NCBI RefSeq assembly: GCF_008386635.1
Contig: NZ_VUOE01000001.1
Location: forward strand, 1,178,001 to 1,242,000
DNA: 64,000 bases
Source of the DNA: Maribacter flavus
GTDB lineage: Bacteria > Bacteroidota > Bacteroidia > Flavobacteriales > Flavobacteriaceae
Direction of reading: 5' to 3'
In this document: positions 1-64,000 of the stretch, one piece after another
How the letters are laid out: each line of letters starts with the position of its first letter
Position numbering within the stretch: position 1 is the stretch's first letter
Program-made: the position numbers and the translations under genes
Notes under the pieces: model-generated
The model's input: only the letters and a program-made list of their open reading frames with translations
Database searches by the model: none
Told to the model about the DNA's origin: nothing

Positions 1-403
1 TTACACACGTTCCAAAACCAAGGGCAATTTCATTTTAAAAGTGCTTCCTCCGGTACAAGAAATACTAAACTATTATAAAGAAAACTCAATAGGCACAAAA
101 TATGTCTTCCCATTGCTACTGAATGAGAATATGACCCCCATCCAAATAGAAAACAGGAAATCAAAAACCCTGAAGAAATTCAATAAGGATTTAAAGGAAA
201 TCGCCCGACTCTGTAAAATCGATAAAAATATAAGTAGTTATGTAGCCAGGCACAGTTTCGCAAACTGCTTAAAACAAAAAGGGGTTGCTACGGATGTCAT
301 AAGCGAGTCCATGGGACATCAAAATTTGGCAATAACCCAAGCATATTTAAAAGAATTGGATAGTTCTGTTTTGGATGAGGCTAGCGAATTGCTACTGGTA
401 TAA
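1..403 (+). CDS. Tyrosine recombinase / integrase, C-terminal part
   Basis: The reading frame is open from the window edge to the stop at 401-403, so this is the 3' part of a longer gene. It carries the catalytic end of a phage-type integrase: a SYVARHSFA block (the R-H of the active site, with Tyr in place of the usual first His, a variant I associate with Bacteroidota integrases), then GHQNLAITQAYL, whose Tyr is the nucleophile. Such enzymes integrate and excise mobile elements. It is followed at once by a Fic fragment and a dead transposase, which fits the end of a mobile element. The upstream catalytic Arg lies outside the window, so activity cannot be judged. Confidence 0.88.
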   Translation, partial: YTRSKTKGNFILKVLPPVQEILNYYKENSIGTKYVFPLLLNENMTPIQIENRKSKTLKKFNKDLKEIARLCKIDKNISSYVARHSFANCLKQKGVATDVISESMGHQNLAITQAYLKELDSSVLDEASELLLV

Positions 404-413
404 ATTGTTTTTG

Positions 414-562
414 CTTAAAGACCTACCTTAAACAAATCGAGATAATCCTTAAAAATACAGAGCCTGTACCTCATTAACCCAGTAATTTCATATAGTACTT
501 CTAGTTCTCCAATGGATTTTATAAGCTGGTAGGCAGATATAATGGATTTTTCGTCTACAGAA
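414..562 (-). pseudogene. Fic family gene fragment (C-terminal winged-helix part only)
   Basis: Read on the minus strand this stretch encodes about 45 residues, including ISAYQLIKSIGELE and IFKDYLDLFK, followed by a stop at 414-416. It matches the C-terminus of the intact Fic gene at 25137-26276; by my own alignment about 80% of the bases agree over roughly 127 bp. The frame closes about 20 bases beyond position 562 and the FIC catalytic core is absent, so this is a relic. It lies in the same orientation as the intact copy, making the two a direct repeat about 24.7 kb apart. Confidence 0.8.
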
Positions 563-639
563 ATCAATTCTCAATTGATTAAAGCTAAGTACTTATTAAC
601 ATATTGTAGAGGACCTGTTTGTACTCGAACCATGAGGTG

Positions 640-868
640 TTCGAGGTTCGGGCGATGGCGGCAAATATTGCCATACGCGCTCGGTGAAATGTTTTATCTT
701 TTCGAGCACCAGAAACTAGTTCAGGTAGTTCTGCAGGTATTTGGTCGCCACCCCGTTGAACCCTTAGATGAACTTCCTAAGCCTTTAATTCAGTGCATTG
801 ACGTTCTGTACATGTTTGAAAATAGCAGACTGAAAGACGACCTTGTTCGGGCGAGGGTCGTCCGATAG
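640..868 (-). pseudogene. Decayed transposase (IS1595/ISXO2-like C-terminus)
   Basis: On the minus strand one frame reads FKHVQNVNALN, stop, RLRKFI, stop, GFNGVATKYLQNYLN, stop, FLVLEKIKHFTERVWQY. The three stops (785-787, 764-766, 716-718) are in one frame and look like single-base nonsense mutations, the last one replacing an expected Trp. The GVATKYLQNYLNWF pattern is one I associate from memory with the C-terminus of IS1595/ISXO2-family DDE transposases, so the family assignment is tentative. Terminal inverted repeats are not visible. An open frame on the opposite strand here has no protein-like character. Confidence 0.55.
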
Positions 869-1009
869 GTCAGACTTGGATTTTGGGGGTTTTCCAACTA
901 CCACTAGGATTGCGCAAAAACAGAACAGATTTACCTAACCTTTATTTCCTTACTGACCAATTATTTTAGAACTTCACTTTTTGAATTTAGCAGCAAGATT
1001 CTAAATGCC
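869..1009. other. Leader region of the two-component operon
   Basis: This 141-base gap separates the dead transposase from the sensor kinase start. It must hold the kinase promoter but I see no clear TAnnTTTG element and no GG-N10-GC sigma-54 element on the plus strand. No gene is visible. Confidence 0.4.
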
Positions 1010-2098
1010 ATGACATCAACTGAAGCAAAACTAAAGGAACGTGTAAAGGAACTTACCTGTCTCTACGAGGTCACTTCGATTATCGTTAATTCCGATTACG
1101 ACCAACTTGAAACCTCATTGGAGGCTATATTATATTGCTTAAAGAGAGGTTGGCAGTTTGATGATGATGCAGAAGCACATTTGGTGGCTGATAACTATGA
1201 GGTCCAGACCGAAGACTTTGATTTGGATAGGGTCATATTGACTTCCGATATCAAGATATTTAATAAGGTGGATGGACGGATTACTGTCGGTTACCCAAAG
1301 AAAAAGTACGATCTCGAAGACTTTCTGATCGAGGAACAGACGTTACTTGACAACATCAGCCTGGCGGTGGGGAATCTCTTTGAGCGTAAACAAATTCGCG
1401 ACAACGAGGTTGCTACGCGAAGACAGATGGAACGTACAGATCGCTTGCACATATTGGGTGAGATTACCGCGGGTATCGCCCATGAACTCAACACGCCATT
1501 GGCCAATATTCTTGGTTTTGCCGAACTGCTACAGGAAAAAGTAAAAAACGAGGAAAATGTGCGTGACCTCCAAAAAATAATGGACAATGCTATCTTCTGT
1601 CGCGAAATCGTCAAAAAATTGATGTTCTTCGCCTGTGAGATGCCCCAGGAGATGAGTGTTGTCGAATTGATCCCCTCTGTTGAAAACGTACTGAAACTTT
1701 TGAGGCCTCAGCTGCGGGCAAAGAACATCAAGCTTGTAAAAGATTTCGATGAAACAGAGTTTGAACTGAAGGCGGACACAGTACAATTGACGCAGGTACT
1801 GTTCAACTTGATTATGAACGCAGCCTACTATTCCCCCCAAGGTGGAAACATTAGGATTATTATTACCGAAAAAGGCCAGCATATAAGGTTACAAATTTCC
1901 GACGAGGGTGCGGGCATCGACCCTGAAATTGCCGAAAAAGTGTTCGAACCCTTTTTCACGACCAAACCTATAGGTAATGGTTCTGGATTGGGCCTTAGCG
2001 TGGTACACGGCATTATTAGCGGTCATCGCGGTACGATTACCCATGCACCTAATAACCCAAAGGGAACCGTTTTTACAATCGATTTTCCTAAATTGTGA
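1010..2098 (+). CDS. Soluble sensor histidine kinase
   Basis: This 362-residue protein autophosphorylates on His and should pass the phosphate to the response regulator encoded 3 bases downstream. Residues 1-125 form an N-terminal sensory region without membrane segments, perhaps GAF-like. A short helix leads to the HisKA domain with GIAHELNTPL (phospho-His 158). The HATPase domain shows the N box (NLIMNAA, 266-272), DEGAGI (298-303), the F box and GSGLGLS (324-330). With no signal peptide or membrane helix it is predicted to be cytoplasmic, so it probably reads an internal cue. The signal is unknown; pairing with an NtrC-type regulator, two Rnk-like genes and glutamate dehydrogenase suggests nitrogen, redox or energy state, which is inference. 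Confidence 0.93.
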   Translation: MTSTEAKLKERVKELTCLYEVTSIIVNSDYDQLETSLEAILYCLKRGWQFDDDAEAHLVADNYEVQTEDFDLDRVILTSDIKIFNKVDGRITVGYPKKKYDLEDFLIEEQTLLDNISLAVGNLFERKQIRDNEVATRRQMERTDRLHILGEITAGIAHELNTPLANILGFAELLQEKVKNEENVRDLQKIMDNAIFCREIVKKLMFFACEMPQEMSVVELIPSVENVLKLLRPQLRAKNIKLVKDFDETEFELKADTVQLTQVLFNLIMNAAYYSPQGGNIRIIITEKGQHIRLQISDEGAGIDPEIAEKVFEPFFTTKPIGNGSGLGLSVVHGIISGHRGTITHAPNNPKGTVFTIDFPKL

Positions 2099-2101
2099 GC
2101 A

Positions 2102-3427
2102 ATGTCATTTAGAAAGGAAAATATTTTGATCGTCGATGATGATATAGACATCTTGGAACTATTGCAACGACACCTACGTTCGATGGAATACCATACCTTC
2201 AAGGCAGTATCGGTAAAAGAAGCACTCTTTATTCTCAAGGATACCTTTATCGACCTACTGATTACGGACATACAAATGCCCGAAGTCGACGGACTTCAAT
2301 TGCTCAAATTCACGGCCGAACATTACCCCGAAATGCCCAAACTGGTAGTCACGGGCTACCCCTCGGTCGAGGGCGCTTTGGAGACTTTCAAATCCGGGGT
2401 GGTAGATTATTTGACTAAGCCCTTTACCAAAGAAGAACTTAGGATAGCGGTCGATAAAGCCTTTGCCCACGGTCAAAAAAGAACGGCGGCCAAAAGTATG
2501 GACACAAAACCTATCAACGGCAAGTACGGTGATATGGTCGGGGCATCCGAAGGGTTTCAGAAGGTCACCAACATCATAAATCGTGTTAACGACAATAAGG
2601 CCACCGTTCTAATAAAGGGCGAGAGTGGAACGGGAAAGGAATTGGTGGCACGGGCCATCCACTATTCGGGAAAGTTCTCGCGAGCACCCTTCATTGCAAT
2701 CAATTGCGGGGCCATTCCCGAAAACTTGCAGGAGGCCGAACTTTTTGGCTACATGAAAGGAGCTTTCACCGGAGCCAACGAGAACCGTAACGGATTCTTT
2801 CAAGCTGCCCAAGGCGGTACACTTTTTCTTGACGAAATTGGAACTGCTTCTTTTGCGGTGCAGACCAAACTGTTGCGTGCGCTTCAAGAAAAGGAAATCA
2901 CCAAAGTGGGATCTCAAAAAACCGAGAAGGTAGACATCCGTATCGTAGCAGCTACGAACGCCGATTTGAAAGAGGATATAAAGAAAAAGAATTTTCGTGA
3001 GGACCTTTACTATCGTTTGACCGTAGTTGAAATTGAAGTGCCACCACTTCGCGAACGCAAATCGGATATTCCGTTATTGGTTGAGAAGTTCTTGAGAAAA
3101 TATGGGGTGGAATATAAAGATAGGCTCCTGAAAATGTCGCCTGATGCATTGGCAATCCTACAGCGATACCATTGGCCTGGCAATATCAGGGAATTGGAGA
3201 ATGTTGTCCAGCGGGCCATTATCATGTCGGACGGACTCATCGATGTAAAAGACCTTCCAGATTTTCTCAAACATCTAATCGAGTTTCCTGATACTGGTTT
3301 TGTTCCGCTCAGGCAAATGGAAAGGGAATATGTAAAACGCGTGCTGCTCCACACCAAAGGCAATAAGACCAAGGCGGCCGAGATTTTACAAATAGACCGC
3401 AAGACCCTTCGTGATAAGCTGGACTGA
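2102..3427 (+). CDS. Sigma-54-dependent response regulator (NtrC family)
   Basis: A complete 441-residue NtrC-type activator. The receiver domain (about 5-120) has the acidic pocket, phospho-acceptor Asp56 in LLITDIQMP and Lys106 in LTKPF. The AAA+ domain shows Walker A GESGTGKE (173-180), the sigma-54-contacting loop GAFTGA (220-225) and Walker B LFLDE. The C-terminus is a Fis-type HTH (GNKTKAAEILQIDRKTLRDK). It sits 3 bases after the kinase gene and is clearly its partner. A -24/-12 promoter lies 130 bases downstream, before the Rnk-like gene, so that operon is its most likely target. All residues needed to work with sigma-54 are present. Confidence 0.96.
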   Translation: MSFRKENILIVDDDIDILELLQRHLRSMEYHTFKAVSVKEALFILKDTFIDLLITDIQMPEVDGLQLLKFTAEHYPEMPKLVVTGYPSVEGALETFKSGVVDYLTKPFTKEELRIAVDKAFAHGQKRTAAKSMDTKPINGKYGDMVGASEGFQKVTNIINRVNDNKATVLIKGESGTGKELVARAIHYSGKFSRAPFIAINCGAIPENLQEAELFGYMKGAFTGANENRNGFFQAAQGGTLFLDEIGTASFAVQTKLLRALQEKEITKVGSQKTEKVDIRIVAATNADLKEDIKKKNFREDLYYRLTVVEIEVPPLRERKSDIPLLVEKFLRKYGVEYKDRLLKMSPDALAILQRYHWPGNIRELENVVQRAIIMSDGLIDVKDLPDFLKHLIEFPDTGFVPLRQMEREYVKRVLLHTKGNKTKAAEILQIDRKTLRDKLD

Positions 3428-3440
3428 ATCTGGTCGATTT

Positions 3441-3462
3441 TTCCCCGAGCGGGGAATTTCTT
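3441..3462 (+). terminator. Possible terminator after the response regulator
   Basis: TTCCCC (3441-3446), a GAGC loop and GGGGAA (3451-3456) form a perfect short hairpin followed by TTTC, 14 bases after the regulator stop. The T-tract is weak, so it may act only as a partial terminator. Confidence 0.45.
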
Positions 3463-3552
3463 CCCGCTTTCAAAAATTCCCATATTTAAATTTTCTCATT
3501 AAAATAACTGTTTTTCAATAAGTTACATTTCTTGGCATGCTTTGGCATTTTA

Positions 3553-3569
3553 CAGGCATGCCATTTGCC
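3553..3569 (+). promoter_or_regulatory. Sigma-54 (-24/-12) promoter
   Basis: AGGCATG then CCAT then TTGCC gives GG at 3555-3556 and GC at 3567-3568, exactly ten bases apart, close to the consensus TGGCAC-N5-TTGC. Transcription would start near 3580, leaving a leader of about 125 bases before the Rnk-like gene at 3707. Several GGCAT copies and an inverted GGCATGC/GCATGCC pair lie around it and may be regulator contacts. It follows directly after an NtrC-type regulator gene with an intact GAFTGA loop, which strengthens the call. Confidence 0.7.
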
Positions 3570-3706
3570 CTTTATGGCATGAATAAAAAAGTGAACCATG
3601 CTGGTATTTATTCCATTGTTGATCAATACAGGAAAAACTTCCCGGAAGGATGAAGCAAAGGCCCTTTGTCAGAATAGCAAGAAGAATAATTCAAAAAAGA
3701 GAAATC

Positions 3707-4183
3707 ATGAAACACAGTAACCTGATGTTTGGCAAGGACAATTTTGTGATGGTCAAGTACTATCTGGAGACCAACGAGACCATTGAGGACTATAGACATC
3801 ATGACACCTTAAAGCTTTTGGATTATAACATGCTAAGAGCCTCTGTTGTCGAGACAGAGGTGGTTCCTGCCGATGTGGTTCAAATCTATTCGACCATTAG
3901 GGTCCGATCAAAATCCGGCTGGGCGAAAACTTTTGAACTGGTGCCGCCATACGAAGAGAACAATAAGAATAACAGAATCTCGGCCATCAGCTCTTTGGGT
4001 GCCAAAATTATCGGGCTTTCCCAAGGGCATACCATACAACACGGGCTTCCAGGCGATATAGTCAGTCTAACCATCGAAAAAGTGGTCCAGAACAAAAAAC
4101 GGGTAAAACTGGATATACCCAAAGAGACCTTTGAAGAGATACTCTCAAATCGAAAGAAGAATTTATTGGCCCTAACTATATAA
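3707..4183 (+). CDS. Rnk / GreA C-terminal-like protein (first copy)
   Basis: A 158-residue protein whose second half resembles the C-terminal FKBP-like fold shared by GreA, GreB and Rnk: VVPADVVQIYSTIRV, a SGWAKTFELVPP strand pair, then SSLGAKIIGLSQGHTI and a final SLTIEKVVQ strand. The family modulates RNA polymerase through its secondary channel or, for Rnk, nucleoside diphosphate kinase levels. The N-terminus lacks the long Gre coiled coil. I chose the ATG at 3707; an in-frame start at 3650 would add a very basic stretch with no homology to the paralogue. It is predicted to be driven by the sigma-54 promoter just upstream. A paralogue lies at 6934. Confidence 0.75.
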   Translation: MKHSNLMFGKDNFVMVKYYLETNETIEDYRHHDTLKLLDYNMLRASVVETEVVPADVVQIYSTIRVRSKSGWAKTFELVPPYEENNKNNRISAISSLGAKIIGLSQGHTIQHGLPGDIVSLTIEKVVQNKKRVKLDIPKETFEEILSNRKKNLLALTI

Positions 4184-4185
4184 TT

Positions 4186-4533
4186 ATGATCAAATATGCA
4201 ATTGCCCTATTATTCTTCCTAAGCGTATAGAACGCCCGGAACAATATAGACCCAATGGCGACCGAAGTAAAGATAGGTGATGTCTTCGAAATCGGCACCT
4301 CCGAATCGAACCAATATAATCACACCGACTTTCCCGGACTGAATTTTATTATAAAACGCGGTAGTATCGCAAATTACAAGCGTGAGGAAGGTGAAAAGGT
4401 TTTTGGCACTTCCGTAAAGGAGAAGAAGGATAGCTCAACAAAGATCAAGTTAAAATATACCGATGGTGGTCGGTTCTTTGGAAGCCATCCGGTGGTTTCG
4501 GCGGATTTTCAGGAGGCTGTAAAATCAGGTTAA
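4186..4533 (+). pseudogene. Small exported protein with an in-frame amber codon in the signal peptide
   Basis: From the ATG at 4186 the frame reads a hydrophobic leader (MIKYAIALLFFLSV), then TAG at 4228-4230, then NARNNIDPMATEVKIGDVFEIG and a further 80 residues to the stop at 4531-4533. The downstream part (KIGDVFEIGTSES, FIIKRGSIANYK, FFGSHPVVSADF) is well kept and resembles a small periplasmic protein family I have seen only as hypothetical in flavobacteria. Without the leader the 92-residue product starting at 4255 would stay in the cytoplasm. It starts 2 bases after the Rnk-like gene, so the two were probably cotranscribed. A recent nonsense mutation is the simplest reading; a sequencing error cannot be excluded. 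Confidence 0.6.
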
Positions 4534-4700
4534 ATACAGGCAATAGAACAATTTTATTTGATTGGTTGGTTCATGTGATCCACCCGCAAGCCCAAGATTT
4601 TGGTTTGCTCAAAAAGAAGGTTGGCAATCTGGGTGGATTTACCCTTACAAAAGGTAGATACTTAAAAAAGAATAATTAAGAAACAGTAAATAGGGAAACC
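4534..4700. other. Short intergenic stretch with a minus-strand relic
   Basis: No complete gene. On the minus strand about 35 codons are open and protein-like (CKGKSTQIANLL, LGLRVDHMNQPIK, stop near 4556-4558) but have a stop directly upstream, suggesting the tail of a lost gene. I do not recognise the family. Confidence 0.3.
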
Positions 4701-5333
4701 ATGTTCACAAAGCTCACAATACCGCAACGCATACAGATCGGTCTGGTCTTGGCTATAGCTTTTCTGTTGGTGCTTGGATCCAATAGGTTGGACCAAAAAC
4801 ACTTTTCAAGAATACAGACAACCGTGAATTCTGTCTACCAGGATCGAGTGGTGGTACAGGATTTTATCTACCAGCTCAACAATATCTTCCATCAAAAAGA
4901 ACTAGAGCTCCTGCAACAAGAAGAAGGTCCTACAAAGCCATTGATAAACGAAAAGGTCGACGAGTTATTGGTCAAGTTCGGAACGACGGAAATGACAGCC
5001 GAGGAATCCCAATTATTAAATGAACTGAACAAAAAGTACGAAAGACTGAAAGATCTTGAAACCCGATTTCAAGAAGCTCCTTTAGAATCATCCAACAAGT
5101 ACCTCGGCCAACTGTCAAATACACTGAAAGGTATGCAAACGACCTTGGACGGACTCGCTCGCATACAACTCGACGAAAGTGGGCAGTTGACCAGTATATC
5201 CAACAGATCGTTTGGCATGAACATTCTCTTGTCCAAACTTGAGGTGGGGTTTTTAATCATCATAGGGTTAGCAATGTTTGCACTGGTTTTCTATCCAGTG
5301 TCTACCTTGCAAACCATTACAGAAAACGATTGA
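4701..5333 (+). CDS. Membrane-anchored four-helix-bundle sensor-like protein without output domain
   Basis: This 210-residue protein has a transmembrane helix near residues 13-28, a long helical, charged region (about 30-178) and a second transmembrane helix near 183-202, followed by only about ten residues. That layout matches the periplasmic four-helix-bundle sensor of chemoreceptors and sensor kinases (4HB_MCP type), but no HAMP, kinase or methyl-accepting domain follows. It may be a truncated receptor or a partner that binds another membrane protein. It lies between the Rnk-like gene and glutamate dehydrogenase in the same direction. The function is unknown. Confidence 0.6.
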   Translation: MFTKLTIPQRIQIGLVLAIAFLLVLGSNRLDQKHFSRIQTTVNSVYQDRVVVQDFIYQLNNIFHQKELELLQQEEGPTKPLINEKVDELLVKFGTTEMTAEESQLLNELNKKYERLKDLETRFQEAPLESSNKYLGQLSNTLKGMQTTLDGLARIQLDESGQLTSISNRSFGMNILLSKLEVGFLIIIGLAMFALVFYPVSTLQTITEND

Positions 5334-5360
5334 ATATGTAGAATTTAAAAAAGAACTATC

Positions 5361-5564
5361 ATGGGAAATTACAAAAGAAGCATCTGCTCTACCTGCAGGC
5401 ACGCTCCCTACTGCTCGCTCACTACAGATATGGGCAACATCAGTTCTTGTAGTGACTATTGGCATTATTTCGACGATGATTCAGAACCTGAATACATGGT
5501 ATCCGAAGAAATGATGGGTGAAACGGTACCCAGAATACCTAACAAAGAACCAATTTTAAGCTAA
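5361..5564 (+). CDS. Small Cys-rich acidic protein upstream of glutamate dehydrogenase
   Basis: A 67-residue frame that starts MGNYKRSICSTCRHAPYC and continues to a fourth Cys (SSCSDYWHYFDDD). The spacing C9-x2-C12-x5-C18-x11-C30 could bind zinc or an iron-sulfur cluster. The tail is acidic. It ends 6 bases before the glutamate dehydrogenase start and has an A-rich, GAA-containing stretch before its ATG, so it is probably the first gene of that transcript. I do not recognise a named family. A zinc-ribbon-like adaptor is a guess. Confidence 0.55.
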   Translation: MGNYKRSICSTCRHAPYCSLTTDMGNISSCSDYWHYFDDDSEPEYMVSEEMMGETVPRIPNKEPILS

Positions 5565-5570
5565 ATAAAA

Positions 5571-6863
5571 ATGACAACATTGACTAAAACATCAAGAATA
5601 CCAAGCAAGCAGGGCATGCTCGAGAATGTAATGCGCCAGTTTGACCATGCCGCCGATATCATCGATTTGAACAAAAACATCAGAAAAATATTGGAGGTCA
5701 CCAACAATGAGTTTGTAGTGCACTTTCCTGTCCGTATGGACAATGGTGAGGTCGAGATATTCACGGGGTATCGGGTACAGCACAACAACGCGCTCGGCCC
5801 ATACAAAGGTGGGTTGCGCTACCATCCCACGGTGGACATCGATGCCGCCAGGGCACTGGCCATGTGGATGACCTGGAAGACCTCTTTGGCCGGACTGCCC
5901 TACGGTGGCGCCAAGGGAGGCATCCAACTAGATCCCACCAAGTATTCCCAAGAAGAACTGCAGCGCATCACAAGAAGGTTCACCTACGCGCTTGGCGACA
6001 ATATTGGTCCCGAGCTGGATATTCCCGCACCTGACGTGAACACCAACCCGCAGACTATGGCGTGGATATTGGACACTTATATGAGTACCAAGCCACCTGC
6101 GGAACGTTCCACCAACATGCACGTCGTGACCGGTAAGCCCATTGGTGCAGGAGGTTCTGAAGGTAGGGACAGGGCCACGGGCTACGGTGTGTTCCTTACC
6201 ATAAAGTTTTGGGCGGAACAAAAGAAAGTGGACCTAAAGGATAAAAAGTTTATCGTTCAGGGTTTCGGCAACGTGGGGTATTGGGCCGCCCACTTTTTGG
6301 AAAAAGAGGGTGCCATCATGACCGCGGTGCAAGATGCCAACGGCAGTATTGCCTGTGAAGAGGGTATTTCCGTGGAAAAGCTCCTGGATTATACGAAGGC
6401 CAATAAAGGAAGCGTACTTGGTTTCGCTCGCGCCAAAACCTTGGAAAACTCCGAGTTTTTTGGACTTGATTGCGATATCTGTGTACCGGCGGCCTTGGGG
6501 AACCAGATTACTGCACAAAATGCCAATAAGATAAAAGCCTATCTCATTGCAGAGGGTGCCAACGGCCCAACGGATGTTGGGGCAGAGGAAATCCTTTTAA
6601 AGAAAGGAATCGATATCATTCCAGATATCCTTTGCAATTCTGGGGGGGTTATAGGTAGTTATTTCGAATGGTTACAGAACAAGAACGGTGAGATCTGGCA
6701 ATTGGACGAGGTGATGGCCAAACTGGAGAAAAAAATGCGTGACTCATTTACCAGAGTGTTCGAAACCGCCAAAGAAAGGAATGTTGACATGCGCACGGCC
6801 GCATTTATCCTTGCTATTGAACGTTTGGAAGAAGCCTATGTACAAAGGGGGATTTTTCCCTGA
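5571..6863 (+). CDS. gdhA: Glutamate dehydrogenase
   Basis: A full-length 430-residue hexameric-type glutamate dehydrogenase that interconverts glutamate and 2-oxoglutarate plus ammonium using NAD(P). The substrate pocket is intact: PYKGGLRYHP (Lys79), MTWKTSLAGLP (Lys103), the catalytic Lys115 in YGGAKGGI and Asp155 in IPAPDVNT. The coenzyme domain has the GFGNVG nucleotide loop. Coenzyme preference cannot be fixed by eye; the compact length fits catabolic or dual-specificity bacterial enzymes. A clear terminator follows 22 bases after the stop. Its place between two Rnk-like genes, downstream of a sigma-54 regulator, suggests control by nitrogen or energy status. Confidence 0.96.
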   Translation: MTTLTKTSRIPSKQGMLENVMRQFDHAADIIDLNKNIRKILEVTNNEFVVHFPVRMDNGEVEIFTGYRVQHNNALGPYKGGLRYHPTVDIDAARALAMWMTWKTSLAGLPYGGAKGGIQLDPTKYSQEELQRITRRFTYALGDNIGPELDIPAPDVNTNPQTMAWILDTYMSTKPPAERSTNMHVVTGKPIGAGGSEGRDRATGYGVFLTIKFWAEQKKVDLKDKKFIVQGFGNVGYWAAHFLEKEGAIMTAVQDANGSIACEEGISVEKLLDYTKANKGSVLGFARAKTLENSEFFGLDCDICVPAALGNQITAQNANKIKAYLIAEGANGPTDVGAEEILLKKGIDIIPDILCNSGGVIGSYFEWLQNKNGEIWQLDEVMAKLEKKMRDSFTRVFETAKERNVDMRTAAFILAIERLEEAYVQRGIFP

Positions 6864-6885
6864 GACAAAGGCCGCATATTTGATG

Positions 6886-6913
6886 GCTCCCGCCAGTTTT
6901 ACGGGAGCTTTTT
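6886..6913 (+). terminator. Rho-independent terminator after glutamate dehydrogenase
   Basis: GCTCCCG (6886-6892) pairs with CGGGAGC (6902-6908) across a nine-base loop and is followed by five T residues. It separates the dehydrogenase from the second Rnk-like gene, which starts 20 bases later. Confidence 0.85.
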
Positions 6914-6933
6914 ACCACAAAAAAATAGAAAAT

Positions 6934-7353
6934 ATGAAATACGGTAGTTTGGTGATAGAGAAAAAAGAATACGTACTATTGAAGCGATTGATGAACCTTT
7001 CTGGTTTTTATAAGGACGAGGTGCTGAGAAAATCAGTCGTAAAATTATCCAGCGAATTGGCTACCGCCCGTATTTATAACGAAACAGAGATGCCTGAGGA
7101 TGTGGTACGGATCAATACAGAGGTCACGGTAAAGTCCGAAGCTGGCTGGCAAAAGACCTTTCAATTGGTCATGCCCAATGAGAGTAATTTAAAGGATGGC
7201 AAGATATCCATCACCACTCCAATGGGTTCCGCTGTGATAGGTTATGCCGAAGGAGATTCCATGGAATGGGACTTCCCTGTTGGCAAGCAGCAACTGACTA
7301 TTGAGAAAGTGGTACAAAAGAACGAATTCATTAATACAAACATGATACTATGA
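6934..7353 (+). CDS. Rnk / GreA C-terminal-like protein (second copy)
   Basis: A 139-residue paralogue of the protein at 3707-4183, sharing the same order of elements: EMPEDVVRINTEVTV, SEAGWQKTFQLVMP, SAVIGYAEGDSMEW and QLTIEKVVQ. The family acts on RNA polymerase or nucleotide metabolism. The ATG at 6934 gives an N-terminus (MKYGSLVIEKKEYVLLKRL) matching the paralogue; an upstream in-frame start at 6739 would lie inside the dehydrogenase gene and its terminator. The stop overlaps the start of the next gene by four bases (ATGA), so the two are translationally coupled. Confidence 0.75.
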   Translation: MKYGSLVIEKKEYVLLKRLMNLSGFYKDEVLRKSVVKLSSELATARIYNETEMPEDVVRINTEVTVKSEAGWQKTFQLVMPNESNLKDGKISITTPMGSAVIGYAEGDSMEWDFPVGKQQLTIEKVVQKNEFINTNMIL

Positions 7354-7742
7354 ATACTGTAAAACCATTTTATACACATGAATCCGACAGTAACATCATG
7401 ATAAAAAAAGACAGGCAAGAAGTTACCGACTGGACTGACGACCTGGAATATATCAACGAGGAACTCGAATACCTTCTGGATATCGAAGACCGGATGCTGA
7501 ACAATGCACAACTTTATAAGCAATTACATAATATAAGACGTGAAAATCAATTAAGATTAGGCATACTTTACAGATATGAAGGTACAATGCGAAATGCCGA
7601 TGAGTGCGATACTTTGGCGTGTGATGCTTTTTATCTCCACAAACACGAAAAAAACCGCAACGAGTATTTGGCCCTTGTGAAGAAATATAGAAAAATAAAA
7701 TTGAATGTCCTATCAAAAATTCTGTCGAACTCAAAGCGATAA
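7350..7742 (+). CDS. Hypothetical helical protein coupled to the Rnk-like gene
   Basis: A 130-residue soluble protein, strongly charged and predicted to be mostly helical (DDLEYINEELEYLLDIEDRMLNN, trimmed; then long Arg/Lys/Glu runs), with two Cys in DECDTLACDAF. It begins inside the stop of the Rnk-like gene, which implies joint expression. I do not recognise a named family. It could be a small coiled-coil partner of the Rnk-like protein; this is inference from position only. Confidence 0.6.
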   Translation: MNTVKPFYTHESDSNIMIKKDRQEVTDWTDDLEYINEELEYLLDIEDRMLNNAQLYKQLHNIRRENQLRLGILYRYEGTMRNADECDTLACDAFYLHKHEKNRNEYLALVKKYRKIKLNVLSKILSNSKR

Positions 7743-7807
7743 GCTGCTTAAAATCAATTTCATATTGAGGATAACCTTTGTGCCAGCAGACCAATTTAAA
7801 GGAATTT

Positions 7808-7936
7808 ATGGACACTATTCCATGTATGGAGAGGCTTAATTTCAACTATATCAAAGCAGTACGTAGGGGACCGGAAAGTTTCGAAAAAGCCTGTTTCTCG
7901 GTATGAAACTGGGTAGAGGACAAACTTGAGGAATAG
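7808..7936 (+). pseudogene. Possible small gene broken by a TGA codon
   Basis: From the ATG at 7808 a 32-codon frame (starting MDTIPCMERLNF) stops at TGA (7904-7906), then continues in frame as NWVEDKLEE to a TAG at 7934-7936. The sequence either side of the TGA reads like one short helical protein in which a Trp codon has mutated. Too short to be certain it was ever a gene. Confidence 0.25.
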
Positions 7937-7959
7937 TAGAACTTAGTAATTCGGTCAAG

Positions 7960-8199
7960 ATGATGAGGAAAAAGAAATTGAACAGAATGTCCATGCTGCT
8001 GAGACGTCAAAAACAGAATTCCCAAACGAGACCGAATTACAATAGAATATATGATTTCTCAGATGTAATGGTCTATAGTGCGAACAGAGCATTCGAAAGG
8101 GTCAAAAAATGGATAATTCAATATGCCGTGTACATCTTAGGGGCATTGATTGCCCTAACGGTATTTGCCCTGATAATGATGTTTTGGTGGATGGTTTGA
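7960..8199 (+). CDS. Small single-span membrane protein
   Basis: A 79-residue protein with a very basic, Arg/Lys/Gln-rich first half and one strong C-terminal transmembrane helix (YAVYILGALIALTVFALIMM) ending only four residues before the stop. Predicted to sit in the inner membrane with its basic part in the cytoplasm. No family recognised. It is the last gene before the long gap that precedes the copper and nitrous oxide genes. Confidence 0.45.
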   Translation: MMRKKKLNRMSMLLRRQKQNSQTRPNYNRIYDFSDVMVYSANRAFERVKKWIIQYAVYILGALIALTVFALIMMFWWMV

Positions 8200-8814
8200 A
8201 TATTGAACTCGTCTCGAGTTCATTTAAAGGGTTCTTTACCTATTATTCCATGGACCATATCACGTACTGCAAATAAATCACAGGAAGTTTCTGTACTTAC
8301 GACCAGAAGCCTTGAGGTATTCGATTGATAGAAAGTGCAGTCTTTTGCCCCCTTGGTATGTACTCATAATCCAATTCATATTTCCATAACAAATTTGTGT
8401 GTGAATTTAAAGTGGAATAAACATATAATTTCTATCTAAGTTACGTTAAATTTACGTTGAAAATATATGATTTATACCAGATTATCTTGGCTCTTAAAAC
8501 AGTTATGAGCCACGCCTAGAGCTTAAAATTAGTATCCTGTTGTCTTTGTGTAAATAAGTTTTTGGTCAAAAATCAGGTTCCCTTTCTCTGGGCAACAACC
8601 TGTACAACTGTTTTATATAAATGAGTTATACCCTTATTTTAATGGAAGCATTTTACGTTTAGCGTAGGACATAAGACCAATGAACATTTGAGACCTTAAG
8701 GAACCGAGCAAATCGGCTTTAAAATTGTCTTATGTTTTTTCATACTAGGGATTGAAGATGGGTTTTACCATTAAATTCGTGGTAGAACCTATAAATGAGA
8801 AGTATTAAAAGTTA
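8200..8814. other. AT-rich intergenic region without visible genes
   Basis: About 600 bases with no protein-like frame on either strand and no RNA gene I recognise. It lies between the regulatory/glutamate dehydrogenase block and the copper uptake operon and ends in the promoter region of the latter. Confidence 0.5.
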
Positions 8815-8834
8815 AAAAGATATTTTTATCTTTT
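8815..8834. promoter_or_regulatory. Perfect 8-4-8 palindrome before the copper uptake operon
   Basis: AAAAGATA, four T, TATCTTTT form an exact inverted repeat, ending four bases before the FNR-like site. A similar, less perfect sequence (AAAGAC-T5-TATCCTTTT, 12958-12977) stands in the same place before the nos operon. It may be an operator for the nearby Rrf2 regulator or an AT-rich promoter element. Confidence 0.45.
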
Positions 8835-8838
8835 AATA

Positions 8839-8882
8839 TTGATATTTATCATGTTTTTGAACATGGGTGGCTTATAAATTTG
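8839..8882 (+). promoter_or_regulatory. FNR-like site and TAnnTTTG promoter of the copper uptake operon
   Basis: TTGAT-ATTT-ATCAT (8839-8852) matches nine of ten bases of the FNR consensus TTGAT-N4-ATCAA. TAAATTTG (8875-8882) fits the Bacteroidota -7 element. The palindrome centre lies 29.5 bases before the -7 element, which puts it near -42 from the expected start, the usual position for activation by FNR-type proteins. The nos operon has the same spacing. Transcription would start almost at the ATG at 8888, so the message would be nearly leaderless. Confidence 0.6.
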
Positions 8883-8887
8883 TCGCC

Positions 8888-9265
8888 ATGAAAAAAGTGG
8901 TAATTCTTTTTGTCGCGATGAACATGTTGGTCAAGCCTCTTTGGCCGGTGGCGGAATACATCATGAATTATAACTACATAGTGAACGTACTCTGTGAGAA
9001 TAAAGAAAGGCCGGAACTGAAATGTGAAGGCAAATGTTATTTGGCAAAACAGTTCGCCAAAGAGTCCAAAGAGAACGAAAAGAATCCATTTGGGGAAAAG
9101 AGTCCAACACTAGATATACTGCATGCGGTTTTCTTTAAGAAAATCTCCAACATTTTTTTGGGATTGGAAAGCCTTCAAAATACTCAGGACAATTTCTCCA
9201 ACGCACTAATATTGATTTCTTCACTTCATGTTCCTGACATTTCGGAACCGCCTGAATTGGTTTGA
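8888..9265 (+). CDS. Small exported CxGxC protein of the copper uptake operon
   Basis: A 125-residue protein with a hydrophobic N-terminus (MKKVVILFVAMNMLVKPL) likely to be a signal or anchor, then a Cys-containing motif LCENKERPELKCEGKCYLAK. Similar small proteins occur next to TonB-dependent receptors in Bacteroidota, as far as I recall without assigned function. The ATG at 8888 is preferred because an earlier start at 8867 would lie within the predicted promoter. Position directly upstream of a NosA/OprC-like receptor suggests a part in copper handling through the Cys pair. This is inference. Confidence 0.6.
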   Translation: MKKVVILFVAMNMLVKPLWPVAEYIMNYNYIVNVLCENKERPELKCEGKCYLAKQFAKESKENEKNPFGEKSPTLDILHAVFFKKISNIFLGLESLQNTQDNFSNALILISSLHVPDISEPPELV

Positions 9266-9359
9266 TGCTCGTAATCATGGATGCCACTCTTATCTGCGAC
9301 CGCATGGTAGGATTGGACACAAAGCATCCTTCTTTTAAGTCAACGTTAAATCAATTCCT

Positions 9360-11423
9360 ATGAATAGTTTTAGTATTTGGCCTTTCAACCATGTGTTAAA
9401 GTACCCAAAAATTAGTAAAATGACCTTGGTGCTATCCTACTTTTTGACCTGTTGGAATTCAACGGGACAAGAAATTCCAGTGGCAATCGACCAAGATTCC
9501 ATTTTGCCTATCAACCTAAGCGAGGTAATCGTAATTGCCTCGAACATTACACGTCTTGACCATCAAACACATCAAAAACCACTTTCTACGCTTGATGAAT
9601 ATTTGGAGTCCTCTAAGAAAGTGGCTATGGTCAAGCGAGGGGCTTATGCCTGGGAGCCTATCATCAACGACATGACTTCGGAGCGATTGGCGATTACCAT
9701 CGATGGCATGCGCATTTTTGGTGCCTGCACAGACCGTATGGATCCTATTACTTCTTATGTAGATGTTTCAAACCTCTCCAATGTGCATATTACAAGCGGT
9801 CAAAAAGGAGCTGAAATAGGGAATACCATCGGGGGGGCATTGGACATGCGATTGGAAAAGAGCGGCTTTTTGCCACTTGATTGGACGGGGTCGGTAGAAA
9901 CGGGTTTCGAGAGCAACAATAATGCACAAATTGTCGGGGGTGAATTGAACTATGCCAACGAGAATTTTTATTTGGATACGGATGTTATCTACAGGCATGC
10001 GGATAACTATATTGCAGGAGGGAGAGAAGAGGTACCCTTTTCACAATTCACCAAATATAACCTTTCCATCAATTCAGGCATAAAGGTGGCAGAAGGCGAA
10101 AAGTTACTGGTCAGTTTCATCTTTGATGAAGCCCGGGATGTTGGGTATCCTGCTTTGCCTATGGACGTATCATTGGCCAGGGCTTTTATTGGTTCCGTAA
10201 GTTGGGTTCAGGAAGATTTTTTTGGAAATCTTAACGATTGGGAAACCAAGGTCTACGCTAACTCCATTACCCATATCATGGACGATAGCCAACGCCCCGA
10301 TGTGCCCATACGAATGGATATGCCCGGATGGAGCGATACCTATGGTTATTTTTCACAGGCAAAGCTGCATAGCGGAACACACAGTTTGATGTTTAAAGTG
10401 GATGGTTTTTACAACCGTTCTTTGGCTGAAATGACCATGTATCCCAACAATCCAAGTGAAGCCTCAATGTTCATGTTAACCTGGCCAGATGTACGCACAC
10501 TGAACACGGGCATGTATGCTAGGGACATCATGAGCATTGAAAAAAGTACTTTGACACTTTCGGCGCGATTGGCCGTTCAAGGTTTTAATATCGCCGATGA
10601 ATTCGGATTGAACAGTTTGCGCATTTTCTACCCGGAAATGGACCGAGGACAAACACGGTTTCTAAAAAGCTTTTCGGCACGGCATCAAAAAAATCTAGGA
10701 AAGTTGGAGCTTACTAACAGTCTTTCCTATGGTAACAGGGCGCCATCGGTCTCAGAAGGTTTTGGCTTCTACTTATTCAACAGTTTTGACAACCATGATT
10801 ATATAGGTGACCCAAACCTAGAAAATGAGAGTGCCGTAGAGGCAACCACAAAGGTGTTATTTCCTTTCGAAAAACTTACTATTGGGATGGAGGGAAACTT
10901 CTTTCATACCAGAAACTTCATCATTGGTGAAATCGAACCAAGTCTCAGCACCATGACCATTGGTGCCGAAGGGGTGAAAATCTACAAAAATTTGAAGTAC
11001 GCCAATCTGTACAACATTGCAGTGGACGGCACCTACGAAATCACCAAAGAGCTGCAATGGAATGGTCTGGTATCCTACCACCGTGGGGTCGATAAGAGCG
11101 GAAGAAACCTACCGTTCATTAGTCCTTTGACCTATAACACTGGCCTGCAATACACCAGCCCCAAATTTTCCATGTCACTAACCCTTAGGGGGTCTGCGGA
11201 TCAAGTGAACTTCAATCCTGAATTTGGGGAAGACCGTACGGATGCGTTCAACGTGGTATCCCTTTCCCTAGGAAAAACCTTCAAGGTCAACAATGACAAT
11301 GTATACCTAAAAGCCGGGGTAGATAATGTCTTTGACACGTTCTATTCTACCTATACGGATTGGAACAACATCCCAAGGATGGGCCGCAATATGTATATGA
11401 CCCTATCCTATGATATCAATTAA
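9360..11423 (+). CDS. TonB-dependent outer membrane copper receptor (NosA/OprC-like)
   Basis: A 687-residue TonB-dependent receptor: signal region to about residue 37, plug domain with the IDGMRIFGACTDRMDP segment, then a 22-strand-type barrel ending LSYDIN. NosA and OprC import copper through the outer membrane, and OprC binds it with Cys and Met in a CxxxM motif; here C123-T-D-R-M127 gives the same arrangement within a closely similar MDP context. Extra Met-rich loops (SLAEMTMY, SMFMLTW) suit copper binding. It lacks the N-terminal carboxypeptidase-regulatory domain of the other receptors in the window. A start at 9420 is possible and would give a shorter signal peptide. It lies just upstream of the copper-dependent nosZ operon. 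Confidence 0.85.
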   Translation: MNSFSIWPFNHVLKYPKISKMTLVLSYFLTCWNSTGQEIPVAIDQDSILPINLSEVIVIASNITRLDHQTHQKPLSTLDEYLESSKKVAMVKRGAYAWEPIINDMTSERLAITIDGMRIFGACTDRMDPITSYVDVSNLSNVHITSGQKGAEIGNTIGGALDMRLEKSGFLPLDWTGSVETGFESNNNAQIVGGELNYANENFYLDTDVIYRHADNYIAGGREEVPFSQFTKYNLSINSGIKVAEGEKLLVSFIFDEARDVGYPALPMDVSLARAFIGSVSWVQEDFFGNLNDWETKVYANSITHIMDDSQRPDVPIRMDMPGWSDTYGYFSQAKLHSGTHSLMFKVDGFYNRSLAEMTMYPNNPSEASMFMLTWPDVRTLNTGMYARDIMSIEKSTLTLSARLAVQGFNIADEFGLNSLRIFYPEMDRGQTRFLKSFSARHQKNLGKLELTNSLSYGNRAPSVSEGFGFYLFNSFDNHDYIGDPNLENESAVEATTKVLFPFEKLTIGMEGNFFHTRNFIIGEIEPSLSTMTIGAEGVKIYKNLKYANLYNIAVDGTYEITKELQWNGLVSYHRGVDKSGRNLPFISPLTYNTGLQYTSPKFSMSLTLRGSADQVNFNPEFGEDRTDAFNVVSLSLGKTFKVNNDNVYLKAGVDNVFDTFYSTYTDWNNIPRMGRNMYMTLSYDIN

Positions 11424-11469
11424 TGAAATTTTAAATAAATCGATTTCCAACAATAAAAAAAATATAATC

Positions 11470-12321
11470 ATGAAAACTATAAAGTCAATTTTTACGTCTC
11501 TTCTTTTGATTTCAACACTTATTTCGTGTACCGAGGATAACGATGAGCCCATGGTTGAAACTAACCCACTCGAGTCCTACAATTTACTAACAGCCATTGA
11601 TGCCAACGGCCATACCCTTGAAGTATACTCGGAACAAAACCAATACACCATAGGTTACAACGAACTTTACTTTAGGATTAAGGATAACGTCGAGGGTAGT
11701 TACATTGAAAATGCCAACCTATCCATGACCCCTATAATGAATATGGAGATGATGTCGCACTCATGTCCAAAATCGGCTATCACGAAAACAGAAGATTCTT
11801 CGGTATATAAAGGATATAGCATTTTTCAAATGCCAGGAAACGCTACCGAATATTGGGACTTGAACCTTGAATATACTATCGCTGGACAAACATACAACCT
11901 CTCGGAACGCATTGAGGTAATAGCTCCCGCCGATGGCAAAAAACGGGTCAATGTTTTCACAGGCACGGACGAAACCCGATACGTCTTGGCCATGATGCCC
12001 ATGACTCCAGATGTTATGGTCAATGACTTCTCTGCCTTGCTTTTTAAGATGGAGACTATGATGAATTTTCCGGCAGTTGAAGAATACACCATTGAAATTG
12101 ATCCTCGAATGCCAGGTATGGGCAACCATAGTTCGCCCAGCAATGAAGATTTAACCTTTGACACTGCTGCCAAAATGTACAAAGGAAAACTATCATTGAC
12201 CATGACCGGGTATTGGAAAATCAACCTTAAAGTGAAAAATGCTTTGGGGGAAGTCTTAAAAGGTGAGGATGTTACAGAAGAAAACGAAGCTAGCTCACTT
12301 TATTTTGAGTTGGAGTTCTAA
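11470..12321 (+). CDS. Met/His-rich lipoprotein with two YtkA/FixH-like domains
   Basis: A 283-residue lipoprotein (lipobox LISTLISC). Two similar beta-rich halves each end in a segment like YKGYSIFQMPGNATEYWDL and YKGKLSLTMTGYWKINL, typical of YtkA/FixH-like folds. Met and His clusters (SMTPIMNMEMMSHSC, MMPMTP, MPGMGNHSS) are suited to binding copper. The ATG at 11470 sits just before the signal peptide; the open frame upstream overlaps the receptor gene. Position directly after the copper receptor suggests it takes copper from the receptor or passes it to NosL/NosZ. That role is inferred. Confidence 0.7.
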   Translation: MKTIKSIFTSLLLISTLISCTEDNDEPMVETNPLESYNLLTAIDANGHTLEVYSEQNQYTIGYNELYFRIKDNVEGSYIENANLSMTPIMNMEMMSHSCPKSAITKTEDSSVYKGYSIFQMPGNATEYWDLNLEYTIAGQTYNLSERIEVIAPADGKKRVNVFTGTDETRYVLAMMPMTPDVMVNDFSALLFKMETMMNFPAVEEYTIEIDPRMPGMGNHSSPSNEDLTFDTAAKMYKGKLSLTMTGYWKINLKVKNALGEVLKGEDVTEENEASSLYFELEF

Positions 12322-12343
12322 AAGATATACTAATCATTTGTTC

Positions 12344-12388
12344 ACCGGGTGGAATAAATCAATTGCTTTGAATCCGCCCGGTTTGAAT
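12344..12388 (+). terminator. Terminator of the copper uptake operon
   Basis: ACCGGGTGGA (12344-12353) pairs with TCCGCCCGGT (12373-12382) with one G-T pair, followed by TTG. It lies 22 bases after the lipoprotein stop. Confidence 0.6.
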
Positions 12389-12493
12389 CTGTAAAGAGAT
12401 ACTGTACTTAGTACATAAATTGGAAATCAGATTTTCAGTAATAACAATGCCAATAGTTGATTTTCGCTCTCATAAAAATGGCCTCCGCTATGG

Positions 12494-12925
12494 TTAAATT
12501 CCAAGAAAACTTTTTCCTGATTTTATATCCGAAACCAAATCCTGTACAGTAGTTTTTTCTAGGTTTTCAACAAATCTAGTCTTGGTATCCCCTACCAAAT
12601 GATGAACGGCACAAGGATGTTGGTGATCGCAAGCATGCAAACCCAACATACAGGATGTTAACCGGTTGTCCCCGTCAATAACATTGACGATTTGCAATAA
12701 GGACACTCCCCTATTTTCATCGGTCAAATAAAAACCCCCATTGGGACCCCTAACCGAGGATATTAAATTATGTCTGGTCAATTCCTGCATCAATTTGGAC
12801 AAATAGGCCTGGGGTATTTGTGTTTCCCTGCTAATATCCTTCGCTAAAATTTTGTTTTCAATTGAAGAATTCACGGCCACGTATAGAACGGCATTTATGG
12901 CATATTTAGAAGAGTTGGAAAGCAT
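12494..12925 (-). CDS. Rrf2 family regulator, NsrR-like, of the nos region
   Basis: A 143-residue Rrf2 regulator: winged helix with AKDISRETQIPQAYLSKLMQEL and the RGPNGGF wing, then three conserved Cys (C92, C99, C105) in the cluster loop CMLGLHACDHQHPC, which bind an iron-sulfur cluster in NsrR and IscR. Such proteins sense nitric oxide or iron-sulfur status. It is transcribed divergently from the nos operon; its own -7 element TATATTTG lies at 12950-12943, and the AT-rich motif at 12958-12977 lies where it could block both directions. A role in controlling nos and copper genes is likely but inferred. Confidence 0.85.
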   Translation of the reverse strand: MLSNSSKYAINAVLYVAVNSSIENKILAKDISRETQIPQAYLSKLMQELTRHNLISSVRGPNGGFYLTDENRGVSLLQIVNVIDGDNRLTSCMLGLHACDHQHPCAVHHLVGDTKTRFVENLEKTTVQDLVSDIKSGKSFLGI

Positions 12926-12942
12926 ATTTTCTCTGTTTTTTT

Positions 12943-12950
12943 CAAATATA
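12943..12950 (-). promoter_or_regulatory. -7 element of the Rrf2 gene
   Basis: CAAATATA on the plus strand is TATATTTG on the minus strand, an exact TAnnTTTG element 18 bases before the regulator start. No good -33 TTTG partner is visible, which fits a promoter subject to regulation. Confidence 0.45.
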
Positions 12951-12957
12951 AAGATTT

Positions 12958-13022
12958 AAAGACTTTTTTATCCTTTTTATGATTAAAATCATGTTTTCGG
13001 GGAAGTAGCTCCCTTAATTTTG
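12958..13022 (+). promoter_or_regulatory. Control region of the nos operon
   Basis: Three elements occur in order: AAAGAC-T5-TATCCTTTT (12958-12977, similar to the palindrome at 8815), the perfect palindrome ATGAT-TAAA-ATCAT (12979-12992, eight of ten bases of the FNR consensus), and TAATTTTG (13015-13022, -7 element). The FNR-like centre is 29.5 bases before the -7 element, exactly as at the copper operon. Start of transcription is expected near 13028, leaving a leader of about 90 bases. Confidence 0.6.
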
Positions 13023-13117
13023 AACTATAATATTATCGATGTGTCCTTAAAACGATACTTAAAAACGGAAAATTAGCAAAAGGAACTACGGAGATGACAA
13101 CCTTAAATAAATGAACT

Positions 13118-13624
13118 ATGAACACAAAGACTTTTTCAATCGGATTGGTATTTTCCCTTCTTCTTTTTGCCTGTGGAGGCAAGGAAGAAAAGAAAGAAGG
13201 TTTTAGCGTAGATCGTAAAAAAACCACTGAGAAAACCGTGGAATCTACGGAGCCCGCAAGCGAGGTTCCTGCCTCGCAACGAATTACCCTTGACAATAAA
13301 GGAGTTGGTCCTATCAAGGACCTTCCTTTAGACCCAAATATAGACCAGGCCATGGTAGATCGAGGAGCGGCTCTTTTCAAGACCAATTGCAATGCCTGCC
13401 ATAAGGTGGACAAACGCTTCATTGGACCTTCGCCAAAAGGAATCATGGAACGTAGAAGCCCAGAATGGATTATGAACATGATTTTAGATCCACAGTTGAT
13501 GGTCGAAGAAGATCGATGTGCAAAAGATCTTCTGGTAGAATTCAATGGTGCTGCCATGGCAAACCAAAATATGACAGAGGACCAGGCCAGGGATATTTTG
13601 GAATTTTTCAGAACATTGAATTAA
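13118..13624 (+). CDS. Cytochrome c lipoprotein of the nos operon
   Basis: A 168-residue lipoprotein (lipobox LLFAC, Cys19) with a charged linker and one cytochrome c domain. The haem is attached at CNACH (C91, C94, H95); a Met in the C-terminal part (for instance within AAMANQNMTEDQ) should be the distal ligand. It probably carries electrons from the quinol/cytochrome bc side to NosZ, as cytochromes encoded in clade II nos clusters are thought to do. First gene of the operon, 69 bases before the fasciclin gene. Confidence 0.88.
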   Translation: MNTKTFSIGLVFSLLLFACGGKEEKKEGFSVDRKKTTEKTVESTEPASEVPASQRITLDNKGVGPIKDLPLDPNIDQAMVDRGAALFKTNCNACHKVDKRFIGPSPKGIMERRSPEWIMNMILDPQLMVEEDRCAKDLLVEFNGAAMANQNMTEDQARDILEFFRTLN

Positions 13625-13692
13625 TGAACCAGGATCACGTTACAATTACTTTCACTTTATATACTATGAGACAACTTTAAATACTATAACCA

Positions 13693-14268
13693 ATGAAAAC
13701 ATCCAATTTAAAATCAATGTTGGGTCCCTTTTTAATCGGCCTCCTTTTGTTAGGCTGCAATGAGGCACCTAAGGAAACGAACTCAGGGGACCCCAGTGGT
13801 TCAATAGCAACCAGTAAAGAGCAAGGACAGGCATTTATTGAAAACGATGAATCTACCCCAACAGTTCTGAGTATCGCCATCAATTCTCCGGACCATACCA
13901 CCTTGGTTGCAGCGGTACAGGCGGCGGATTTGGAGAATGCTTTGGTCAATGCGGGTCCCTTAATGGTGTTTGCGCCTACGAATGAAGCTTTCGATGCCCT
14001 TCCGGCAGGTACCGTTGAAAACCTATTGAAACCAGAAAACAAGGATGCGCTTGCCAATATTCTGAAACACCATGTTACCCCTGGGAAATATGATAAAGCA
14101 TTTTTGAAAAATTTCAAGAAACTTGGTCAAGCGAACGACCAAAATACTACGGTCGAGGTCAAAGGTGACGATGTGTATGTTGGTGGAGCCAAAATATTGG
14201 CCAGCGTACCCGCAGGGAATGGTATTGTACACGTAGTGGATAAGGTAATACTACCCCCCAATCAATAA
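13693..14268 (+). CDS. Fasciclin-domain lipoprotein
   Basis: A 191-residue lipoprotein (LLLLGC lipobox) with one fasciclin (FAS1) domain: TTLVAAVQAADLENALVNAG, VFAPTNEAFDALPAGTVENL and a final KILASVPAGNGIVHVVDKV strand. FAS1 domains act in adhesion or as protein-binding modules. It sits between the cytochrome c gene and nosZ, so it probably assists the reductase, perhaps as a docking or chaperone protein at the membrane surface. The exact role is unknown. Confidence 0.88.
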   Translation: MKTSNLKSMLGPFLIGLLLLGCNEAPKETNSGDPSGSIATSKEQGQAFIENDESTPTVLSIAINSPDHTTLVAAVQAADLENALVNAGPLMVFAPTNEAFDALPAGTVENLLKPENKDALANILKHHVTPGKYDKAFLKNFKKLGQANDQNTTVEVKGDDVYVGGAKILASVPAGNGIVHVVDKVILPPNQ

Positions 14269-14300
14269 TATTTACAAATAACCCTTTATAATAACTACAA

Positions 14301-16256
14301 ATGAAAAAGTATAATTTTATTTTAACCATTCTGGCCGCTACCGCATTGATTAGTAGCTGTGGCAACCAAGGGAACAATAACTCGACCGGTGCCTTGGCCT
14401 CAAGTGCCGCTGAAAAAGCCTACGTGGCTCCTGGCGAACATGACGAGTTTTATGCCTTCATGTCGGGCGGATATAGTGGAAATATTACTGTATATGGCCT
14501 TCCATCTGGCCGGCTATTTAAAGAGATACCTGTATTCTCTCAGTTCCCCACCTCAGGTTATGGGTATTCTGAAGAGACCAAGCCAATGCTCAATACTTCC
14601 TTCGGTTTTGTACCTTGGGACGATGCGCATCACCCTGATATTTCCCAAACCAATGGGGAGCTGGACGGAAGATGGATTTTTATTAACGGTAACAATACGC
14701 CAAGAATCGCCAGGGTAAGTCTTTCAACTTTCGAGACTGAGGAAATCATAGAACTACCAAACAGCGCTGGTAACCATAGTTCTTCCTTCATAACCGAAAA
14801 CACCGAGTATGTTGTTGCAGGCACCCGTTTTTCTGTACCCATTCCCCAAAGGGATATGCCCATAAATGAATACAAAGGAAATTTCAAAGGGTCACTTTCG
14901 TTCATTAGCATAGCACCTGAAACTGGGAGGTTGAATCTGGATTTTCAAATGATAATGCCAGGTTTTAATTATGATCTCTCGCACCCTGGTAGGGGCAAAT
15001 CACACGGATGGTTCTTTTTTACAACCTATAACACCGAGGAAGCCAATACACTCCAGGAAGTGAATGCTTCCCAAAACGATAAGGACTTCATCGCTGCGGT
15101 AAATTGGAAAATGGTGGCGGATTATGTAAAAAATGGAGGAGGAACCAAAATGGCGACAGAATATGCCCATAACGTATACGATGAACATACCCATACTGCA
15201 ACTTCCACAATGAAAAAAGAGGTAATTACGGTAGACCCCACAGAGGTTCCTGGTGCGGTTTTCTTTCTACCCACTCCAAAGTCACCTCATGGTTGCGATG
15301 TTGACCCTTCCGGCCAATATATAATTGGTAACGGAAAATTGTCCGCAGACCTTACAATTCATTCCTTTGACAAGATGATTGCTGCCATTGAGGGTGAAAA
15401 ATTCGATGGTGAAGCTTATGGGATACCGATTTTAAGATTTGAGGATGTGCTGGCTGGAACTGTAAAAAGTGGTGGTCTTGGACCTCTTCATACTGAATTT
15501 GACGACAAGGGAAATGCCTATACCACTTTCTTTATTTCATCCGAAGTAGTTAAATGGAAATTAGGCACATGGGAAGTCTTGGATAGGCAGCCTACATTCT
15601 ATTCAGTTGGTCATTTAATGATTCCTGGCGGAAACTCAAGAAAGCCTTTTGGCAAATACGTAGTGGCTATGAACAAAATTACAAAGGACAGATACTTGCC
15701 TACAGGTCCGGAAATGGAGCATTCCGCACAAATTTATGATATATCCGGTGATAAGATGGAGCTCATATATGATTTTCCAACCCATGGGGAGCCGCACTAT
15801 GCCGCAGGCTGTCCTGCAGATTTATTGGCACCTAAGTCCAAGAAAATCTATAGGTTGGATGACAACAAGCATCCGTATGCGGTGACCAGTCCGGATCAGG
15901 CAAAAGTGGTTCGCGAGGGAAATGAGGTACATGTGTATATGTCTACCATAAGAAGCCATTTTACCCCAGATAATATAGAGGGAATAAAAGTGGGTGACAA
16001 GGTATACTTCCATATTACCAACCACGAACAGGACTTCGATGTACCCCATGGCTTTGCAATGATAGGGCAAAATACATCGGAACTATTAATCATGCCAGGA
16101 CAGACAAAAACATCTGTTTGGGAACCAAAAAAGGTGGGGGTCTGGCCGTTCTATTGTACGGACTTTTGTTCAGCGCTACACCAAGAAATGCAAGGTTATG
16201 TGAGGGTCTCTCCGGCAGATTCAAATGTTCCCTTAACTTATTCCTTAGGAGAATAG
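14301..16256 (+). CDS. nosZ: Nitrous oxide reductase, clade II (Sec-lipoprotein type)
   Basis: A 651-residue copper enzyme that reduces N2O to N2. The N-terminus is a Sec signal with lipobox LISSC (Cys20) rather than a twin-arginine signal, which marks clade II. The beta-propeller carries the CuZ His residues in DDAHHPD, SHGW, PHGCDVD, LHTEFD, VGHL and EPHYA. The C-terminal cupredoxin domain has the CuA site C619-x3-C623-x3-H627-x2-M630 (CTDFCSALHQEM). All expected ligands are present, so the enzyme should be active. No nosR is seen, in keeping with clade II clusters. Confidence 0.97.
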   Translation: MKKYNFILTILAATALISSCGNQGNNNSTGALASSAAEKAYVAPGEHDEFYAFMSGGYSGNITVYGLPSGRLFKEIPVFSQFPTSGYGYSEETKPMLNTSFGFVPWDDAHHPDISQTNGELDGRWIFINGNNTPRIARVSLSTFETEEIIELPNSAGNHSSSFITENTEYVVAGTRFSVPIPQRDMPINEYKGNFKGSLSFISIAPETGRLNLDFQMIMPGFNYDLSHPGRGKSHGWFFFTTYNTEEANTLQEVNASQNDKDFIAAVNWKMVADYVKNGGGTKMATEYAHNVYDEHTHTATSTMKKEVITVDPTEVPGAVFFLPTPKSPHGCDVDPSGQYIIGNGKLSADLTIHSFDKMIAAIEGEKFDGEAYGIPILRFEDVLAGTVKSGGLGPLHTEFDDKGNAYTTFFISSEVVKWKLGTWEVLDRQPTFYSVGHLMIPGGNSRKPFGKYVVAMNKITKDRYLPTGPEMEHSAQIYDISGDKMELIYDFPTHGEPHYAAGCPADLLAPKSKKIYRLDDNKHPYAVTSPDQAKVVREGNEVHVYMSTIRSHFTPDNIEGIKVGDKVYFHITNHEQDFDVPHGFAMIGQNTSELLIMPGQTKTSVWEPKKVGVWPFYCTDFCSALHQEMQGYVRVSPADSNVPLTYSLGE

Positions 16257-16283
16257 TCTATAAAATTTAGTTGGTTGATTGAT

Positions 16284-16325
16284 ATAGCGGACGTGAGTAT
16301 TCCCGTACCCGTCCGCTATTCTTTA
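16284..16325 (+). terminator. Strong hairpin between nosZ and the NosB-like gene
   Basis: ATAGCGGACG (16284-16293) pairs exactly with CGTCCGCTAT (16310-16319), followed by TCTTTAT. With only a short T-rich tail it may terminate some transcripts or protect the nosZ message, making nosZ more abundant than the genes after it. Confidence 0.7.
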
Positions 16326-16367
16326 TGCCAATTTTAAGGCACTGTTTTAACCAAAAAATTAAGTACG

Positions 16368-17012
16368 ATGAAAAAAGCAAGCATACTGATGATTATTGGA
16401 CCATTGTTCCTATTGGGCCTTTATTTTTTCCCCTTATGGAACATAATGTTGGGTGCCCCCCAATATCCAGAGCCTTTGGGTATGGACATCTATATTGACG
16501 GAATTAAAGGAACAAATGAATTTGACATTCAGAACATAGACGGTCTCAATCATTACATAGGCATGCGCAAACTTCCAAAACCAGAGGAAATGTGGGAGTT
16601 TAGTACGTTCCCCATTGTGATCGGGGTCATGGTAGCCTTAGGGGTACTCATTGGAGTTTTTGGTTTTTTCAATATACTTACCCACAAATGGTTTATAGGC
16701 TGGTTCCTGTTCATGAGCATTTTAGGTGTTCTGGGAATGTACGACTTTAACGCCTGGATGATAGATTATGGTACGAACCTAGACCCAAACGCCATCATGA
16801 AATTGGCCAATCCTGATGGTACACCCATGAGCTATAAACCGCCTCTTTTTGGCCACGCCAAAATGCTCAACTTCGATGTCACCTCTCTGCCAGCAACAGG
16901 GGCTTGGATGATGTTTATTGGTATGACACTCACTCTGGTGGCGTTTTACCTAGGCTGGAAGAAGGAACCAAAAAACAAAGAAAGCGAAATTAAAAACTAT
17001 GCTACCACATGA
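16368..17012 (+). CDS. NosB-like membrane protein of clade II nos clusters
   Basis: A 214-residue protein with four hydrophobic segments (near residues 5-25, 88-110, 115-135 and 180-205) and a large exported loop. It is placed between nosZ and nosL/nosD, the position held by NosB, a membrane protein found in clade II clusters with an unknown but conserved role in N2O reduction. Conserved-looking features are the GMDIYIDGIKG and MLNFDVTSLPATGAW stretches. The stop overlaps the nosL start by four bases. Family membership rests on position and topology, as I cannot compare sequences. Confidence 0.6.
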   Translation: MKKASILMIIGPLFLLGLYFFPLWNIMLGAPQYPEPLGMDIYIDGIKGTNEFDIQNIDGLNHYIGMRKLPKPEEMWEFSTFPIVIGVMVALGVLIGVFGFFNILTHKWFIGWFLFMSILGVLGMYDFNAWMIDYGTNLDPNAIMKLANPDGTPMSYKPPLFGHAKMLNFDVTSLPATGAWMMFIGMTLTLVAFYLGWKKEPKNKESEIKNYATT

Positions 17013-17443
17013 AAAAGAATATTATAACCCTACTTACTTTGACATATCTAATCTGGGGATGCTCTGGTACTCCCAAAGTATTGGAATATAGAACCGAAGG
17101 TTGTCATTATTGTAAAATGACCATAGTGGACAAACAACATGCCGCCCAGTATGTGACCAAAAAAGGTAGAACCTATAGCTTTGATGCTGCCGAATGTATG
17201 CTGAACCAATTGAAGGAAATAAATGAGGAAACAGTGAACCTTTTCCTGGTGAACGATTATAATGACCCAGGTAGTATGCTAGATGCTAGCAAAGCCACCT
17301 ATTTAATAAGTAAGAATATACCTAGTCCTATGGGGGAATATCTAAGTGCCTTTGGCACGATCGAGGCCGCACGGGAGATACAGACCGAACAGGGGGGAGA
17401 ACTATTTACTTGGACAGAAATTAAAAACCGTTTTGATCTTTGA
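17009..17443 (+). CDS. nosL: NosL copper lipoprotein
   Basis: A 144-residue lipoprotein (lipobox LIWGC, Cys18). The copper-binding region CHYCKM (C32, C35, M37) with SFDAAECM further on matches NosL, the outer-facing copper chaperone that supplies Cu(I) for the CuZ site of NosZ. It overlaps the preceding gene by four bases and is followed closely by the PPOX gene. It works with NosD, NosF and NosY encoded downstream. Confidence 0.92.
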   Translation: MKKNIITLLTLTYLIWGCSGTPKVLEYRTEGCHYCKMTIVDKQHAAQYVTKKGRTYSFDAAECMLNQLKEINEETVNLFLVNDYNDPGSMLDASKATYLISKNIPSPMGEYLSAFGTIEAAREIQTEQGGELFTWTEIKNRFDL

Positions 17444-17445
17444 TT

Positions 17446-17913
17446 ATGGGAAGTCTTGTAAATTTAAAAGTAATTGATTGTAAGGGGGTTTTAGAAGACA
17501 ATTATATTGGACGTATTGCCTACATTGCTGACAATGTACCACATGTAGTTCCTTCAACCTATTATTTTGACAGATATAAGGAACGTATCCTTTGTTTCGC
17601 AACTAACGGGCATAGAATCAATGCACTTAGAATGTACAACAAGGTATCCTTTCAAGTGGACCACATTGAATCTTTTAAAAATTGGAAATCAGTACAGGTA
17701 CACGGTATTTTTGAGGAACTTACAGGTAACGAGGCAAAAGATAGCTTAAAACGTTTTGTTGACGGCGTGCAGGGAACCATAGAAAAGAAAAACGCCGAAC
17801 GGCCGTCTTTTCTAAGCCATTTTTCAACCAAGTTGCAGGAAGCGGAAATGCCCGTAGTATATTCAATCGTCTTGAACGAGATAACTGGAAAATCCATAAC
17901 GGACAATTCTTAA
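17446..17913 (+). CDS. Pyridoxamine 5'-phosphate oxidase-like flavin-binding protein
   Basis: A 155-residue split-barrel protein with the signature order of Nim/PPOX-like proteins: ...VLEDNYIGRIAYIADNVPHV, FATNGHRINALRMYNKVSFQVD and WKSVQVHGIFEEL. Members bind FMN, haem or F420 and include nitroimidazole reductases. I place the start at the ATG at 17446, three bases after the nosL stop. Its presence inside a nos operon is not standard and suggests a redox or nitrogen-oxide protective role, which is inference. Confidence 0.78.
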   Translation: MGSLVNLKVIDCKGVLEDNYIGRIAYIADNVPHVVPSTYYFDRYKERILCFATNGHRINALRMYNKVSFQVDHIESFKNWKSVQVHGIFEELTGNEAKDSLKRFVDGVQGTIEKKNAERPSFLSHFSTKLQEAEMPVVYSIVLNEITGKSITDNS

Positions 17914-17927
17914 ATAAAATCAGAAAA

Positions 17928-18236
17928 ATGGAAGAATATTTTCTCATTGATAGAACCATTAAAAACCAACCTTTTTCGAAACTTCAAATACATCGGTTAG
18001 TAGCTACGGAAGCTATCGAAATTTTGAGTATTTCTTTAGAAAAGGGCGTTGTTTTCCCAGAACATGTTTCCCCTACCGATGCTCAATTGATTGTACTTGA
18101 AGGATGTATAGCCTTTCATATTAAAGGCAAGGAATTTATTATAGGTGAACAGGAGACTATAAGGTTCAAAAAAGAAGAAAAGCACTGGGTAAAGGCCACG
18201 AAAAATTCCAAATTTCTGATTATTAGACCTCATTGA
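17928..18236 (+). CDS. Small cupin-domain protein
   Basis: A 102-residue single cupin: EKGVVFPEHVSPTDAQLIVLEG, FHIKGKEFIIGEQETIRFKKEEKHWVKA. Only part of the usual metal-binding His/Glu set is present (H in PEHVS, H in EKHWV), so metal binding is uncertain. It follows the PPOX gene by 14 bases. A second cupin protein is encoded with the NO-repair genes at 24039-24332, which suggests a shared theme in nitrogen oxide response. Confidence 0.75.
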   Translation: MEEYFLIDRTIKNQPFSKLQIHRLVATEAIEILSISLEKGVVFPEHVSPTDAQLIVLEGCIAFHIKGKEFIIGEQETIRFKKEEKHWVKATKNSKFLIIRPH

Positions 18237-18335
18237 TTGGGTCTTAACACCAAAGATTGCGGCAAATATTCAACTGTTTATATCCTGAACCATTAAATAA
18301 CCATAAAACGTCCTACAGCAGTAATAATACAAATT

Positions 18336-19589
18336 ATGAGTGCATATACTAATATCCTATTCATAGTGTTCTGCCTCGTGCTTACCGTACAACGCTCCTT
18401 CGCAAATACGATTCCCATTTGCGTCGACTGCGAAATAACTACCATTACAGAAGGTGTCTCGGTAGCAATGGAGTATGATACGTTATTAATAAATAAGGGA
18501 GTTTACAAGGAATTCAATATTCTTATAGACAAACCATTGACATTATTGGGCCAAGACTATCCAATTATTGATGGAGAGGACAAGGGAGAGATAATCCGTA
18601 TAATTTCCGATCATGTTACATTGGATGGTCTTTTCATTATCAATGTTGGAACAAGCTACACGTCAGATTATGCTGCCATACGAGTTGTAAAGAGTGAACA
18701 TTTCTTGATTCAAAATGTTGTCTTGGAAAAATTGTTCTTCGGTATTTATTTGGAAAAGAGCAGTCAAGGCAGAATCTTCCATAACAAAATCATTGGTGAT
18801 GCCATAGACGAGTATAATTCTGGAAATGGCATTCAACTTTGGCATTCACACAATGTGGAAGTGGACAGAAATATTGTACGGGGCGTTCGAGATGGTATTT
18901 ATCTGGAATTCTCGGATAACATAACCATCAACAATAATACCAGTACGGACAATTTGAGATATGGTCTTCATTTTATGTTCTCAAACGATGATGTGTATAC
19001 CAACAATACTTTTGAAAACAACGGTGCGGGCGTGGCCGTGATGTTCTCCAAACGCATAAAAATGTACAAAAACAACTTCCGAAAGAACTGGGGCACGGCA
19101 TCCTATGGGATGCTATTGAAAGAGATAAACGATGCCGAAATCAAGGATAATATTTTTGAGGAAAATACCATTGGGATTAATATTGAAGGATCTAACCGTA
19201 TTACTTATACAAAGAATGATTTCGTTTCCAACGGATGGGCCGTAAAAGTATTGGGTGCCTGTTATGCCAACACGTTTTCCCAAAACAATTTTCTGTACAA
19301 CTCGTTCGACATCTCATACAACAGCAAATTGAACGACAACACCTTTGAACAAAATTATTGGAGCGATTATACGGGCTATGATCTGAATAAAGATGGTATT
19401 GGTGATGTGCCCTACCGCCCGGTAAAATTATTCTCCTATATCGTGAATAGAACGCCGGAGACCATTGTATTGCTCCGCAGCCTTTTCATGGACATTATCG
19501 ATTTTTCTGAAAAGGTATCGCCTATATTCACCCCGGACAATCTTATGGATGCCAACCCATTAATGAAAAGACAATATGATAGAAATTAA
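18336..19589 (+). CDS. nosD: NosD periplasmic copper-maturation protein
   Basis: A 417-residue protein with a signal peptide (ending QRSFA) and a right-handed beta-helix of CASH/carbohydrate-binding type: repeats such as GDAIDEYNSGNGIQLWHSHN, VRDGIYLEFSDNITINNNTS and YGLHFMFSNDD. NosD works with the NosFY ABC transporter to mature the CuZ centre of NosZ. The gene overlaps nosF by 14 bases, a standard nosDFY arrangement. The C-terminal tail after the helix is the usual NosD extension. Confidence 0.94.
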   Translation: MSAYTNILFIVFCLVLTVQRSFANTIPICVDCEITTITEGVSVAMEYDTLLINKGVYKEFNILIDKPLTLLGQDYPIIDGEDKGEIIRIISDHVTLDGLFIINVGTSYTSDYAAIRVVKSEHFLIQNVVLEKLFFGIYLEKSSQGRIFHNKIIGDAIDEYNSGNGIQLWHSHNVEVDRNIVRGVRDGIYLEFSDNITINNNTSTDNLRYGLHFMFSNDDVYTNNTFENNGAGVAVMFSKRIKMYKNNFRKNWGTASYGMLLKEINDAEIKDNIFEENTIGINIEGSNRITYTKNDFVSNGWAVKVLGACYANTFSQNNFLYNSFDISYNSKLNDNTFEQNYWSDYTGYDLNKDGIGDVPYRPVKLFSYIVNRTPETIVLLRSLFMDIIDFSEKVSPIFTPDNLMDANPLMKRQYDRN

Positions 19590-20286
19590 GGATTTACATA
19601 AGAAATTTGGCAAAAACCAAGTACTTTCAGGTATTGACCTTGAAATCAAGGAAGGTGGCATCTTTGCAATACTGGGCCCAAACGGTTCTGGTAAGACGAC
19701 CTTGATCAAAAGCATATTGGGTATGGTCATTCCAAATAAAGGAAACATTATAGTTGCTGGAAATTCGATTAAAAAGACCTGGAAATATCGAGAAGGCATC
19801 GACTACCTTCCCCAAATTGCCAATTTTCCGGGAAACCTTAGGGTTCGAGAGCTTATTCGAATGATCAAGGATTTAAGACGTCGGTCCGCAGACGAGGATA
19901 GACTGATAAAAATGTTCAAACTTGAACCCTTTTTGGATAAAAAACTCTCAACGCTTTCAGGGGGTACCAAACAAAAAGTGAACATTGTTTTGACCTTTAT
20001 GTTCGATAGTCCGCTCATTATTTTGGACGAACCCACCACGGGGCTCGACCCGGCATCCTTGATACATCTCAAGAGACTGATACAAGAAGAAAAAATAAAG
20101 GGAAAGACCATTTTAATCACTTCACACATCATGCAGTTCGTTGCCGAAATAGCCGACACCATTGTGTATATTTTGGAAGGCAAAATTTACTTCAAAGGAA
20201 GTGTTGAAGAATTAAAGGCCAAGACCAAACAAACCGATTTAGAACACGCCATTGCGGCCATAACTACTACAACGGACCATGCTTAA
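19576..20286 (+). CDS. nosF: NosF ABC transporter ATPase
   Basis: A 236-residue ABC ATPase with Walker A GPNGSGKTT, signature LSGGTKQK, Walker B PLIILDEPTTGLDP and an H-loop ITSHIM. It energises NosY and NosD during assembly of the NosZ copper site. It overlaps nosD by 14 bases and nosY by 8 bases, so expression is tightly coupled. Confidence 0.94.
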   Translation: MIEIKDLHKKFGKNQVLSGIDLEIKEGGIFAILGPNGSGKTTLIKSILGMVIPNKGNIIVAGNSIKKTWKYREGIDYLPQIANFPGNLRVRELIRMIKDLRRRSADEDRLIKMFKLEPFLDKKLSTLSGGTKQKVNIVLTFMFDSPLIILDEPTTGLDPASLIHLKRLIQEEKIKGKTILITSHIMQFVAEIADTIVYILEGKIYFKGSVEELKAKTKQTDLEHAIAAITTTTDHA

Positions 20287-21061
20287 AATATTGAAATATA
20301 GCTTTTTTGACCTAATTCGTAGTCGATGGAGCTACGTCTATTTTTTATTTTATCTTTTATTGGGATTTGTACTCTTGTTCCTTAACAACGATGTGTCAAA
20401 GGCGGTGATCACATTGATGAATATCATCATCGTTTTAGTACCCTTGATAGGCACTATTTTTGGGGTCATGTACTATTATAATTCCAAAGAGTTTACAGAG
20501 CTTTTACTGGCCCAACCTATAAAACGGTCCTCTATTTTTTTAGGGCAATATCTTGGTGTAGCGGGTTCTTTGGCCCTCAGCCTGATCATGGGTCTTGGAA
20601 TACCCTTTATCCTATATGGACTCTTTCAAAGTGATGCCATTTTTGATTTTACGTTGCTATTGGTTACAGGCGGTTTCTTAACTTTTATCTTCACGGCACT
20701 GTCTTTCAATATTGCTCTCTCCAACGAAAACAGAATCAAGGGATTTGGTTACGCAGTGCTTTTATGGCTGTTTTTAGCGGTAATCTACGATGGCATTTTC
20801 TTGATGTCCCTTGTAGTTTTTAAGGAGTATCCCTTGGATACGTTTTCACTTGCCGCTACCATATTAAATCCCATAGACCTTTCCCGTATTTTGATTTTGC
20901 TGAAACTGGACATATCGGCATTGTTAGGCTATACGGGAGCAGTATTCAAGCAATTTTTTGGAAACAATATTGGACTTGTAATCTCTATCGCAATGTTGTC
21001 GTTGTGGACAATTTTACCAGTCTTGAGGCTATCACATAAGTCAAAACGTAAAGATTTTTAA
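20279..21061 (+). CDS. nosY: NosY ABC transporter permease
   Basis: A 260-residue ABC-2-type membrane protein with six predicted transmembrane helices and the start LKYSFFDLIRSRWSYVYF typical of NosY. It forms the membrane channel of the NosDFY complex. Last gene of the certain nos operon; the next gene follows 25 bases later in the same direction and may be cotranscribed. Confidence 0.93.
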   Translation: MLKILKYSFFDLIRSRWSYVYFLFYLLLGFVLLFLNNDVSKAVITLMNIIIVLVPLIGTIFGVMYYYNSKEFTELLLAQPIKRSSIFLGQYLGVAGSLALSLIMGLGIPFILYGLFQSDAIFDFTLLLVTGGFLTFIFTALSFNIALSNENRIKGFGYAVLLWLFLAVIYDGIFLMSLVVFKEYPLDTFSLAATILNPIDLSRILILLKLDISALLGYTGAVFKQFFGNNIGLVISIAMLSLWTILPVLRLSHKSKRKDF

Positions 21062-21086
21062 CATTTAAAATGTACATGTAATTGAT

Positions 21087-22316
21087 TTGGAACCACTACG
21101 CAAACATATTGCAGGTGCTGGAGTCTATTTCCTTTTGGCCGCCCTTTTGGGCGGCGTACTGCGACTGTTCCCTGTTATTGAAATACCGGTCAACTATAAA
21201 TACTTTGTCCACACGCATTCACATATCGCTCTTTTGGGCTGGGTATACCTCGCCCTTACGACCCTGATATACAAATTATTCATCCAAAGTCCATTGAACG
21301 AAAGGAAATACAGAAAGATTTTTTGGTTTACGCAATTTACTTTGGCAGGGATGCTATTTTCCTTCCCGTTTCAGGGTTATGCGCTGTTCTCCATCATTTT
21401 TTCGACCTTGTTCCTGTTTGCCTCTTATGCATTTTTATGGCTTTTCGAGAGCTCTAGCAAAAAGACTATCAAACAGAGGTATTCCTTTACTTGCTTGAGA
21501 TGGGCATTATGGTACATGATTCTTTCAAGTATCGGCCCTTGGGCACTGGGAGCAATTATGAATACTATGGGCAATGGTTCAATATGGTATAGACTGGCCA
21601 TCTATTTCTATTTACATTTTCAATATAATGGTTGGATGATTCTAGCACTGCTGGGACTATACATCTATTTGTTGGAAGAAAATAAAATTACCGTCCCCAA
21701 AAAAAAATTCAAGGACTTTTTCCGATATTTCAATATTGGAATTATACTATCCTTTTTTCTGTCCGCCCTTTGGACACATCCTCCAATAGCTTTCTATATC
21801 CTTGGAGGCATTGGTGCATTCCTTCAATTATTTGGATTTTTTGCCCTTCTTTCTTTCGGACGGATACACCAAATAGAAAAAGTGTTTTCCAAGCCCCAGT
21901 GGAATCTTATGAAAACCGTTCTATGCTTATTTCTAATAAAAATAGTATTACAATTGCTTACCTCCTTCCCCTACTTTGCCAATTTGGCGGCAACGATCTT
22001 AGATTTTACCATAGGATACCTACATTGGACGTTCTTGGGAGTGATAACGATTGCCATATTTCTATTCTTGGATTACTTTAAGTTGATGCAAATAGACAGG
22101 GCCATTTTCAAATTGTATTTCCTTGCCTTCCTTGCCACTGAAATTCTTATTATATATAAGGGTATCGCTGCCTGGCAGGGCATTTCCATTTTTAGGCATT
22201 ATCTGTTGGTCTTGGCCGTTGCGAGTCTATTGTTCGCAGTTACCATCGCCTTACTGTTATTTAGAAATATAAAAAAACCTTTGACACATCGAAAGGCAGG
22301 CAAACCCTCAACCTGA
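21087..22316 (+). CDS. Heme-copper-oxidase subunit I-like membrane protein
   Basis: A 409-residue protein with about 12 transmembrane helices. The second begins HTHSHIALLGWVYLALTTLIY (trimmed), resembling the low-spin-haem helix of heme-copper oxidases and NO reductases, and a later helix holds YLHFQYNGW. Clear His ligands for a full copper site are not evident, so it may be a haem protein without oxidase activity. Relatives occur beside NO-detoxification genes in flavobacteria, as I recall. The only plausible start is a TTG at 21087; no ATG is available before residue 80. It ends the plus-strand run and converges with the NO-repair operon. Confidence 0.55.
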   Translation: MEPLRKHIAGAGVYFLLAALLGGVLRLFPVIEIPVNYKYFVHTHSHIALLGWVYLALTTLIYKLFIQSPLNERKYRKIFWFTQFTLAGMLFSFPFQGYALFSIIFSTLFLFASYAFLWLFESSSKKTIKQRYSFTCLRWALWYMILSSIGPWALGAIMNTMGNGSIWYRLAIYFYLHFQYNGWMILALLGLYIYLLEENKITVPKKKFKDFFRYFNIGIILSFFLSALWTHPPIAFYILGGIGAFLQLFGFFALLSFGRIHQIEKVFSKPQWNLMKTVLCLFLIKIVLQLLTSFPYFANLAATILDFTIGYLHWTFLGVITIAIFLFLDYFKLMQIDRAIFKLYFLAFLATEILIIYKGIAAWQGISIFRHYLLVLAVASLLFAVTIALLLFRNIKKPLTHRKAGKPST

Positions 22317-22514
22317 AATCAATGGACTACTCATAATTGAAAATATGTAATCATTGTTATGCATGGAAGAATATTATACTTAAGTAGCGTAGAACTTGAA
22401 TGGTGAAAACAAGTGACTTGGATAAAGTAGCTCAATAAAATACTAGGGCTATATTTATAATAATCATTTTTTCAAAAGACACTTTGAACCAAAGTATCAA
22501 GATTTTCAAAAACC

Positions 22515-22868
22515 TCAGATTAGGTTTGCCAAAATGACGGTAAAACTAAAAAAAACGCTCATTATCAAAAGGTTGAAAGAGGCCTTCGGTTTCAATTGTA
22601 CCAAAACTGATGCATTGAAAAGCAAGCAGAACAATGTTACCAAAAATACAAGGCCCATCTTGATCAAAATGTGCATTTCATGCATCAATAAGAGCATAAC
22701 GGCTGCAGAACCCAGACAGCTTTGCCCTATAATGGCAAGAGCGGAATAACCTGATTGGTTTTTCTTAAACTCAGCCAACAAGCTGTTGTAAAATATTGAG
22801 AGTACGCTTTTTCTTTTCGTAGTATCAGTTCCAGAATGGGTCACTTGTATTGTCAATGAATTTTTCAT
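22515..22868 (-). CDS. Small three-span membrane protein after the hemerythrin gene
   Basis: A 117-residue protein: hydrophilic N-terminal 40 residues, then three transmembrane helices (about 43-62, 67-88 and 96-116) with a His/Met-containing loop LLMHEMHILIKM. Its start overlaps the hemerythrin gene by 44 bases, so it is probably the last gene of the Rrf2-cupin-RIC-hemerythrin series. The family is not recognised; a role in NO or oxygen stress is suggested only by position. Confidence 0.55.
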   Translation of the reverse strand: MKNSLTIQVTHSGTDTTKRKSVLSIFYNSLLAEFKKNQSGYSALAIIGQSCLGSAAVMLLLMHEMHILIKMGLVFLVTLFCLLFNASVLVQLKPKASFNLLIMSVFFSFTVILANLI

Positions 22869-23286
22869 CGGTGTGTAATTTTAAAATGGTTTCCAATTGT
22901 TTTTCAGTCGCGATTTTTTGGATTTCGTTGAAAAGCACCCGTTCTTCAAAACGGATATGTTTTTCCAGCTCCTTCTCGATTAGGCTCAACGACTTTGAAA
23001 TGTCTTCAGTTTGGCCAAAGAGTCGATGAAATCTTCTATGCTGTGTAATAGCTTTTTTGACCATTCTGTGATTATTATTGAGAATAGGGAAGACTAGTGC
23101 TTCTTCCAACTTAAAATGTGGAACCAGATGGGCGCTATGAAACCAGTCTGCATAGTTCTTTATCCGTTCTGGCTCCACACCTTTTAAAAAGCCCGTTCTG
23201 ATTTTCCAACAGAGCAACAGGCCGTAGTGGTGGTCGCGGCTCAGCGGTTGCAGTTCCTTTCTTCGTTTTATGGGCCTAAGTTTCAT
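22825..23286 (-). CDS. Hemerythrin-like HHE-domain protein
   Basis: A 153-residue four-helix protein with the di-iron ligand pattern of hemerythrin-like domains: LSRDHHYGLLL, HLVPHFKLEEALVFP, QHRRFHRLF and HIRFEERVLF. Such proteins bind oxygen or nitric oxide or store iron. The gene lies 6 bases after ric and on the same strand, so it is in the same operon. It probably assists in NO protection or in supplying iron for cluster repair. Confidence 0.85.
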   Translation of the reverse strand: MKLRPIKRRKELQPLSRDHHYGLLLCWKIRTGFLKGVEPERIKNYADWFHSAHLVPHFKLEEALVFPILNNNHRMVKKAITQHRRFHRLFGQTEDISKSLSLIEKELEKHIRFEERVLFNEIQKIATEKQLETILKLHTDEKFIDNTSDPFWN

Positions 23287-23292
23287 TTGGTT

Positions 23293-24030
23293 CTAGGAAA
23301 TGAGTGTTCGTTCCAAAAACTCCGCTTTGGGAAAAAGGATATTGTTCTCTAAATGGATGTGGCGATGCAAATCCTCCTCAAACTCCTTTAACAAAGAAAA
23401 TGTGACACGGTAGGTGTTGCAGGCATCAGCAGGAGGTGAATAATCATTTGTAAGTTTGGCAATGGTACGGAAACGCTCGCCCTCGTTGTCGTGCTCCTGC
23501 ATCATCGTGGCTATGGGGTTTTTGACCGTGCTAAAATGGGGTCTTTCAAGGGGCTCCTTTTGATGTTCGGCCTTTACCATCTTACGTACCCAAGGAAATA
23601 GCACCAGTTCCTCCTTTTTCATGTGCATGGCAAGTTCGCCAGCCGATGCATTGAAATGTTCATTGATTTCAAGCAATACGGGGTGGCGTTCACCGTGCAC
23701 TTTGCAGAGTTTGGCCAGATATTGTTTCAAGACAGAAATGTTGGTTTCTACATAGCGGTGGTGCTTCTTTTCGATATAATCTACCAAAAGATCCAATGGC
23801 CACGATTTGAAATCGGTGGTATCCTCCGAGGTCTGTCGCTGAACCGCTTCCAGTTCGCCCATCAATTCGTTGACATTGATCTTGTGCTTTTCGGCCACTT
23901 CGACCACACTGCGGTTTCCCTTGCAGCAAAAATCGATTTTATGACTCTTAAAAACCTGTGCTGTGCGGTAATCGTCGGCAACGATTTGGCCTACAGTCAT
24001 TTCCATAATATTGTCCAATGTATTTTCCAT
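23293..24030 (-). CDS. ric: Iron-sulfur cluster repair di-iron protein (RIC/ScdA)
   Basis: A 245-residue RIC/YtfE/ScdA/DnrN family protein that repairs iron-sulfur clusters damaged by nitric oxide or peroxide. The N-terminal ScdA_N domain shows VGQIVADDYRTAQVFKSH and the double Cys DFCCKGNRS; the hemerythrin-like domain has KKHHRYV, HPVLLEIN, HMKKEELVLFP, QEHDNEGERF and HIHLENNILFPKA, which give the di-iron ligands. It follows the cupin gene by 8 bases. Control by the adjacent NsrR-like regulator is very plausible. Confidence 0.93.
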   Translation of the reverse strand: MENTLDNIMEMTVGQIVADDYRTAQVFKSHKIDFCCKGNRSVVEVAEKHKINVNELMGELEAVQRQTSEDTTDFKSWPLDLLVDYIEKKHHRYVETNISVLKQYLAKLCKVHGERHPVLLEINEHFNASAGELAMHMKKEELVLFPWVRKMVKAEHQKEPLERPHFSTVKNPIATMMQEHDNEGERFRTIAKLTNDYSPPADACNTYRVTFSLLKEFEEDLHRHIHLENNILFPKAEFLERTLIS

Positions 24031-24038
24031 AGTATAAT

Positions 24039-24332
24039 TTAAATAAAATTGATTTCGGCGTTTACGGCCATAAAGACTAACGCCCTAAAATTCTTCTTGA
24101 TTTTCAATGCATGTTCCTTCTGGGCAGGAATAATGAAAGAATCTTCGGCTTTCAAAATTTTATCACCATCTGGCATTTGCAAAAGTGCTTCTCTCTGCTG
24201 TACTAGGATAATAGCCTCGTGCGAGCAGGTGTGAATGGGCATCCTTGAACCTGCTGAACCTTCTACTTTTAGTATTTTATTCCTTTTCCCTATATTCAAA
24301 TGGGTCAATTTAGGTCTATCCAGTACTTCCAT
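24039..24332 (-). CDS. Cupin-domain protein of the NO-repair operon
   Basis: A 97-residue cupin with AGSRMPIHTCSHEAIILVQQ and FIIPAQKEHALKI, giving His and Glu positions that could bind a metal. I place the start at the ATG at 24332; the open frame extends to a TTG at 24398 but that would cover most of the spacer next to the operator. An inverted repeat shared with the Rrf2 promoter lies 75 bases upstream. It heads the cupin-ric-hemerythrin operon. Confidence 0.75.
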   Translation of the reverse strand: MEVLDRPKLTHLNIGKRNKILKVEGSAGSRMPIHTCSHEAIILVQQREALLQMPDGDKILKAEDSFIIPAQKEHALKIKKNFRALVFMAVNAEINFI

Positions 24333-24406
24333 AATTTTAGTTTTTTGGCTTCCCTTTTTTATCGGCCTGTCGTTACCGGAAAGCTTGGTTGGCGACAATC
24401 CTTTAT

Positions 24407-24424
24407 TCGGATGTTTTTATCCGA
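24407..24424. promoter_or_regulatory. Rrf2-type operator before the cupin-ric operon
   Basis: TCGGAT, GTTTTT, ATCCGA is a perfect 6-6-6 inverted repeat located between the Rrf2 gene and the cupin start. The same motif with one mismatch occurs at the Rrf2 promoter (24922-24939). I found no other copy in the window, so it is probably the operator of this Rrf2 protein. Confidence 0.65.
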
Positions 24425-24441
24425 TTTACTTTTAAATTTTT

Positions 24442-24876
24442 TTAGCGCTTCAAATAGGTCAATCCGGTTGCCAGACCCAATGTCATTTCATGGAGACTGG
24501 TGTTTTCAAGCATTTGTCGCAGATTGTCACGTATAAACACAAACTTGTCGTGCACGGGGCAGGGTTTCTCGGCATTGCATTCTTTTAAGCCCAACCCACA
24601 GCCAGCGTATATGTTGTCTCCGTCAATCGCGAATACGATTTGACTCAAGGTTGTTTTTTTGATGTCGGTACTTGACATTCCGTAGCCACCGTTTGCACCC
24701 TTAGTGGCGTCAATTATACCATTACGGCTCAGTTGTTGCAATATCTTTGCAGTAAAGGCCGTAGGTGAATCAATTTCACCGGAAATCTCGTTAAGACTTA
24801 CCCTGCGTCCATCTATCGATTGCATAGCGATATATGTAGCTGCCCTAATACCATATTCACAAGCTTTTGAAAACAC
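24442..24876 (-). CDS. Rrf2 family regulator, NsrR-like, of the NO-repair genes
   Basis: A 144-residue Rrf2 regulator with the winged-helix pattern (LNEISGEIDSPTAFTAKILQ, KGANGGYG) and three Cys (C93, C100, C106) in CGLGLKECNAEKPC for an iron-sulfur cluster. NsrR-like proteins lose repression when the cluster is nitrosylated. It starts with GTG at 24876. Its promoter is excellent and its operator covers the -33 element, so it is autoregulated. It differs from the Rrf2 at 12494 in sequence and putative operator, so the two probably have separate target genes. Confidence 0.87.
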   Translation of the reverse strand: MFSKACEYGIRAATYIAMQSIDGRRVSLNEISGEIDSPTAFTAKILQQLSRNGIIDATKGANGGYGMSSTDIKKTTLSQIVFAIDGDNIYAGCGLGLKECNAEKPCPVHDKFVFIRDNLRQMLENTSLHEMTLGLATGLTYLKR

Positions 24877-24899
24877 CTTGATTGTGGATTAACTGAACA

Positions 24900-24939
24900 C
24901 AAAGATAAGGAAATTTTTAATTCGGACAAATGTATCCGA
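24900..24939 (-). promoter_or_regulatory. Promoter and operator of the second Rrf2 gene
   Basis: On the minus strand TTTG (24930-24927), 19 bases, then TATCTTTG (24907-24900) fits the Bacteroidota promoter exactly. The inverted repeat TCGGAC-AAATGT-ATCCGA (24922-24939) covers the TTTG element, so binding of a repressor there would block transcription. Confidence 0.75.
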
Positions 24940-25136
24940 TTAAATTTTTGTCACAGTTCTTTAAGGCTAAAAAATCTAAAGTTGGCGAATGAAATAAAGT
25001 TGTACATAGTGATTTTAACCCATGAACAAAACGAATCGTGACCCTTTACCATCTATGCCGAATAAAAAGGTTATCAGGAGAGTTGACGAATTTAGTTATG
25101 AATTCAAACACAGAACCTCCATTTTATTAAAGACTG

Positions 25137-26276
25137 TCACCTTGGTAATGGGTTTCCCTTGAACAAATCGATATAATCCTTAAAAATATAAAGCCTGTCC
25201 CTTTGCGACCCGGTTATTTCATGTAGAATTTCCAACTCTTCCATGGATTTTATGAGCTTGTAGGCAGAAACATTGGATTTTTCAATGATACTTTCCACCC
25301 TATGTACATCTATGACCGGACGGGTATAGAGGCTCTCAATCACCTTACGGGCATCTACACCTCTACCTCCTAAAGTTTTCAGTTTGATTTCAAGCGTTTT
25401 TTGCAATTGCATAATGCTATCGAAGGTCGTTACACCAGATTTGGCAGTTTCAATGACACCGGAAAGGAAAAATTTAAACCATTGGGAAAGGTCATTATGG
25501 GTTCTAACCCGCATTAAATTGTCGTAGTAAAGTGTCCTGTTTTTTTCAAAAAAATCGGAAAGGTAAAGAATGGGCTGTTTTAAAATTCCTTTACTTACTA
25601 GGTACAGGGTAATCAATAACCTACCTACCCTACCGTTACCATCCAAAAAGGGGTGAATAGTCTCAAACTGATAGTGAATAAGAGCAATTTTTAAGAGGTC
25701 GGGAAGATGGTTCAGTTCATCATTTGCAAATTTCTCTATATCGGAAATCAATTCATTGATAGATGTATGAACGGGTGGAATGAATACGGCATCGTTTATT
25801 GTAGCTCCCCCGATCCAATTTTGGCTGGTCCTATATTCGCCTGGTAATTTATTTTGTCCCCGTACACCTTGCAAAAGAATCTTGTGGGTTTGTTTTATAA
25901 GCCTTGATGAAAAAGGCAATCTGTGAAGCATTTTCACCGCCTCGTTCATTGCAGCAATGTAGTTTTGCACCTCTTCCCAATCATCCCGCTTTTCGACCGA
26001 AATTTCGTCTTCATTCAAAAAGGCTTCTTCCATATTCGTTTGTGTGCCCTCTATTTTTGAGGACTGGGTAGCTTCTTTGGCAATGTGCATGCTAATGAAT
26101 AACTCAATATTGACATATTCCGAATACATATCCAGTCGGCCTAAATGACGATCTGCCTTACTTAAAAGCGAAAGCACTTCCATATCATCCACTAGCCACT
26201 CCTTATTGATTGGATTGGGCTGGAAGCTTTTATAATATCCTTGACTTATTGATTTGCCCGCTTTGAATGTTTTCAT
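25137..26276 (-). CDS. Fic domain protein (class II, self-inhibited) with winged helix
   Basis: A 379-residue Fic protein, probably an AMP-transferase acting on a protein target. It has the N-terminal Fic_N region with the inhibitory motif S72-x3-E76-G77 (SSKIEG), the catalytic loop HPFLDGNGRVGR (His208) and a C-terminal winged helix (YKLIKSMEELEIL). The Glu of the inhibitory motif keeps the enzyme off until released. I chose the ATG at 26276 because a -7 element (TAACTTTG, 26302-26295) leaves room only for that start; a start at 26291 is possible. It is part of the mobile element and a fragment of a relative lies at 414-562. Confidence 0.88.
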   Translation of the reverse strand: MKTFKAGKSISQGYYKSFQPNPINKEWLVDDMEVLSLLSKADRHLGRLDMYSEYVNIELFISMHIAKEATQSSKIEGTQTNMEEAFLNEDEISVEKRDDWEEVQNYIAAMNEAVKMLHRLPFSSRLIKQTHKILLQGVRGQNKLPGEYRTSQNWIGGATINDAVFIPPVHTSINELISDIEKFANDELNHLPDLLKIALIHYQFETIHPFLDGNGRVGRLLITLYLVSKGILKQPILYLSDFFEKNRTLYYDNLMRVRTHNDLSQWFKFFLSGVIETAKSGVTTFDSIMQLQKTLEIKLKTLGGRGVDARKVIESLYTRPVIDVHRVESIIEKSNVSAYKLIKSMEELEILHEITGSQRDRLYIFKDYIDLFKGNPLPR

Positions 26277-26291
26277 GTATACTCCCTTCAA

Positions 26292-26648
26292 TTACAAAGT
26301 TACTATTTAACAAAAATAGCTTTTTTCTTAATCAATCTAATTGTTATTTAATTTTTAAACTGTTTTTCTTAAATAGTGGATTTGCTGTTAAAGTATTTTC
26401 ACCGGAAAAATCGTTACATTTTGAATGTTTTTACTTTCTCATCTTAGCCATGAAAATGTACGTTAGGGTATAAATTCCTACTGAACGAATAAACTCAAGA
26501 ATTCTACATTCGATAATATATTCTTTTAGGGGAAGTCCGTCCCAAATCCTACCTCAAACTTTGTTCAGCCCCAATAAGTATGGGAGTAAGGGATTTCTTT
26601 GGCGTGCGCAAAGATAAATACGCAAGAGAAATTCAAAATGGTGCACCC
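26292..26648. other. Intergenic region between Fic and the mobilization genes
   Basis: About 360 AT-rich bases with no gene. It holds -7 type elements on the minus strand (TAACTTTG at 26302-26295, TATCTTTG at 26616-26609), the first well placed for the Fic gene. Confidence 0.45.
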
Positions 26649-27116
26649 CTACTCTCGATTAGGGATGCTATCCCTTTTTTTTGACCATTTTTCAAAATCT
26701 TTAAGAATTATAGGATGTTCCCTGAAATAATCTCTTGCATTGCCATGCCCCTCTTCTCGGGCCATTTTAATAGAATCACGCACCTTTAACTCGTAATTGA
26801 TAAAATAATATCCCAAGTAAGCAAAAGCCATAGCATTGAAACTAATCGCAATATAAAGCAGGGCATTTTCCCATTTAGGAGCCCATCTCGATTTCTCTAT
26901 CGTTTTCAATACTTCTTCCATTCGATTTTCATAGGACTCGACCGAACTCCTCTGCCATCTTAAAAAATCGTTTATCCTTGATTCCAACCTAGAGGTATCC
27001 GTTTCTAATTTCAGGTTTTTAAGCTTTTCTGAAAGTTCCTCAAGTTTGGCAATGGAATTAGTGAACCCGGATATTTCTTGGGTAAGCACTTCCATGATTT
27101 CGTCCAACTTTGTCAT
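26649..27116 (-). CDS. Coiled-coil membrane protein of the mobilization region
   Basis: A 155-residue protein with a charged coiled-coil first half (ITNSIAKLEELSEKLKNL-like, LESRINDFLRWQRSSVESYE), one transmembrane helix near residues 84-104 and a soluble tail. It starts 4 bases after the relaxase stop and similar genes commonly follow relaxase genes in Bacteroidota elements. It may help dock the relaxosome at the membrane. Function unproven. Confidence 0.6.
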   Translation of the reverse strand: MTKLDEIMEVLTQEISGFTNSIAKLEELSEKLKNLKLETDTSRLESRINDFLRWQRSSVESYENRMEEVLKTIEKSRWAPKWENALLYIAISFNAMAFAYLGYYFINYELKVRDSIKMAREEGHGNARDYFREHPIILKDFEKWSKKRDSIPNRE

Positions 27117-27120
27117 AGTA

Positions 27121-27984
27121 TTACATTCCTAGTCCAATTGATTTTTTCACGGTCAATTTGATGACCTTCTTTGCGAGGGCCATAGCCAAATTTGACGATA
27201 CCCTTACGGTCTTTCCGAGTAGGTACATCGAATTGTCATTCACAATCTGTTGCACCTCCCTTTGGTCGAAACCGATCTGCTCGGCTATTTTCCTAATGGA
27301 CATGGAGCGGTGTACATGGCTGCCTTTTAGGTTTTCTCTTTTATGCTCGAAACGAAATCCTTGAAGTTGGTTATGTTTGTTGATGCTCGGAACCACTTCC
27401 ACATCCCGCTGTTTCATATATATGATATACTGGTCAAAATCCCTTGGTCCCATTTCCGACATTACTTGTTCATGGATCTGTTTTATTTCCGCCCGTACAT
27501 CCTTAACCATGTTCAGTTCTTGTTGTTGAACCTCCCTGACGGTTGTCATTCCCAGTTGCCTGGCCACTTTTTCGGCAGCGAGTTGGCTCCGTTTTCCAAT
27601 GTAGTTGTCCTTATAAGCATTTCCCTCAAAATTTATACGGTTCACATATAAATGAATATGGATGTGGCTCCTATTTCGGTGCACAAATGCAATTGCTTGT
27701 TGTTCGTGTAATCCCATTTCTTGAACGAACCGTTCGGTTATTTTCTTTAATTCTGTTGATTTTAATTCCCTACCATCTTCTATGGTGGGACTCAATACAA
27801 AACTCAAAGTATTCCTTTTGCATTTCTGGTTTTGGGATTGTATGATTTTGAACTCCTGGGTAATCTCCATGGGGGTCTCTCCGGAAAGATGTTGCCTGTA
27901 GACCACTACGGCTTCCTTTTCCTGATTCCATCCATAACTTATGGAAACTTTAGTATGTGATATGGATTTTCCCAAGCCTATCAT
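27121..27984 (-). CDS. Relaxase (MobP-type mobilization nuclease)
   Basis: A 287-residue relaxase, the enzyme that nicks the transfer origin and leads DNA into a recipient. It shows the start SHTKVSISYGW with candidate catalytic Tyr, the AFVHRNRSHIHIHLYVNRI metal site (H107, H109, H111) and YIGKRSQLAAEKVARQLG, all typical of the Relaxase/MobA family. It overlaps mobC by four bases. The protein is short compared with many relaxases, but short forms are normal in Bacteroidota mobilizable elements. Candidate oriT lies upstream of mobC. Confidence 0.9.
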   Translation of the reverse strand: MIGLGKSISHTKVSISYGWNQEKEAVVVYRQHLSGETPMEITQEFKIIQSQNQKCKRNTLSFVLSPTIEDGRELKSTELKKITERFVQEMGLHEQQAIAFVHRNRSHIHIHLYVNRINFEGNAYKDNYIGKRSQLAAEKVARQLGMTTVREVQQQELNMVKDVRAEIKQIHEQVMSEMGPRDFDQYIIYMKQRDVEVVPSINKHNQLQGFRFEHKRENLKGSHVHRSMSIRKIAEQIGFDQREVQQIVNDNSMYLLGKTVRVSSNLAMALAKKVIKLTVKKSIGLGM

Positions 27985-28277
27985 TTTCTAAAACTCAAAA
28001 GGTGGGTACGTATCTCGTTTGACAACTTTATCACTTCTTCAGACAATCTTGGGTTGCGTTTCCGGTACATATTGCCAATGCGTTTAAAGTTGGTTTCATA
28101 ACGGGTGAGCATTTTATACAACGCTATTTGTTCCTGTGTCAATCGCTCAATGATACGATCATCAAAAGCGGCACGTCTGCAATATTCACTTATTGAAAGT
28201 CCGCTCCTGTCCGCCTTGACCCTAAGCAGTTTCTTCTCATAAATGGAACATCTAAATTGTACGAATTCCTTTTTCAC
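27981..28277 (-). CDS. MobC-like relaxosome accessory protein
   Basis: A 98-residue basic protein: VQFRCSIYEKKLLRVKADRS, GLSISEYCRRAAF and a helical tail with KRIGNMYRK. This is the ribbon-helix-helix layout of MobC/plasmid mobilization proteins, which bind oriT and guide the relaxase. It overlaps the relaxase gene by four bases. Confidence 0.82.
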   Translation of the reverse strand: MKKEFVQFRCSIYEKKLLRVKADRSGLSISEYCRRAAFDDRIIERLTQEQIALYKMLTRYETNFKRIGNMYRKRNPRLSEEVIKLSNEIRTHLLSFRK

Positions 28278-28384
28278 CTTTGGTGTTTCTACGTATTGAT
28301 GCTTTGTATTTTTAAAATGATCCCAATGAATACGCTACTTTAAAAAATATATCCAAAACCTGATTGCCAGTTCCTTTTCTTTTG

Positions 28385-28430
28385 CGACCGGCGGGAGCAA
28401 AAGCAAGATTTGTCATGACAATGACACATC
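28385..28430 (-). other. Candidate origin of transfer (oriT)
   Basis: On the minus strand a perfect inverted repeat TGTCAT-TGTC-ATGACA (28426-28411) is followed directly by AATCTTGC and a GC-rich tract. An inverted repeat next to an ATCYTG|C sequence is the layout of oriT nick sites used by MobP relaxases; the nick would fall between 28404 and 28403. It lies about 110 bases upstream of mobC and the relaxase gene, the usual place. Confidence 0.5.
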
Positions 28431-28543
28431 TTGAATTCTCACTCAGACGAATCATTGAAGGAATCTTCCCACTTCTCTTTTTTCTCCCTATCCACAAACC
28501 TTTCAATAGTTAGATGCAGTAATAAATTCGCATTTTTCAATAA

Positions 28544-28858
28544 TCACTTCCTATTTTTTAATAGCTGTCTGTCAAACTCCATTTCCAAAAAATCATCAGA
28601 AATGTTGGGTGCTCCCATGAGCCATGCGTCAATGGTATCCTTATCAAAGAATTTTTGTCGTATATGCTTATTCCCTCCCGTGGGAATCAAGCGCTGTTGG
28701 GTAAGTTTGTAGATTTTACTTTTGGACAATCCAGTATATCTGGAAAGGTCATCCACAGTCATTATCTTTTTCTGTTGGGACAACAACCCTTTGATATCCC
28801 TTAAGAGTTCCACCATGTTTTCATCCTTTTCCATGTTCTCGGTTTTAAGGCCTACCAA
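28544..28858 (-). CDS. Helix-turn-helix protein (excisionase-like)
   Basis: A 104-residue protein with a coiled N-terminus and an HTH_17/MerR-like domain TVDDLSRYTGLSKSKIYKLT followed by a wing (GNKHIRQKFFDKDTIDAWL). Such proteins act as excisionases or element regulators in Bacteroidota mobile elements. It lies upstream of oriT and mobC on the same strand. The start is uncertain (28858 or the Met at 28835). Confidence 0.8.
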   Translation of the reverse strand: MVGLKTENMEKDENMVELLRDIKGLLSQQKKIMTVDDLSRYTGLSKSKIYKLTQQRLIPTGGNKHIRQKFFDKDTIDAWLMGAPNISDDFLEMEFDRQLLKNRK

Positions 28859-28947
28859 GGCCGGTTCGTATTACAAATCATCGAGACAAAGAAAACAGGT
28901 GAAAGCCGATGCAAAGGGAAAAAGAGGATATACCCCCCAAAAATTAT

Positions 28948-29640
28948 TTAATTATCCCCCAAAAAGCCAAAAAACGAATCTATAAGATCTTCCGTTTCTC
29001 GAGTTACCGGGTTTTTATTATAACTTTTAGATAGTTTTTTAGCCGAAATCAATTCGCCTTTATTGTAGATTTTCCCAGAGCGTTCAAAAGTGGAGAGATG
29101 TAGTCCTCGCTTGAAGACCTTAAATTTTTCAAGAATGAATTTCAACTCGGCTTGCGTGCAATTGAAATGTAGTACGGATTCATGTTCATCAAAATCGAAT
29201 ATCATTACATTATAGAAGTCTTCAAACCGATTCAGGTTTTCGTCCAAAAATTCATACCGAATCAAGGAACTATATATTTGGGCAAGAATAGGTTGATTGA
29301 AATCCATATTAAAACCAACAAGTCGTATAGAAGAATTCCTTTGGCGGTTTTTCAGTTTGTCCCTATAGGCATTTTTAATTAAAGCAACGAATACAGCAAT
29401 ACCAAATAAAATTATAGGAAAGGATGCCAACCAGATTTTCCCATAATCCCTGTATAGGTCGAATGCCATATACAGAAAATATATCCCAAAAAGAACCAGC
29501 CCAAATATAATAAGGTTATTACCCCTTTTCATATAGGAATTAAAGTCCTCACGGACCTTCATTTTCTTATCATTAAAGGCCATGAGCCAATTGGCGATAT
29601 GGTTTATTATCCGATTCACTATGCTATAGATTGATTTCAA
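28948..29640 (-). CDS. Hypothetical two-span membrane protein of the mobile element
   Basis: A 230-residue protein with two adjacent transmembrane helices (about 48-66 and 75-95) and a cytoplasmic C-terminal domain of roughly 120 residues (for example FNMDFNQPILAQIYSSLIRYEF). No catalytic motif is visible. It may be cargo of the element; unknown proteins of this shape sometimes act in defence or exclusion, but nothing in the sequence shows that here. Confidence 0.6.
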   Translation of the reverse strand: MKSIYSIVNRIINHIANWLMAFNDKKMKVREDFNSYMKRGNNLIIFGLVLFGIYFLYMAFDLYRDYGKIWLASFPIILFGIAVFVALIKNAYRDKLKNRQRNSSIRLVGFNMDFNQPILAQIYSSLIRYEFLDENLNRFEDFYNVMIFDFDEHESVLHFNCTQAELKFILEKFKVFKRGLHLSTFERSGKIYNKGELISAKKLSKSYNKNPVTRETEDLIDSFFGFLGDN

Positions 29641-30560
29641 GATAGTTAAAAGAACTTATGTCGTTTTTCATTTTCGATAACCTGAGTTATAAATTGGACA
29701 GAAGTACCCTTTTTTTTGTGGCAAGGGAAAGGAAAGGTCAAGGGGCGTTCTAAGCCGCTTGTTCTTTCGAGCCGACCGAGGAGGTCAGGCAACCTGCAGC
29801 GGAAAGACGACCGTTGCGGACCGGCTCAGCGTGTCCGCATGGAATAATTGGATTGTATGGTCTGGCCGACTTCCGGAGATTGACAAGGCCTCAATATTTT
29901 TTTAGAAATTAAACTTTTCAATAAGGAATTTTTATCCAAACATAGCATCTTAGGAATTCTCTTATGAGAAACCTTTCCCCAAATAAAAGTAAATGAAAAA
30001 AGCGGCCCGCAAAGGACGCTTTAAATGTTTTAGCTCGGCGATTTCTATTGGTTTAGACTCGCTGAAACAATGAAGCAAAAAAAATGCCCCGCATTGGAAG
30101 ACGAGGCGGCTTAAATGTTTCCACAACGGAATAATCCTTAAAATTAAAGAACCTGACCGAGCGTAGCGACCGATGAATTTCTTAGAAAACAATACACTTG
30201 GCATGAATAAAGGAATTTTTAATCTGACTTTGAGTCTATGCTTCCGGTCTTTGGGAATGGCCACGAGGGGCAACTATTACTTTTCAGCATGATGAAAAAA
30301 ATCCTAGCAAAAGAGCCACGGAGCCGCACAGGGCAACAGGATATCGATAGGATTTGCTTAAACTTATGAAAAAAGTAGCAATTAATATTTTTCGTCCCTC
30401 AACCCTACCCATAGGAAATTAGAAAAGTTTTTATGGGAAAAGGTTAAGTATAGAATTATAAGTTAATACGAAAGAGATTAATAATTATCGCGTTAATAAG
30501 TACATAAACATTCCGTAATCCATTACATCAAAAATGTTGTACCTATGTTGTACCCGCTAA
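29641..30560. other. Gene-poor end of the mobile element
   Basis: About 920 bases with no convincing gene. There is a local inverted repeat GCGGAC-N11-GTCCGC (29816-29838), a repeated TTAAATGTTT, and fragments such as a 26-codon frame from 29994 (starting MKKAARKGRFKCF). The base composition is more GC-rich and uneven than around it. I see no integrase and no copy of the tRNA-Asn 3' end, so the element looks truncated or passive here. Confidence 0.45.
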
Positions 30561-30565
30561 AAACA

Positions 30566-30591
30566 AGAAAACCATTCAATCTCTTGAATGG
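30566..30591 (-). terminator. Terminator of tRNA-Asn
   Basis: CCATTCAA, TCTC, TTGAATGG (30572-30591) forms a perfect hairpin, and on the minus strand it is followed by TTTTCTT. It lies 16 bases after the tRNA end. Confidence 0.75.
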
Positions 30592-30606
30592 CTTGCTATT
30601 GTTAAG

Positions 30607-30680
30607 CTCCTCCTCTTGGGCTCGAACCAAGGACCCTCTGATTAACAGTCAGATGCTCTAACCAACTGAGCTAAGGAGGA
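30607..30680 (-). tRNA. tRNA-Asn (GTT)
   Basis: The minus strand folds into a complete tRNA: acceptor TCCTCCT/AGGAGGA, D arm GCTCAGTTGGTTAGAGC, anticodon arm with loop CTGTTAA (anticodon GTT), and T arm with TTCGAGC loop. G is the discriminator base and CCA is not encoded. The mobilizable element ends on its 3' side, a common integration position. Confidence 0.96.
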
Positions 30681-30711
30681 AAATACCGTACTTTATCCTT
30701 TAAAGCGGGTG

Positions 30712-30742
30712 CAAATATAAATGTTTTTTAAACTTTGCCAAA
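30712..30742 (-). promoter_or_regulatory. Promoter of tRNA-Asn
   Basis: On the minus strand TTTG (30742-30739), exactly 19 bases, TATATTTG (30719-30712), the Bacteroidota consensus. Transcription would begin about 26 bases before the tRNA. This stable-RNA promoter confirms the consensus used elsewhere in the window. Confidence 0.8.
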
Positions 30743-30760
30743 CAAAAAAAAGTTGTTTTT

Positions 30761-32113
30761 CTATTTAAACAACCATTTGTACAAATCGTTCCCATTGGCG
30801 AACAACAATAGTGCAATCAGCAGAAAGAATCCGGTCATTTGGGCATATTCCAAAAACTTGTCGCTCGGCTTTCTGCCTGTAATCATTTCGTACAATAAAA
30901 ATATGACGTGTCCTCCATCCAATGCGGGAATGGGCAGTATATTCATAAAGGCCAGAATGATGGAAATAAAGGCCGTGGCGCTCCAAAAAGCGGGCCAGTC
31001 CCAACCATCGGGGAAGAGGCCTCCAATGGCCGCAAAACCACCAACTCCCTTGTAGGCTCCCGTAGAAGGGTTGAATATTTTCTTCATCTGCTTTACATAA
31101 CCGCTAAGGGTACTCACTCCTTTTTCAATACCCGCGGGAATGGATTCTAGAAAGGAATACTTTATTCTTTCAATTTTAAAATACCCCATGTTGGCATAGT
31201 CCTCATAGGTATCTAGGCCCAACATAACCCCCAGTTTTCCATCTTCCGTAACCTTTGCCTCCACTGGGAAAGTTCTATCCCCACGCTTAACAGTGAGCTG
31301 TATCGTGCCGCCTTTGTTTTCTTCCAAATAGGGCGCCACTTCATCTTGGTAGGCCACTTCGTTTCCATTGATGGCCACAATGGCATCATTCTTTTGAAGA
31401 CCGATGTCGGTGTTGGGAGAATCCTCTGACACATCGCGAATCACAAATGGCGTTCGTAAACTTAAAAACCTGGCCTTGTCCTCGTCTTCCAATAAGGTAG
31501 CGATAAAGTCAACCGGAATTTCCTGGTCAAAGGTCCTTCCATCCCTTTGTATGGTAATGGTATTGCCATTGATGATTTCCAAAGGAAGGGAACTGAACTT
31601 CTCCACTTTTTCCCCATCCACAGCGGTAATCAAATCCCCAGTCTGAATCCCTAATTCATCGCCAATATGCTTTTCGGTCACCAAAAAACCGTCCTTTAAA
31701 CTATCGGCAGGAATGTACTCCTCGCCATAGGAATAGGCCATGCCTATGTAAATAATAACCGCTAGAATAAAATTCACGGTTACCCCGCCCAACATAATGA
31801 TCAAACGTTGCCAGGCCGGTTTGCTACGAAATTCCCAAGGTTTGGGTTCTTCCTTCATCGCATCGGTATCCATACTTTCGTCAATCATACCGGCGATTTT
31901 TACATAGCCTCCCAACGGAAGCCACCCAATGCCATAAACGGTCTCCCCTATTTTCTTTTTGAAAAGGGAAAACTTAACATCAAAAAAGAGGTAAAATTTC
32001 TCTACCCGTGTCTTGAACAATTTGGCGGGTATAAAATGTCCAAGTTCATGAAGTACGATCAACAAGGAAAGGCTTAAAAAAAATTGGATAGTCTTTATAG
32101 CGATGGGGCTCAT
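30761..32113 (-). CDS. rseP: RseP family site-2 metalloprotease
   Basis: A 450-residue intramembrane zinc protease that cleaves membrane-bound regulators such as anti-sigma factors. The first helix contains the zinc motif HELGH (H22, E23, H26), two PDZ domains follow (around 125-205 and 210-290, with GLQKNDAIVAINGNEV), and the last helices contain the third ligand in PALDGGH. Full-length. It is transcribed divergently from the SCO gene; a -7 element TACTTTTG lies at 32147-32140. Confidence 0.95.
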   Translation of the reverse strand: MSPIAIKTIQFFLSLSLLIVLHELGHFIPAKLFKTRVEKFYLFFDVKFSLFKKKIGETVYGIGWLPLGGYVKIAGMIDESMDTDAMKEEPKPWEFRSKPAWQRLIIMLGGVTVNFILAVIIYIGMAYSYGEEYIPADSLKDGFLVTEKHIGDELGIQTGDLITAVDGEKVEKFSSLPLEIINGNTITIQRDGRTFDQEIPVDFIATLLEDEDKARFLSLRTPFVIRDVSEDSPNTDIGLQKNDAIVAINGNEVAYQDEVAPYLEENKGGTIQLTVKRGDRTFPVEAKVTEDGKLGVMLGLDTYEDYANMGYFKIERIKYSFLESIPAGIEKGVSTLSGYVKQMKKIFNPSTGAYKGVGGFAAIGGLFPDGWDWPAFWSATAFISIILAFMNILPIPALDGGHVIFLLYEMITGRKPSDKFLEYAQMTGFFLLIALLLFANGNDLYKWLFK

Positions 32114-32229
32114 TTACGTCTTCTAAAAATTAAATCGGACAAAAGTACAGTTTTACGAGGTCTAAAAAAAAGAAACTCGGTATACACCCTCCATTTTAAG
32201 AATATTTTGGCTTCAATAGGGGCTAAAAA

Positions 32230-32261
32230 TTTGAACGGAATCCCGTGCTGGCGTACCTTTG
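32230..32261 (+). promoter_or_regulatory. Promoter of the SCO gene
   Basis: TTTG (32230-32233), 20 bases, TACCTTTG (32254-32261) matches the Bacteroidota consensus. The expected start is only a few bases before the ATG at 32273, so the transcript has a very short leader. Confidence 0.7.
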
Positions 32262-32272
32262 CACAAAAAAAT

Positions 32273-32941
32273 ATGGGCTCCTTTTTTAGTAAGTTCAAGA
32301 TTTTTGGCGTGGTGATGCTTTTCGTTTCGGGGGTCATCATTTACCTATTTTATAACGCCTTACAGCCCAAAAAAATCCTCCCTGTCTACACCCCTGCCAT
32401 GGTGAACAGTGAATTGGTGGCAGCCGAAATACAGCATGTTAGAAAATACCATACCATTGCAGACTTCGCCCTGGTAAACCAAAACGGGGACACCATCACC
32501 CAAGAGGATTACAAGGATAAGATTTATATAGCCGATTTTTTCTTTACCACCTGCCCTACCATTTGCCCGATCATGACCAAGAACATGGCGTCCATCCAGG
32601 ACAAAATCGGTGATGATGTCCTGTTGCTTTCGCACTCCGTTACTCCTCAGATAGATTCCGTGGCACAGCTAAAAAAGTACGCCCTTGAAAAAGGCGTGGA
32701 CGATTCCAAATGGAATTTGGTAACGGGCGATAAAAAGCAAATCTATGAACTGGCACGCAAATCCTATTTGGCCGTTAAGACGGATGGAGACGGCGGCCCT
32801 TTTGACATGATCCATACGGAAAATTTTATCCTGGTGGACAAGAAAAAGCGTATACGCGGGTTTTATGACGGTACCAAGGTCGAAGAAGTAGAAAGGTTAT
32901 TGGAAGACCTGCAAGTGCTAAAATCCAGTTACAAGGAGTAG
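32273..32941 (+). CDS. SCO1/SenC family copper chaperone
   Basis: A 222-residue membrane-anchored thioredoxin-fold protein that delivers copper to the CuA site of cytochrome oxidase. One N-terminal helix (about 9-28) anchors it; the copper ligands are C94 and C98 in TTCPTICP and H181 in DMIHTENF. The open frame extends upstream to 32084 into rseP, but the promoter just before 32273 and the anchor helix fix the start. Confidence 0.92.
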   Translation: MGSFFSKFKIFGVVMLFVSGVIIYLFYNALQPKKILPVYTPAMVNSELVAAEIQHVRKYHTIADFALVNQNGDTITQEDYKDKIYIADFFFTTCPTICPIMTKNMASIQDKIGDDVLLLSHSVTPQIDSVAQLKKYALEKGVDDSKWNLVTGDKKQIYELARKSYLAVKTDGDGGPFDMIHTENFILVDKKKRIRGFYDGTKVEEVERLLEDLQVLKSSYKE

Positions 32942-33155
32942 ACTTAAAACCTTGTTCGATAATTCCCTTAAAGATATATCGCCCTTAGAGCCTTTTAAAA
33001 TTTGTATGATTGATTTTTTGTACAGCCCATTTTTGGGGCAGAATAAGGCAAAATCGAAGATAATAGCAGCGCTACTTGATGAGATTTTAACCAAATTATT
33101 CGCAAAAAGGTGCATAGAAAAAAAATGGATGGAAATTTAAACAGGCTCTTAATAC
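32942..33155. other. Intergenic region with a doubtful short frame
   Basis: A 62-codon frame (32952-33140) beginning MFDNSLKDISPLEPF has no recognisable domain and no promoter; it may be part of an interspersed repeat rather than a gene. Otherwise nothing is visible before the feo promoter. Confidence 0.35.
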
Positions 33156-33206
33156 TTGCTTATCCTAAAATTTACCTTATTTTTGCTTAATTATACTGAA
33201 TCTAAA
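33156..33206 (+). promoter_or_regulatory. Promoter and DtxR-type operator of feoAB
   Basis: TTG (33156-33158), 19 bases, TATTTTTG (33178-33185) is a good promoter. Directly after it TTATA-CTGAAT-CTAAA (33191-33206) resembles TTTAG-TTTTGT-CTAAA at 40545-40560 beside the DtxR-type regulator gene, with an identical TCTAAAT right half. It lies over the expected start site, so binding would repress iron uptake. Confidence 0.55.
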
Positions 33207-33212
33207 TAAGAA

Positions 33213-33458
33213 TTGGAGACAACGGTTGCACGCTTAAAGCGAGGTCAAAAAGGGATTATCAAGGAGTTCACGGAGGATTTGTTGCCCATTAAGTTACTGG
33301 AATTAGGTTGCTTGCCCGGTAACGAAGTGGAACTGGTACAGGTAGCTCCCCTAAAAGACCCCATCTATATCAATGTCAACGGCTCCCATATTGCCATTAG
33401 GCGCATAATTGCGGAACAGATCGCTTTGGAGATCATTGAGGAAGATAGGCAGCCATGA
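33213..33458 (+). CDS. feoA: FeoA ferrous iron transport accessory protein
   Basis: An 81-residue SH3-like protein: LKRGQKGIIKEF, LLPIKLLELGCLPGNEVELV, HIAIRRIIAEQIAL. FeoA supports the FeoB channel. The start is a TTG at 33213 and no ATG is available, which suggests low-level translation. It overlaps feoB by four bases. Confidence 0.92.
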   Translation: METTVARLKRGQKGIIKEFTEDLLPIKLLELGCLPGNEVELVQVAPLKDPIYINVNGSHIAIRRIIAEQIALEIIEEDRQP

Positions 33459-35674
33459 GCAAACAGATCAACGTAGCGCTCATTGGAAATCCCAATACAG
33501 GAAAGACCTCCGTTTTCAATCAATTGACCGGACTCAACCAAAAGGTAGGGAACTACCCTGGTATCACGGTCGAAAAAAAGGAAGGCATCTGCAAACTGCC
33601 CAGGGGCGTACGTGCACACATCATTGACTTACCGGGCACCTACAGTTTGAACACTACTTCCTTGGACGAGAGCGTTGCCGTTGAACTGCTTCTCAACAAG
33701 AACGATAAGGACCATCCGGATGTGGCCCTTGTTATATCCGATGTAGAAAACCTCAAACGGAACCTGCTGCTTTTTACCCAGATCAAGGACCTGAAGATTC
33801 CCGCTATTTTGGTCATCAACATGGCCGATCGTATGGCCCGAAAAGGTATCAGTATAGACATTCCCCTTTTAGAGGAAAAACTCAATGCAAGGATAGCCCT
33901 TGTGAGTACCCGAAAAGGTTTGGGCATAGAACAGTTAAAGGAACTTATTGCGGATTATAAAAGTCTTTCCAAGACACCCAATGTGGACACAACCGTAATT
34001 GACCCGGAGTATTTTGACAAGCTTAAAAAAACCTTCCCCAAGGAGGACATCTATAAATTGTGGCTGGTCATTACCCAGGACGTCAATTTCATGCCCATAG
34101 AGAAAAAGCTTATAAAGGACGCATCTTCCTTTAGCACAAAGACGAAATCCGAATTAAAAAGGTTGCAGCAAAAGGAAACCATCCTAAGGTATCAGTTCAT
34201 CAATGGCATTTTAAAGGAGACCTACAAGGTAGATAGGAACGCCGCCAAAGGTTTTAGGGCTACCTTGGACAAAATCCTGACCCATAAGGTTTTTGGATAT
34301 CTCATCTTCTTCATTATTCTTCTCACCATCTTCCAAGCCATCTATGGTTGGAGCGAATACCCCATGGATATGATAGATGGTTTTTTTGCCTCGGCTACGG
34401 AATGGGTAAAGGATACTTTACCACCAGGAGTGTTTACCAACCTTATTGCAGAAGGCGTCCTCGCCGGCATTGGCGGTATCGTCATTTTTATCCCCCAGAT
34501 CGCTTTTTTGTTCCTGTTCATCTCCCTTTTGGAAGAAACAGGATATATGAGCAGGGTGGTGTTCCTTATGGACCGTATTATGAGACCCTTTGGCCTTAGT
34601 GGAAAAAGTGTTGTGCCCTTAATTTCTGGGACTGCCTGCGCCATTCCCGCGGTCATGGCCACCAGGACGATCGAAAACTGGAAGGAACGGTTGATTACCA
34701 TTTTGGTGACGCCCTTTACTACCTGTTCCGCGCGATTGCCAGTGTACTTGATCATCATCGCCTTGGTAATCCCGGAGGGAAATTTTCTTGGGCTAAGCTT
34801 TAAGGCACTAACCTTAATGCTCTTGTATATTCTTGGCTTTGTGGCCGCGATTGTATCGGCCATGGCTCTTAACAAAATTCTAAAGATCAAGAGTAGATCG
34901 TTTTTTGTGATTGAACTGCCTAATTATAAGCTGCCACTATTGAAAAATGTGGGCTATACCGTTTTGGAAAAGACCAAGAGCTTTGTCTTTGGAGCGGGTA
35001 AAATCATCCTTGCCATTTCCATCATTCTTTGGTTCTTGGGCTCCAATGGGTTTTCCGATGATTTCAATAATGCCGAATCGATTATAGAAAAACGAGTTTC
35101 TCAAGAAGGCTATTCTACCTACAGTGAAACCTACATCAAGAACAACCTGGAACAGTACCGCGCATCCTTGGTAGATAGCGGGATGTATCCCAACGTAATA
35201 CAGGACTCTATCCAAACTATGGAATCCACCTTGGAAGGTAGGGCCCTAAATCAAGAAATAGCCAGTTACAAATTGGAACATTCATACATGGGCTATATGG
35301 GCAAGGCCATTGAGCCTGTGGTGGAACCCTTGGGGTATGATTGGAAAATAGGAATCGCCGTTCTGACCTCCTTTGCCGCCAGGGAAGTTTTCGTTGGTAC
35401 CTTGGCCACCATCTACAGTGTAGGCAATGACGAGGAGGAAACCATAAAGAACCGCATGGCGGCAGAAGTGAATCCGGTAACCAAAGAACCTTTGTTCAAT
35501 TTGGCATCGGGGATATCTCTATTGCTGTTCTACGCCTTCGCCATGCAATGCATGAGTACCCTAGCCATTGTGAAAAGGGAAACCAATTCTTGGAAATGGC
35601 CTACCTTTCAGCTGGTATTTATGAGTCTTTTTGCCTATATTATAGCGCTGATCGCCTATCAAATCTTAAAGTAA
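33455..35674 (+). CDS. feoB: FeoB ferrous iron transporter
   Basis: A 739-residue inner-membrane ferrous iron importer. The N-terminal GTPase has GNPNTGKTS (G1), DLPGTYSL (G3) and NMAD (G4), followed by a helical regulatory domain and two Gate-type membrane halves with the conserved SGTACAIPAVMATRT (trimmed) and SFAAREVFVGTL segments. A roughly 90-residue soluble insert (around 530-620) lies between membrane helices, usual for Bacteroidota FeoB. Coupled to feoA by a four-base overlap. Confidence 0.96.
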   Translation: MSKQINVALIGNPNTGKTSVFNQLTGLNQKVGNYPGITVEKKEGICKLPRGVRAHIIDLPGTYSLNTTSLDESVAVELLLNKNDKDHPDVALVISDVENLKRNLLLFTQIKDLKIPAILVINMADRMARKGISIDIPLLEEKLNARIALVSTRKGLGIEQLKELIADYKSLSKTPNVDTTVIDPEYFDKLKKTFPKEDIYKLWLVITQDVNFMPIEKKLIKDASSFSTKTKSELKRLQQKETILRYQFINGILKETYKVDRNAAKGFRATLDKILTHKVFGYLIFFIILLTIFQAIYGWSEYPMDMIDGFFASATEWVKDTLPPGVFTNLIAEGVLAGIGGIVIFIPQIAFLFLFISLLEETGYMSRVVFLMDRIMRPFGLSGKSVVPLISGTACAIPAVMATRTIENWKERLITILVTPFTTCSARLPVYLIIIALVIPEGNFLGLSFKALTLMLLYILGFVAAIVSAMALNKILKIKSRSFFVIELPNYKLPLLKNVGYTVLEKTKSFVFGAGKIILAISIILWFLGSNGFSDDFNNAESIIEKRVSQEGYSTYSETYIKNNLEQYRASLVDSGMYPNVIQDSIQTMESTLEGRALNQEIASYKLEHSYMGYMGKAIEPVVEPLGYDWKIGIAVLTSFAAREVFVGTLATIYSVGNDEEETIKNRMAAEVNPVTKEPLFNLASGISLLLFYAFAMQCMSTLAIVKRETNSWKWPTFQLVFMSLFAYIIALIAYQILK

Positions 35675-35823
35675 TGGAAATAGTACAACACATATTGGTC
35701 TATATAACCCTACTCATTTCGGTTGGATACCTCGCCTATAAATTTGTGTTGCCCAAACGACTGTTTTCCGTTGGTAAAAAATCCAGTAAAGCCTGTGGAC
35801 AGGACGATTGTGGCTGTCATTGA
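35674..35823 (+). CDS. FeoB-associated Cys-rich membrane protein
   Basis: A 49-residue protein with one transmembrane helix (VYITLLISVGYLAYKFVL) and a short tail ending KACGQDDCGCH. This matches the small FeoB-associated Cys-rich proteins often encoded after feoB, proposed to act in place of FeoC. Its ATG overlaps the feoB stop by one base. Confidence 0.85.
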   Translation: MEIVQHILVYITLLISVGYLAYKFVLPKRLFSVGKKSSKACGQDDCGCH

Positions 35824-35943
35824 AACGGAGCGCCCTCTATATGCTTCATTGTTAAAAAATCAATAAACCTTTCACAATACTATCCAAAAGGACATGGTTT
35901 TGTTCATTTCGATTAGTTAGTTTGTACTCCATTCCATCATCCA

Positions 35944-37461
35944 ATGTACAGAACACGGACCTTTGCCATTTCTAGTCTTACCCTACTCTTTAGCACCTTA
36001 CTGTTCTCACAGAACATAAGCTCCACGGTACTGGACAGTACCACCTTACAACCTGTGCCCTATGCTACCATCATCCTGAACAAAAATGGGGTCATTACCA
36101 ATGAAGAAGGGAAATTCAGTTTTTTGATGACCGAAAGCATCAAAGAAACGGACTCACTTTTCATTTCATGCATTGGTTATGAATCCATAGGGAAGCCTTT
36201 GAACCAATTTACGGGCAAGGCTATCCTTTTGAGCCCAAAAGCCATAGAACTCAAGGAAGTGATCGTTTCAAACAAGGACTACACGCCGGAGGAAATTCTG
36301 GAATTGGTCGAAGAAAACATCGGCAAAAATTATAAAAACAACTTTACCAAAAAGCGCCTGTTCCTCAGGGAATCGTACAGAAATTACATTGAAAAATCTA
36401 ACTATACCATCAAGGAATCCACTATTCCGGCCTTGAACAAACAGTTTTTGGACAGTGTTCTAAATTCCATCCCATCAAACGATACCTATTATACCGAGGT
36501 GCTGGGCGACCTATATGGTAACGACGATACCGATGCCCAAAAATTGAACCTGATAAAGGCCTCTGAACTCTATGATAAGAGAAGCCGACTAGACCTGGAA
36601 AACCTGGAGGAACGTTTCAATGATATCATCAAAAAGAACGTAAAGACCGATAGCTATTTCAAGGTAAAATCAGGCCTGTTCGGAACCAAAGTCGATGCCG
36701 AGGAACTCTTTGACCAGGAGGTGGATTCCAGTGAAGTGGAATCGCTCAACAAGGAACTTGAAAAAACAACGGAGCGCAAAAAGTTCTTCGCCAACTACAA
36801 ACGCAGCACCTTGGCCAACCTATACACCAACCTGCCCATTTTTAAGGATACGGACTATAACGTACTGTGGAAGTCCAACCGATACGACCTAATCCTGGAG
36901 GACTTCACTTACATTGGGGACAAACCATTATATGTCATTGATTTTAAACCGAAGCGATCAGAAGAATTTAAAGGGAAACTCTATATAGACGCCAATGACT
37001 TTGCGCTTATAAAGATGGATTTTGAAAATGTGGAGCCGCTGAGAAAATTCAACCTCTTGGGCATTTCCCTAAATGAGTACCTGGCAAAGGGCAGTATACT
37101 TTTTGATAAGGATGACGATGGAACCTACAGTCTCCGCTACTACGAGATCACAAAAGGAAACCGGGTTGGATTTAAACGACCGGTGAAGATCATTGAGAAG
37201 AACAAAAATGTCAAAGGCCGTAGGAAGCAGAACGAACTCCATTTGAAAATAGATGCCGCTTTTAATGGTAGGAACAAATACGAAGTGGTGGTGTTCGATA
37301 CTGAATCTATCTCGGAGGCCCAGTTCAAAGCATTTACCGAAAAGAACGACGTGCTGCCCCAATACATGCCCAATTATGACCCTGAATTTTGGAAAGGCTA
37401 TACCATTATGGAGCCCAATATGGCAATCAAGGAGTTTACCTCACAGGTTGAAAACGAATGA
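35944..37461 (+). CDS. Exported protein with carboxypeptidase-regulatory-like domain
   Basis: A 505-residue protein with a signal peptide ending LLFSQ, then a CarboxypepD_reg-like beta domain (SSTVLDSTTLQPVPYATI, NEEGKFSFLM, FISCIGYES), and a long C-terminal domain typical of DUF5686-like or related Bacteroidota outer-surface proteins (YVIDFKPKRSEEFKGKLYID). It is not a TonB receptor: no plug or barrel follows. The substrate is unknown. Confidence 0.7.
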   Translation: MYRTRTFAISSLTLLFSTLLFSQNISSTVLDSTTLQPVPYATIILNKNGVITNEEGKFSFLMTESIKETDSLFISCIGYESIGKPLNQFTGKAILLSPKAIELKEVIVSNKDYTPEEILELVEENIGKNYKNNFTKKRLFLRESYRNYIEKSNYTIKESTIPALNKQFLDSVLNSIPSNDTYYTEVLGDLYGNDDTDAQKLNLIKASELYDKRSRLDLENLEERFNDIIKKNVKTDSYFKVKSGLFGTKVDAEELFDQEVDSSEVESLNKELEKTTERKKFFANYKRSTLANLYTNLPIFKDTDYNVLWKSNRYDLILEDFTYIGDKPLYVIDFKPKRSEEFKGKLYIDANDFALIKMDFENVEPLRKFNLLGISLNEYLAKGSILFDKDDDGTYSLRYYEITKGNRVGFKRPVKIIEKNKNVKGRRKQNELHLKIDAAFNGRNKYEVVVFDTESISEAQFKAFTEKNDVLPQYMPNYDPEFWKGYTIMEPNMAIKEFTSQVENE

Positions 37462-37570
37462 TTGTCGACCGCCTGAACTACTACGAAGAAAGTTATAGGG
37501 GTATGAAAATCAAGACCGCTGCGCCCGCCTGAACGGCACAGGAGGAAAAACCGTCAGGAAATTCCAATAA

Positions 37571-37957
37571 TCAAATCAACGTATCTATAAAGGAATAAAA
37601 CAGCAATGCCCACCCCAAGACAAGCAACAGGCCGCCAAGCGGGGTTATAGATCCCAGAAATCTAAGTCTCTTGCCTTTGGATGCGCTCACGCACAAGCCA
37701 TAAATACTGAAGGAAAATAGGATGGTTCCCAAAATAAAACTGAGCACCATGTACTGCTCTGCCTTGGTTTCCAGATTGTAATTAAACCCGATCATCAAGA
37801 GGACAAAGGCATGGTACATTTGATATTTGACCCCAGTCTCAAAACTCACTAATTGCTCTTGAGAAAAGGATTTCTTTAACTTATGGGCCCCAAAAGCCCC
37901 CAATATAATTCCCAATAATCCAAGAAGCGCACCTATAATTTGAGAAAGTAATACCAT
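37571..37957 (-). CDS. DUF423 family membrane protein
   Basis: A 128-residue protein with four transmembrane helices and the DUF423/YgdD signature: LLGIILGAFGAHKLKKSF, FETGVKYQMYHAF and SITPLGGLLLVLGWALL. Widespread but of unknown function. A single gene on the minus strand. Confidence 0.88.
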   Translation of the reverse strand: MVLLSQIIGALLGLLGIILGAFGAHKLKKSFSQEQLVSFETGVKYQMYHAFVLLMIGFNYNLETKAEQYMVLSFILGTILFSFSIYGLCVSASKGKRLRFLGSITPLGGLLLVLGWALLFYSFIDTLI

Positions 37958-38050
37958 AACTTTATTTCAAAGATATCGGTATTTTGCCAGTAAGTATATT
38001 GGTACTTAAGTCTTTTTTAATAATGGCTATCTTTAAAGAAATAATCTTGC

Positions 38051-38449
38051 ATGAAACATACAGTCATCCTTCTTTTCTGTAGCATTTTAATTGTAATTAT
38101 AAGCTGCGGTACCTCCAAAAACAGCTCCAGCACTAATTATTCAAATGAAACCATATCAAGTGAACGCACGGATATTCCTTTATTGGACAGAATTCGTAAA
38201 AAAAGTGGCATCATAATTAGAAATGGCGTACCTCTTCTGAATAAAGCTGCAAATTCATTCAATTCTGAAGGAAGTCCGGAACCTCTTTACATTGTAAATT
38301 CACAAATTTTGGGCAATTCCTTTTACTCGGTGAACGACCTCGTGGATAGTTTTAACGTTAAGTCTATTAGAATACTTTCCGGTCCGGATACTTCCAGCTA
38401 TGGAACCCAAGGAGCTAATGGTGTTATTATTATAACTATCTTTCAATAA
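38051..38449 (+). CDS. Stand-alone TonB plug-like lipoprotein
   Basis: A 132-residue lipoprotein (IVIISC lipobox). The C-terminal half reads like the TonB plug found in SusC-type receptors (PLYIVNSQILGN, SIRILSGPDTSSYGTQGANGVIIIT) but without any barrel. Such short plug proteins are found in Bacteroidota and their role is not known to me; they could interact with TonB or gate a partner receptor. Confidence 0.7.
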   Translation: MKHTVILLFCSILIVIISCGTSKNSSSTNYSNETISSERTDIPLLDRIRKKSGIIIRNGVPLLNKAANSFNSEGSPEPLYIVNSQILGNSFYSVNDLVDSFNVKSIRILSGPDTSSYGTQGANGVIIITIFQ

Positions 38450-38453
38450 GGCG

Positions 38454-38891
38454 TTAATTAGGCCTGCCAATATTTAATTTCTCTTGCAAACCATTAAACA
38501 ACTCAATCGTTTCAGTTGAATCCTTAAGGTTGAAATAGAGTTTTAGGGAATCCTTGTAGACCAATTTAATTTTGGGCTGGGAAATATTATCCACAAAGAC
38601 ATGGATTTTTTTATCCGTCAAGGAATCCTTGAATTCCTGAAAGATGCCCTTTTCCTTCTCAAGGGCGGAAAATCCGTTCAAACGGATCATGGGCGGAATT
38701 CGCTCCACGAAAACCACACTGTCCAAGTCGGAGAAAGCTACGTTCTCCACATAAAACCCGGAAAGCAGCCGAATATGGTCCGGTGCGGTCTTGACCCAGT
38801 TTTTATAGTGAACCGTTAAGGCGGAGACGCACAGAACGATGGTGATGACCAAAATCAAGTTCCAAAACCAATGTCTTTTTTGCGATACCAT
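38454..38891 (-). CDS. Hypothetical single-span membrane protein
   Basis: A 145-residue protein with one N-terminal transmembrane helix (NLILVITIVLCVSALTV) and an exported or cytoplasmic beta-rich domain resembling a PH-like fold (FSDLDSVVFVERIPPMIRLNGF). Convergent with the plug lipoprotein gene. Function unknown. Confidence 0.65.
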   Translation of the reverse strand: MVSQKRHWFWNLILVITIVLCVSALTVHYKNWVKTAPDHIRLLSGFYVENVAFSDLDSVVFVERIPPMIRLNGFSALEKEKGIFQEFKDSLTDKKIHVFVDNISQPKIKLVYKDSLKLYFNLKDSTETIELFNGLQEKLNIGRPN

Positions 38892-39000
38892 ACTCTATGT
38901 TGATTGAATCACGAACGTTCTGCTCCTCACAACGAAAGTTCACTAACTATAACTGCGTATTTCCTGAAAAATTATTTTGCACCCTTATTGAAAGATCGGT

Positions 39001-39822
39001 TTATCCCAACCCGACATCCAGCGTCATCATGATGATAAAGCCACCTATAAAGCCCATGGTTGCGATATCCGTGTATTTATCCTGTTGCGTTTCCGGGATA
39101 ACCTCTTCCACGACCACGAATATCATGGCCCCTGCCGCAAAGGAAAGGGCGTAGGGCAGAATGGGTTGAAACGTAAGTACCGCCCAGGCACCCAAAACCC
39201 CCGCAATGGGTTCTACAATGGCGGACGCCTGTCCGAATAGAAAACTCTTTGTCCGACTAAGTCCGTGCCTACGCAAGGGCATGGCCACTGCAAAACCTTC
39301 CGGGAAATTTTGAAGCCCTATTCCCAAGGCAAGGGCGACGGCCCCACCAATGGAAGCGCCCTCAAAACCCGCGGCAACCCCCCCAAACAATACCCCCACG
39401 GCCAATCCTTCTGGAATGTTGTGCAAGGTAATGGCCAAGGTGAGCAAGGTTGTCCTATGCCAAGGGGTATTTACACCTTCGGCCTCGCTTTCCTTAAAAT
39501 TGATATGCAAATGGGGTAGAATTTTATCCAAACCAAAAATAAATGCAGCCCCCAATAAAAAGCCCACTGCGGCGGGTATTACTTTTACAAAGCCCTCGCC
39601 CGGACTCATTTCGATACCCGGGGCCAACAAGCTCCAAAAGCTGGCGGCGACCATAACGCCCCCAGTAAAGCCAAGCATACCGTCCAGCACGGCCCTGTTC
39701 ATGGTCTTGAAAAGAAAGACAAAGGAGGCTCCTGCCGCCGTAAGAATCCATGTGAACAAGGTGGCATACAAGGCAGCCAACACAGGGTTTATCGATTCAA
39801 AATAGGTGATAACAGCATCCAT
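39001..39822 (-). CDS. ZIP family metal transporter (GufA-like)
   Basis: A 273-residue ZIP transporter with eight predicted helices and the metal-binding helices HNIPEGLAVGVLFGG and NFPEGFAVAMPL. ZIP proteins import zinc, manganese or iron; GufA-type members prefer zinc or have broad range. The gene starts 10 bases after the DtxR/MntR regulator gene on the same strand, so it is probably in its operon and under its control. Confidence 0.9.
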   Translation of the reverse strand: MDAVITYFESINPVLAALYATLFTWILTAAGASFVFLFKTMNRAVLDGMLGFTGGVMVAASFWSLLAPGIEMSPGEGFVKVIPAAVGFLLGAAFIFGLDKILPHLHINFKESEAEGVNTPWHRTTLLTLAITLHNIPEGLAVGVLFGGVAAGFEGASIGGAVALALGIGLQNFPEGFAVAMPLRRHGLSRTKSFLFGQASAIVEPIAGVLGAWAVLTFQPILPYALSFAAGAMIFVVVEEVIPETQQDKYTDIATMGFIGGFIIMMTLDVGLG

Positions 39823-39832
39823 ATACGTTCGT

Positions 39833-40495
39833 TTAGTTCTTTTCCAATACTTCCAAATAGAGGTTAGAGGCTATTTGGTCCGATATCCTCATTTCCCTTT
39901 TGTTAATCAGGATACTCATGGAACCATCAAAATCCTCCCGCTCCACAATTTTTAAGGTATCTCCCAAGGATATTTGGTTCTTGTCCAAAAATTTCAAAAA
40001 AGCGACGGAGGAATCATTGACCCCCACACAAACACCTTCGGAACCAACGGGAAGTTCACTGACCAATTTTTTGACCGACTTTTTAAACTCCCCATCTTTG
40101 GATGGAATAGGGTCGCCGTGCGGATCTACCCTAGGGTTTCCTAAATAGGTATCCAATTTATCAATGAGCTTGTCACTTTTTATATGCTCCAACTGCTCCG
40201 CTACTTCATGGACCTCGTCCCATGCGAAATCCAGTTTATCCACCAAAAAGACCTCCCACAACCGGTGCTTTCTAACAATGGAAAGCGCCGTAAGCCTACC
40301 CTTTTCCGTTAAGGAAACCCCTTTGTACTTCCTGTAGTTCACCATGTTCTTCTCGGATAGTTTTTTGATCATATCCGTTACGGAAGATGGTTTGGTATCC
40401 ATTTGGTCCGCAATGGCGTTCGTGGAAATGGAAGCTTCCTGCCCTCCGCTCAAATGATAAATGGTCTTTATATAATCTTCTTCTGAAAGGGTCAT
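39833..40495 (-). CDS. DtxR/MntR family metal-dependent regulator
   Basis: A 220-residue regulator: winged helix (AIADQMDTKPSSVTDMIKKLS), dimerisation domain with metal ligands (HRLWEVFLVDKL, EVHEVAEQLEHIKS) and a C-terminal FeoA/SH3-like domain (SLGDTLKIVERE). When loaded with manganese or iron it represses metal uptake genes. It is divergent from a TonB receptor gene, with a likely operator in between. Confidence 0.92.
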   Translation of the reverse strand: MTLSEEDYIKTIYHLSGGQEASISTNAIADQMDTKPSSVTDMIKKLSEKNMVNYRKYKGVSLTEKGRLTALSIVRKHRLWEVFLVDKLDFAWDEVHEVAEQLEHIKSDKLIDKLDTYLGNPRVDPHGDPIPSKDGEFKKSVKKLVSELPVGSEGVCVGVNDSSVAFLKFLDKNQISLGDTLKIVEREDFDGSMSILINKREMRISDQIASNLYLEVLEKN

Positions 40496-40544
40496 TATTT
40501 TTTTATATCCTGCTAAATTACATTTTTATATCCAAAAACAAATA

Positions 40545-40560
40545 TTTAGTTTTGTCTAAA
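40545..40560. promoter_or_regulatory. DtxR/MntR-type operator between regulator and receptor
   Basis: TTTAG-TTTTGT-CTAAA is a perfect inverted repeat. The -7 element TAGTTTTG (40547-40554) of the plus-strand receptor gene is inside it, so binding would directly block that promoter. A related site stands before feoAB. Confidence 0.65.
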
Positions 40561-40597
40561 TTTATTTTTAGTAATTGTTAAAATAATATTTTGACTT

Positions 40598-42862
40598 ATG
40601 TGTATTAGATATGTTTGCTGTATTCTTCTAATGTTGTTTTGTCTTAGGACATGGACACAGGAAGCTACTGTATCGGGCCATGTTTCATCTGAGGGGCAGG
40701 CGATTCCTTTTGCAAACATCAATTTAAAAAACACCAAAATCGGAAGTGCTACCGATGAATCTGGGAATTATTCCCTTAACAATGTGGATGCCGGAACGTA
40801 TACCCTTATCGCCTCCATTATGGGATATGCCCCTTTTGAACAACGAATTTCAATTGTAAAAAACCAGCAACTGGTATTCGATATAGAAATGGCCCCAGTG
40901 GCGGAAAATCTAGATGAAATGGTGGTTACAGGTACCCTTAAAGCCGTGAGCCGTTCCGAAAGCCCGGTTCCTGTGGAGGTCTATAGTCCTACTTTTTTGA
41001 AACAAAACCCAACGGCAAACATTTTCGAGGCCTTGCAGAACGTCAATGGGGTTCGGCCGCAAATAAACTGTAATGTCTGCAATACGGGTGATATCCACAT
41101 CAACGGATTGGAAGGTCCGTATACCCTGGTGTTGATCGATGGCATGCCCATTGTAAGCGGCCTTGGAACGGTTTATGGCCTTATGGGAATCCCTAACTCC
41201 CTGATCGAACAGATCGAAATCGTCAAAGGGCCTGCCTCCAGTTTATATGGTAGCGAGGCCGTTGGGGGATTAATCAATATCATCACCAAAAACAATTTGG
41301 AAGCCCCGGATTTCGCCGCAGATACCTTTTTGACCGGATGGGGCGAATACAATCTGGATGTGGGTGCCAAAATAGACGTAGGGAAAAAAGCGAACGTGCT
41401 ACTAGGCCTCAACTATTTCAATTTTGATCAGCTGGTGGATAACAACGGGGATAATTTTACCGATTTAACGATTCAGGACCGTATCTCCGTATTCCAAAAG
41501 TGGGGTTTTCAACGAAAGGATAACCGAATATTTTCACTGGCCGGCCGCTATTTTTATGAAGACCGATGGGGCGGGGAGCTGCAATGGACCCCGGAGTTTC
41601 GTGGAGGAGATGAAATATATGGTGAGAGTATCTACACCAGCCGATGGGAAGTTTTGGGGAAATATCAGCTACCCCTGGAGGAAAAAGTGTTGTTCTCCTT
41701 TTCGTACAATGACCACAGTCAGAATTCGGTGTACGGGGATACCCCGTATTTGGCTGATCAGCGCATTGGCTTTGCCCAAATGACCTGGGACAAAAAAGTG
41801 GGCAGGCACGATCTTTTGCTGGGCACGTCCCTCCGATACAATTTTTACAACGACAATACTCCGGCAACACCCCTTGCGGACGAGGTTTGGATTCCCAGCC
41901 TATTCCTACAGGACGAAGTGGCCTTGGCCAACAAACATTCCCTTTTAGTGGGACTCCGATACGATTATGACAATCGGCACGGGGCGATTTACACGCCTAG
42001 GACCGCTTATCGGTTTAAGATAACGGATAACGATATCCTACGCCTGAACGCGGGCACGGGGTTCCGGGTAGTGAATCTATTTACGGAAGACCATGCCGCA
42101 TTGACCGGCGCCCGGGACGTTATCGTAACGGAAGCCTTGGAACCGGAACGTTCCGTCAACATGAACCTGAACTATCTTAAAAAGATATATGGTTCCAATG
42201 GTACGTTCGCAAGCTTGGACGCATCGGCCTTCTATACCCGATTCAGCAATGCCATCCTACCTGATTACGATACCAATCCCAACCAGATCATCTATGACAA
42301 TCTGGACGGTTTTTCGGAATCTAAAGGTATAAGTGCCAATTTGGATGTGGTCTTTCCCAGTGGTTTCAAGTTTTTGCTCGGTGCAACGTTTCAGGATGTC
42401 AGCCAAACGGAAAATAGTATAAAAACCAGGCAGATACTTACGGAAAGCTACACCGGCACTTGGAACTTGGGCTATACGTTTCAAAATTTAAAACTAACGG
42501 TGGACTATACCGGAAATCTGTATGGCCCTATGCGACTTCCCACCTTGGGCGAAACGGACCCACGAAGCGATTATTCCCCACTTTGGAGCATACAGAACGT
42601 TCAATTTACATACAAGGGACTTAAGGATATGGAAATCTATGGCGGAATTAAAAATTTGTTGGACTGGACACCAAACCGAGGCAATCCCTTTATCATCGCC
42701 CGTGCCAACGACCCCTTCGACCGCGAGGTGGTGTTCGATTCCAACGGCATTCCCGTTGCCACACCCAACAATCCCAATGCCCTTACCTTTGACCCTTCGT
42801 ATGTCTATGGTCCCAATCAGGGCATACGGGGATTTCTGGGTCTGAGGTACCGGATAAATTAA
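40598..42862 (+). CDS. TonB-dependent receptor, metal-regulated
   Basis: A 754-residue outer-membrane receptor: signal peptide with several Cys (MCIRYVCCILLMLFC), CarboxypepD_reg domain (TVSGHVSSEGQAIPFANI), plug (LVLIDGMPIVSGLGTVYGLM, SLYGSEAVGGLINIIT) and barrel ending LGLRYRIN. The plug has a CNVCNT pair before the GDIHINGLEG loop, unusual and perhaps metal binding. Being divergent from a DtxR-type gene, it probably imports a metal chelate (iron or manganese). The ligand is unknown. Confidence 0.88.
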   Translation: MCIRYVCCILLMLFCLRTWTQEATVSGHVSSEGQAIPFANINLKNTKIGSATDESGNYSLNNVDAGTYTLIASIMGYAPFEQRISIVKNQQLVFDIEMAPVAENLDEMVVTGTLKAVSRSESPVPVEVYSPTFLKQNPTANIFEALQNVNGVRPQINCNVCNTGDIHINGLEGPYTLVLIDGMPIVSGLGTVYGLMGIPNSLIEQIEIVKGPASSLYGSEAVGGLINIITKNNLEAPDFAADTFLTGWGEYNLDVGAKIDVGKKANVLLGLNYFNFDQLVDNNGDNFTDLTIQDRISVFQKWGFQRKDNRIFSLAGRYFYEDRWGGELQWTPEFRGGDEIYGESIYTSRWEVLGKYQLPLEEKVLFSFSYNDHSQNSVYGDTPYLADQRIGFAQMTWDKKVGRHDLLLGTSLRYNFYNDNTPATPLADEVWIPSLFLQDEVALANKHSLLVGLRYDYDNRHGAIYTPRTAYRFKITDNDILRLNAGTGFRVVNLFTEDHAALTGARDVIVTEALEPERSVNMNLNYLKKIYGSNGTFASLDASAFYTRFSNAILPDYDTNPNQIIYDNLDGFSESKGISANLDVVFPSGFKFLLGATFQDVSQTENSIKTRQILTESYTGTWNLGYTFQNLKLTVDYTGNLYGPMRLPTLGETDPRSDYSPLWSIQNVQFTYKGLKDMEIYGGIKNLLDWTPNRGNPFIIARANDPFDREVVFDSNGIPVATPNNPNALTFDPSYVYGPNQGIRGFLGLRYRIN

Positions 42863-42911
42863 TACCCAGTAGAATTTTGAAAGTTGGATACGGAAATCCC
42901 TATTTTTGGGT

Positions 42912-44060
42912 ATGGCCAAATTGGACTACGACTACATCATCATTGGAGCAGGTGCTTCTGGACTACTTTTGGCCGATGCCTTGGGCAAGGATTCGTTTTT
43001 TGCCCAAAAGTCCATCCTCCTTTTGGATAGGGACGCCAAAAAGAGCAACGATCGTACCTGGTGTTTTTGGGAAAAGGGCGATGGAGCATTTGATGACATC
43101 TTGTATAAAAAATGGAAGCAGATTATTTTCAAGGGGCAGGATTTTTCCAATAGCTATGACATTGCCCCCTACTCCTATAAAATGGTACGGGGCATCGATT
43201 TCTACGCGCATTATTTTGAAAAACTTGAGGGGTATCCCAATATCCGTTTTCAACAAGAATCGGTAATCGAAGTAAAGGAATTGGAAAGTTCGGTTTCGGT
43301 CCATACCCAAGAAAACCAATATACGTGCCAGCAGGTTTTTGATAGTCGGTTTCATTATGAAATGCTGGAGGCCGATAAAAAATACCCCCTGCTTCAACAA
43401 CACTTTGTGGGATGGATCGTTAAAACCCAAAAGCCGGTATTTGAGGTGGAAAAGGCGACGTACATGGATTTTTCCGTTCCACAAAAAGGAAATACACGGT
43501 TTATGTACGTACTACCTTTTAAGGAAGACGAGGCCCTCGTAGAGTACACGCTCTTTTCCAAAGAGGTGCTGCCAAAATCCGACTATGAAGCGGCCCTTAG
43601 GGACTACATCCGTACCGATCTACAATGCGATACTTTCGAAATCCTGGAGCAGGAACAGGGAAGTATCCCCATGACCTGCCATGATTTTACCCAACGCAAT
43701 TCTGGTAGGATTACACGTATTGGAACCGCGGGCGGATGGGCCAAACCCAGTACAGGCTACACTTTTATGGGGTCTTCCAAGAAAATTCCGTTGTTGGTGT
43801 CCAATTTGAAGTCGGACAACACTATACACGCCCTAGGGCAAAAAAAACGATTTTGGTTCTACGATCTGTTGCTTCTGGACGTGCTTTATAACAATAACGC
43901 GATAGGGCATGAAATTTTCACCAGCCTGTTCAAAAAAAGAAAACCAGAACTGATCTTCAAGTTTCTGGACGAAGAGACGAGTTTTGGGGAAGAGCTCCAA
44001 TTTATCTCTGGATGCCCCAACATACCCTTCATCAAGGCAATCTTTAAACGACTTTTTTAA
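42912..44060 (+). CDS. crtY: Lycopene beta-cyclase (CrtY type)
   Basis: A 382-residue FAD-binding cyclase that converts lycopene to beta-carotene. It shows the dinucleotide motif DYIIIGAGASGLLLADAL, DRTWCFWEKG (as NDRTWCFWE), PYSYKMVRGIDFY and GTAGGWAKPSTGYTF, all conserved in CrtY/CrtL. The ATG at 42912 is preferred to a TTG two codons earlier. It lies 49 bases after the receptor gene and converges with a polyprenyl synthase gene. Confidence 0.93.
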   Translation: MAKLDYDYIIIGAGASGLLLADALGKDSFFAQKSILLLDRDAKKSNDRTWCFWEKGDGAFDDILYKKWKQIIFKGQDFSNSYDIAPYSYKMVRGIDFYAHYFEKLEGYPNIRFQQESVIEVKELESSVSVHTQENQYTCQQVFDSRFHYEMLEADKKYPLLQQHFVGWIVKTQKPVFEVEKATYMDFSVPQKGNTRFMYVLPFKEDEALVEYTLFSKEVLPKSDYEAALRDYIRTDLQCDTFEILEQEQGSIPMTCHDFTQRNSGRITRIGTAGGWAKPSTGYTFMGSSKKIPLLVSNLKSDNTIHALGQKKRFWFYDLLLLDVLYNNNAIGHEIFTSLFKKRKPELIFKFLDEETSFGEELQFISGCPNIPFIKAIFKRLF

Positions 44061-44089
44061 ACCCGGAAAATGCAATAGAAAAATTTGGA

Positions 44090-45064
44090 TTAAACCGTAC
44101 GGCGCATCAGGTTCTCTCCAAACCGTTTGAGAATGGCCTTTTTGGAATCGGTTATATCCAAATCGTTCAAAATAAGAAAGGCTTTTTGAGTGAAGGATTC
44201 AATGGCATTTTGGGTGGATTCCGCAGCTCCGCTCTCCCTGAATATGGTCTTTACGGCCTCGATTTTATCCGTTGGGTCCCCGGGCTGAATGGAATACAGG
44301 TCCAAAAGTTCCTTTTTAATCGATCCTGAACCGGATTCCAAGGCCTTAATGAAGAGAATTGTCTTTTTATTCTCGATGATATCGCCTCCTACCTGTTTTC
44401 CAAAGGTCTCAGGATCCCCAAATACGTCCAAAAAATCGTCCTGAAGCTGAAAGGCGATGCCCAGGTTCAACCCAAAATTGTAAATATGTTCCTGGTTCCG
44501 TAGGCTGGTATTCGCCACGATACCGCCCATTTTCATGGCGGCGGCGACCAGAACGGCCGTTTTGTATTCGATCATTCTTAAATACTCCGGAAGCCTTACA
44601 TCTTCCCTGGACTCAAAATCAACATCGTACTGCTGCCCCTCGCAGACCTGCAGGGCCGTTGTACTGAAGAGTTTTGCCAAATCCCGAAACGTATCCGGCG
44701 CATAATTTTCAAAAAGTTGGTAGGCACAGATAAGCATGGCATCGCCCGATAATATCCCGGTATTGGTATCCCATTTTTCATGTACGGTCGCCTGGCCCCT
44801 TCGCACCGGTGCGGCATCCATGATATCGTCGTGTACCAAGGAAAAATTATGGAAGACTTCTATGGCCAGGGCGGCATCGAGGGCATTTTTATAGGACCCG
44901 TCAAAAATTTCGGCCGATAGTAATGCCAAAACTGGGCGAAGGCGTTTCCCCCCTAATTTTAAAATATAATTGATGGGTTCGTAAAGATTTACAGGTTTCT
45001 TTAACACAAATTTGGACTCCATATAAGAAATGAATTCCGACCTATAAAAATCGATGGATTGCAT
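44090..45064 (-). CDS. Polyprenyl diphosphate synthase (probably geranylgeranyl)
   Basis: A 324-residue trans-isoprenyl diphosphate synthase with both Asp-rich motifs, LVHDDIMD and LQDDFLDVFGD, plus GGKRLRP at the start of the active site. It probably makes geranylgeranyl diphosphate for carotenoids or a longer chain for quinones; chain length cannot be read with certainty. The ATG at 45064 is chosen because a -7 element (TATTTTTG, 45086-45079) lies just upstream, inside the longer frame that begins at 45103. Confidence 0.9.
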   Translation of the reverse strand: MQSIDFYRSEFISYMESKFVLKKPVNLYEPINYILKLGGKRLRPVLALLSAEIFDGSYKNALDAALAIEVFHNFSLVHDDIMDAAPVRRGQATVHEKWDTNTGILSGDAMLICAYQLFENYAPDTFRDLAKLFSTTALQVCEGQQYDVDFESREDVRLPEYLRMIEYKTAVLVAAAMKMGGIVANTSLRNQEHIYNFGLNLGIAFQLQDDFLDVFGDPETFGKQVGGDIIENKKTILFIKALESGSGSIKKELLDLYSIQPGDPTDKIEAVKTIFRESGAAESTQNAIESFTQKAFLILNDLDITDSKKAILKRFGENLMRRTV

Positions 45065-45292
45065 GCAGTTTTTTTTTTCAAAAATAGCTAAACTTATAAA
45101 CATGTATTAATTGATAAAAACATCCTCGGTTTGTTTATACAATACACTTTCTAAACCAGTGTAAAACATAGAGATATTATGAATTCGATAATGCAACCGC
45201 AGTAAGTTTTAGTGTCAAACAAAATTGTTGTAGTTTTTTTACCACAATCATAATTTTTTTATATTTTCGTTAACCAACCTAATTTTGTCTGT

Positions 45293-48200
45293 ATGAAAAT
45301 TTTTCCAAACTACGTAGCCTTTTGGACTAGTAAGTCAATTGATTGCCTTGCTTTTGTTATGATTGTATGTTTTTCATCATTTACGGTACTAACGGCCCAG
45401 ACCACGGTTTCTGGAACCGTTAAATCATCTGTGGATGGCTTGCCCTTGCCCGGGGTTTCTATTATTGACACAAGTAACCCTACAAGAGGTGTTCAAGCGG
45501 ATTTTGACGGTAACTACTCCATTAATTTGGATGATTCTAATACAAGTTTACGATTCAGCTATATAGGTTTCAAAACATTAACAGTGCCCGTAAATGGTCA
45601 ATCTACTATAAACGTATCCTTGGAGGAAGATGTTGCCAGTCTTGAGGAAGTAGTTGTCGTTGGATATGGAACACAGAAAAAAACGACGGTGACAGGTGCC
45701 GTAACAGGTGTACAAGGGCCCGTTTTGGAAGCATCGCCGGCGATAAGCGTTTCCAACTCCTTGGCAGGAAGGCTACCTGGTGTGGTCATAATACAAACCA
45801 GTGGAGAGCCAGGAAATGACGAATCTTCAATAAATATTCGTGGTACCAACACTCTGGGAAACAATCAACCTCTTGTAGTTATTGATGGAATACCCGACAG
45901 AGATGGAGGAATTGGACGAATAAACCCTGAGGACATTGAGAATATTTCCGTTTTAAAAGATGCGTCAGCAGCCATTTATGGGGCAAGGGCAGCGAATGGA
46001 GCTATCATTGTTACAACAAAAAGAGGAAGACAAGGTAAAATGCAGCTAAACTATAAGGCAGACTTTGGACTTACCCGGCCTACAAGAGTACCTGAAATGT
46101 CAAATGCAGTAGAATACCTTACCATTATGAACGAATTGACCATTTTTAATAGTAATATCCCAGTAAATGAGTGGTCCGCTGCAAATACGGCCTTACAAAC
46201 AAACGGAAGCTATACAATTCCTGGCACCGGCGAAACGGTGAACGCGGCATTTAGTCCTGAAACCGTCAATGGTCATAGAACAAATGCCGACCCTTGGTTA
46301 TACCCAGATACCGATTGGTTTGGTGATACTTTCCAAGATTGGGCGGAGCAACAGCGACATAACCTAACGATCAGCGGAGGTGGGGATGCACTTACATATT
46401 TCGCCTCATTAGGGTATGCAGACCAAGGAGCCATATATAAAAATTCAGCAAACCGCTATCAACAATACAATTTCAGGATAAATACGGAGGCCAAAATCAA
46501 CGATTACATCACTACAAAACTGGACATGGGCTATCGAAAAGAAGATAGAACCTTTCCTACGGAGGGAGCGGGAGCCATATTTAGAATGCTAATGCGTGGT
46601 AGACCTAATGAACCCGCTATTTGGCCCAACGGTTTGCCTGGACCCGATATTGAAAACGGTCAACAACCGGTCGTAGTTACGACCAATGCTACAGGATATG
46701 ACAAGCAGCCTACGGATTACCTTCAGTTTACAGGGTCAGTAGATATAAAAAATCCTTGGATAGATGGCTTAAAGTTAACGTTATTGGCAGGAGTAGATCA
46801 AAGCCAACAAAGAAGAAAACTCTGGCAAACACCCTGGGAACTCTTCTCTTTGGACAGGGCCAGATACATAGAAACTGGTGAACCCGTCTTGAGCGGTACC
46901 ATACGATCTAACTTTACGGACCCTAGACTTACCCAATCCTCTTTAAACGTATTAAATACGAACCTCACGGCAATCTTCAACTATGATAGGACATTTGGCG
47001 ACGACCACACCATAAACGTCTTGGCAGGTGTAACCAGGGAAAATTTTCAAGGAGAATTCCTCTCGGCGTTCAGAAGAAATTTCCTTTCAGATGCCGTAGA
47101 TCAAATAGGCGTTGGTGGTGAAGTGGGCCAAGAAACCGATGGCTTTGGATATAACAGGACTCGACTTGGTTACTATGGAAGGGCTCAATACAACTTTAAG
47201 GAAAAATATTTGGCTGAGTTCATATGGAGATACGACGGATCTTACATCTTTCCTGGTGAGGACAGGTTTGGTTTCTTTCCAGGGTTTTTGGCCGGTTGGA
47301 ACATTAGCAACGAAGAATGGTTTAATGTAAAGGGAATCGATTATTTAAAACTAAGAGGTTCTTATGGACAAATGGGTAATGACCAAGTCTTTTTTAACAA
47401 TGATTTACAAGAATATGCGTATTTATCCATTTATGATTTTGGCCAATATCCTATTGATGGAATTGTACAGACTACGCTTACGGAACCTTTATTGGCGAAT
47501 CCAAGCTTTACTTGGGAACGGGCGAACAATTTCAACCTTGGTTTGGACGGTATAGTTCTTGATGGAAAATTAAGTTTTACCTTGGAATACTTTTTAAACA
47601 AACGAGATCAAATCTTAATTCAGGAAACGGGTTCAACACCTGGCTCATCGGGTATTGCAGACCTTTTACCGCCAGTAAATGCTGGTGAGGTAGACAATGA
47701 AGGTTTTGAGTTTGCCCTGAATTATTATGGTGGCAACCCCGATGGCTTCAAATGGGACGTAGGTTTCAATGGAGGCTATGCCCAGAATACCGTGGTATTC
47801 TTGGATGAAATTCCCGGCGCACCGGAGTATCAATTACAGGAGGGAAAACCCATAGGCTCCTATCTCGTATACGAATCAGACGGAGTATTCCGAGATGAAG
47901 CGGAAATAGCAGCCAACACCTTGGATTATAGCGCGGTAAAACCTCAATTGGAACCTGGTGACATGAAATTTAGAGACGTAAATGGGGACGGTGTAATTAA
48001 TGACCTTGACCAAGTACGATTAAATAATAGTATCAATCCATTGTTCAACTTTGGTATAACTTTCAACGCCTCCTACAAAAACTTTGATCTTGCCGTATTG
48101 TTTCAAGGTGCAACGGGAGCCAAGCTACCCATTCAAACGGAATCAGGAGACATTGGAAATTTCCTAAAATATAGTTTCGATAATCGTTGGAGCCCAGAGA

Positions 48201-48511
48201 ACCCTAGTAGCGAGCATCCTAGACTGGCAAGTAGAGGAGATACATACTACACCGGAGGTGATTTTGGAAATAACACTTATTTTTTATTCAGCAAGGACTA
48301 CATACGATTGAAAAACGTGCAATTGGCCTATAATTTTCCTAGTAAACTTATAGATACTTTCGGTATATCAGGCTTCAGAGTATATGTAAGCGGCCTAAAT
48401 CTAGCCACTTGGGCGGCCCAAGATATATACGATCCGGAGTCTACTACGACCAATGGCCAGTTTTACCCGCAACAATCGATAATAAATACAGGATTCAGTT
48501 TAACCTTTTAA
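45293..48511 (+). CDS. SusC-like TonB-dependent receptor
   Basis: A 1072-residue SusC/RagA receptor: signal peptide, CarboxypepD_reg domain (VSGTVKSSVDGLPLPGVSI), TonB box (EEVVVVGYGTQKK), plug (LVVIDGIPDRDGGIGRINPED) and large barrel ending NTGFSLTF. With the SusD protein encoded next it forms a lidded importer for large molecules such as glycans or peptides. No glycoside hydrolase is encoded nearby; the neighbours are FG-GAP and haloperoxidase-type proteins, so the substrate may not be a simple polysaccharide. Confidence 0.95.
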   Translation: MKIFPNYVAFWTSKSIDCLAFVMIVCFSSFTVLTAQTTVSGTVKSSVDGLPLPGVSIIDTSNPTRGVQADFDGNYSINLDDSNTSLRFSYIGFKTLTVPVNGQSTINVSLEEDVASLEEVVVVGYGTQKKTTVTGAVTGVQGPVLEASPAISVSNSLAGRLPGVVIIQTSGEPGNDESSINIRGTNTLGNNQPLVVIDGIPDRDGGIGRINPEDIENISVLKDASAAIYGARAANGAIIVTTKRGRQGKMQLNYKADFGLTRPTRVPEMSNAVEYLTIMNELTIFNSNIPVNEWSAANTALQTNGSYTIPGTGETVNAAFSPETVNGHRTNADPWLYPDTDWFGDTFQDWAEQQRHNLTISGGGDALTYFASLGYADQGAIYKNSANRYQQYNFRINTEAKINDYITTKLDMGYRKEDRTFPTEGAGAIFRMLMRGRPNEPAIWPNGLPGPDIENGQQPVVVTTNATGYDKQPTDYLQFTGSVDIKNPWIDGLKLTLLAGVDQSQQRRKLWQTPWELFSLDRARYIETGEPVLSGTIRSNFTDPRLTQSSLNVLNTNLTAIFNYDRTFGDDHTINVLAGVTRENFQGEFLSAFRRNFLSDAVDQIGVGGEVGQETDGFGYNRTRLGYYGRAQYNFKEKYLAEFIWRYDGSYIFPGEDRFGFFPGFLAGWNISNEEWFNVKGIDYLKLRGSYGQMGNDQVFFNNDLQEYAYLSIYDFGQYPIDGIVQTTLTEPLLANPSFTWERANNFNLGLDGIVLDGKLSFTLEYFLNKRDQILIQETGSTPGSSGIADLLPPVNAGEVDNEGFEFALNYYGGNPDGFKWDVGFNGGYAQNTVVFLDEIPGAPEYQLQEGKPIGSYLVYESDGVFRDEAEIAANTLDYSAVKPQLEPGDMKFRDVNGDGVINDLDQVRLNNSINPLFNFGITFNASYKNFDLAVLFQGATGAKLPIQTESGDIGNFLKYSFDNRWSPENPSSEHPRLASRGDTYYTGGDFGNNTYFLFSKDYIRLKNVQLAYNFPSKLIDTFGISGFRVYVSGLNLATWAAQDIYDPESTTTNGQFYPQQSIINTGFSLTF

Positions 48512-48519
48512 AAATCGTT

Positions 48520-50397
48520 ATGAAAAAAAGAAAAATTGTTTTATTGGGCCTTGTAATGGCAGCAATGATTCCGCTGTCGTGTAACGAGGACTTTTTGGAG
48601 ACACAACCGCTTGATTCAATTTCTGCGGATGCTACTTGGGCCGATGGGGCTTTGTCCCAAGCCTTCGTATTCAATGTATATTCATTTTTGGGATATGGTG
48701 GCTTTGAAGAAGAAGCGCTCGCCTCTATAACGGATGAGGCCATGTTCACCCACTCGGGAAGAAACATCAACGTTATAACCGAAGGGTCTCTCTCACCGGC
48801 GGCTGCTGGAAATAACAGGATTGTTCCGCAATGGGACGAATTATATCTCGCTATTCGACAGGCAAATATAGCCATCCAAGAACTTCCAGAGTCAACTTTT
48901 GAAGATGAAACCTTGAGGGATAGGCTCTTGGGCGAATCTTTATTTCTTAGGGCCTATTATTACCATCAACTAATGCGCTACTATGGTGGAGCCCCCTTGA
49001 TAGATCGCCCGTATGGTCTTAATGAAGACTATTCCGTGGCCAGAAATACATATGCGGAAAACGTAGATTTCGTTGTAGCGGACTTGGATAGGGCCATAAA
49101 CCTTCTGGACGGTAAGGAATTTACCCCCGGCAGGGCCTCAAAATTAAGTGCTATGGGTTTAAAATCAAGAGTCTTGCTGTATGCAGCTAGTGATTTAAGA
49201 GATGGGCCCACGGCAACTGCCAGGTCCCAAGCACATGCTGGATACTCCAATATTGAGTTGGTTGCTTATCCTTCTGGAGATAGAATGCAACGTTGGAATG
49301 CCGCGAAGAATGCTGCCAAGGCACTGTTGGATGAAACAAGTGGTTATAAACTGAACCTATCGAGCCCTGTTACCCCAGAGGAAGGAACTCAAAATTATAT
49401 TTCCATGGCCATGGGTGGTGGTAGTGCAGTAGGTGATCCAGCGGCTAGATCGGAGCTTTTGTTCGAGCGTACACATACACCTTTATTCACGGTAGAAAGT
49501 AATTGGCCCTTGGGAGGAATCCACCAGGGCATAAATAATGGGCCCAATGGATATTATAACTGGGCCGGTAACACACCTATACAACAACTAGTGGACGACT
49601 ACCAAATGATGGATGGAAGCGACTTTGATTGGAACGATCCAGAACATGCTTCGGCACCTTTCGAAAATCGTGATCCCAGAATGTATGGAACAATCTTGTA
49701 TGATGGTGCTGGCTGGAAACCTAGACCTGCGGCAGTAGCAATAATCGATCCTTTTGACGAAATTCAAACTGGTAGCTACGATGATGGATCGGGTGGAATC
49801 ATTCCAGGTGTAGATACGAGAAATTCGCCAATTGAAAATTGGAATGGTAGCAGAACAGGCTATTACGTACGAAAATTCATTGATCCAGACCCGGCGGTGG
49901 TGGATAATCAATCCAGTGCGCAGGTAGTCCCTTGGCCATTTATAAGATATACCGAAATTGTATTAAATTACGTAGAATCATGTATCGCCACGGGTGATGA
50001 CGGAGAAGCCCTGAACTGGTTGAACAAAATAAGATTTAGGGCCGGGATGCCCGCACTGAGTTCCTCTGGAACAGAACTGCTGGAAGACTATATCAACGAA
50101 AGAAGAGTGGAACTAGCTTATGAAGAACATAGATATCATGACGCAAGAAGATGGATGATTGCAGAAGAGACCTTGGGCAGAGGTATAAAAGTAATGAGGG
50201 TTAATGCAACACTGAAGCCTGGTGCTACTCCCCTTTCACCTTATAGGAAGGACACTACCGTCTATGATTACGAATACAATGTAATCGATAATACGGATAA
50301 TGAAACAAGGACATGGGACGATAAAATGTATTTCATGCCTCTAAGTAGGAACGAAATAAACCGTAATGAATTGCTGATACAAAACCCGGGTTATTGA
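48520..50397 (+). CDS. SusD-like surface lipoprotein
   Basis: A 625-residue RagB/SusD lipoprotein (lipobox ending IPLSC), with FLETQPLDSIS at the mature N-terminus, TPR-like helices (ESLFLRAYYYHQLMRYYGG) and the C-terminal conserved ERRVELAYEEHRYHDARRW. It captures the ligand and acts as the lid of the SusC channel. The start at 48520 is 8 bases after the susC stop; the longer open frame overlaps susC and is not used. Ends before a strong hairpin. Confidence 0.95.
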   Translation: MKKRKIVLLGLVMAAMIPLSCNEDFLETQPLDSISADATWADGALSQAFVFNVYSFLGYGGFEEEALASITDEAMFTHSGRNINVITEGSLSPAAAGNNRIVPQWDELYLAIRQANIAIQELPESTFEDETLRDRLLGESLFLRAYYYHQLMRYYGGAPLIDRPYGLNEDYSVARNTYAENVDFVVADLDRAINLLDGKEFTPGRASKLSAMGLKSRVLLYAASDLRDGPTATARSQAHAGYSNIELVAYPSGDRMQRWNAAKNAAKALLDETSGYKLNLSSPVTPEEGTQNYISMAMGGGSAVGDPAARSELLFERTHTPLFTVESNWPLGGIHQGINNGPNGYYNWAGNTPIQQLVDDYQMMDGSDFDWNDPEHASAPFENRDPRMYGTILYDGAGWKPRPAAVAIIDPFDEIQTGSYDDGSGGIIPGVDTRNSPIENWNGSRTGYYVRKFIDPDPAVVDNQSSAQVVPWPFIRYTEIVLNYVESCIATGDDGEALNWLNKIRFRAGMPALSSSGTELLEDYINERRVELAYEEHRYHDARRWMIAEETLGRGIKVMRVNATLKPGATPLSPYRKDTTVYDYEYNVIDNTDNETRTWDDKMYFMPLSRNEINRNELLIQNPGY

Positions 50398-50416
50398 TCA
50401 ATTGGTAATTCTTTAG

Positions 50417-50450
50417 AAAATCTATCCCTTCGCGGGGATAGATTTTTTAT
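50417..50450 (+). terminator. Terminator or attenuator after susD
   Basis: AAAATCTATCCC (50417-50428) pairs exactly with GGGATAGATTTT (50435-50446), closing a six-base loop and followed by more T. It lies only 10 bases before the next start codon, so it probably reduces expression of the downstream genes relative to susCD rather than ending the operon completely. Confidence 0.8.
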
Positions 50451-50459
50451 TTTAGGGAT

Positions 50460-53400
50460 ATGCTTCAAAATAAAAAAATACCGCTAATTTTTCTCATAAT
50501 TTCCTTAATTGGGTGCGAGCAACCAAAGGAAAAAGATGTTTTGAATACCCCAAATTCCCAAAAAACGGAGCTAACCCTGTTTGATCTACTTTCACCGGAA
50601 AGTACCAATATTCATTTTCAAAATACTCTTAAGGAAGGACTTAACGCCAACGTACTTGTATATGAATACCTTTATAATGGAGGTGGAGTTGCCGTGGGAG
50701 ATTTCAACGGTGATAACCTTGAAGACATCTATTTGACCTCGAATATGGGGGAAAACAAGTTCTATATCAACTTAGGTGATTTAAAGTTTAAGGAAGTTTC
50801 CCAAGTATCAAAAGTGCTAGGAAGAGAAGGGCCGTGGAAAACGGGGGTCAGCGTAGCCGATGTTAATGGTGACGGCAAGCTCGATTTATATCTTTGCTAT
50901 TCTGGTGCACTACCAGAGGAAAAAAGAAGGAATCAGCTTTTTATAAATCAGGGAAATAACGTGGAAAACATCCCTGTTTTTAAGGAAGAAGCTCAAAAAT
51001 ACGGACTTGATAGTCCAGCGTACAGCAATCAGGGCTATTTCTTTGATTACGATAAAGATGGGGATTTGGACATGCTGTTGTTAAACCATAGTCCCAAATC
51101 CCTACCTGTATTAAATGAAGTTCTCACAAAGGATATTTTAAAGAAGGACGACCCGTTACAGGGACTGAGGTTATATAGACAGGATAATGGTAGTTTTAAG
51201 GATGTTACCAAAACAAGCGGTTTAAATGGATCAGGGCTGAGTTACGGCCTAGGGATAGGTATAAGCGACATAAATAACGACGGCTTATTGGATTTCTATG
51301 TTTCCAACGATTATGCCATACCAGACTACCTATACATTAATAATGGTGACGGCACCTTTAAAGATCAACTTAAATCCCAATTAGGCCACACCAGCCATTT
51401 CTCTATGGGCAATTCTATTGCCGATATTAACAACGATGGTCTTCAGGACATCTATACACTGGATATGTTACCAGAGGACAACAAAAGACAAAAGCTTTTG
51501 CTCTCTCCCGATAACTACGAAAAATTCGACCTTAATATCCGTAGCGGTTTCCATTATCAATATATGCGTAATATGCTGCATCTAAATAACGGAAATAACA
51601 GCTTTAGTGAAATAGGACAGTTATCAGGAATATCCAACACAGATTGGAGCTGGGCCCCTTTATTGGCCGATTTTGATAATGATGGGTTCAAAGATCTTTT
51701 TGTTACAAACGGTTACTACAGAGACTATACCAATTTGGATTTTATAAATTATATGGAAGATTTTGTACAATCCAAAGGGCGTTTAAAAAGACAGGATGTT
51801 TTGGAGCTAATTGAGCAAATGCCTTCATCAGACCTTACCAATTATTATTTTTCCAATAATAACGGAATTTCCTTTACCAATAATACCAAGAACGCGGGTA
51901 TTCTTCATCCTTCGAATAGTAATGGGGCATCCTATGCCGATTTGGACAATGATGGTGATTTAGAATTGATCGTCAACAATATCAATAAAACCGCCTTTGT
52001 TTATGAAAATATTTCCGAAAAAACAGAAAACACCTTTCTGAGAGTAAAGTTGAAAGGGGAAGATAAAAATACACAAGGTATCGGTTCAAAAGTTAGCGTT
52101 TATTCTAATGGCCTTGTTCAGGTTCTTGAACAAATACCTAACCGTGGTTATCTTTCAACAGTATCCCAAGTACTGCATTTTGGGGTTGGCGATTCGACTA
52201 CTATCGACTCCTTAACTGTACGTTGGAATTCAGGTAAAGTTGAAACCCAATATGATGTAAAGGGCAATTCAACAATCCTTTTAAATGAGGCGGATGCCAG
52301 AAATACAAAAAACATCCAGAAGAAAAACAATCAATTTTTTCAGATAACCTCAAGCCTGGTTGATTACACCAACAAAGCCTCAAACATAAACGACTTTAAA
52401 AGACAATCGTTGCTTCCCAAGCAAATATCACATAGAAGTCCGGCCATGGAGATGAGAGATTTTAACAATGATGGTTTGGAAGACCTTATAATAGGTGGTG
52501 GGGTGGGACAGCAAACTTCGTTATTCCTACAGCAAAAAAATGGGAAAATGATAGGGAAAAATATTCCCGATTTTTCATTGGACACTCAAAGTCTAGATAC
52601 CGATATTTCCGTCTCAGATTTTGATAAGGACGGCAATTTGGATATTTACATTGCCAGCGGCGGATATCACAACTTCAATCCAAATGACATACATTTTCAA
52701 GATAGAATTTATCTTGGTGATGGAATGGGAGGATTTAAAAAGAATAATAAGGCTCTCCCCCAACTATTAGAAAATACTAGTACCATTGCTATAGGTGATA
52801 TCAATAATGATTCCCATCCGGATATTTTTGTTGGAGGAGGAATTCTACCGGGGAGATACCCCGAGACTTCGCCAAATTATATATTAGTAAATGATGGAAA
52901 TGGAAAATTCCAAATTGGGGATGACGCTAACAATGAGATTTTAAAAATTCCAGGCTTGGTAACAGATGCTAAGTTCGCGGATATTAATGGAGATGGTGCC
53001 CTTGATCTCTTTGTTGTTGGAGAATGGACGCCCATAAGTATTTTCATAAACCATAACGGAAACTTTAAGAACGAAACCTCATCTTACTTCAATAAAGAAT
53101 ATAAGGGTTTATGGACTACCATTGAAATTCAAGATATTAATAATGATGGTCGTTTAGATATTGTCGCTGGTAATTTAGGAACCAATATCCAATTCAAAAT
53201 AGATGAGGAACATCCTGCGACCCTTGTATATGATGATTTTGACAAAAACGGCGCCATTGATCCTATTCTAAATTTTTATGTAGGTGAAACCAGTTACCCA
53301 TATCTTACAAGGGATGAGCTTTTAGGGCAACTTGCATACTTAAAACAAAAATATACCAGCTACGAAGACTATTCAGGGGCTAAGCTCACAGATATATTTT

Positions 53401-53801
53401 CAGAAGAAGTACTATCAAGTGCACATAAATTAAACGTAAATTTTACGGAAAATTCGCTCTTTATAAATAATAGAACTGGGCAATTCGAGAAGTCACAGTT
53501 ACCCATTCAGGCCCAGTTTTCACCTATCTCAAAAATCTTGATCCATGATTTTGACAATAATGGCTTGAAAGATCTACTATTACTAGGAAATGATGATTAT
53601 TATAAGTTAAGAATTGGAAAATTTGATGCTAATTACGGAACCTTACTTCTTCAAGATACTCAGGGCGGGTTTAAGTATATCCCTCAAAACCAGTCCGGCC
53701 TGGATATCAGGGGTAGTCAGGTAAATGGTGTACTTATGAATGACAATCTTTTGATCCAAGCCTATGGAAAACCATTGGAGACCTATAAACTAGTGAATTA
53801 A
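50460..53801 (+). CDS. Giant FG-GAP/VCBS repeat lipoprotein with ASPIC/UnbV domain
   Basis: A 1113-residue lipoprotein (lipobox SLIGC). It holds many FG-GAP/VCBS blades with Ca-binding loops (DVNGDGKLD, DYDKDGDLD, DINNDGLLD, DFDNDGFKD), an ASPIC/UnbV domain in the middle (FGVGDSTTIDSLTVRWNSG) and a second set of blades after it. These propellers bind glycans or proteins on the cell surface; ASPIC domains occur in CRTAC1-type proteins. Placed after SusCD and before the haloperoxidase-type gene. The function is not established. Confidence 0.88.
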   Translation: MLQNKKIPLIFLIISLIGCEQPKEKDVLNTPNSQKTELTLFDLLSPESTNIHFQNTLKEGLNANVLVYEYLYNGGGVAVGDFNGDNLEDIYLTSNMGENKFYINLGDLKFKEVSQVSKVLGREGPWKTGVSVADVNGDGKLDLYLCYSGALPEEKRRNQLFINQGNNVENIPVFKEEAQKYGLDSPAYSNQGYFFDYDKDGDLDMLLLNHSPKSLPVLNEVLTKDILKKDDPLQGLRLYRQDNGSFKDVTKTSGLNGSGLSYGLGIGISDINNDGLLDFYVSNDYAIPDYLYINNGDGTFKDQLKSQLGHTSHFSMGNSIADINNDGLQDIYTLDMLPEDNKRQKLLLSPDNYEKFDLNIRSGFHYQYMRNMLHLNNGNNSFSEIGQLSGISNTDWSWAPLLADFDNDGFKDLFVTNGYYRDYTNLDFINYMEDFVQSKGRLKRQDVLELIEQMPSSDLTNYYFSNNNGISFTNNTKNAGILHPSNSNGASYADLDNDGDLELIVNNINKTAFVYENISEKTENTFLRVKLKGEDKNTQGIGSKVSVYSNGLVQVLEQIPNRGYLSTVSQVLHFGVGDSTTIDSLTVRWNSGKVETQYDVKGNSTILLNEADARNTKNIQKKNNQFFQITSSLVDYTNKASNINDFKRQSLLPKQISHRSPAMEMRDFNNDGLEDLIIGGGVGQQTSLFLQQKNGKMIGKNIPDFSLDTQSLDTDISVSDFDKDGNLDIYIASGGYHNFNPNDIHFQDRIYLGDGMGGFKKNNKALPQLLENTSTIAIGDINNDSHPDIFVGGGILPGRYPETSPNYILVNDGNGKFQIGDDANNEILKIPGLVTDAKFADINGDGALDLFVVGEWTPISIFINHNGNFKNETSSYFNKEYKGLWTTIEIQDINNDGRLDIVAGNLGTNIQFKIDEEHPATLVYDDFDKNGAIDPILNFYVGETSYPYLTRDELLGQLAYLKQKYTSYEDYSGAKLTDIFSEEVLSSAHKLNVNFTENSLFINNRTGQFEKSQLPIQAQFSPISKILIHDFDNNGLKDLLLLGNDDYYKLRIGKFDANYGTLLLQDTQGGFKYIPQNQSGLDIRGSQVNGVLMNDNLLIQAYGKPLETYKLVN

Positions 53802-53803
53802 CC

Positions 53804-55159
53804 ATGTTTCGAAAAAGATACTACAGGCATCTCATAATCTTACTGGTGGGAATTACTTTTTTTGCCATTATAGGGTGCGAAAATCAACCGAAACCGGCAC
53901 CTCTTAAACCTAATGAAGTAGCGATAGCCTGGGCAAAATTAACTTTGTTCATAACCCAACATACACCATCCAATTCACCAACTTTTGCCTCACGAGCCTT
54001 TGGTTACATTGGTCTAACTATGTATGAAAGTGTTGTTCACGGATACGAGGATTACCATAGTCTAGAGGGACAACTAAACGAATTGGAGAGTTTACCCAAA
54101 CCAGATACCGAAAAGCAATACGATTGGGTACTTTCCCTAAATGCTGCTCAAGCATCCATATTAAGGGATATTTATATACAAACTTCGGAGGAAAATGTCC
54201 TAAAAATTGATTCTCTGGAGCGCCGAATTTATGAACAATATTCCAAAAACCTAAAGGAGGATATGGTTACCAATTCCATTTCTTTTGGAAAGGAGGTGGC
54301 CCAAGCCATCTTTGAATGGTCCAAGACAGATGGTGGACACAGAGGTTATCTGCATAATTTCGATAAAGAAATTATACATCCGGATTTTCCCGGTTCATGG
54401 AAGCCTCCTCTTTTTGCACAATCATTCAGTCATCATCCCTTACATCCACATTGGGGGGAAAATAGAACTTTTGTATCGGCAAATGCAGAAGTTGAGGACC
54501 CTGAATTTTTACCATATGACACAGTCCCTGGCTCTCCTTATTACAAGCAGTTTGAGGCCGTTTATAAAAAGGAACGTGAACTTACCAGAGCGGAAAAAGA
54601 ATCAGCCATCTGGTGGGGAGATGATCCGGATGTTTCTTTTACCCCTCCAGGCCATTCCTATTACATTGCTACACTAGCTGCGGAATCCAGCGGGGCCGAT
54701 TTAATCACAGTGGCAAAAGCCTATGCACAAACAGGTATTTCGGTGGCGGATGCGTTTATTGAGTGTTGGAAGTGGAAATATGCCTTCTTTACCGAAAGAC
54801 CCAATACGTTCGTCCCTAAATATATTGATGAGGAGTGGGAGTCCTTTTGGCCAGACCCTCCCTTTCCTGCATTCCCCTCGGGGCATGCCATACAGGCGGC
54901 GGCTGCCGCCACGGCCCTAGAAGACAATTATGGGACAAATTTCAAATTTACGGATAGGGCCCATGAAGGAAGGGAAAGAGATAAGGTGAGGGATACTGAT
55001 TTTACCATTCGGAGCTTTGACTCCTTCTGGGAAGCTGCCCAAGAAACTGCGGATTCGCGTTTTTATGGGGGCATACACACTCCTATTGACAATGAAGTTG
55101 GACTTGCCAAAGGTGTAGAAATTGCAACCAATGTGAACAATCTAAAATGGAAAAATTGA
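53804..55159 (+). CDS. Vanadium-dependent haloperoxidase-type lipoprotein (PAP2 superfamily)
   Basis: A 451-residue lipoprotein (lipobox AIIGC, Cys25). The complete vanadate/phosphate-binding signature is present: K325-x6-R332-P333, P358-S-G-H361, S418-R419-x5-H425. Length and the helical layout fit vanadium haloperoxidases and related acid phosphatases of Bacteroidota. It would oxidise halides (bromide or iodide) with peroxide, or act as a phosphatase; the sequence cannot decide. Being surface-anchored and encoded with SusCD and two FG-GAP/ASPIC proteins, it may alter a large ligand outside the cell. It overlaps the next gene by 13 bases. Confidence 0.85.
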   Translation: MFRKRYYRHLIILLVGITFFAIIGCENQPKPAPLKPNEVAIAWAKLTLFITQHTPSNSPTFASRAFGYIGLTMYESVVHGYEDYHSLEGQLNELESLPKPDTEKQYDWVLSLNAAQASILRDIYIQTSEENVLKIDSLERRIYEQYSKNLKEDMVTNSISFGKEVAQAIFEWSKTDGGHRGYLHNFDKEIIHPDFPGSWKPPLFAQSFSHHPLHPHWGENRTFVSANAEVEDPEFLPYDTVPGSPYYKQFEAVYKKERELTRAEKESAIWWGDDPDVSFTPPGHSYYIATLAAESSGADLITVAKAYAQTGISVADAFIECWKWKYAFFTERPNTFVPKYIDEEWESFWPDPPFPAFPSGHAIQAAAAATALEDNYGTNFKFTDRAHEGRERDKVRDTDFTIRSFDSFWEAAQETADSRFYGGIHTPIDNEVGLAKGVEIATNVNNLKWKN

Positions 55160-56850
55160 GAATACATCTTGTATTGACACTTCGAATTCTCATACTATGC
55201 ATCTTTGTCTTTCCTTATGCCAACACAAAGGGGCAAAACGTTTTTAAGGATGTGACCGATTCCGCCGGTATTGACCACAAATATAAAGTGTACGAAGGTA
55301 CCTTTGGTGGGGGCGCTACCGTGTTTGACTTGAACAACGATGGTTACGAAGACGTCTTTATTACAGGTGGCATGAATTCAGATGCATTGTACCTTAACCT
55401 AGGAAATGGAAAATTTAAGGATATATACGCATCATCTGGTTTGGGAAAATCCAATCTATATGTTACACAAGGGGCTGCCAGTGCGGATGTGAATCGGGAC
55501 GGGTTTAGAGACCTTTTTATAACCACTATTACCACCACTGATGGTTCCAATAAAATCCCAAGAGCGGAAAATCTTCTTTTTCTGAATAATGGGGATTCAA
55601 CTTTTAGGGATGCTACCAAAGACTATGGTTTGGATGACCTCAATTCCTTTAGCACCGGTATTAGTTTTGGGGATATCAATGCGGATGGCTTTCCAGATGT
55701 TTTCATCGGCAACTATTTTCAAGAATTCAAGGGAAAACTAGGAATTATAAAAGATGCAACCATTGTAAGTGCCAATCAAACGGCTAAAAGTTACCTTTTG
55801 CTAAACAAAAATGGAGAAAAATTTGAGGATGTTTACGAGTCTTATGGCCTAGGTCATAAAGGATTTGGATTTGGTGGTGTATTTACTGATTTTGATAATG
55901 ATCAAGACCAAGACCTATTGGTAAATCAAGATTTTGGATATAAGGCAGTACCCAATTTTCTATATGAAAATGAGTATCCTTGGCCATCCTTCCGTGATGC
56001 CAGTGCCGAAACCGGAATGGATTTAACCATAAACGCCATGGGATCAGCTGTTGGGGATTATAATGGGGATGGTTGGATGGACTATTATGTCACCAATATC
56101 AAATTCAATTGGTTAATGGAAAACCAAGGGAAGGGAAAGCCCTTTGTAGATAGGGCAAAGGAATTGGGGACCTATAATCTGGCAATAAGCTGGGGTGCCA
56201 ATTTCGCGGATTTTGATCACGATATGGATTTGGACCTTTTCGTATCCAATGGTGACTTGAACCCTAATTGTACACCCATGGGAAACTTCTACTTTGAGAA
56301 CCAAGAAAATAAGTTCGTTGAACGTGGAAGGGAACTTGAGGTGAATGATTATGGCATTGGAAGGGGCTCTGTACTTTTTGATATGGACAATGATGGAGAT
56401 CAAGATTTATTGGTAGTGAACCAAATCCCCATTTTAGATTATCCCATAGAATCAGCTACAAAATTGTTCAGAAATGATATTTCAAATGGCAATTGGCTGA
56501 AGGTTGCCTTAAAAGGGATGTCCTCCGAAACTTCAGGTATAGGTTCTAGAGTAACTGTAATTGCAAATAGCAAAAAATTGATTAGGGAAATAGACGGAGG
56601 AGGATCTAGTCATCTATCCCAGAATTCCGTTATAAGTCATTTCGGATTGGGAAATAGCACAAAAGTAGATTCCATTATCGTGGATTGGACAGGGGGTAAT
56701 CGACAAATACTCCTAAATCAAAATGTGAATCAATCCCTAACCATAACTGAAACGGAGCAAAGTAGTTTCAAATGGTATGTTGCAATTTTTATATCTATTG
56801 TAGCTTTAATGGCTCGGTACATCCTAGTTAAAAGGAAAAAACCGCTTTAA
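55147..56850 (+). CDS. FG-GAP/ASPIC-UnbV protein with C-terminal membrane helix
   Basis: A 567-residue protein with a signal peptide (ending NTKGQ), FG-GAP blades (DLNNDGYEDVFI, DVNRDGFRDLFI, DYNGDGWMDYYV, DMDNDGDQDLLV), an ASPIC/UnbV domain (FGLGNSTKVDSIIVDW) and a C-terminal transmembrane helix (VAIFISIVALMARYILV) with a basic end. It is a CRTAC1-like surface protein, here anchored at the C-terminus, unlike its lipid-anchored relative at 50460. The 13-base overlap with the haloperoxidase-type gene implies coupled translation. Confidence 0.87.
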   Translation: MEKLRIHLVLTLRILILCIFVFPYANTKGQNVFKDVTDSAGIDHKYKVYEGTFGGGATVFDLNNDGYEDVFITGGMNSDALYLNLGNGKFKDIYASSGLGKSNLYVTQGAASADVNRDGFRDLFITTITTTDGSNKIPRAENLLFLNNGDSTFRDATKDYGLDDLNSFSTGISFGDINADGFPDVFIGNYFQEFKGKLGIIKDATIVSANQTAKSYLLLNKNGEKFEDVYESYGLGHKGFGFGGVFTDFDNDQDQDLLVNQDFGYKAVPNFLYENEYPWPSFRDASAETGMDLTINAMGSAVGDYNGDGWMDYYVTNIKFNWLMENQGKGKPFVDRAKELGTYNLAISWGANFADFDHDMDLDLFVSNGDLNPNCTPMGNFYFENQENKFVERGRELEVNDYGIGRGSVLFDMDNDGDQDLLVVNQIPILDYPIESATKLFRNDISNGNWLKVALKGMSSETSGIGSRVTVIANSKKLIREIDGGGSSHLSQNSVISHFGLGNSTKVDSIIVDWTGGNRQILLNQNVNQSLTITETEQSSFKWYVAIFISIVALMARYILVKRKKPL

Positions 56851-57308
56851 TCCAACTTTTTATAAAAATACCCTAATCCATCAGTTGGGGTTCCATCTGA
56901 GACCAACCAGCCATCACAAATTATGGCTGATTCAGTTAAACTTGAAAAATATACATAGGATTCTCCTTCAATCTCAATAATTGTCCAATCATTAGTTTCT
57001 TTTATTCGCCATAAACCTCGGTCGACTTCAACTCCATCTTCGACAACCGAAAAAGTGCCCTCTTTTGCAAATGATGCAACGATGATTTTTCTTTCACCCA
57101 ATCAAAGCTCGTATTAGGAGCGCAGTTTCCGCAAGCGGCATCGGTCAATCTCCAATTACCGGTCAATAATTCATAACTCTTTAGATTCCCGTACTAAGTT
57201 GGACTCATCGCATCCCTGATAGGCCAGTTGGTTTTCACGCTCACTATCTTTATCACATGAAATCACCAAAAACAATAGTATTGAAAGGTGGGTTATTAGG
57301 TTTTTCAC
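56847..57308 (-). pseudogene. Lipocalin-like lipoprotein gene with two frameshifts
   Basis: On the minus strand a lipoprotein start (from GTG 57308, with lipobox LVISC) runs to a stop after RESKEL; a second frame carries on with SYELLTGNWRLTDAACGNC and APNTSFD; a third continues with ERKIIVASFAKEGTFSVVED to the stop at 56847. Joined, they make one lipocalin-like lipoprotein of about 150 residues that needs two frame corrections (near 57180 and 57100). The 84-residue part alone would lack a signal. Either a pseudogene or sequencing errors. It converges with the ASPIC gene, overlapping by four bases. Confidence 0.65.
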
Positions 57309-57602
57309 TGTATTTTTTTGCAAATAGATACAAAATAGTCCCTAGGTTGCGCAAAACCAATCCATTATTTCAGTCAATCCCTCTCACCGTCACATAAAGA
57401 TAAATAATGTGCTTTTGCTCCAGTTACTGACTACAATTGTTGGTATAGATTTCATAAACATTACCTCCTACCTCTAAATTTCCACTGGCTCTATTGTTAC
57501 AAAACCGGATCTTTCACGTCCATTTAAAAAGAAAGTTGAAAAAAACGCAATACTTTCTAAAACCGTCGTCTCTAGTAGTGAGGACCTAAAGAAAAACCAT
57601 CA
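57309..57602. other. Intergenic region with a gene relic
   Basis: No intact gene. On the minus strand 57424-57510 reads as the tail of an exported protein (RFCNNRASGNLEVGGNVYEI, ending NNCSQ and stop), with a stop a few codons upstream. It is probably a relic like the frameshifted lipoprotein beside it. Confidence 0.35.
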
Positions 57603-58142
57603 GTGGTTTCAAGAAAACAACAGAATAACAACCTAACCGAGTTCTTTGAGGAAGAATACAGTTCGCTGAAGGGCTATGTGCGTTCCAAAATAAGGCACAC
57701 GGCAGAAAGTGATGCAGAGGATATTATTCAGGATGTTGCGCTACGGATTTTCTCCAGGCCTTTGGACGCCTTGCCCATTCACAATATAGGCGGTTTTGTT
57801 TACAAAGCGATCAGGAATAGGATCATTGATATCATGCGCACGAAAAAAGAACGGGTAGATGATGGGGAAACCTTGGAAATTCTATGGACGGAATTCACGA
57901 GTCTGTTTCAGGATGACTTTCAGGAGACCTATCCAGAGGAATTGAAAGAGAAGCTGCAAGAAGCCATAGCAGCGCTCAAACCGGTCTACAGGGACATCAT
58001 CATCGCAGTGGACTTTGAAGGATACACCTACAAGGAAATAGCGAACCAGACCGGTATAACACTTGGAACACTGATGTCAAGAAGACATAGGGCCCTGTCC
58101 ATTTTGTTGAAAAAATTAAAATCGGAAAAAATAAACACATGA
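57603..58142 (+). CDS. ECF-type RNA polymerase sigma factor
   Basis: A 179-residue sigma-70 family factor: region 2 with AEDIIQDVALRIF and GGFVYKAIRNRIIDIMR, region 4 with YKEIANQTGITLGTLMSRRHRAL. ECF factors direct polymerase to stress or envelope genes and are usually held by an anti-sigma protein. The start is GTG at 57603. The next gene, 3 bases on, encodes a membrane protein that might be its partner. Confidence 0.9.
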   Translation: MVSRKQQNNNLTEFFEEEYSSLKGYVRSKIRHTAESDAEDIIQDVALRIFSRPLDALPIHNIGGFVYKAIRNRIIDIMRTKKERVDDGETLEILWTEFTSLFQDDFQETYPEELKEKLQEAIAALKPVYRDIIIAVDFEGYTYKEIANQTGITLGTLMSRRHRALSILLKKLKSEKINT

Positions 58143-58145
58143 GTT

Positions 58146-58580
58146 ATGGAAACAAGCAAAAACATTGAAAAACAGGTGGAAAACACTGTAAAAGAATCGG
58201 TAAAAAAAGTAGTGAAAATCTTCTTTTTTGTACTGCTGGGTATAGGAATTGCATTTTTGGTGGGTTACGTAGTTATGTACTTGTGGAACTGGTTGATGCC
58301 ATATTTATTCGGATTACCTACGGTGGGCTACTGGCAGGCCTTGGGTATTCTGTTATTGTCCAAAATAATTTTTGGATTTGGAGGTGGCGGGGGCAGCCAT
58401 GACAAAAGGAAAAAATCCAGGAAAAAAGAATTTTTCAAAAACCGATGCAGACCCATGCGAAGGGATTTTTCAGAATGGGAGCATTACGATGCCTTTTGGA
58501 AGGAAGAGGGAGAACTTGCCTATAAAAACTTCGTAAATCGACTAAAAAAGGAACAAAATGAAGAAGGAAGCCAGCCCTAG
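58146..58580 (+). CDS. Membrane protein paired with the ECF sigma factor
   Basis: A 144-residue protein: charged N-terminus, two transmembrane helices (about 26-50 and 60-80), a glycine run (GFGGGGGSHDK) and a basic, hydrophilic C-terminal half. No known zinc-binding or FecR-type anti-sigma motif is seen. It is almost certainly cotranscribed with the sigma factor. It may be a new kind of sigma partner, or a membrane protein regulated by it. Confidence 0.7.
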   Translation: METSKNIEKQVENTVKESVKKVVKIFFFVLLGIGIAFLVGYVVMYLWNWLMPYLFGLPTVGYWQALGILLLSKIIFGFGGGGGSHDKRKKSRKKEFFKNRCRPMRRDFSEWEHYDAFWKEEGELAYKNFVNRLKKEQNEEGSQP

Positions 58581-58733
58581 AAAAAAATATCACTTTTTGA
58601 ACAAAGCCTTTTTTTGGAGCTTGAATGTGGATACGCCCAGGATGGAGGAACAAGAAGCGAATCTCACTGAACTCCGCTTCCTACCAGCCACGAACCATTG
58701 AATCCACCGTTTGTTAATAAATTGTAAAACTTT

Positions 58734-58774
58734 GGAAACTTTTTCGGTTTTTAAAGTTTCCTGCCCTACATTTG
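58734..58774 (+). promoter_or_regulatory. TetR operator and promoter of the efflux operon
   Basis: GGAAACTTT (58734-58742), ten bases, AAAGTTTCC (58753-58761) is a perfect inverted repeat. TACATTTG (58767-58774) is a Bacteroidota -7 element 6 bases after it, and the -33 region falls inside the repeat. This is the expected arrangement for autorepression by the TetR protein encoded from 58784. Confidence 0.75.
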
Positions 58775-58783
58775 TCCCCTATC

Positions 58784-59389
58784 ATGAAAGAGAAAATAAA
58801 GGAAACGGCAACGGATATGTTCCTGAACTATGGGTTCAAGAGTGTCACCATGGACGATATAGCAAATACCATGGGCATCTCCAAAAAGACCATTTATTCA
58901 GAGTACAGCAACAAAACTGCCTTGGTCGAAGATTGTGTCATGGGCAAATTCTGTTCCATGAGTGATGGAATCAACGAAATAACCGAGTTGGAAAAAGACC
59001 CTATCGAAGAACTCTTTGAAATAAAAAAGTATGTCCTTGGCCATCTTAAAGACGAGAAGACATCCCCCCAATACCAGTTAATGAAGTACTATCCTAAAAT
59101 CTACATGAAACTCAAGGATATGCAATTTGAAATGATGCAGCACTGTGTCACTTCAAATATTCAAAGGGGTATGGAAATGGGGCTCTATAGACCCAACTTG
59201 GATGTTGAGTTCATTGCCCGCATCTACTTTGCCGGTATGAACAGTATAAAAGACCAAGTTATGTTCCCCTTAGATCGTTTTTCCCCCATATTCTTGATGG
59301 AAACCTATTTGGAATATCACTTAAGAGGTATCGTTTCCCCGGAAGGCCGACAAAAATTAAACGAAATCATCAATTCAAATCAACAATAA
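58784..59389 (+). CDS. TetR family regulator of the RND efflux operon
   Basis: A 201-residue TetR regulator: HTH domain with ATDMFLNYGFKSVTMDDIANT (trimmed at the end) and GISKKTIYSEYSNK, and a helical ligand-binding domain. It starts 10 bases after the promoter -7 element; the longer frame from 58772 begins within that element and is not used. The efflux genes follow without a gap, so it represses its own operon until a ligand releases it. Confidence 0.9.
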   Translation: MKEKIKETATDMFLNYGFKSVTMDDIANTMGISKKTIYSEYSNKTALVEDCVMGKFCSMSDGINEITELEKDPIEELFEIKKYVLGHLKDEKTSPQYQLMKYYPKIYMKLKDMQFEMMQHCVTSNIQRGMEMGLYRPNLDVEFIARIYFAGMNSIKDQVMFPLDRFSPIFLMETYLEYHLRGIVSPEGRQKLNEIINSNQQ

Positions 59390-60730
59390 ATGCGCAATCA
59401 ACTAATCATTTTAATTACGCTCATGGCCTTCATATTGGGCCATGGGCAGGAAGAAACCTATAGCTTTACCTTGGAGGAGGCCATTGCCTTTGCACTCGAA
59501 AACAACTATAGTGCCATCAATGCCGATAGGGACCTCATCGATGCCCAAAAACAAAAATGGGAAACCATTGCGGACGGGTTGCCGCAAATATCAGGTGCGG
59601 TCAATTACCAAAACCAATTGATACAACAAGTAGTGCAGTTGCCGGGCGAAATTGCCGGTGGTGAACCTGGAACCTTTGTGGAGGTGGTCTTTGGGCAACC
59701 CCAGCAGGTAAATGCCTCCGCTACACTACGCCAGAAAATCTTTGACGGCTCCTATATTGTAGGCGTGCAGGCGACCAAGGCCTTTTTACGTTACAGTGCC
59801 AATAACAATGAAAAAACGGCCCAAGAAGTTCGTAAAGCGGTGGTAGAATCCTATGGAAATGTCCTTTTGGCGAAAGAGAGCGTCGCAATTCTACAGCGAA
59901 ACAAGGAAACCTTGGACAAAAATCTCTATGAGACCACCAAACTGTTTGAGAACGGACTTAGTGATGAAGAAAGCGTGGACCAGCTAAAAATCACATTGTC
60001 ATCCATTGAAAACCAGTTGAAGAACGCGGTACGATTGGAAGATATTACCCTGCAGATGCTGAACGTGGTCATGGGACTGGATCTGGATGCCCCAACCCAA
60101 CTAAAGGAGGATTTGGAAAACCTCACCCAAGAACAAATCGACTTGGGAATCATGGAAACCGATCTGAACCTTGAAGAAAACGTGGACTATAAAATTGCCC
60201 TCAACCTCAACGAACAGCGGTATTTTGAATGGAAATTGGCCAGAAGCCGGGCCCTGCCCACCCTAAATGGTTTTGTAAGCTACGGTGCGCTTTCCTTTGG
60301 GGATCAATTTACTTTTTTTGATAGGGGCCAGGACTATTTCGAGTTTTCTTCCTTTGGCATTGATCTAAGCATCCCCATTTTTAGTTCCTTAAAGCGAAGT
60401 GCAAGCACCCAGCGAGCTAAAATCGCTATGGAAAAGGCAAAGACCCAGTTAACGGAGGCTGAACAACAAATACGTCTACAATTAGAAAATGCCAAAAGCA
60501 ACTACGTATTGGCCATTGAACAATACCAGACCTCCAAGGAAAACCTGGCACTTGCCGAGCGTATAGAAAACAAGAACCAAATCAAATATACAGAAGGTCT
60601 CGCCAGTAGTTTTGAGCTAAGGCAGGCGCAGACGCAATTGTATACGGCCCAACAGGAATACCTACAATTCATGGTGGACGTCATCAATAAGAAAACGGAA
60701 CTGGAAATCATTCTAAACAAACAATCTTAA
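59390..60730 (+). CDS. TolC family outer membrane efflux protein
   Basis: A 446-residue TolC-like channel: signal peptide (ending LGHGQ), two OEP repeats with long helical hairpins (ALENNYSAINADRDLIDAQ, ESYGNVLLAKESVAILQRN, LRQAQTQLYTAQQEYLQFM). It forms the outer-membrane exit for the RND pump. Its start touches the tetR stop (no gap), so the genes are cotranscribed. Confidence 0.92.
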   Translation: MRNQLIILITLMAFILGHGQEETYSFTLEEAIAFALENNYSAINADRDLIDAQKQKWETIADGLPQISGAVNYQNQLIQQVVQLPGEIAGGEPGTFVEVVFGQPQQVNASATLRQKIFDGSYIVGVQATKAFLRYSANNNEKTAQEVRKAVVESYGNVLLAKESVAILQRNKETLDKNLYETTKLFENGLSDEESVDQLKITLSSIENQLKNAVRLEDITLQMLNVVMGLDLDAPTQLKEDLENLTQEQIDLGIMETDLNLEENVDYKIALNLNEQRYFEWKLARSRALPTLNGFVSYGALSFGDQFTFFDRGQDYFEFSSFGIDLSIPIFSSLKRSASTQRAKIAMEKAKTQLTEAEQQIRLQLENAKSNYVLAIEQYQTSKENLALAERIENKNQIKYTEGLASSFELRQAQTQLYTAQQEYLQFMVDVINKKTELEIILNKQS

Positions 60731-60756
60731 GCAATCAATCAATTAAACATAGTATT

Positions 60757-61920
60757 ATGAAAAAACTACTTTTTCTGGCCATTTCACTAGGACTAGCATC
60801 CTGCGGGGGCGAAAACCAATCCGTAACGGGTGTTATAGAAAAGGGTGATCTGGAAGCGATACGGGCCAAAAAGAACGAGCTGGTAACCCAACAAAAAGAA
60901 CTGGAAAGCCAATTGGCACAGTTGGATTCCGCCATATTGACATTTGGTACGGAAGAAAAACTACCCTTGGTCAATACGATCGAAGCAAACCCCCAAGTAT
61001 TCAATCACTACTTGGAACTTCAGGGCGATGTAAGCACCAAACAGAACGTGCTTATCTATCCAGAAATGGCGGGTACCTTGCAAAAGGTATACGTGAAGGA
61101 AGGGCAGCGCGTAAACAAGGGGCAGTTATTGGCGACCATAGACGATGGCGGCATGGGAAGCCAGCTTTCCCAGTTAAAGACGCAGGCAGAACTGGCCAAG
61201 ACCACATTTGAAAGAAGGAAAAGGCTGTGGGACCAACAGATAGGTTCTGAAATCGAATACCTATCGGCGAAGGCCGAATTCGAGGCCAGACAGGATGCCG
61301 TAAAACAAGCGGAAAGCCAATTGGGGAAATCGTCCATCAGGGCTCCTTTTTCCGGTATCATTGACGATGTTATCAAAGATCAGGGAACCGTGGTTGCACC
61401 CGGTCCGGGTTCGGAAGTATTTCGCATTGTAAACCTTTCCGATATGTTCATAGAGGTCGATGTCCCAGAAACGTATCTGGGCGCTATATCAAAAGGCAAG
61501 GAGGCCTTGGTATATTTCCCGGTTTTGGGTGACAGCATCCAAACGGAAATCAGGGAAACAGGAAACTTTATCAATCCCGCCAACCGATCTTTCAGCGTTG
61601 AAATTCCGGTTCCCAACAAGGACGGACAGATCAAACCAAACCTCACCGCCAAGGTGAACCTCAACGATTACACAAGCGACAATGCCATCTTGATACCTTC
61701 AAGTATTATTTCTGAAAACGCGGAAGGTGATCAATATGTTTTTGTAGCAGGTAATCCCGATTCTGAAAATGAAGCGGTCGTGAAAAGAACCATAATTACC
61801 ATTGGCAAAACCCAAAAGGGACAAGCAGAGGTATTATCCGGTCTGGAAGCGGGGGATCAAGTGATCAAGGAAGGTGCCAGAAGTGTAAAGGACGGCCAAA
61901 AAGTAAAAATTCAAAAGTAA
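60757..61920 (+). CDS. RND efflux periplasmic adaptor lipoprotein
   Basis: A 387-residue membrane fusion protein (lipobox ASCGG). It has a coiled-coil segment near the N-terminus, the lipoyl halves (KVYVKEGQRVNKGQLLATID and SSIRAPFSGIIDDVIKDQG) around an alpha hairpin, then beta-barrel and membrane-proximal domains. It joins the TolC-type channel with the RND pump. The gene lies 26 bases after the channel gene. Confidence 0.93.
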   Translation: MKKLLFLAISLGLASCGGENQSVTGVIEKGDLEAIRAKKNELVTQQKELESQLAQLDSAILTFGTEEKLPLVNTIEANPQVFNHYLELQGDVSTKQNVLIYPEMAGTLQKVYVKEGQRVNKGQLLATIDDGGMGSQLSQLKTQAELAKTTFERRKRLWDQQIGSEIEYLSAKAEFEARQDAVKQAESQLGKSSIRAPFSGIIDDVIKDQGTVVAPGPGSEVFRIVNLSDMFIEVDVPETYLGAISKGKEALVYFPVLGDSIQTEIRETGNFINPANRSFSVEIPVPNKDGQIKPNLTAKVNLNDYTSDNAILIPSSIISENAEGDQYVFVAGNPDSENEAVVKRTIITIGKTQKGQAEVLSGLEAGDQVIKEGARSVKDGQKVKIQK

Positions 61921-61926
61921 GTTTCC

Positions 61927-64000
61927 ATGAGCGATAAAGTAAAGAAAAACGCCGACAAGGAGTTTAAGCTGTCCTCGTGGGCCATTGACAACCCATCGGT
62001 CATCTATGTGATGATCGCCATTTTCCTGTGGCTGGGCTTTTCGGCCTATATGGCGATGCCAAGGGAGGATTTCCCGGAAATCGTGGAGACCAAGGTCTAC
62101 ATCAGCACCCCCTACCCCGGGAATACCGCGGAGGATATTGAACGATTGATAACGGACCCGTTGGAGGACCGACTCAAAAACGTGAGCAACGTAGTAGAAA
62201 TTGTTTCCACTTCCCAAGAGGACTATGCCATCATTACGGTGGAATTCGATGAGGAAATTACCGTGGAACAGGCCAAACAGAACGTAAAGGACGAAGTGGA
62301 TTCTGAGAAAGCCAGTGAGGACTGGCCCACGTTCAACGGTGCCAAAGTAGAACCAAATGTGTTCGACCTAAACTTCTCTGAGGAAGTACCCATCATGAAC
62401 ATCAATTTTACCGGGGACTATCCGGTGGAGCGTTTGAAGGAATTTGCCGAATATCTTCAGGATGAGATTGAGGACCTTCCGGAAATCAAAAAGGCCGATA
62501 TCCGAGGGGCTCAGGAAAAAGAGGTGGAGGTAGCCGTGGATATCTACAAAATGATGGCCGCCAAGATCAGCTTTCAGGATGTATTGAATGCCATAGGTAA
62601 CGGAAACATGACCATATCCGCCGGAAATTTAAAGGCCAGTGGACAACGAAGAACGATCCGGGTTTTGGGGGAAATCGAAAATCCCAATGACCTGAACAAC
62701 TTTGTCGTAAAATCAGAAAACGGTGCGGTTTATTTAAAGGACATAGCACAGGTTACCTTTGAGGAAAAGGACAAAACTACGTATGCCCGGGAATTTGGGG
62801 ATAATGTGGTGATGTTGGACGTGAAGAAACGTGCCGGTAGGAACGCCATTTCAGCCGCGGACAAAATCAGGGAAATCGTAAAACACGAGCAGCAAAACTA
62901 CTTTCCGGCAGATCTGCACATATCCATCGCCAACGACTCTTCCACTAGAACGCTGAATCAGGTGGACGACTTGGTGAACAATATCATTTTCGGAATCATT
63001 CTGGTGGTCACCGTATTGATGTTCTTCCTTGGGTTCAGAAACGCCCTTTTCGTTGGATTCGCCATCCCAATGTCCATGTTCATGTCCTTTATGATTCTTT
63101 CATCCTTGGGATACACCCTCAACACCATGATCCTTTTTGGGATGATCATGGGACTGGGTATGTTGGTGGACAATGGTATTGTGGTGGTGGAAAACGTATA
63201 CCGACTCATGGACGAGGGTATGCCCAAAATAGAGGCTGCCAAAAAGGGTATTGGGGAAATCGCCTATCCCATTATTATTTCCACGGCAACCACGGTAGCG
63301 GCCTTCGTTCCGCTAGGTCTTTGGCCCGGAATCTTTGGTCAGTTCATGAAGTATTTTCCTATAACGCTATCCGTAGTATTGGGGTCATCCTTGGTAGTGG
63401 CCATCTTTATGAACTCCATGTTGGTGTCCCAGTTCATGAATACCAGTGAAAAGGAACTTACCAAAAAACAATTGATCCGTTTGAGCATCATCTTAGGCGG
63501 GTTTGGTGCCCTAATATTAATTTTTGGTGGAGCCATGCGCGGATTGGGTTCAGTATTGATCTTAACCGGCATCATGTTTTGGGTCTACAAATATGTAATT
63601 AAGGGAGCTGCGCAGAGATTTCAAAAGAACACTATGTCCCGTTTTGAGGATTGGTACGAGAGACGTCTAGAGCATGCTTTGCGGGGCAAAAACGTGTACT
63701 GGTATTTTGGCCTCACCTTTCTTTTATTGATTGCCGTATTCATGCTCTTTGGCGTGTCTTTGGGCACCGGCAGGACCAAGGTGGAATTTTTCCCGGACAA
63801 CATTCCCAATGAAATCTATGTCTACATAGAATACCCAGAAGGCACCGCAATCGAAAAAACCAACGAGATCACCAAGGAAGTCGAAAAACAGGTATACGGA
63901 CTCATGGACGACCCCGCATACAAAAAGAATGGGGAGAACTTCATCGTAACCTCGGCGGTATCCGTAGTAGGCGAAGGGGCCGGAAACCCACTGACAGATG
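61927..64000 (+). CDS. RND efflux pump, inner membrane subunit (3' end outside window)
   Basis: The ATG at 61927 starts a frame open to the window end (691 codons seen). It has an AcrB/MdtB-type start (WAIDNPSVIYVMIAIFLWLG), porter domains (TPYPGNTAEDIERLITDPLE), and the second block of membrane helices with FIGLGMLVDNGIVVVENVYR-like sequence (MGLGMLVDNGIVVVENVYRL, the conserved acidic residue motif of the proton relay). It exports drugs, bile-like compounds or metals using proton force. Start chosen 6 bases after the adaptor stop. Truncated by the window, not broken. Confidence 0.94.
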   Translation, partial: MSDKVKKNADKEFKLSSWAIDNPSVIYVMIAIFLWLGFSAYMAMPREDFPEIVETKVYISTPYPGNTAEDIERLITDPLEDRLKNVSNVVEIVSTSQEDYAIITVEFDEEITVEQAKQNVKDEVDSEKASEDWPTFNGAKVEPNVFDLNFSEEVPIMNINFTGDYPVERLKEFAEYLQDEIEDLPEIKKADIRGAQEKEVEVAVDIYKMMAAKISFQDVLNAIGNGNMTISAGNLKASGQRRTIRVLGEIENPNDLNNFVVKSENGAVYLKDIAQVTFEEKDKTTYAREFGDNVVMLDVKKRAGRNAISAADKIREIVKHEQQNYFPADLHISIANDSSTRTLNQVDDLVNNIIFGIILVVTVLMFFLGFRNALFVGFAIPMSMFMSFMILSSLGYTLNTMILFGMIMGLGMLVDNGIVVVENVYRLMDEGMPKIEAAKKGIGEIAYPIIISTATTVAAFVPLGLWPGIFGQFMKYFPITLSVVLGSSLVVAIFMNSMLVSQFMNTSEKELTKKQLIRLSIILGGFGALILIFGGAMRGLGSVLILTGIMFWVYKYVIKGAAQRFQKNTMSRFEDWYERRLEHALRGKNVYWYFGLTFLLLIAVFMLFGVSLGTGRTKVEFFPDNIPNEIYVYIEYPEGTAIEKTNEITKEVEKQVYGLMDDPAYKKNGENFIVTSAVSVVGEGAGNPLTD

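Follow-up and report, generated by a model that had tools for sequence, protein, structure and literature searches.

Organization of the operon

The window, a stretch of 64,000 nucleotides of the Maribacter flavus genome, carries five genes arranged head to tail on the plus strand, and the first-pass annotation was right about their order (SusC, SusD, FG-GAP/ASPIC, PAP2, FG-GAP/ASPIC). The SusC-SusD pair at the head of the operon was identified with Pfam and NCBIfam profiles. The first gene encodes a SusC-type TonB-dependent outer-membrane importer of 1072 aa (45293..48511; TIGR04056, 878.8 bits; TIGR04057; Plug) and the second a SusD lipoprotein of 624 aa (48523..50397; PF07980, 182.9 bits; PF14322), which has an ATG start, a lipobox and the acidic stretch NEDFLE after the Cys. 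The third product, FG1, is an FG-GAP/ASPIC lipoprotein of 1113 aa of the SusCD accessory type (50460..53801), with nine FG-GAP_3 stretches and UnbV_ASPIC at residues 540-606. It is followed by a vanadium-haloperoxidase-type lipoprotein of 451 aa, here called VHPO (53804..55159), and by FG2, a single-propeller CRTAC1-like FG-GAP/ASPIC protein of 567 aa (55147..56850; FG-GAP_3, UnbV_ASPIC). The intergenic gaps are 11, 62, 2 and -13 bases. A polyprenyl synthetase gene lies upstream on the opposite strand, and a gene for an ECF sigma factor lies 752 bases downstream. Scans for sigma-70 promoters and terminators gave matches no more numerous than in shuffled sequences.

With its SusC-SusD pair at the operon head and an accessory lipoprotein, the operon resembles a polysaccharide utilisation locus, but its last two genes encode a peroxidase-type enzyme and a CRTAC1-like protein, and no glycan-degrading enzyme was found among the five genes (Pfam and NCBIfam, E <= 0.01), as had been proposed from the sequence. 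Such enzymes are also absent from the upstream polyprenyl synthetase gene and the two downstream genes scanned. The contrast drawn in the first-pass annotation with SusCD loci that carry hydrolases holds for this operon, but the genome has four operons in which an FG1-type gene comes after SusC-SusD, and enzymes of starch or xylan type are encoded beside two of these. BtuG is a propeller. In the excerpted text of PMC10404256 it is a surface lipoprotein paired with the TonB-dependent importer BtuB, with vitamin B12 as ligand, and it may be an analogue of FG1.

The fourth gene encodes a haloperoxidase-type enzyme

The complete vanadate-binding signature claimed for VHPO (K-x6-RP, SGH, SR-x5-H) is indeed present, and its residues K325, R332, P333, S359, G360, H361, R419 and H425 were invariant in all 12 aligned homologues. 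PAP2 is the only Pfam family above cut-off (36 bits). VCPO_N scored 21.6 bits, below its cut-off of 29.3, which does not define membership because this profile is of the chloroperoxidase type. A phmmer comparison with 4cit, the vanadium iodoperoxidase of Zobellia galactanivorans, gave an E value of 1.8e-52. The AF2 model (pLDDT 84) had 4cit/4usz as best Foldseek matches (TMq 0.79 and E 6e-23 for 4cit), and the first 17 rows were all VHPOs, VHPO homologues or a vanadate-binding halogenase.

The sequence had been annotated as an oxidase or a phosphatase. Catalytic motifs of VHPO-type enzymes are common to acid phosphatases. Besides these motifs and the PAP2 match, a phosphatase reading can draw on an apo-chloroperoxidase that was crystallised during dephosphorylation (3bb0, PDB title). 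However, the VHPO fold, with the Zobellia enzyme as nearest solved relative, is matched over both halves of the model and acid phosphatases over about half only; the latter appear in the Foldseek list only from E 7e-4, at a TMq of about 0.3, and the model was not assigned to the single-domain PhoN/PhoC-type PAP2 acid phosphatase fold. Since, in addition, FG2-type proteins stand elsewhere beside di-haem peroxidase-like genes, the phosphatase half of the annotation is disfavoured, and on model and sequence comparison we favour a putative peroxidase. A polysaccharide utilisation locus with a mere housekeeping phosphatase was set aside on the fold and on the conservation of the genes.

VHPO shares with 4cit the fold over both halves, the vanadate-site residues and, in the alignment, a Trp three residues ahead of the active-site Lys; excerpts of PMC11871015 also report Trp at this site for chlorinating enzymes. 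In a tree of 106 VHPOs, the window enzyme is not placed in the 4cit clade, the Zobellia-type iodoperoxidase subfamily, but in a set of its own with 26 rows and a support of 100, and 4cit groups with a second paralogue of the genus of the window. A gene 97.9% identical to 4cit (434 residues) encodes a protein with 31% identity to the window VHPO and has the site YTSGHS as opposed to FPSGHA. Like the window VHPO it has FG-GAP/ASPIC genes directly upstream, but its locus holds three FG1 genes and no FG2, and no SusC was found in the next 12 kb. FG1 was present and FG2 absent in the iodoperoxidase-type loci read.

VHPO and FG2 form the conserved unit

The AF2 model of FG2 (pLDDT 88.5) has murine CRTAC1 (9etn) as best Foldseek match (E 4.4e-32), and the layout of a FG-GAP propeller followed by ASPIC is that of CRTAC1. 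The protein has a signal-peptide-like start and a C-terminal hydrophobic helix, and carries H489, R406 and Y190. Murine CRTAC1 differs in having Tyr at the position of H489, whereas FG2 is bacterial and encoded beside a peroxidase gene.

The M. flavus genome contains only seven ASPIC genes (PF07593 search). As five of them sit in two of the three VHPO-like loci, the association of VHPO with ASPIC goes beyond chance. Six of the seven are of FG1 size, all of them within SusC-SusD operons. No FG1- or FG2-type gene was found within the 20 kb examined around the third, distant VHPO-like gene (C2:994918).

The order SusC-SusD-FG1-VHPO-FG2 was kept in all 20 orthologous regions fetched from the genus. 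VHPO orthologues were found in 22 of the 36 genus genomes searched, and some of the 14 genomes without one are incomplete. The window clade of the VHPO tree (22 rows, Bacteroidota) has FG1 upstream and FG2 downstream in 20 rows and FG2 without FG1 in the other two. All five genes are present in 16 of these loci, while four loci are cut upstream and two read SusC-SusD-VHPO-FG2. The first-pass annotation had made its case depend in part on a conserved gene order in relatives, and with the order conserved this half of the case stands. Among the 20 genus regions, a TolC-like gene is present in all and an ECF sigma factor gene in part, and no link of either to VHPO and FG2 was found. No ASPIC gene adjoins VHPO in 38 of the 105 labelled rows of the tree, thus the VHPO family does not need an ASPIC partner.

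In Alphaproteobacteria and Comamonadaceae, among the 80 loci kept, the two genes occur without SusCD. FG2 lies downstream of VHPO in 28/28 alphaproteobacterial rows and upstream in 6/6 rows of Comamonadaceae, a sample picked by similarity, since of 579 confirmed relatives the best 80 were used. In all 18 genomes searched from these 34 loci, the single ASPIC gene found is the one in the VHPO locus (coordinates compared by hand). Two or more of six xylose/ROK gene clusters, with identities assigned through cluster representatives, occur near 18 of the 34 loci, but near none of 28 VHPO loci without ASPIC and none of 16 Bacteroidota loci with FG1 and FG2. Of 151 genomes from the GTDB family to which Rhizobium rosettiformans belongs, 20 have a close VHPO, and all 20 have ASPIC (hypergeometric 1.4e-8). 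The ASPIC gene is adjacent to VHPO in 19 of them; in the exception (G845) it is on another contig and VHPO is near a contig end. Bacteroidota and proteobacterial FG2 were not grouped together in the ASPIC tree, which was midpoint-rooted and included long branches. As judged from gene neighbourhoods, the conserved unit is VHPO and FG2 rather than the whole five-gene operon.

A di-haem peroxidase in place of VHPO

The Rhizobium family has 74 ASPIC genes, 19 of which lie within 3.5 kb of VHPO, 43 within 3.5 kb of a di-haem peroxidase-like gene and 12 near neither; the rough chance expectation for such neighbours, from estimated match totals, is 0.3%. The 43 comprise 38 with a DHOR-like neighbour, which is always on the same strand, and five beside a CCP_MauG gene, one on the same strand and four on the opposite one. 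Two Bacteroidota genomes of one genus (loci L193 and L194) have SusC and SusD followed by a di-haem CCP_MauG lipoprotein and FG2, with no VHPO there. By these predicted gene contents, an FG2-type propeller can stand beside an unrelated haem peroxidase instead of VHPO. Excerpts of PMC12758564 describe gene clusters of hydrazine-synthase homologues that include a CRTAC1 family gene with FG-GAP repeats, and subunits made of a propeller and a di-haem part that are compared with MauG; these clusters contain other enzymes than the window, and the excerpts mention neither haloperoxidase nor SusCD.

Discussion

We consider it fairly probable that VHPO and the CRTAC1-like FG2 form a sugar-linked two-protein oxidative (peroxidase) module outside the cytoplasm, grafted in M. 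flavus onto a SusCD importer. The importer, with FG1 as accessory lipoprotein, would bring the ligand in. VHPO would use H2O2, for which none of the five genes encodes a source, to make an oxidant, and the analogy with the nearest enzyme of solved structure makes the use of halide probable. FG2 would be the dedicated partner of VHPO, presumably in physical contact with it, and most likely holds or presents the substrate. In Proteobacteria the genes of this module stand by themselves or in the vicinity of genes for the uptake and catabolism of xylose. The substrate may be a carbohydrate, or a carbohydrate-linked, possibly aromatic, compound.

The original proposal of an oxidase at the cell surface, which halogenates or oxidises a large ligand ahead of SusCD import, now appears rather unlikely. 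It agrees with the presence of SusCD in the same operon in the window clade and with the T9SS sorting tails, rather than an anchor helix, on the FG2 relatives of L193 and L194, which are therefore probably sent to the surface in those two. However, the window FG2 ends in a hydrophobic helix that by eye looks like a membrane anchor, and the proteobacterial modules read lack SusCD. According to excerpts of PMC5080379, signals for export to the surface, which were demonstrated or predicted for three species of the phylum, contain acidic residues after the lipid Cys. The mean of acidic minus basic residues there is 0.19 for VHPO (37 of 38 scored) against 2.35 for SusD (34 of 35 scored), but it must be taken into account that this criterion is weak for locating VHPO, because FG1 has no acidic run either (mean -0.79; 34 of 37 proteins scored). 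VHPO may instead face the periplasm, and a surface enzyme acting before import is doubtful.

MauG builds the protein-derived cofactor of methylamine dehydrogenase. Analogously, FG2 could itself be the substrate, with a VHPO or di-haem peroxidase oxidising propeller residues to give a protein-derived cofactor, and the matured FG2 acting on the imported sugar. The close pairing of peroxidase and FG2 and the exchange between peroxidases of two unrelated folds, of which one is MauG-like, would suit this idea, as would the oxidisable residues Y190, M298, W349, H489 and W514, invariant in all 53 VHPO-adjacent proteins. H489 was found in 68/68 peroxidase-adjacent FG2-type proteins examined. Among the 10 ASPIC proteins examined that have no peroxidase neighbour just one carries it, and among 13 FG1 none does. 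However, all 13 FG1 share M298, W349 and W514, although FG1 follow SusCD whether or not a peroxidase is present, and we know of no VHPO that acts as a cofactor-making enzyme. We regard maturation of FG2 as quite improbable. The wider version would be an equally long shot: CRTAC1-like proteins of bacteria that carry the H489 signature as dedicated partners of exchangeable peroxidases of unrelated folds (VHPO, di-haem MauG/DHOR type), which oxidatively mature a cofactor in the propeller for the oxidation of sugars that SusCD or ABC importers bring in. That VHPO is a phosphatase of the PAP2 type, removing phosphate from the ligand, is very unlikely, given the fold comparison, the di-haem peroxidase-like neighbours of other FG2-type proteins and a nearest solved relative named iodoperoxidase (PDB titles).

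In the open-access literature, with subscription papers mostly outside its coverage, we found no report of a pairing of haloperoxidases with CRTAC1/FG-GAP proteins, of di-heme peroxidases with FG-GAP, or of ASPIC/FG-GAP with SusD. The recurrence of the VHPO-propeller pair in distant bacteria, where such a propeller can also neighbour an unrelated haem peroxidase, suggests an as yet undescribed oxidation module that is linked to sugars and lies outside the cytoplasm. To our knowledge, no physiological role has been established for most bacterial haloperoxidases and CRTAC1-like proteins. The conserved pairing, the substitution by a haem enzyme in some genomes and the diagnostic histidine give both protein families a common, testable context. 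The pairing connects oxidative chemistry with the uptake of sugars in bacteria of the sea and of soil, and it may give a lead on the role of the CRTAC1 fold in animals.

The operon and its conservation

The five genes stand at positions 45293-56850 of the window (G000:C1:1178001-1242000 in the 4.3 Mb genome of M. flavus), where the first-pass annotation had placed them, on one strand and with gaps of 11, 62, 2 and -13 bases. Profile searches returned the families that it had named: SusC, SusD, a FG-GAP/ASPIC protein (FG1), a haloperoxidase-type protein (VHPO) and a second FG-GAP/ASPIC protein (FG2). The vanadate-site signature is complete, and no site residue varies among the 12 homologues aligned. 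As had also been claimed, none of the five genes matched a glycan-degrading enzyme; the operon resembles a polysaccharide utilisation locus but does not have the hydrolase by which such loci are recognised. An ECF sigma factor gene lies 752 bases downstream.

The gene order, proposed as the point to check in relatives, is retained in all 20 regions fetched from the genus, in which 22 of the 36 genomes searched carry a VHPO orthologue (E <= 1e-130, own genome included). The sole orthologue outside these regions (genome G024) is on a 5.1 kb contig showing SusD, FG1 and VHPO. In the near-identical operon copy of G009 (locus L028, G009:C1:98001-118000), several genes have disrupted reading frames, probably a sequence or assembly error. 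In the family draw, eight of 299 genomes, own included, gave a VHPO match at E <= 1e-60, one (G345) with only 38% identity; the four new close matches keep the order in their regions, one of them ended by a contig edge, and two are the same records as the fetched loci L080 and L086.

A wider scan of one genome per species (84,980 species) confirmed at least 579 relatives, of which the best 80 loci were kept, and the VHPO tree comprised 106 sequences, 105 labelled rows plus the Zobellia galactanivorans iodoperoxidase 4cit. In 20 of the 22 rows of the window clade (named genera including Maribacter and Croceivirga of the Flavobacteriaceae), VHPO stands between an upstream FG1 and a downstream FG2; the remaining two have FG2 but not FG1 and are ordered SusC-SusD-VHPO-FG2. 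All five genes are visible in 16 rows, and four loci are cut upstream. Among the best 80 of at least 579 relatives, FG2 is downstream of VHPO in 28/28 alphaproteobacterial rows and upstream in 6/6 from Comamonadaceae. The iodoperoxidase-type rows have FG1 at most 700 bases upstream in 11 of 15 and about 1.1 kb upstream in two more. No ASPIC gene adjoins 38 of the 105 labelled rows. Runella limosa (L098, 8485-11410) has two tandem VHPO-type genes.

Identity of the enzyme

Searched with phmmer against PDB sequences, VHPO matched one distinct sequence, 4cit (E 1.8e-52). Its AF2 model (pLDDT 84.0, pTM 0.84; residues 179-213 poor) was compared with known structures, as had been suggested, and the iodoperoxidase 4cit/4usz came first (TMq 0.79), followed by Curvularia chloroperoxidase, NapH3, XhnO11 and bacterial chloroperoxidases; acid phosphatases did not enter before E 7e-4, where TMq was about 0.3. 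In the tree it falls outside the 4cit clade, with which the genus' second paralogue (G000:C1:1980255 in the own genome) groups. The window enzyme is a VHPO-type protein with a clade of its own. The second, 4cit-type haloperoxidase (G000:C1:1980255-2000000; L048, L068) ends a SusC-SusD-FG1-FG1-FG1-VHPO run. Genome G036 is probably Zobellia, since its VHPO copy shares 97.9% identity with 4cit across 434 residues, and three FG1-type genes lie directly upstream of this copy; the association of haloperoxidases with FG-GAP/ASPIC genes therefore reaches a protein nearly identical to a crystallised iodoperoxidase.

The first-pass annotation had left oxidase and phosphatase side by side. Judged by fold alone, phosphatase chemistry may still occur, because the title of one Curvularia entry, 3bb0, describes an apo-enzyme that catalyses dephosphorylation. 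The neighbours of FG2-type genes point the other way. In the GTDB family of Rhizobium rosettiformans, ASPIC genes (74 in all) occur in 67 of 151 genomes; 20 of the 151 have a close VHPO (E <= 1e-160) and five more a distant one. ASPIC is present in 20/20 with a close VHPO and adjacent in 19; in G845 the two genes are on different contigs, the VHPO near a contig end. Within 3.5 kb of the 74 ASPIC genes there is a VHPO in 19 cases, a gene matching the C-terminal part of DHOR, mostly weakly, in 38 (same strand in all), a CCP_MauG gene in five (opposite strand in four) and none of these in 12. DHOR and CCP_MauG are di-haem peroxidase-like families, and only G867 carries both a VHPO-type and a di-haem-type locus. 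Two CxxCH motifs occur in the neighbour at 11 of the 13 di-haem loci fetched; L181 has a single motif, its gene being truncated at the edge of the locus, and none was found in L185, where the gene runs off the fetched locus. Pfam DHOR or CCP_MauG was called in 8/8 di-haem neighbours scanned.

In a draw of 395 Bacteroidota genomes, the four FG2 proteins of at least 58% identity, own included, all adjoin VHPO. The next matches (47-49%), in G502 and G414 of one genus, belong to SusC-SusD-CCP_MauG lipoprotein-FG2 operons (L193, L194) with two CxxCH in each; thus one operon position takes a vanadium or a haem enzyme. Characterised vanadium haloperoxidases and di-haem peroxidases use H2O2, and for this reason the window enzyme would be a peroxidase rather than a phosphatase, by analogy.

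FG2 as the proposed partner of the peroxidase

FG2 is CRTAC1-like. Judged from gene context, it would be the peroxidase's partner, and FG1 rather a SusCD accessory. The own genome has seven ASPIC genes, FG2 and six long FG1-type ones, each of the six following a SusC-SusD pair. One of them belongs to the window operon and three precede the second VHPO, where LacI, GH65 and alpha-amylase genes lie across SusC. At L191 (G000:C1:956001-976000), likely a xylan locus, SusC-SusD-FG1 is convergent with GH10, transporter-like and GH43 genes. At L192 (G000:C4:66001-86000), SusC-SusD-FG1 is followed by a 509-aa protein (6988-8517) with a CxxCH motif and FG-GAP repeats, possibly another redox link of FG-GAP genes. 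FG2-type proteins adjoin VHPO both with and without SusCD, and a single ASPIC gene, always VHPO-adjacent when locus ranges were compared by hand, was found in 18/18 proteobacterial genomes searched (drawn from 34 loci).

In window FG2 numbering, Y190, R406 and H489 are all present in 53/53 VHPO-adjacent, 9/9 DHOR-adjacent and 4/4 MauG-adjacent aligned proteins, and in the FG2 of L193 and L194. Of ten ASPIC-type proteins examined that have no peroxidase neighbour, nine carry Tyr or Phe at H489 and one has His; the exception, L179, groups with the DHOR set and adjoins a ROK gene. Tyr or Phe also occupies this position in 13/13 FG1 proteins, and mouse CRTAC1 differs from window FG2 in having Tyr there. 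Y190 and R406 are less specific, both being found in L195 without a peroxidase neighbour; this FG2-like gene (7184-12176), with Tyr for H489, is flanked by two sulfatase genes. The signature may reflect a single shared-ancestry event rather than repeated selection. Repeat spacing suggests that M298, W349 and R406 begin successive blades and probably line the propeller centre. One Bacteroidota genome (L200, 3261-18754) has five near-tandem genes of 834-874 aa that match the FG2 profile built for this analysis.

Regarding location, an acidic N-terminal run serves as a criterion for surface lipoproteins (PMC5080379). SusD N-termini show this run; those of VHPO do not, nor by the same count (mean acidic minus basic after the lipid Cys) do those of FG1 (-0.79). 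By eye, the FG2 of the window clade begins like a signal peptide and ends in a hydrophobic helix with a basic tail, the helix is absent from proteobacterial FG2, and the N-termini of several alphaproteobacterial VHPOs look twin-arginine-like. The FG2 of L193 and L194 carry T9SS sorting tails over the cut-off. We lean modestly towards a window-clade enzyme that faces the periplasm.

Sugar context and significance

Six xylose-type gene clusters were followed (ABC ATPase, permease, binding protein, ROK, xylulokinase and xylose isomerase), their identity resting on one representative each, of which XylA, XylB and XylF exceed NCBIfam cut-offs. At least two lie near 12/28 alphaproteobacterial and 6/6 Comamonadaceae loci among the best 80 of at least 579 relatives, near 0/28 VHPO loci without ASPIC and near 0/16 Bacteroidota FG1+FG2 loci; in addition, 4/4 genes beside ASPIC loci that were scanned for ROK (L174, L177, L179, L182) proved to be ROK genes. 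With these genes in proteobacteria and SusCD in Bacteroidota, the module is therefore tied to sugar uptake.

The one open-access paper retrieved on a CRTAC1 family protein, PMC12758564, describes a gene for it accompanying hydrazine-synthase homologue genes, and likens the haem parts of these homologues to cytochrome c peroxidase and MauG, which is in line with the peroxidase/FG2 pattern seen here. A keyword search of open-access literature found nothing on VHPO paired with CRTAC1 or FG-GAP. The mechanism of the module is one that we infer; the observation itself is real, conserved and broader than first annotated.
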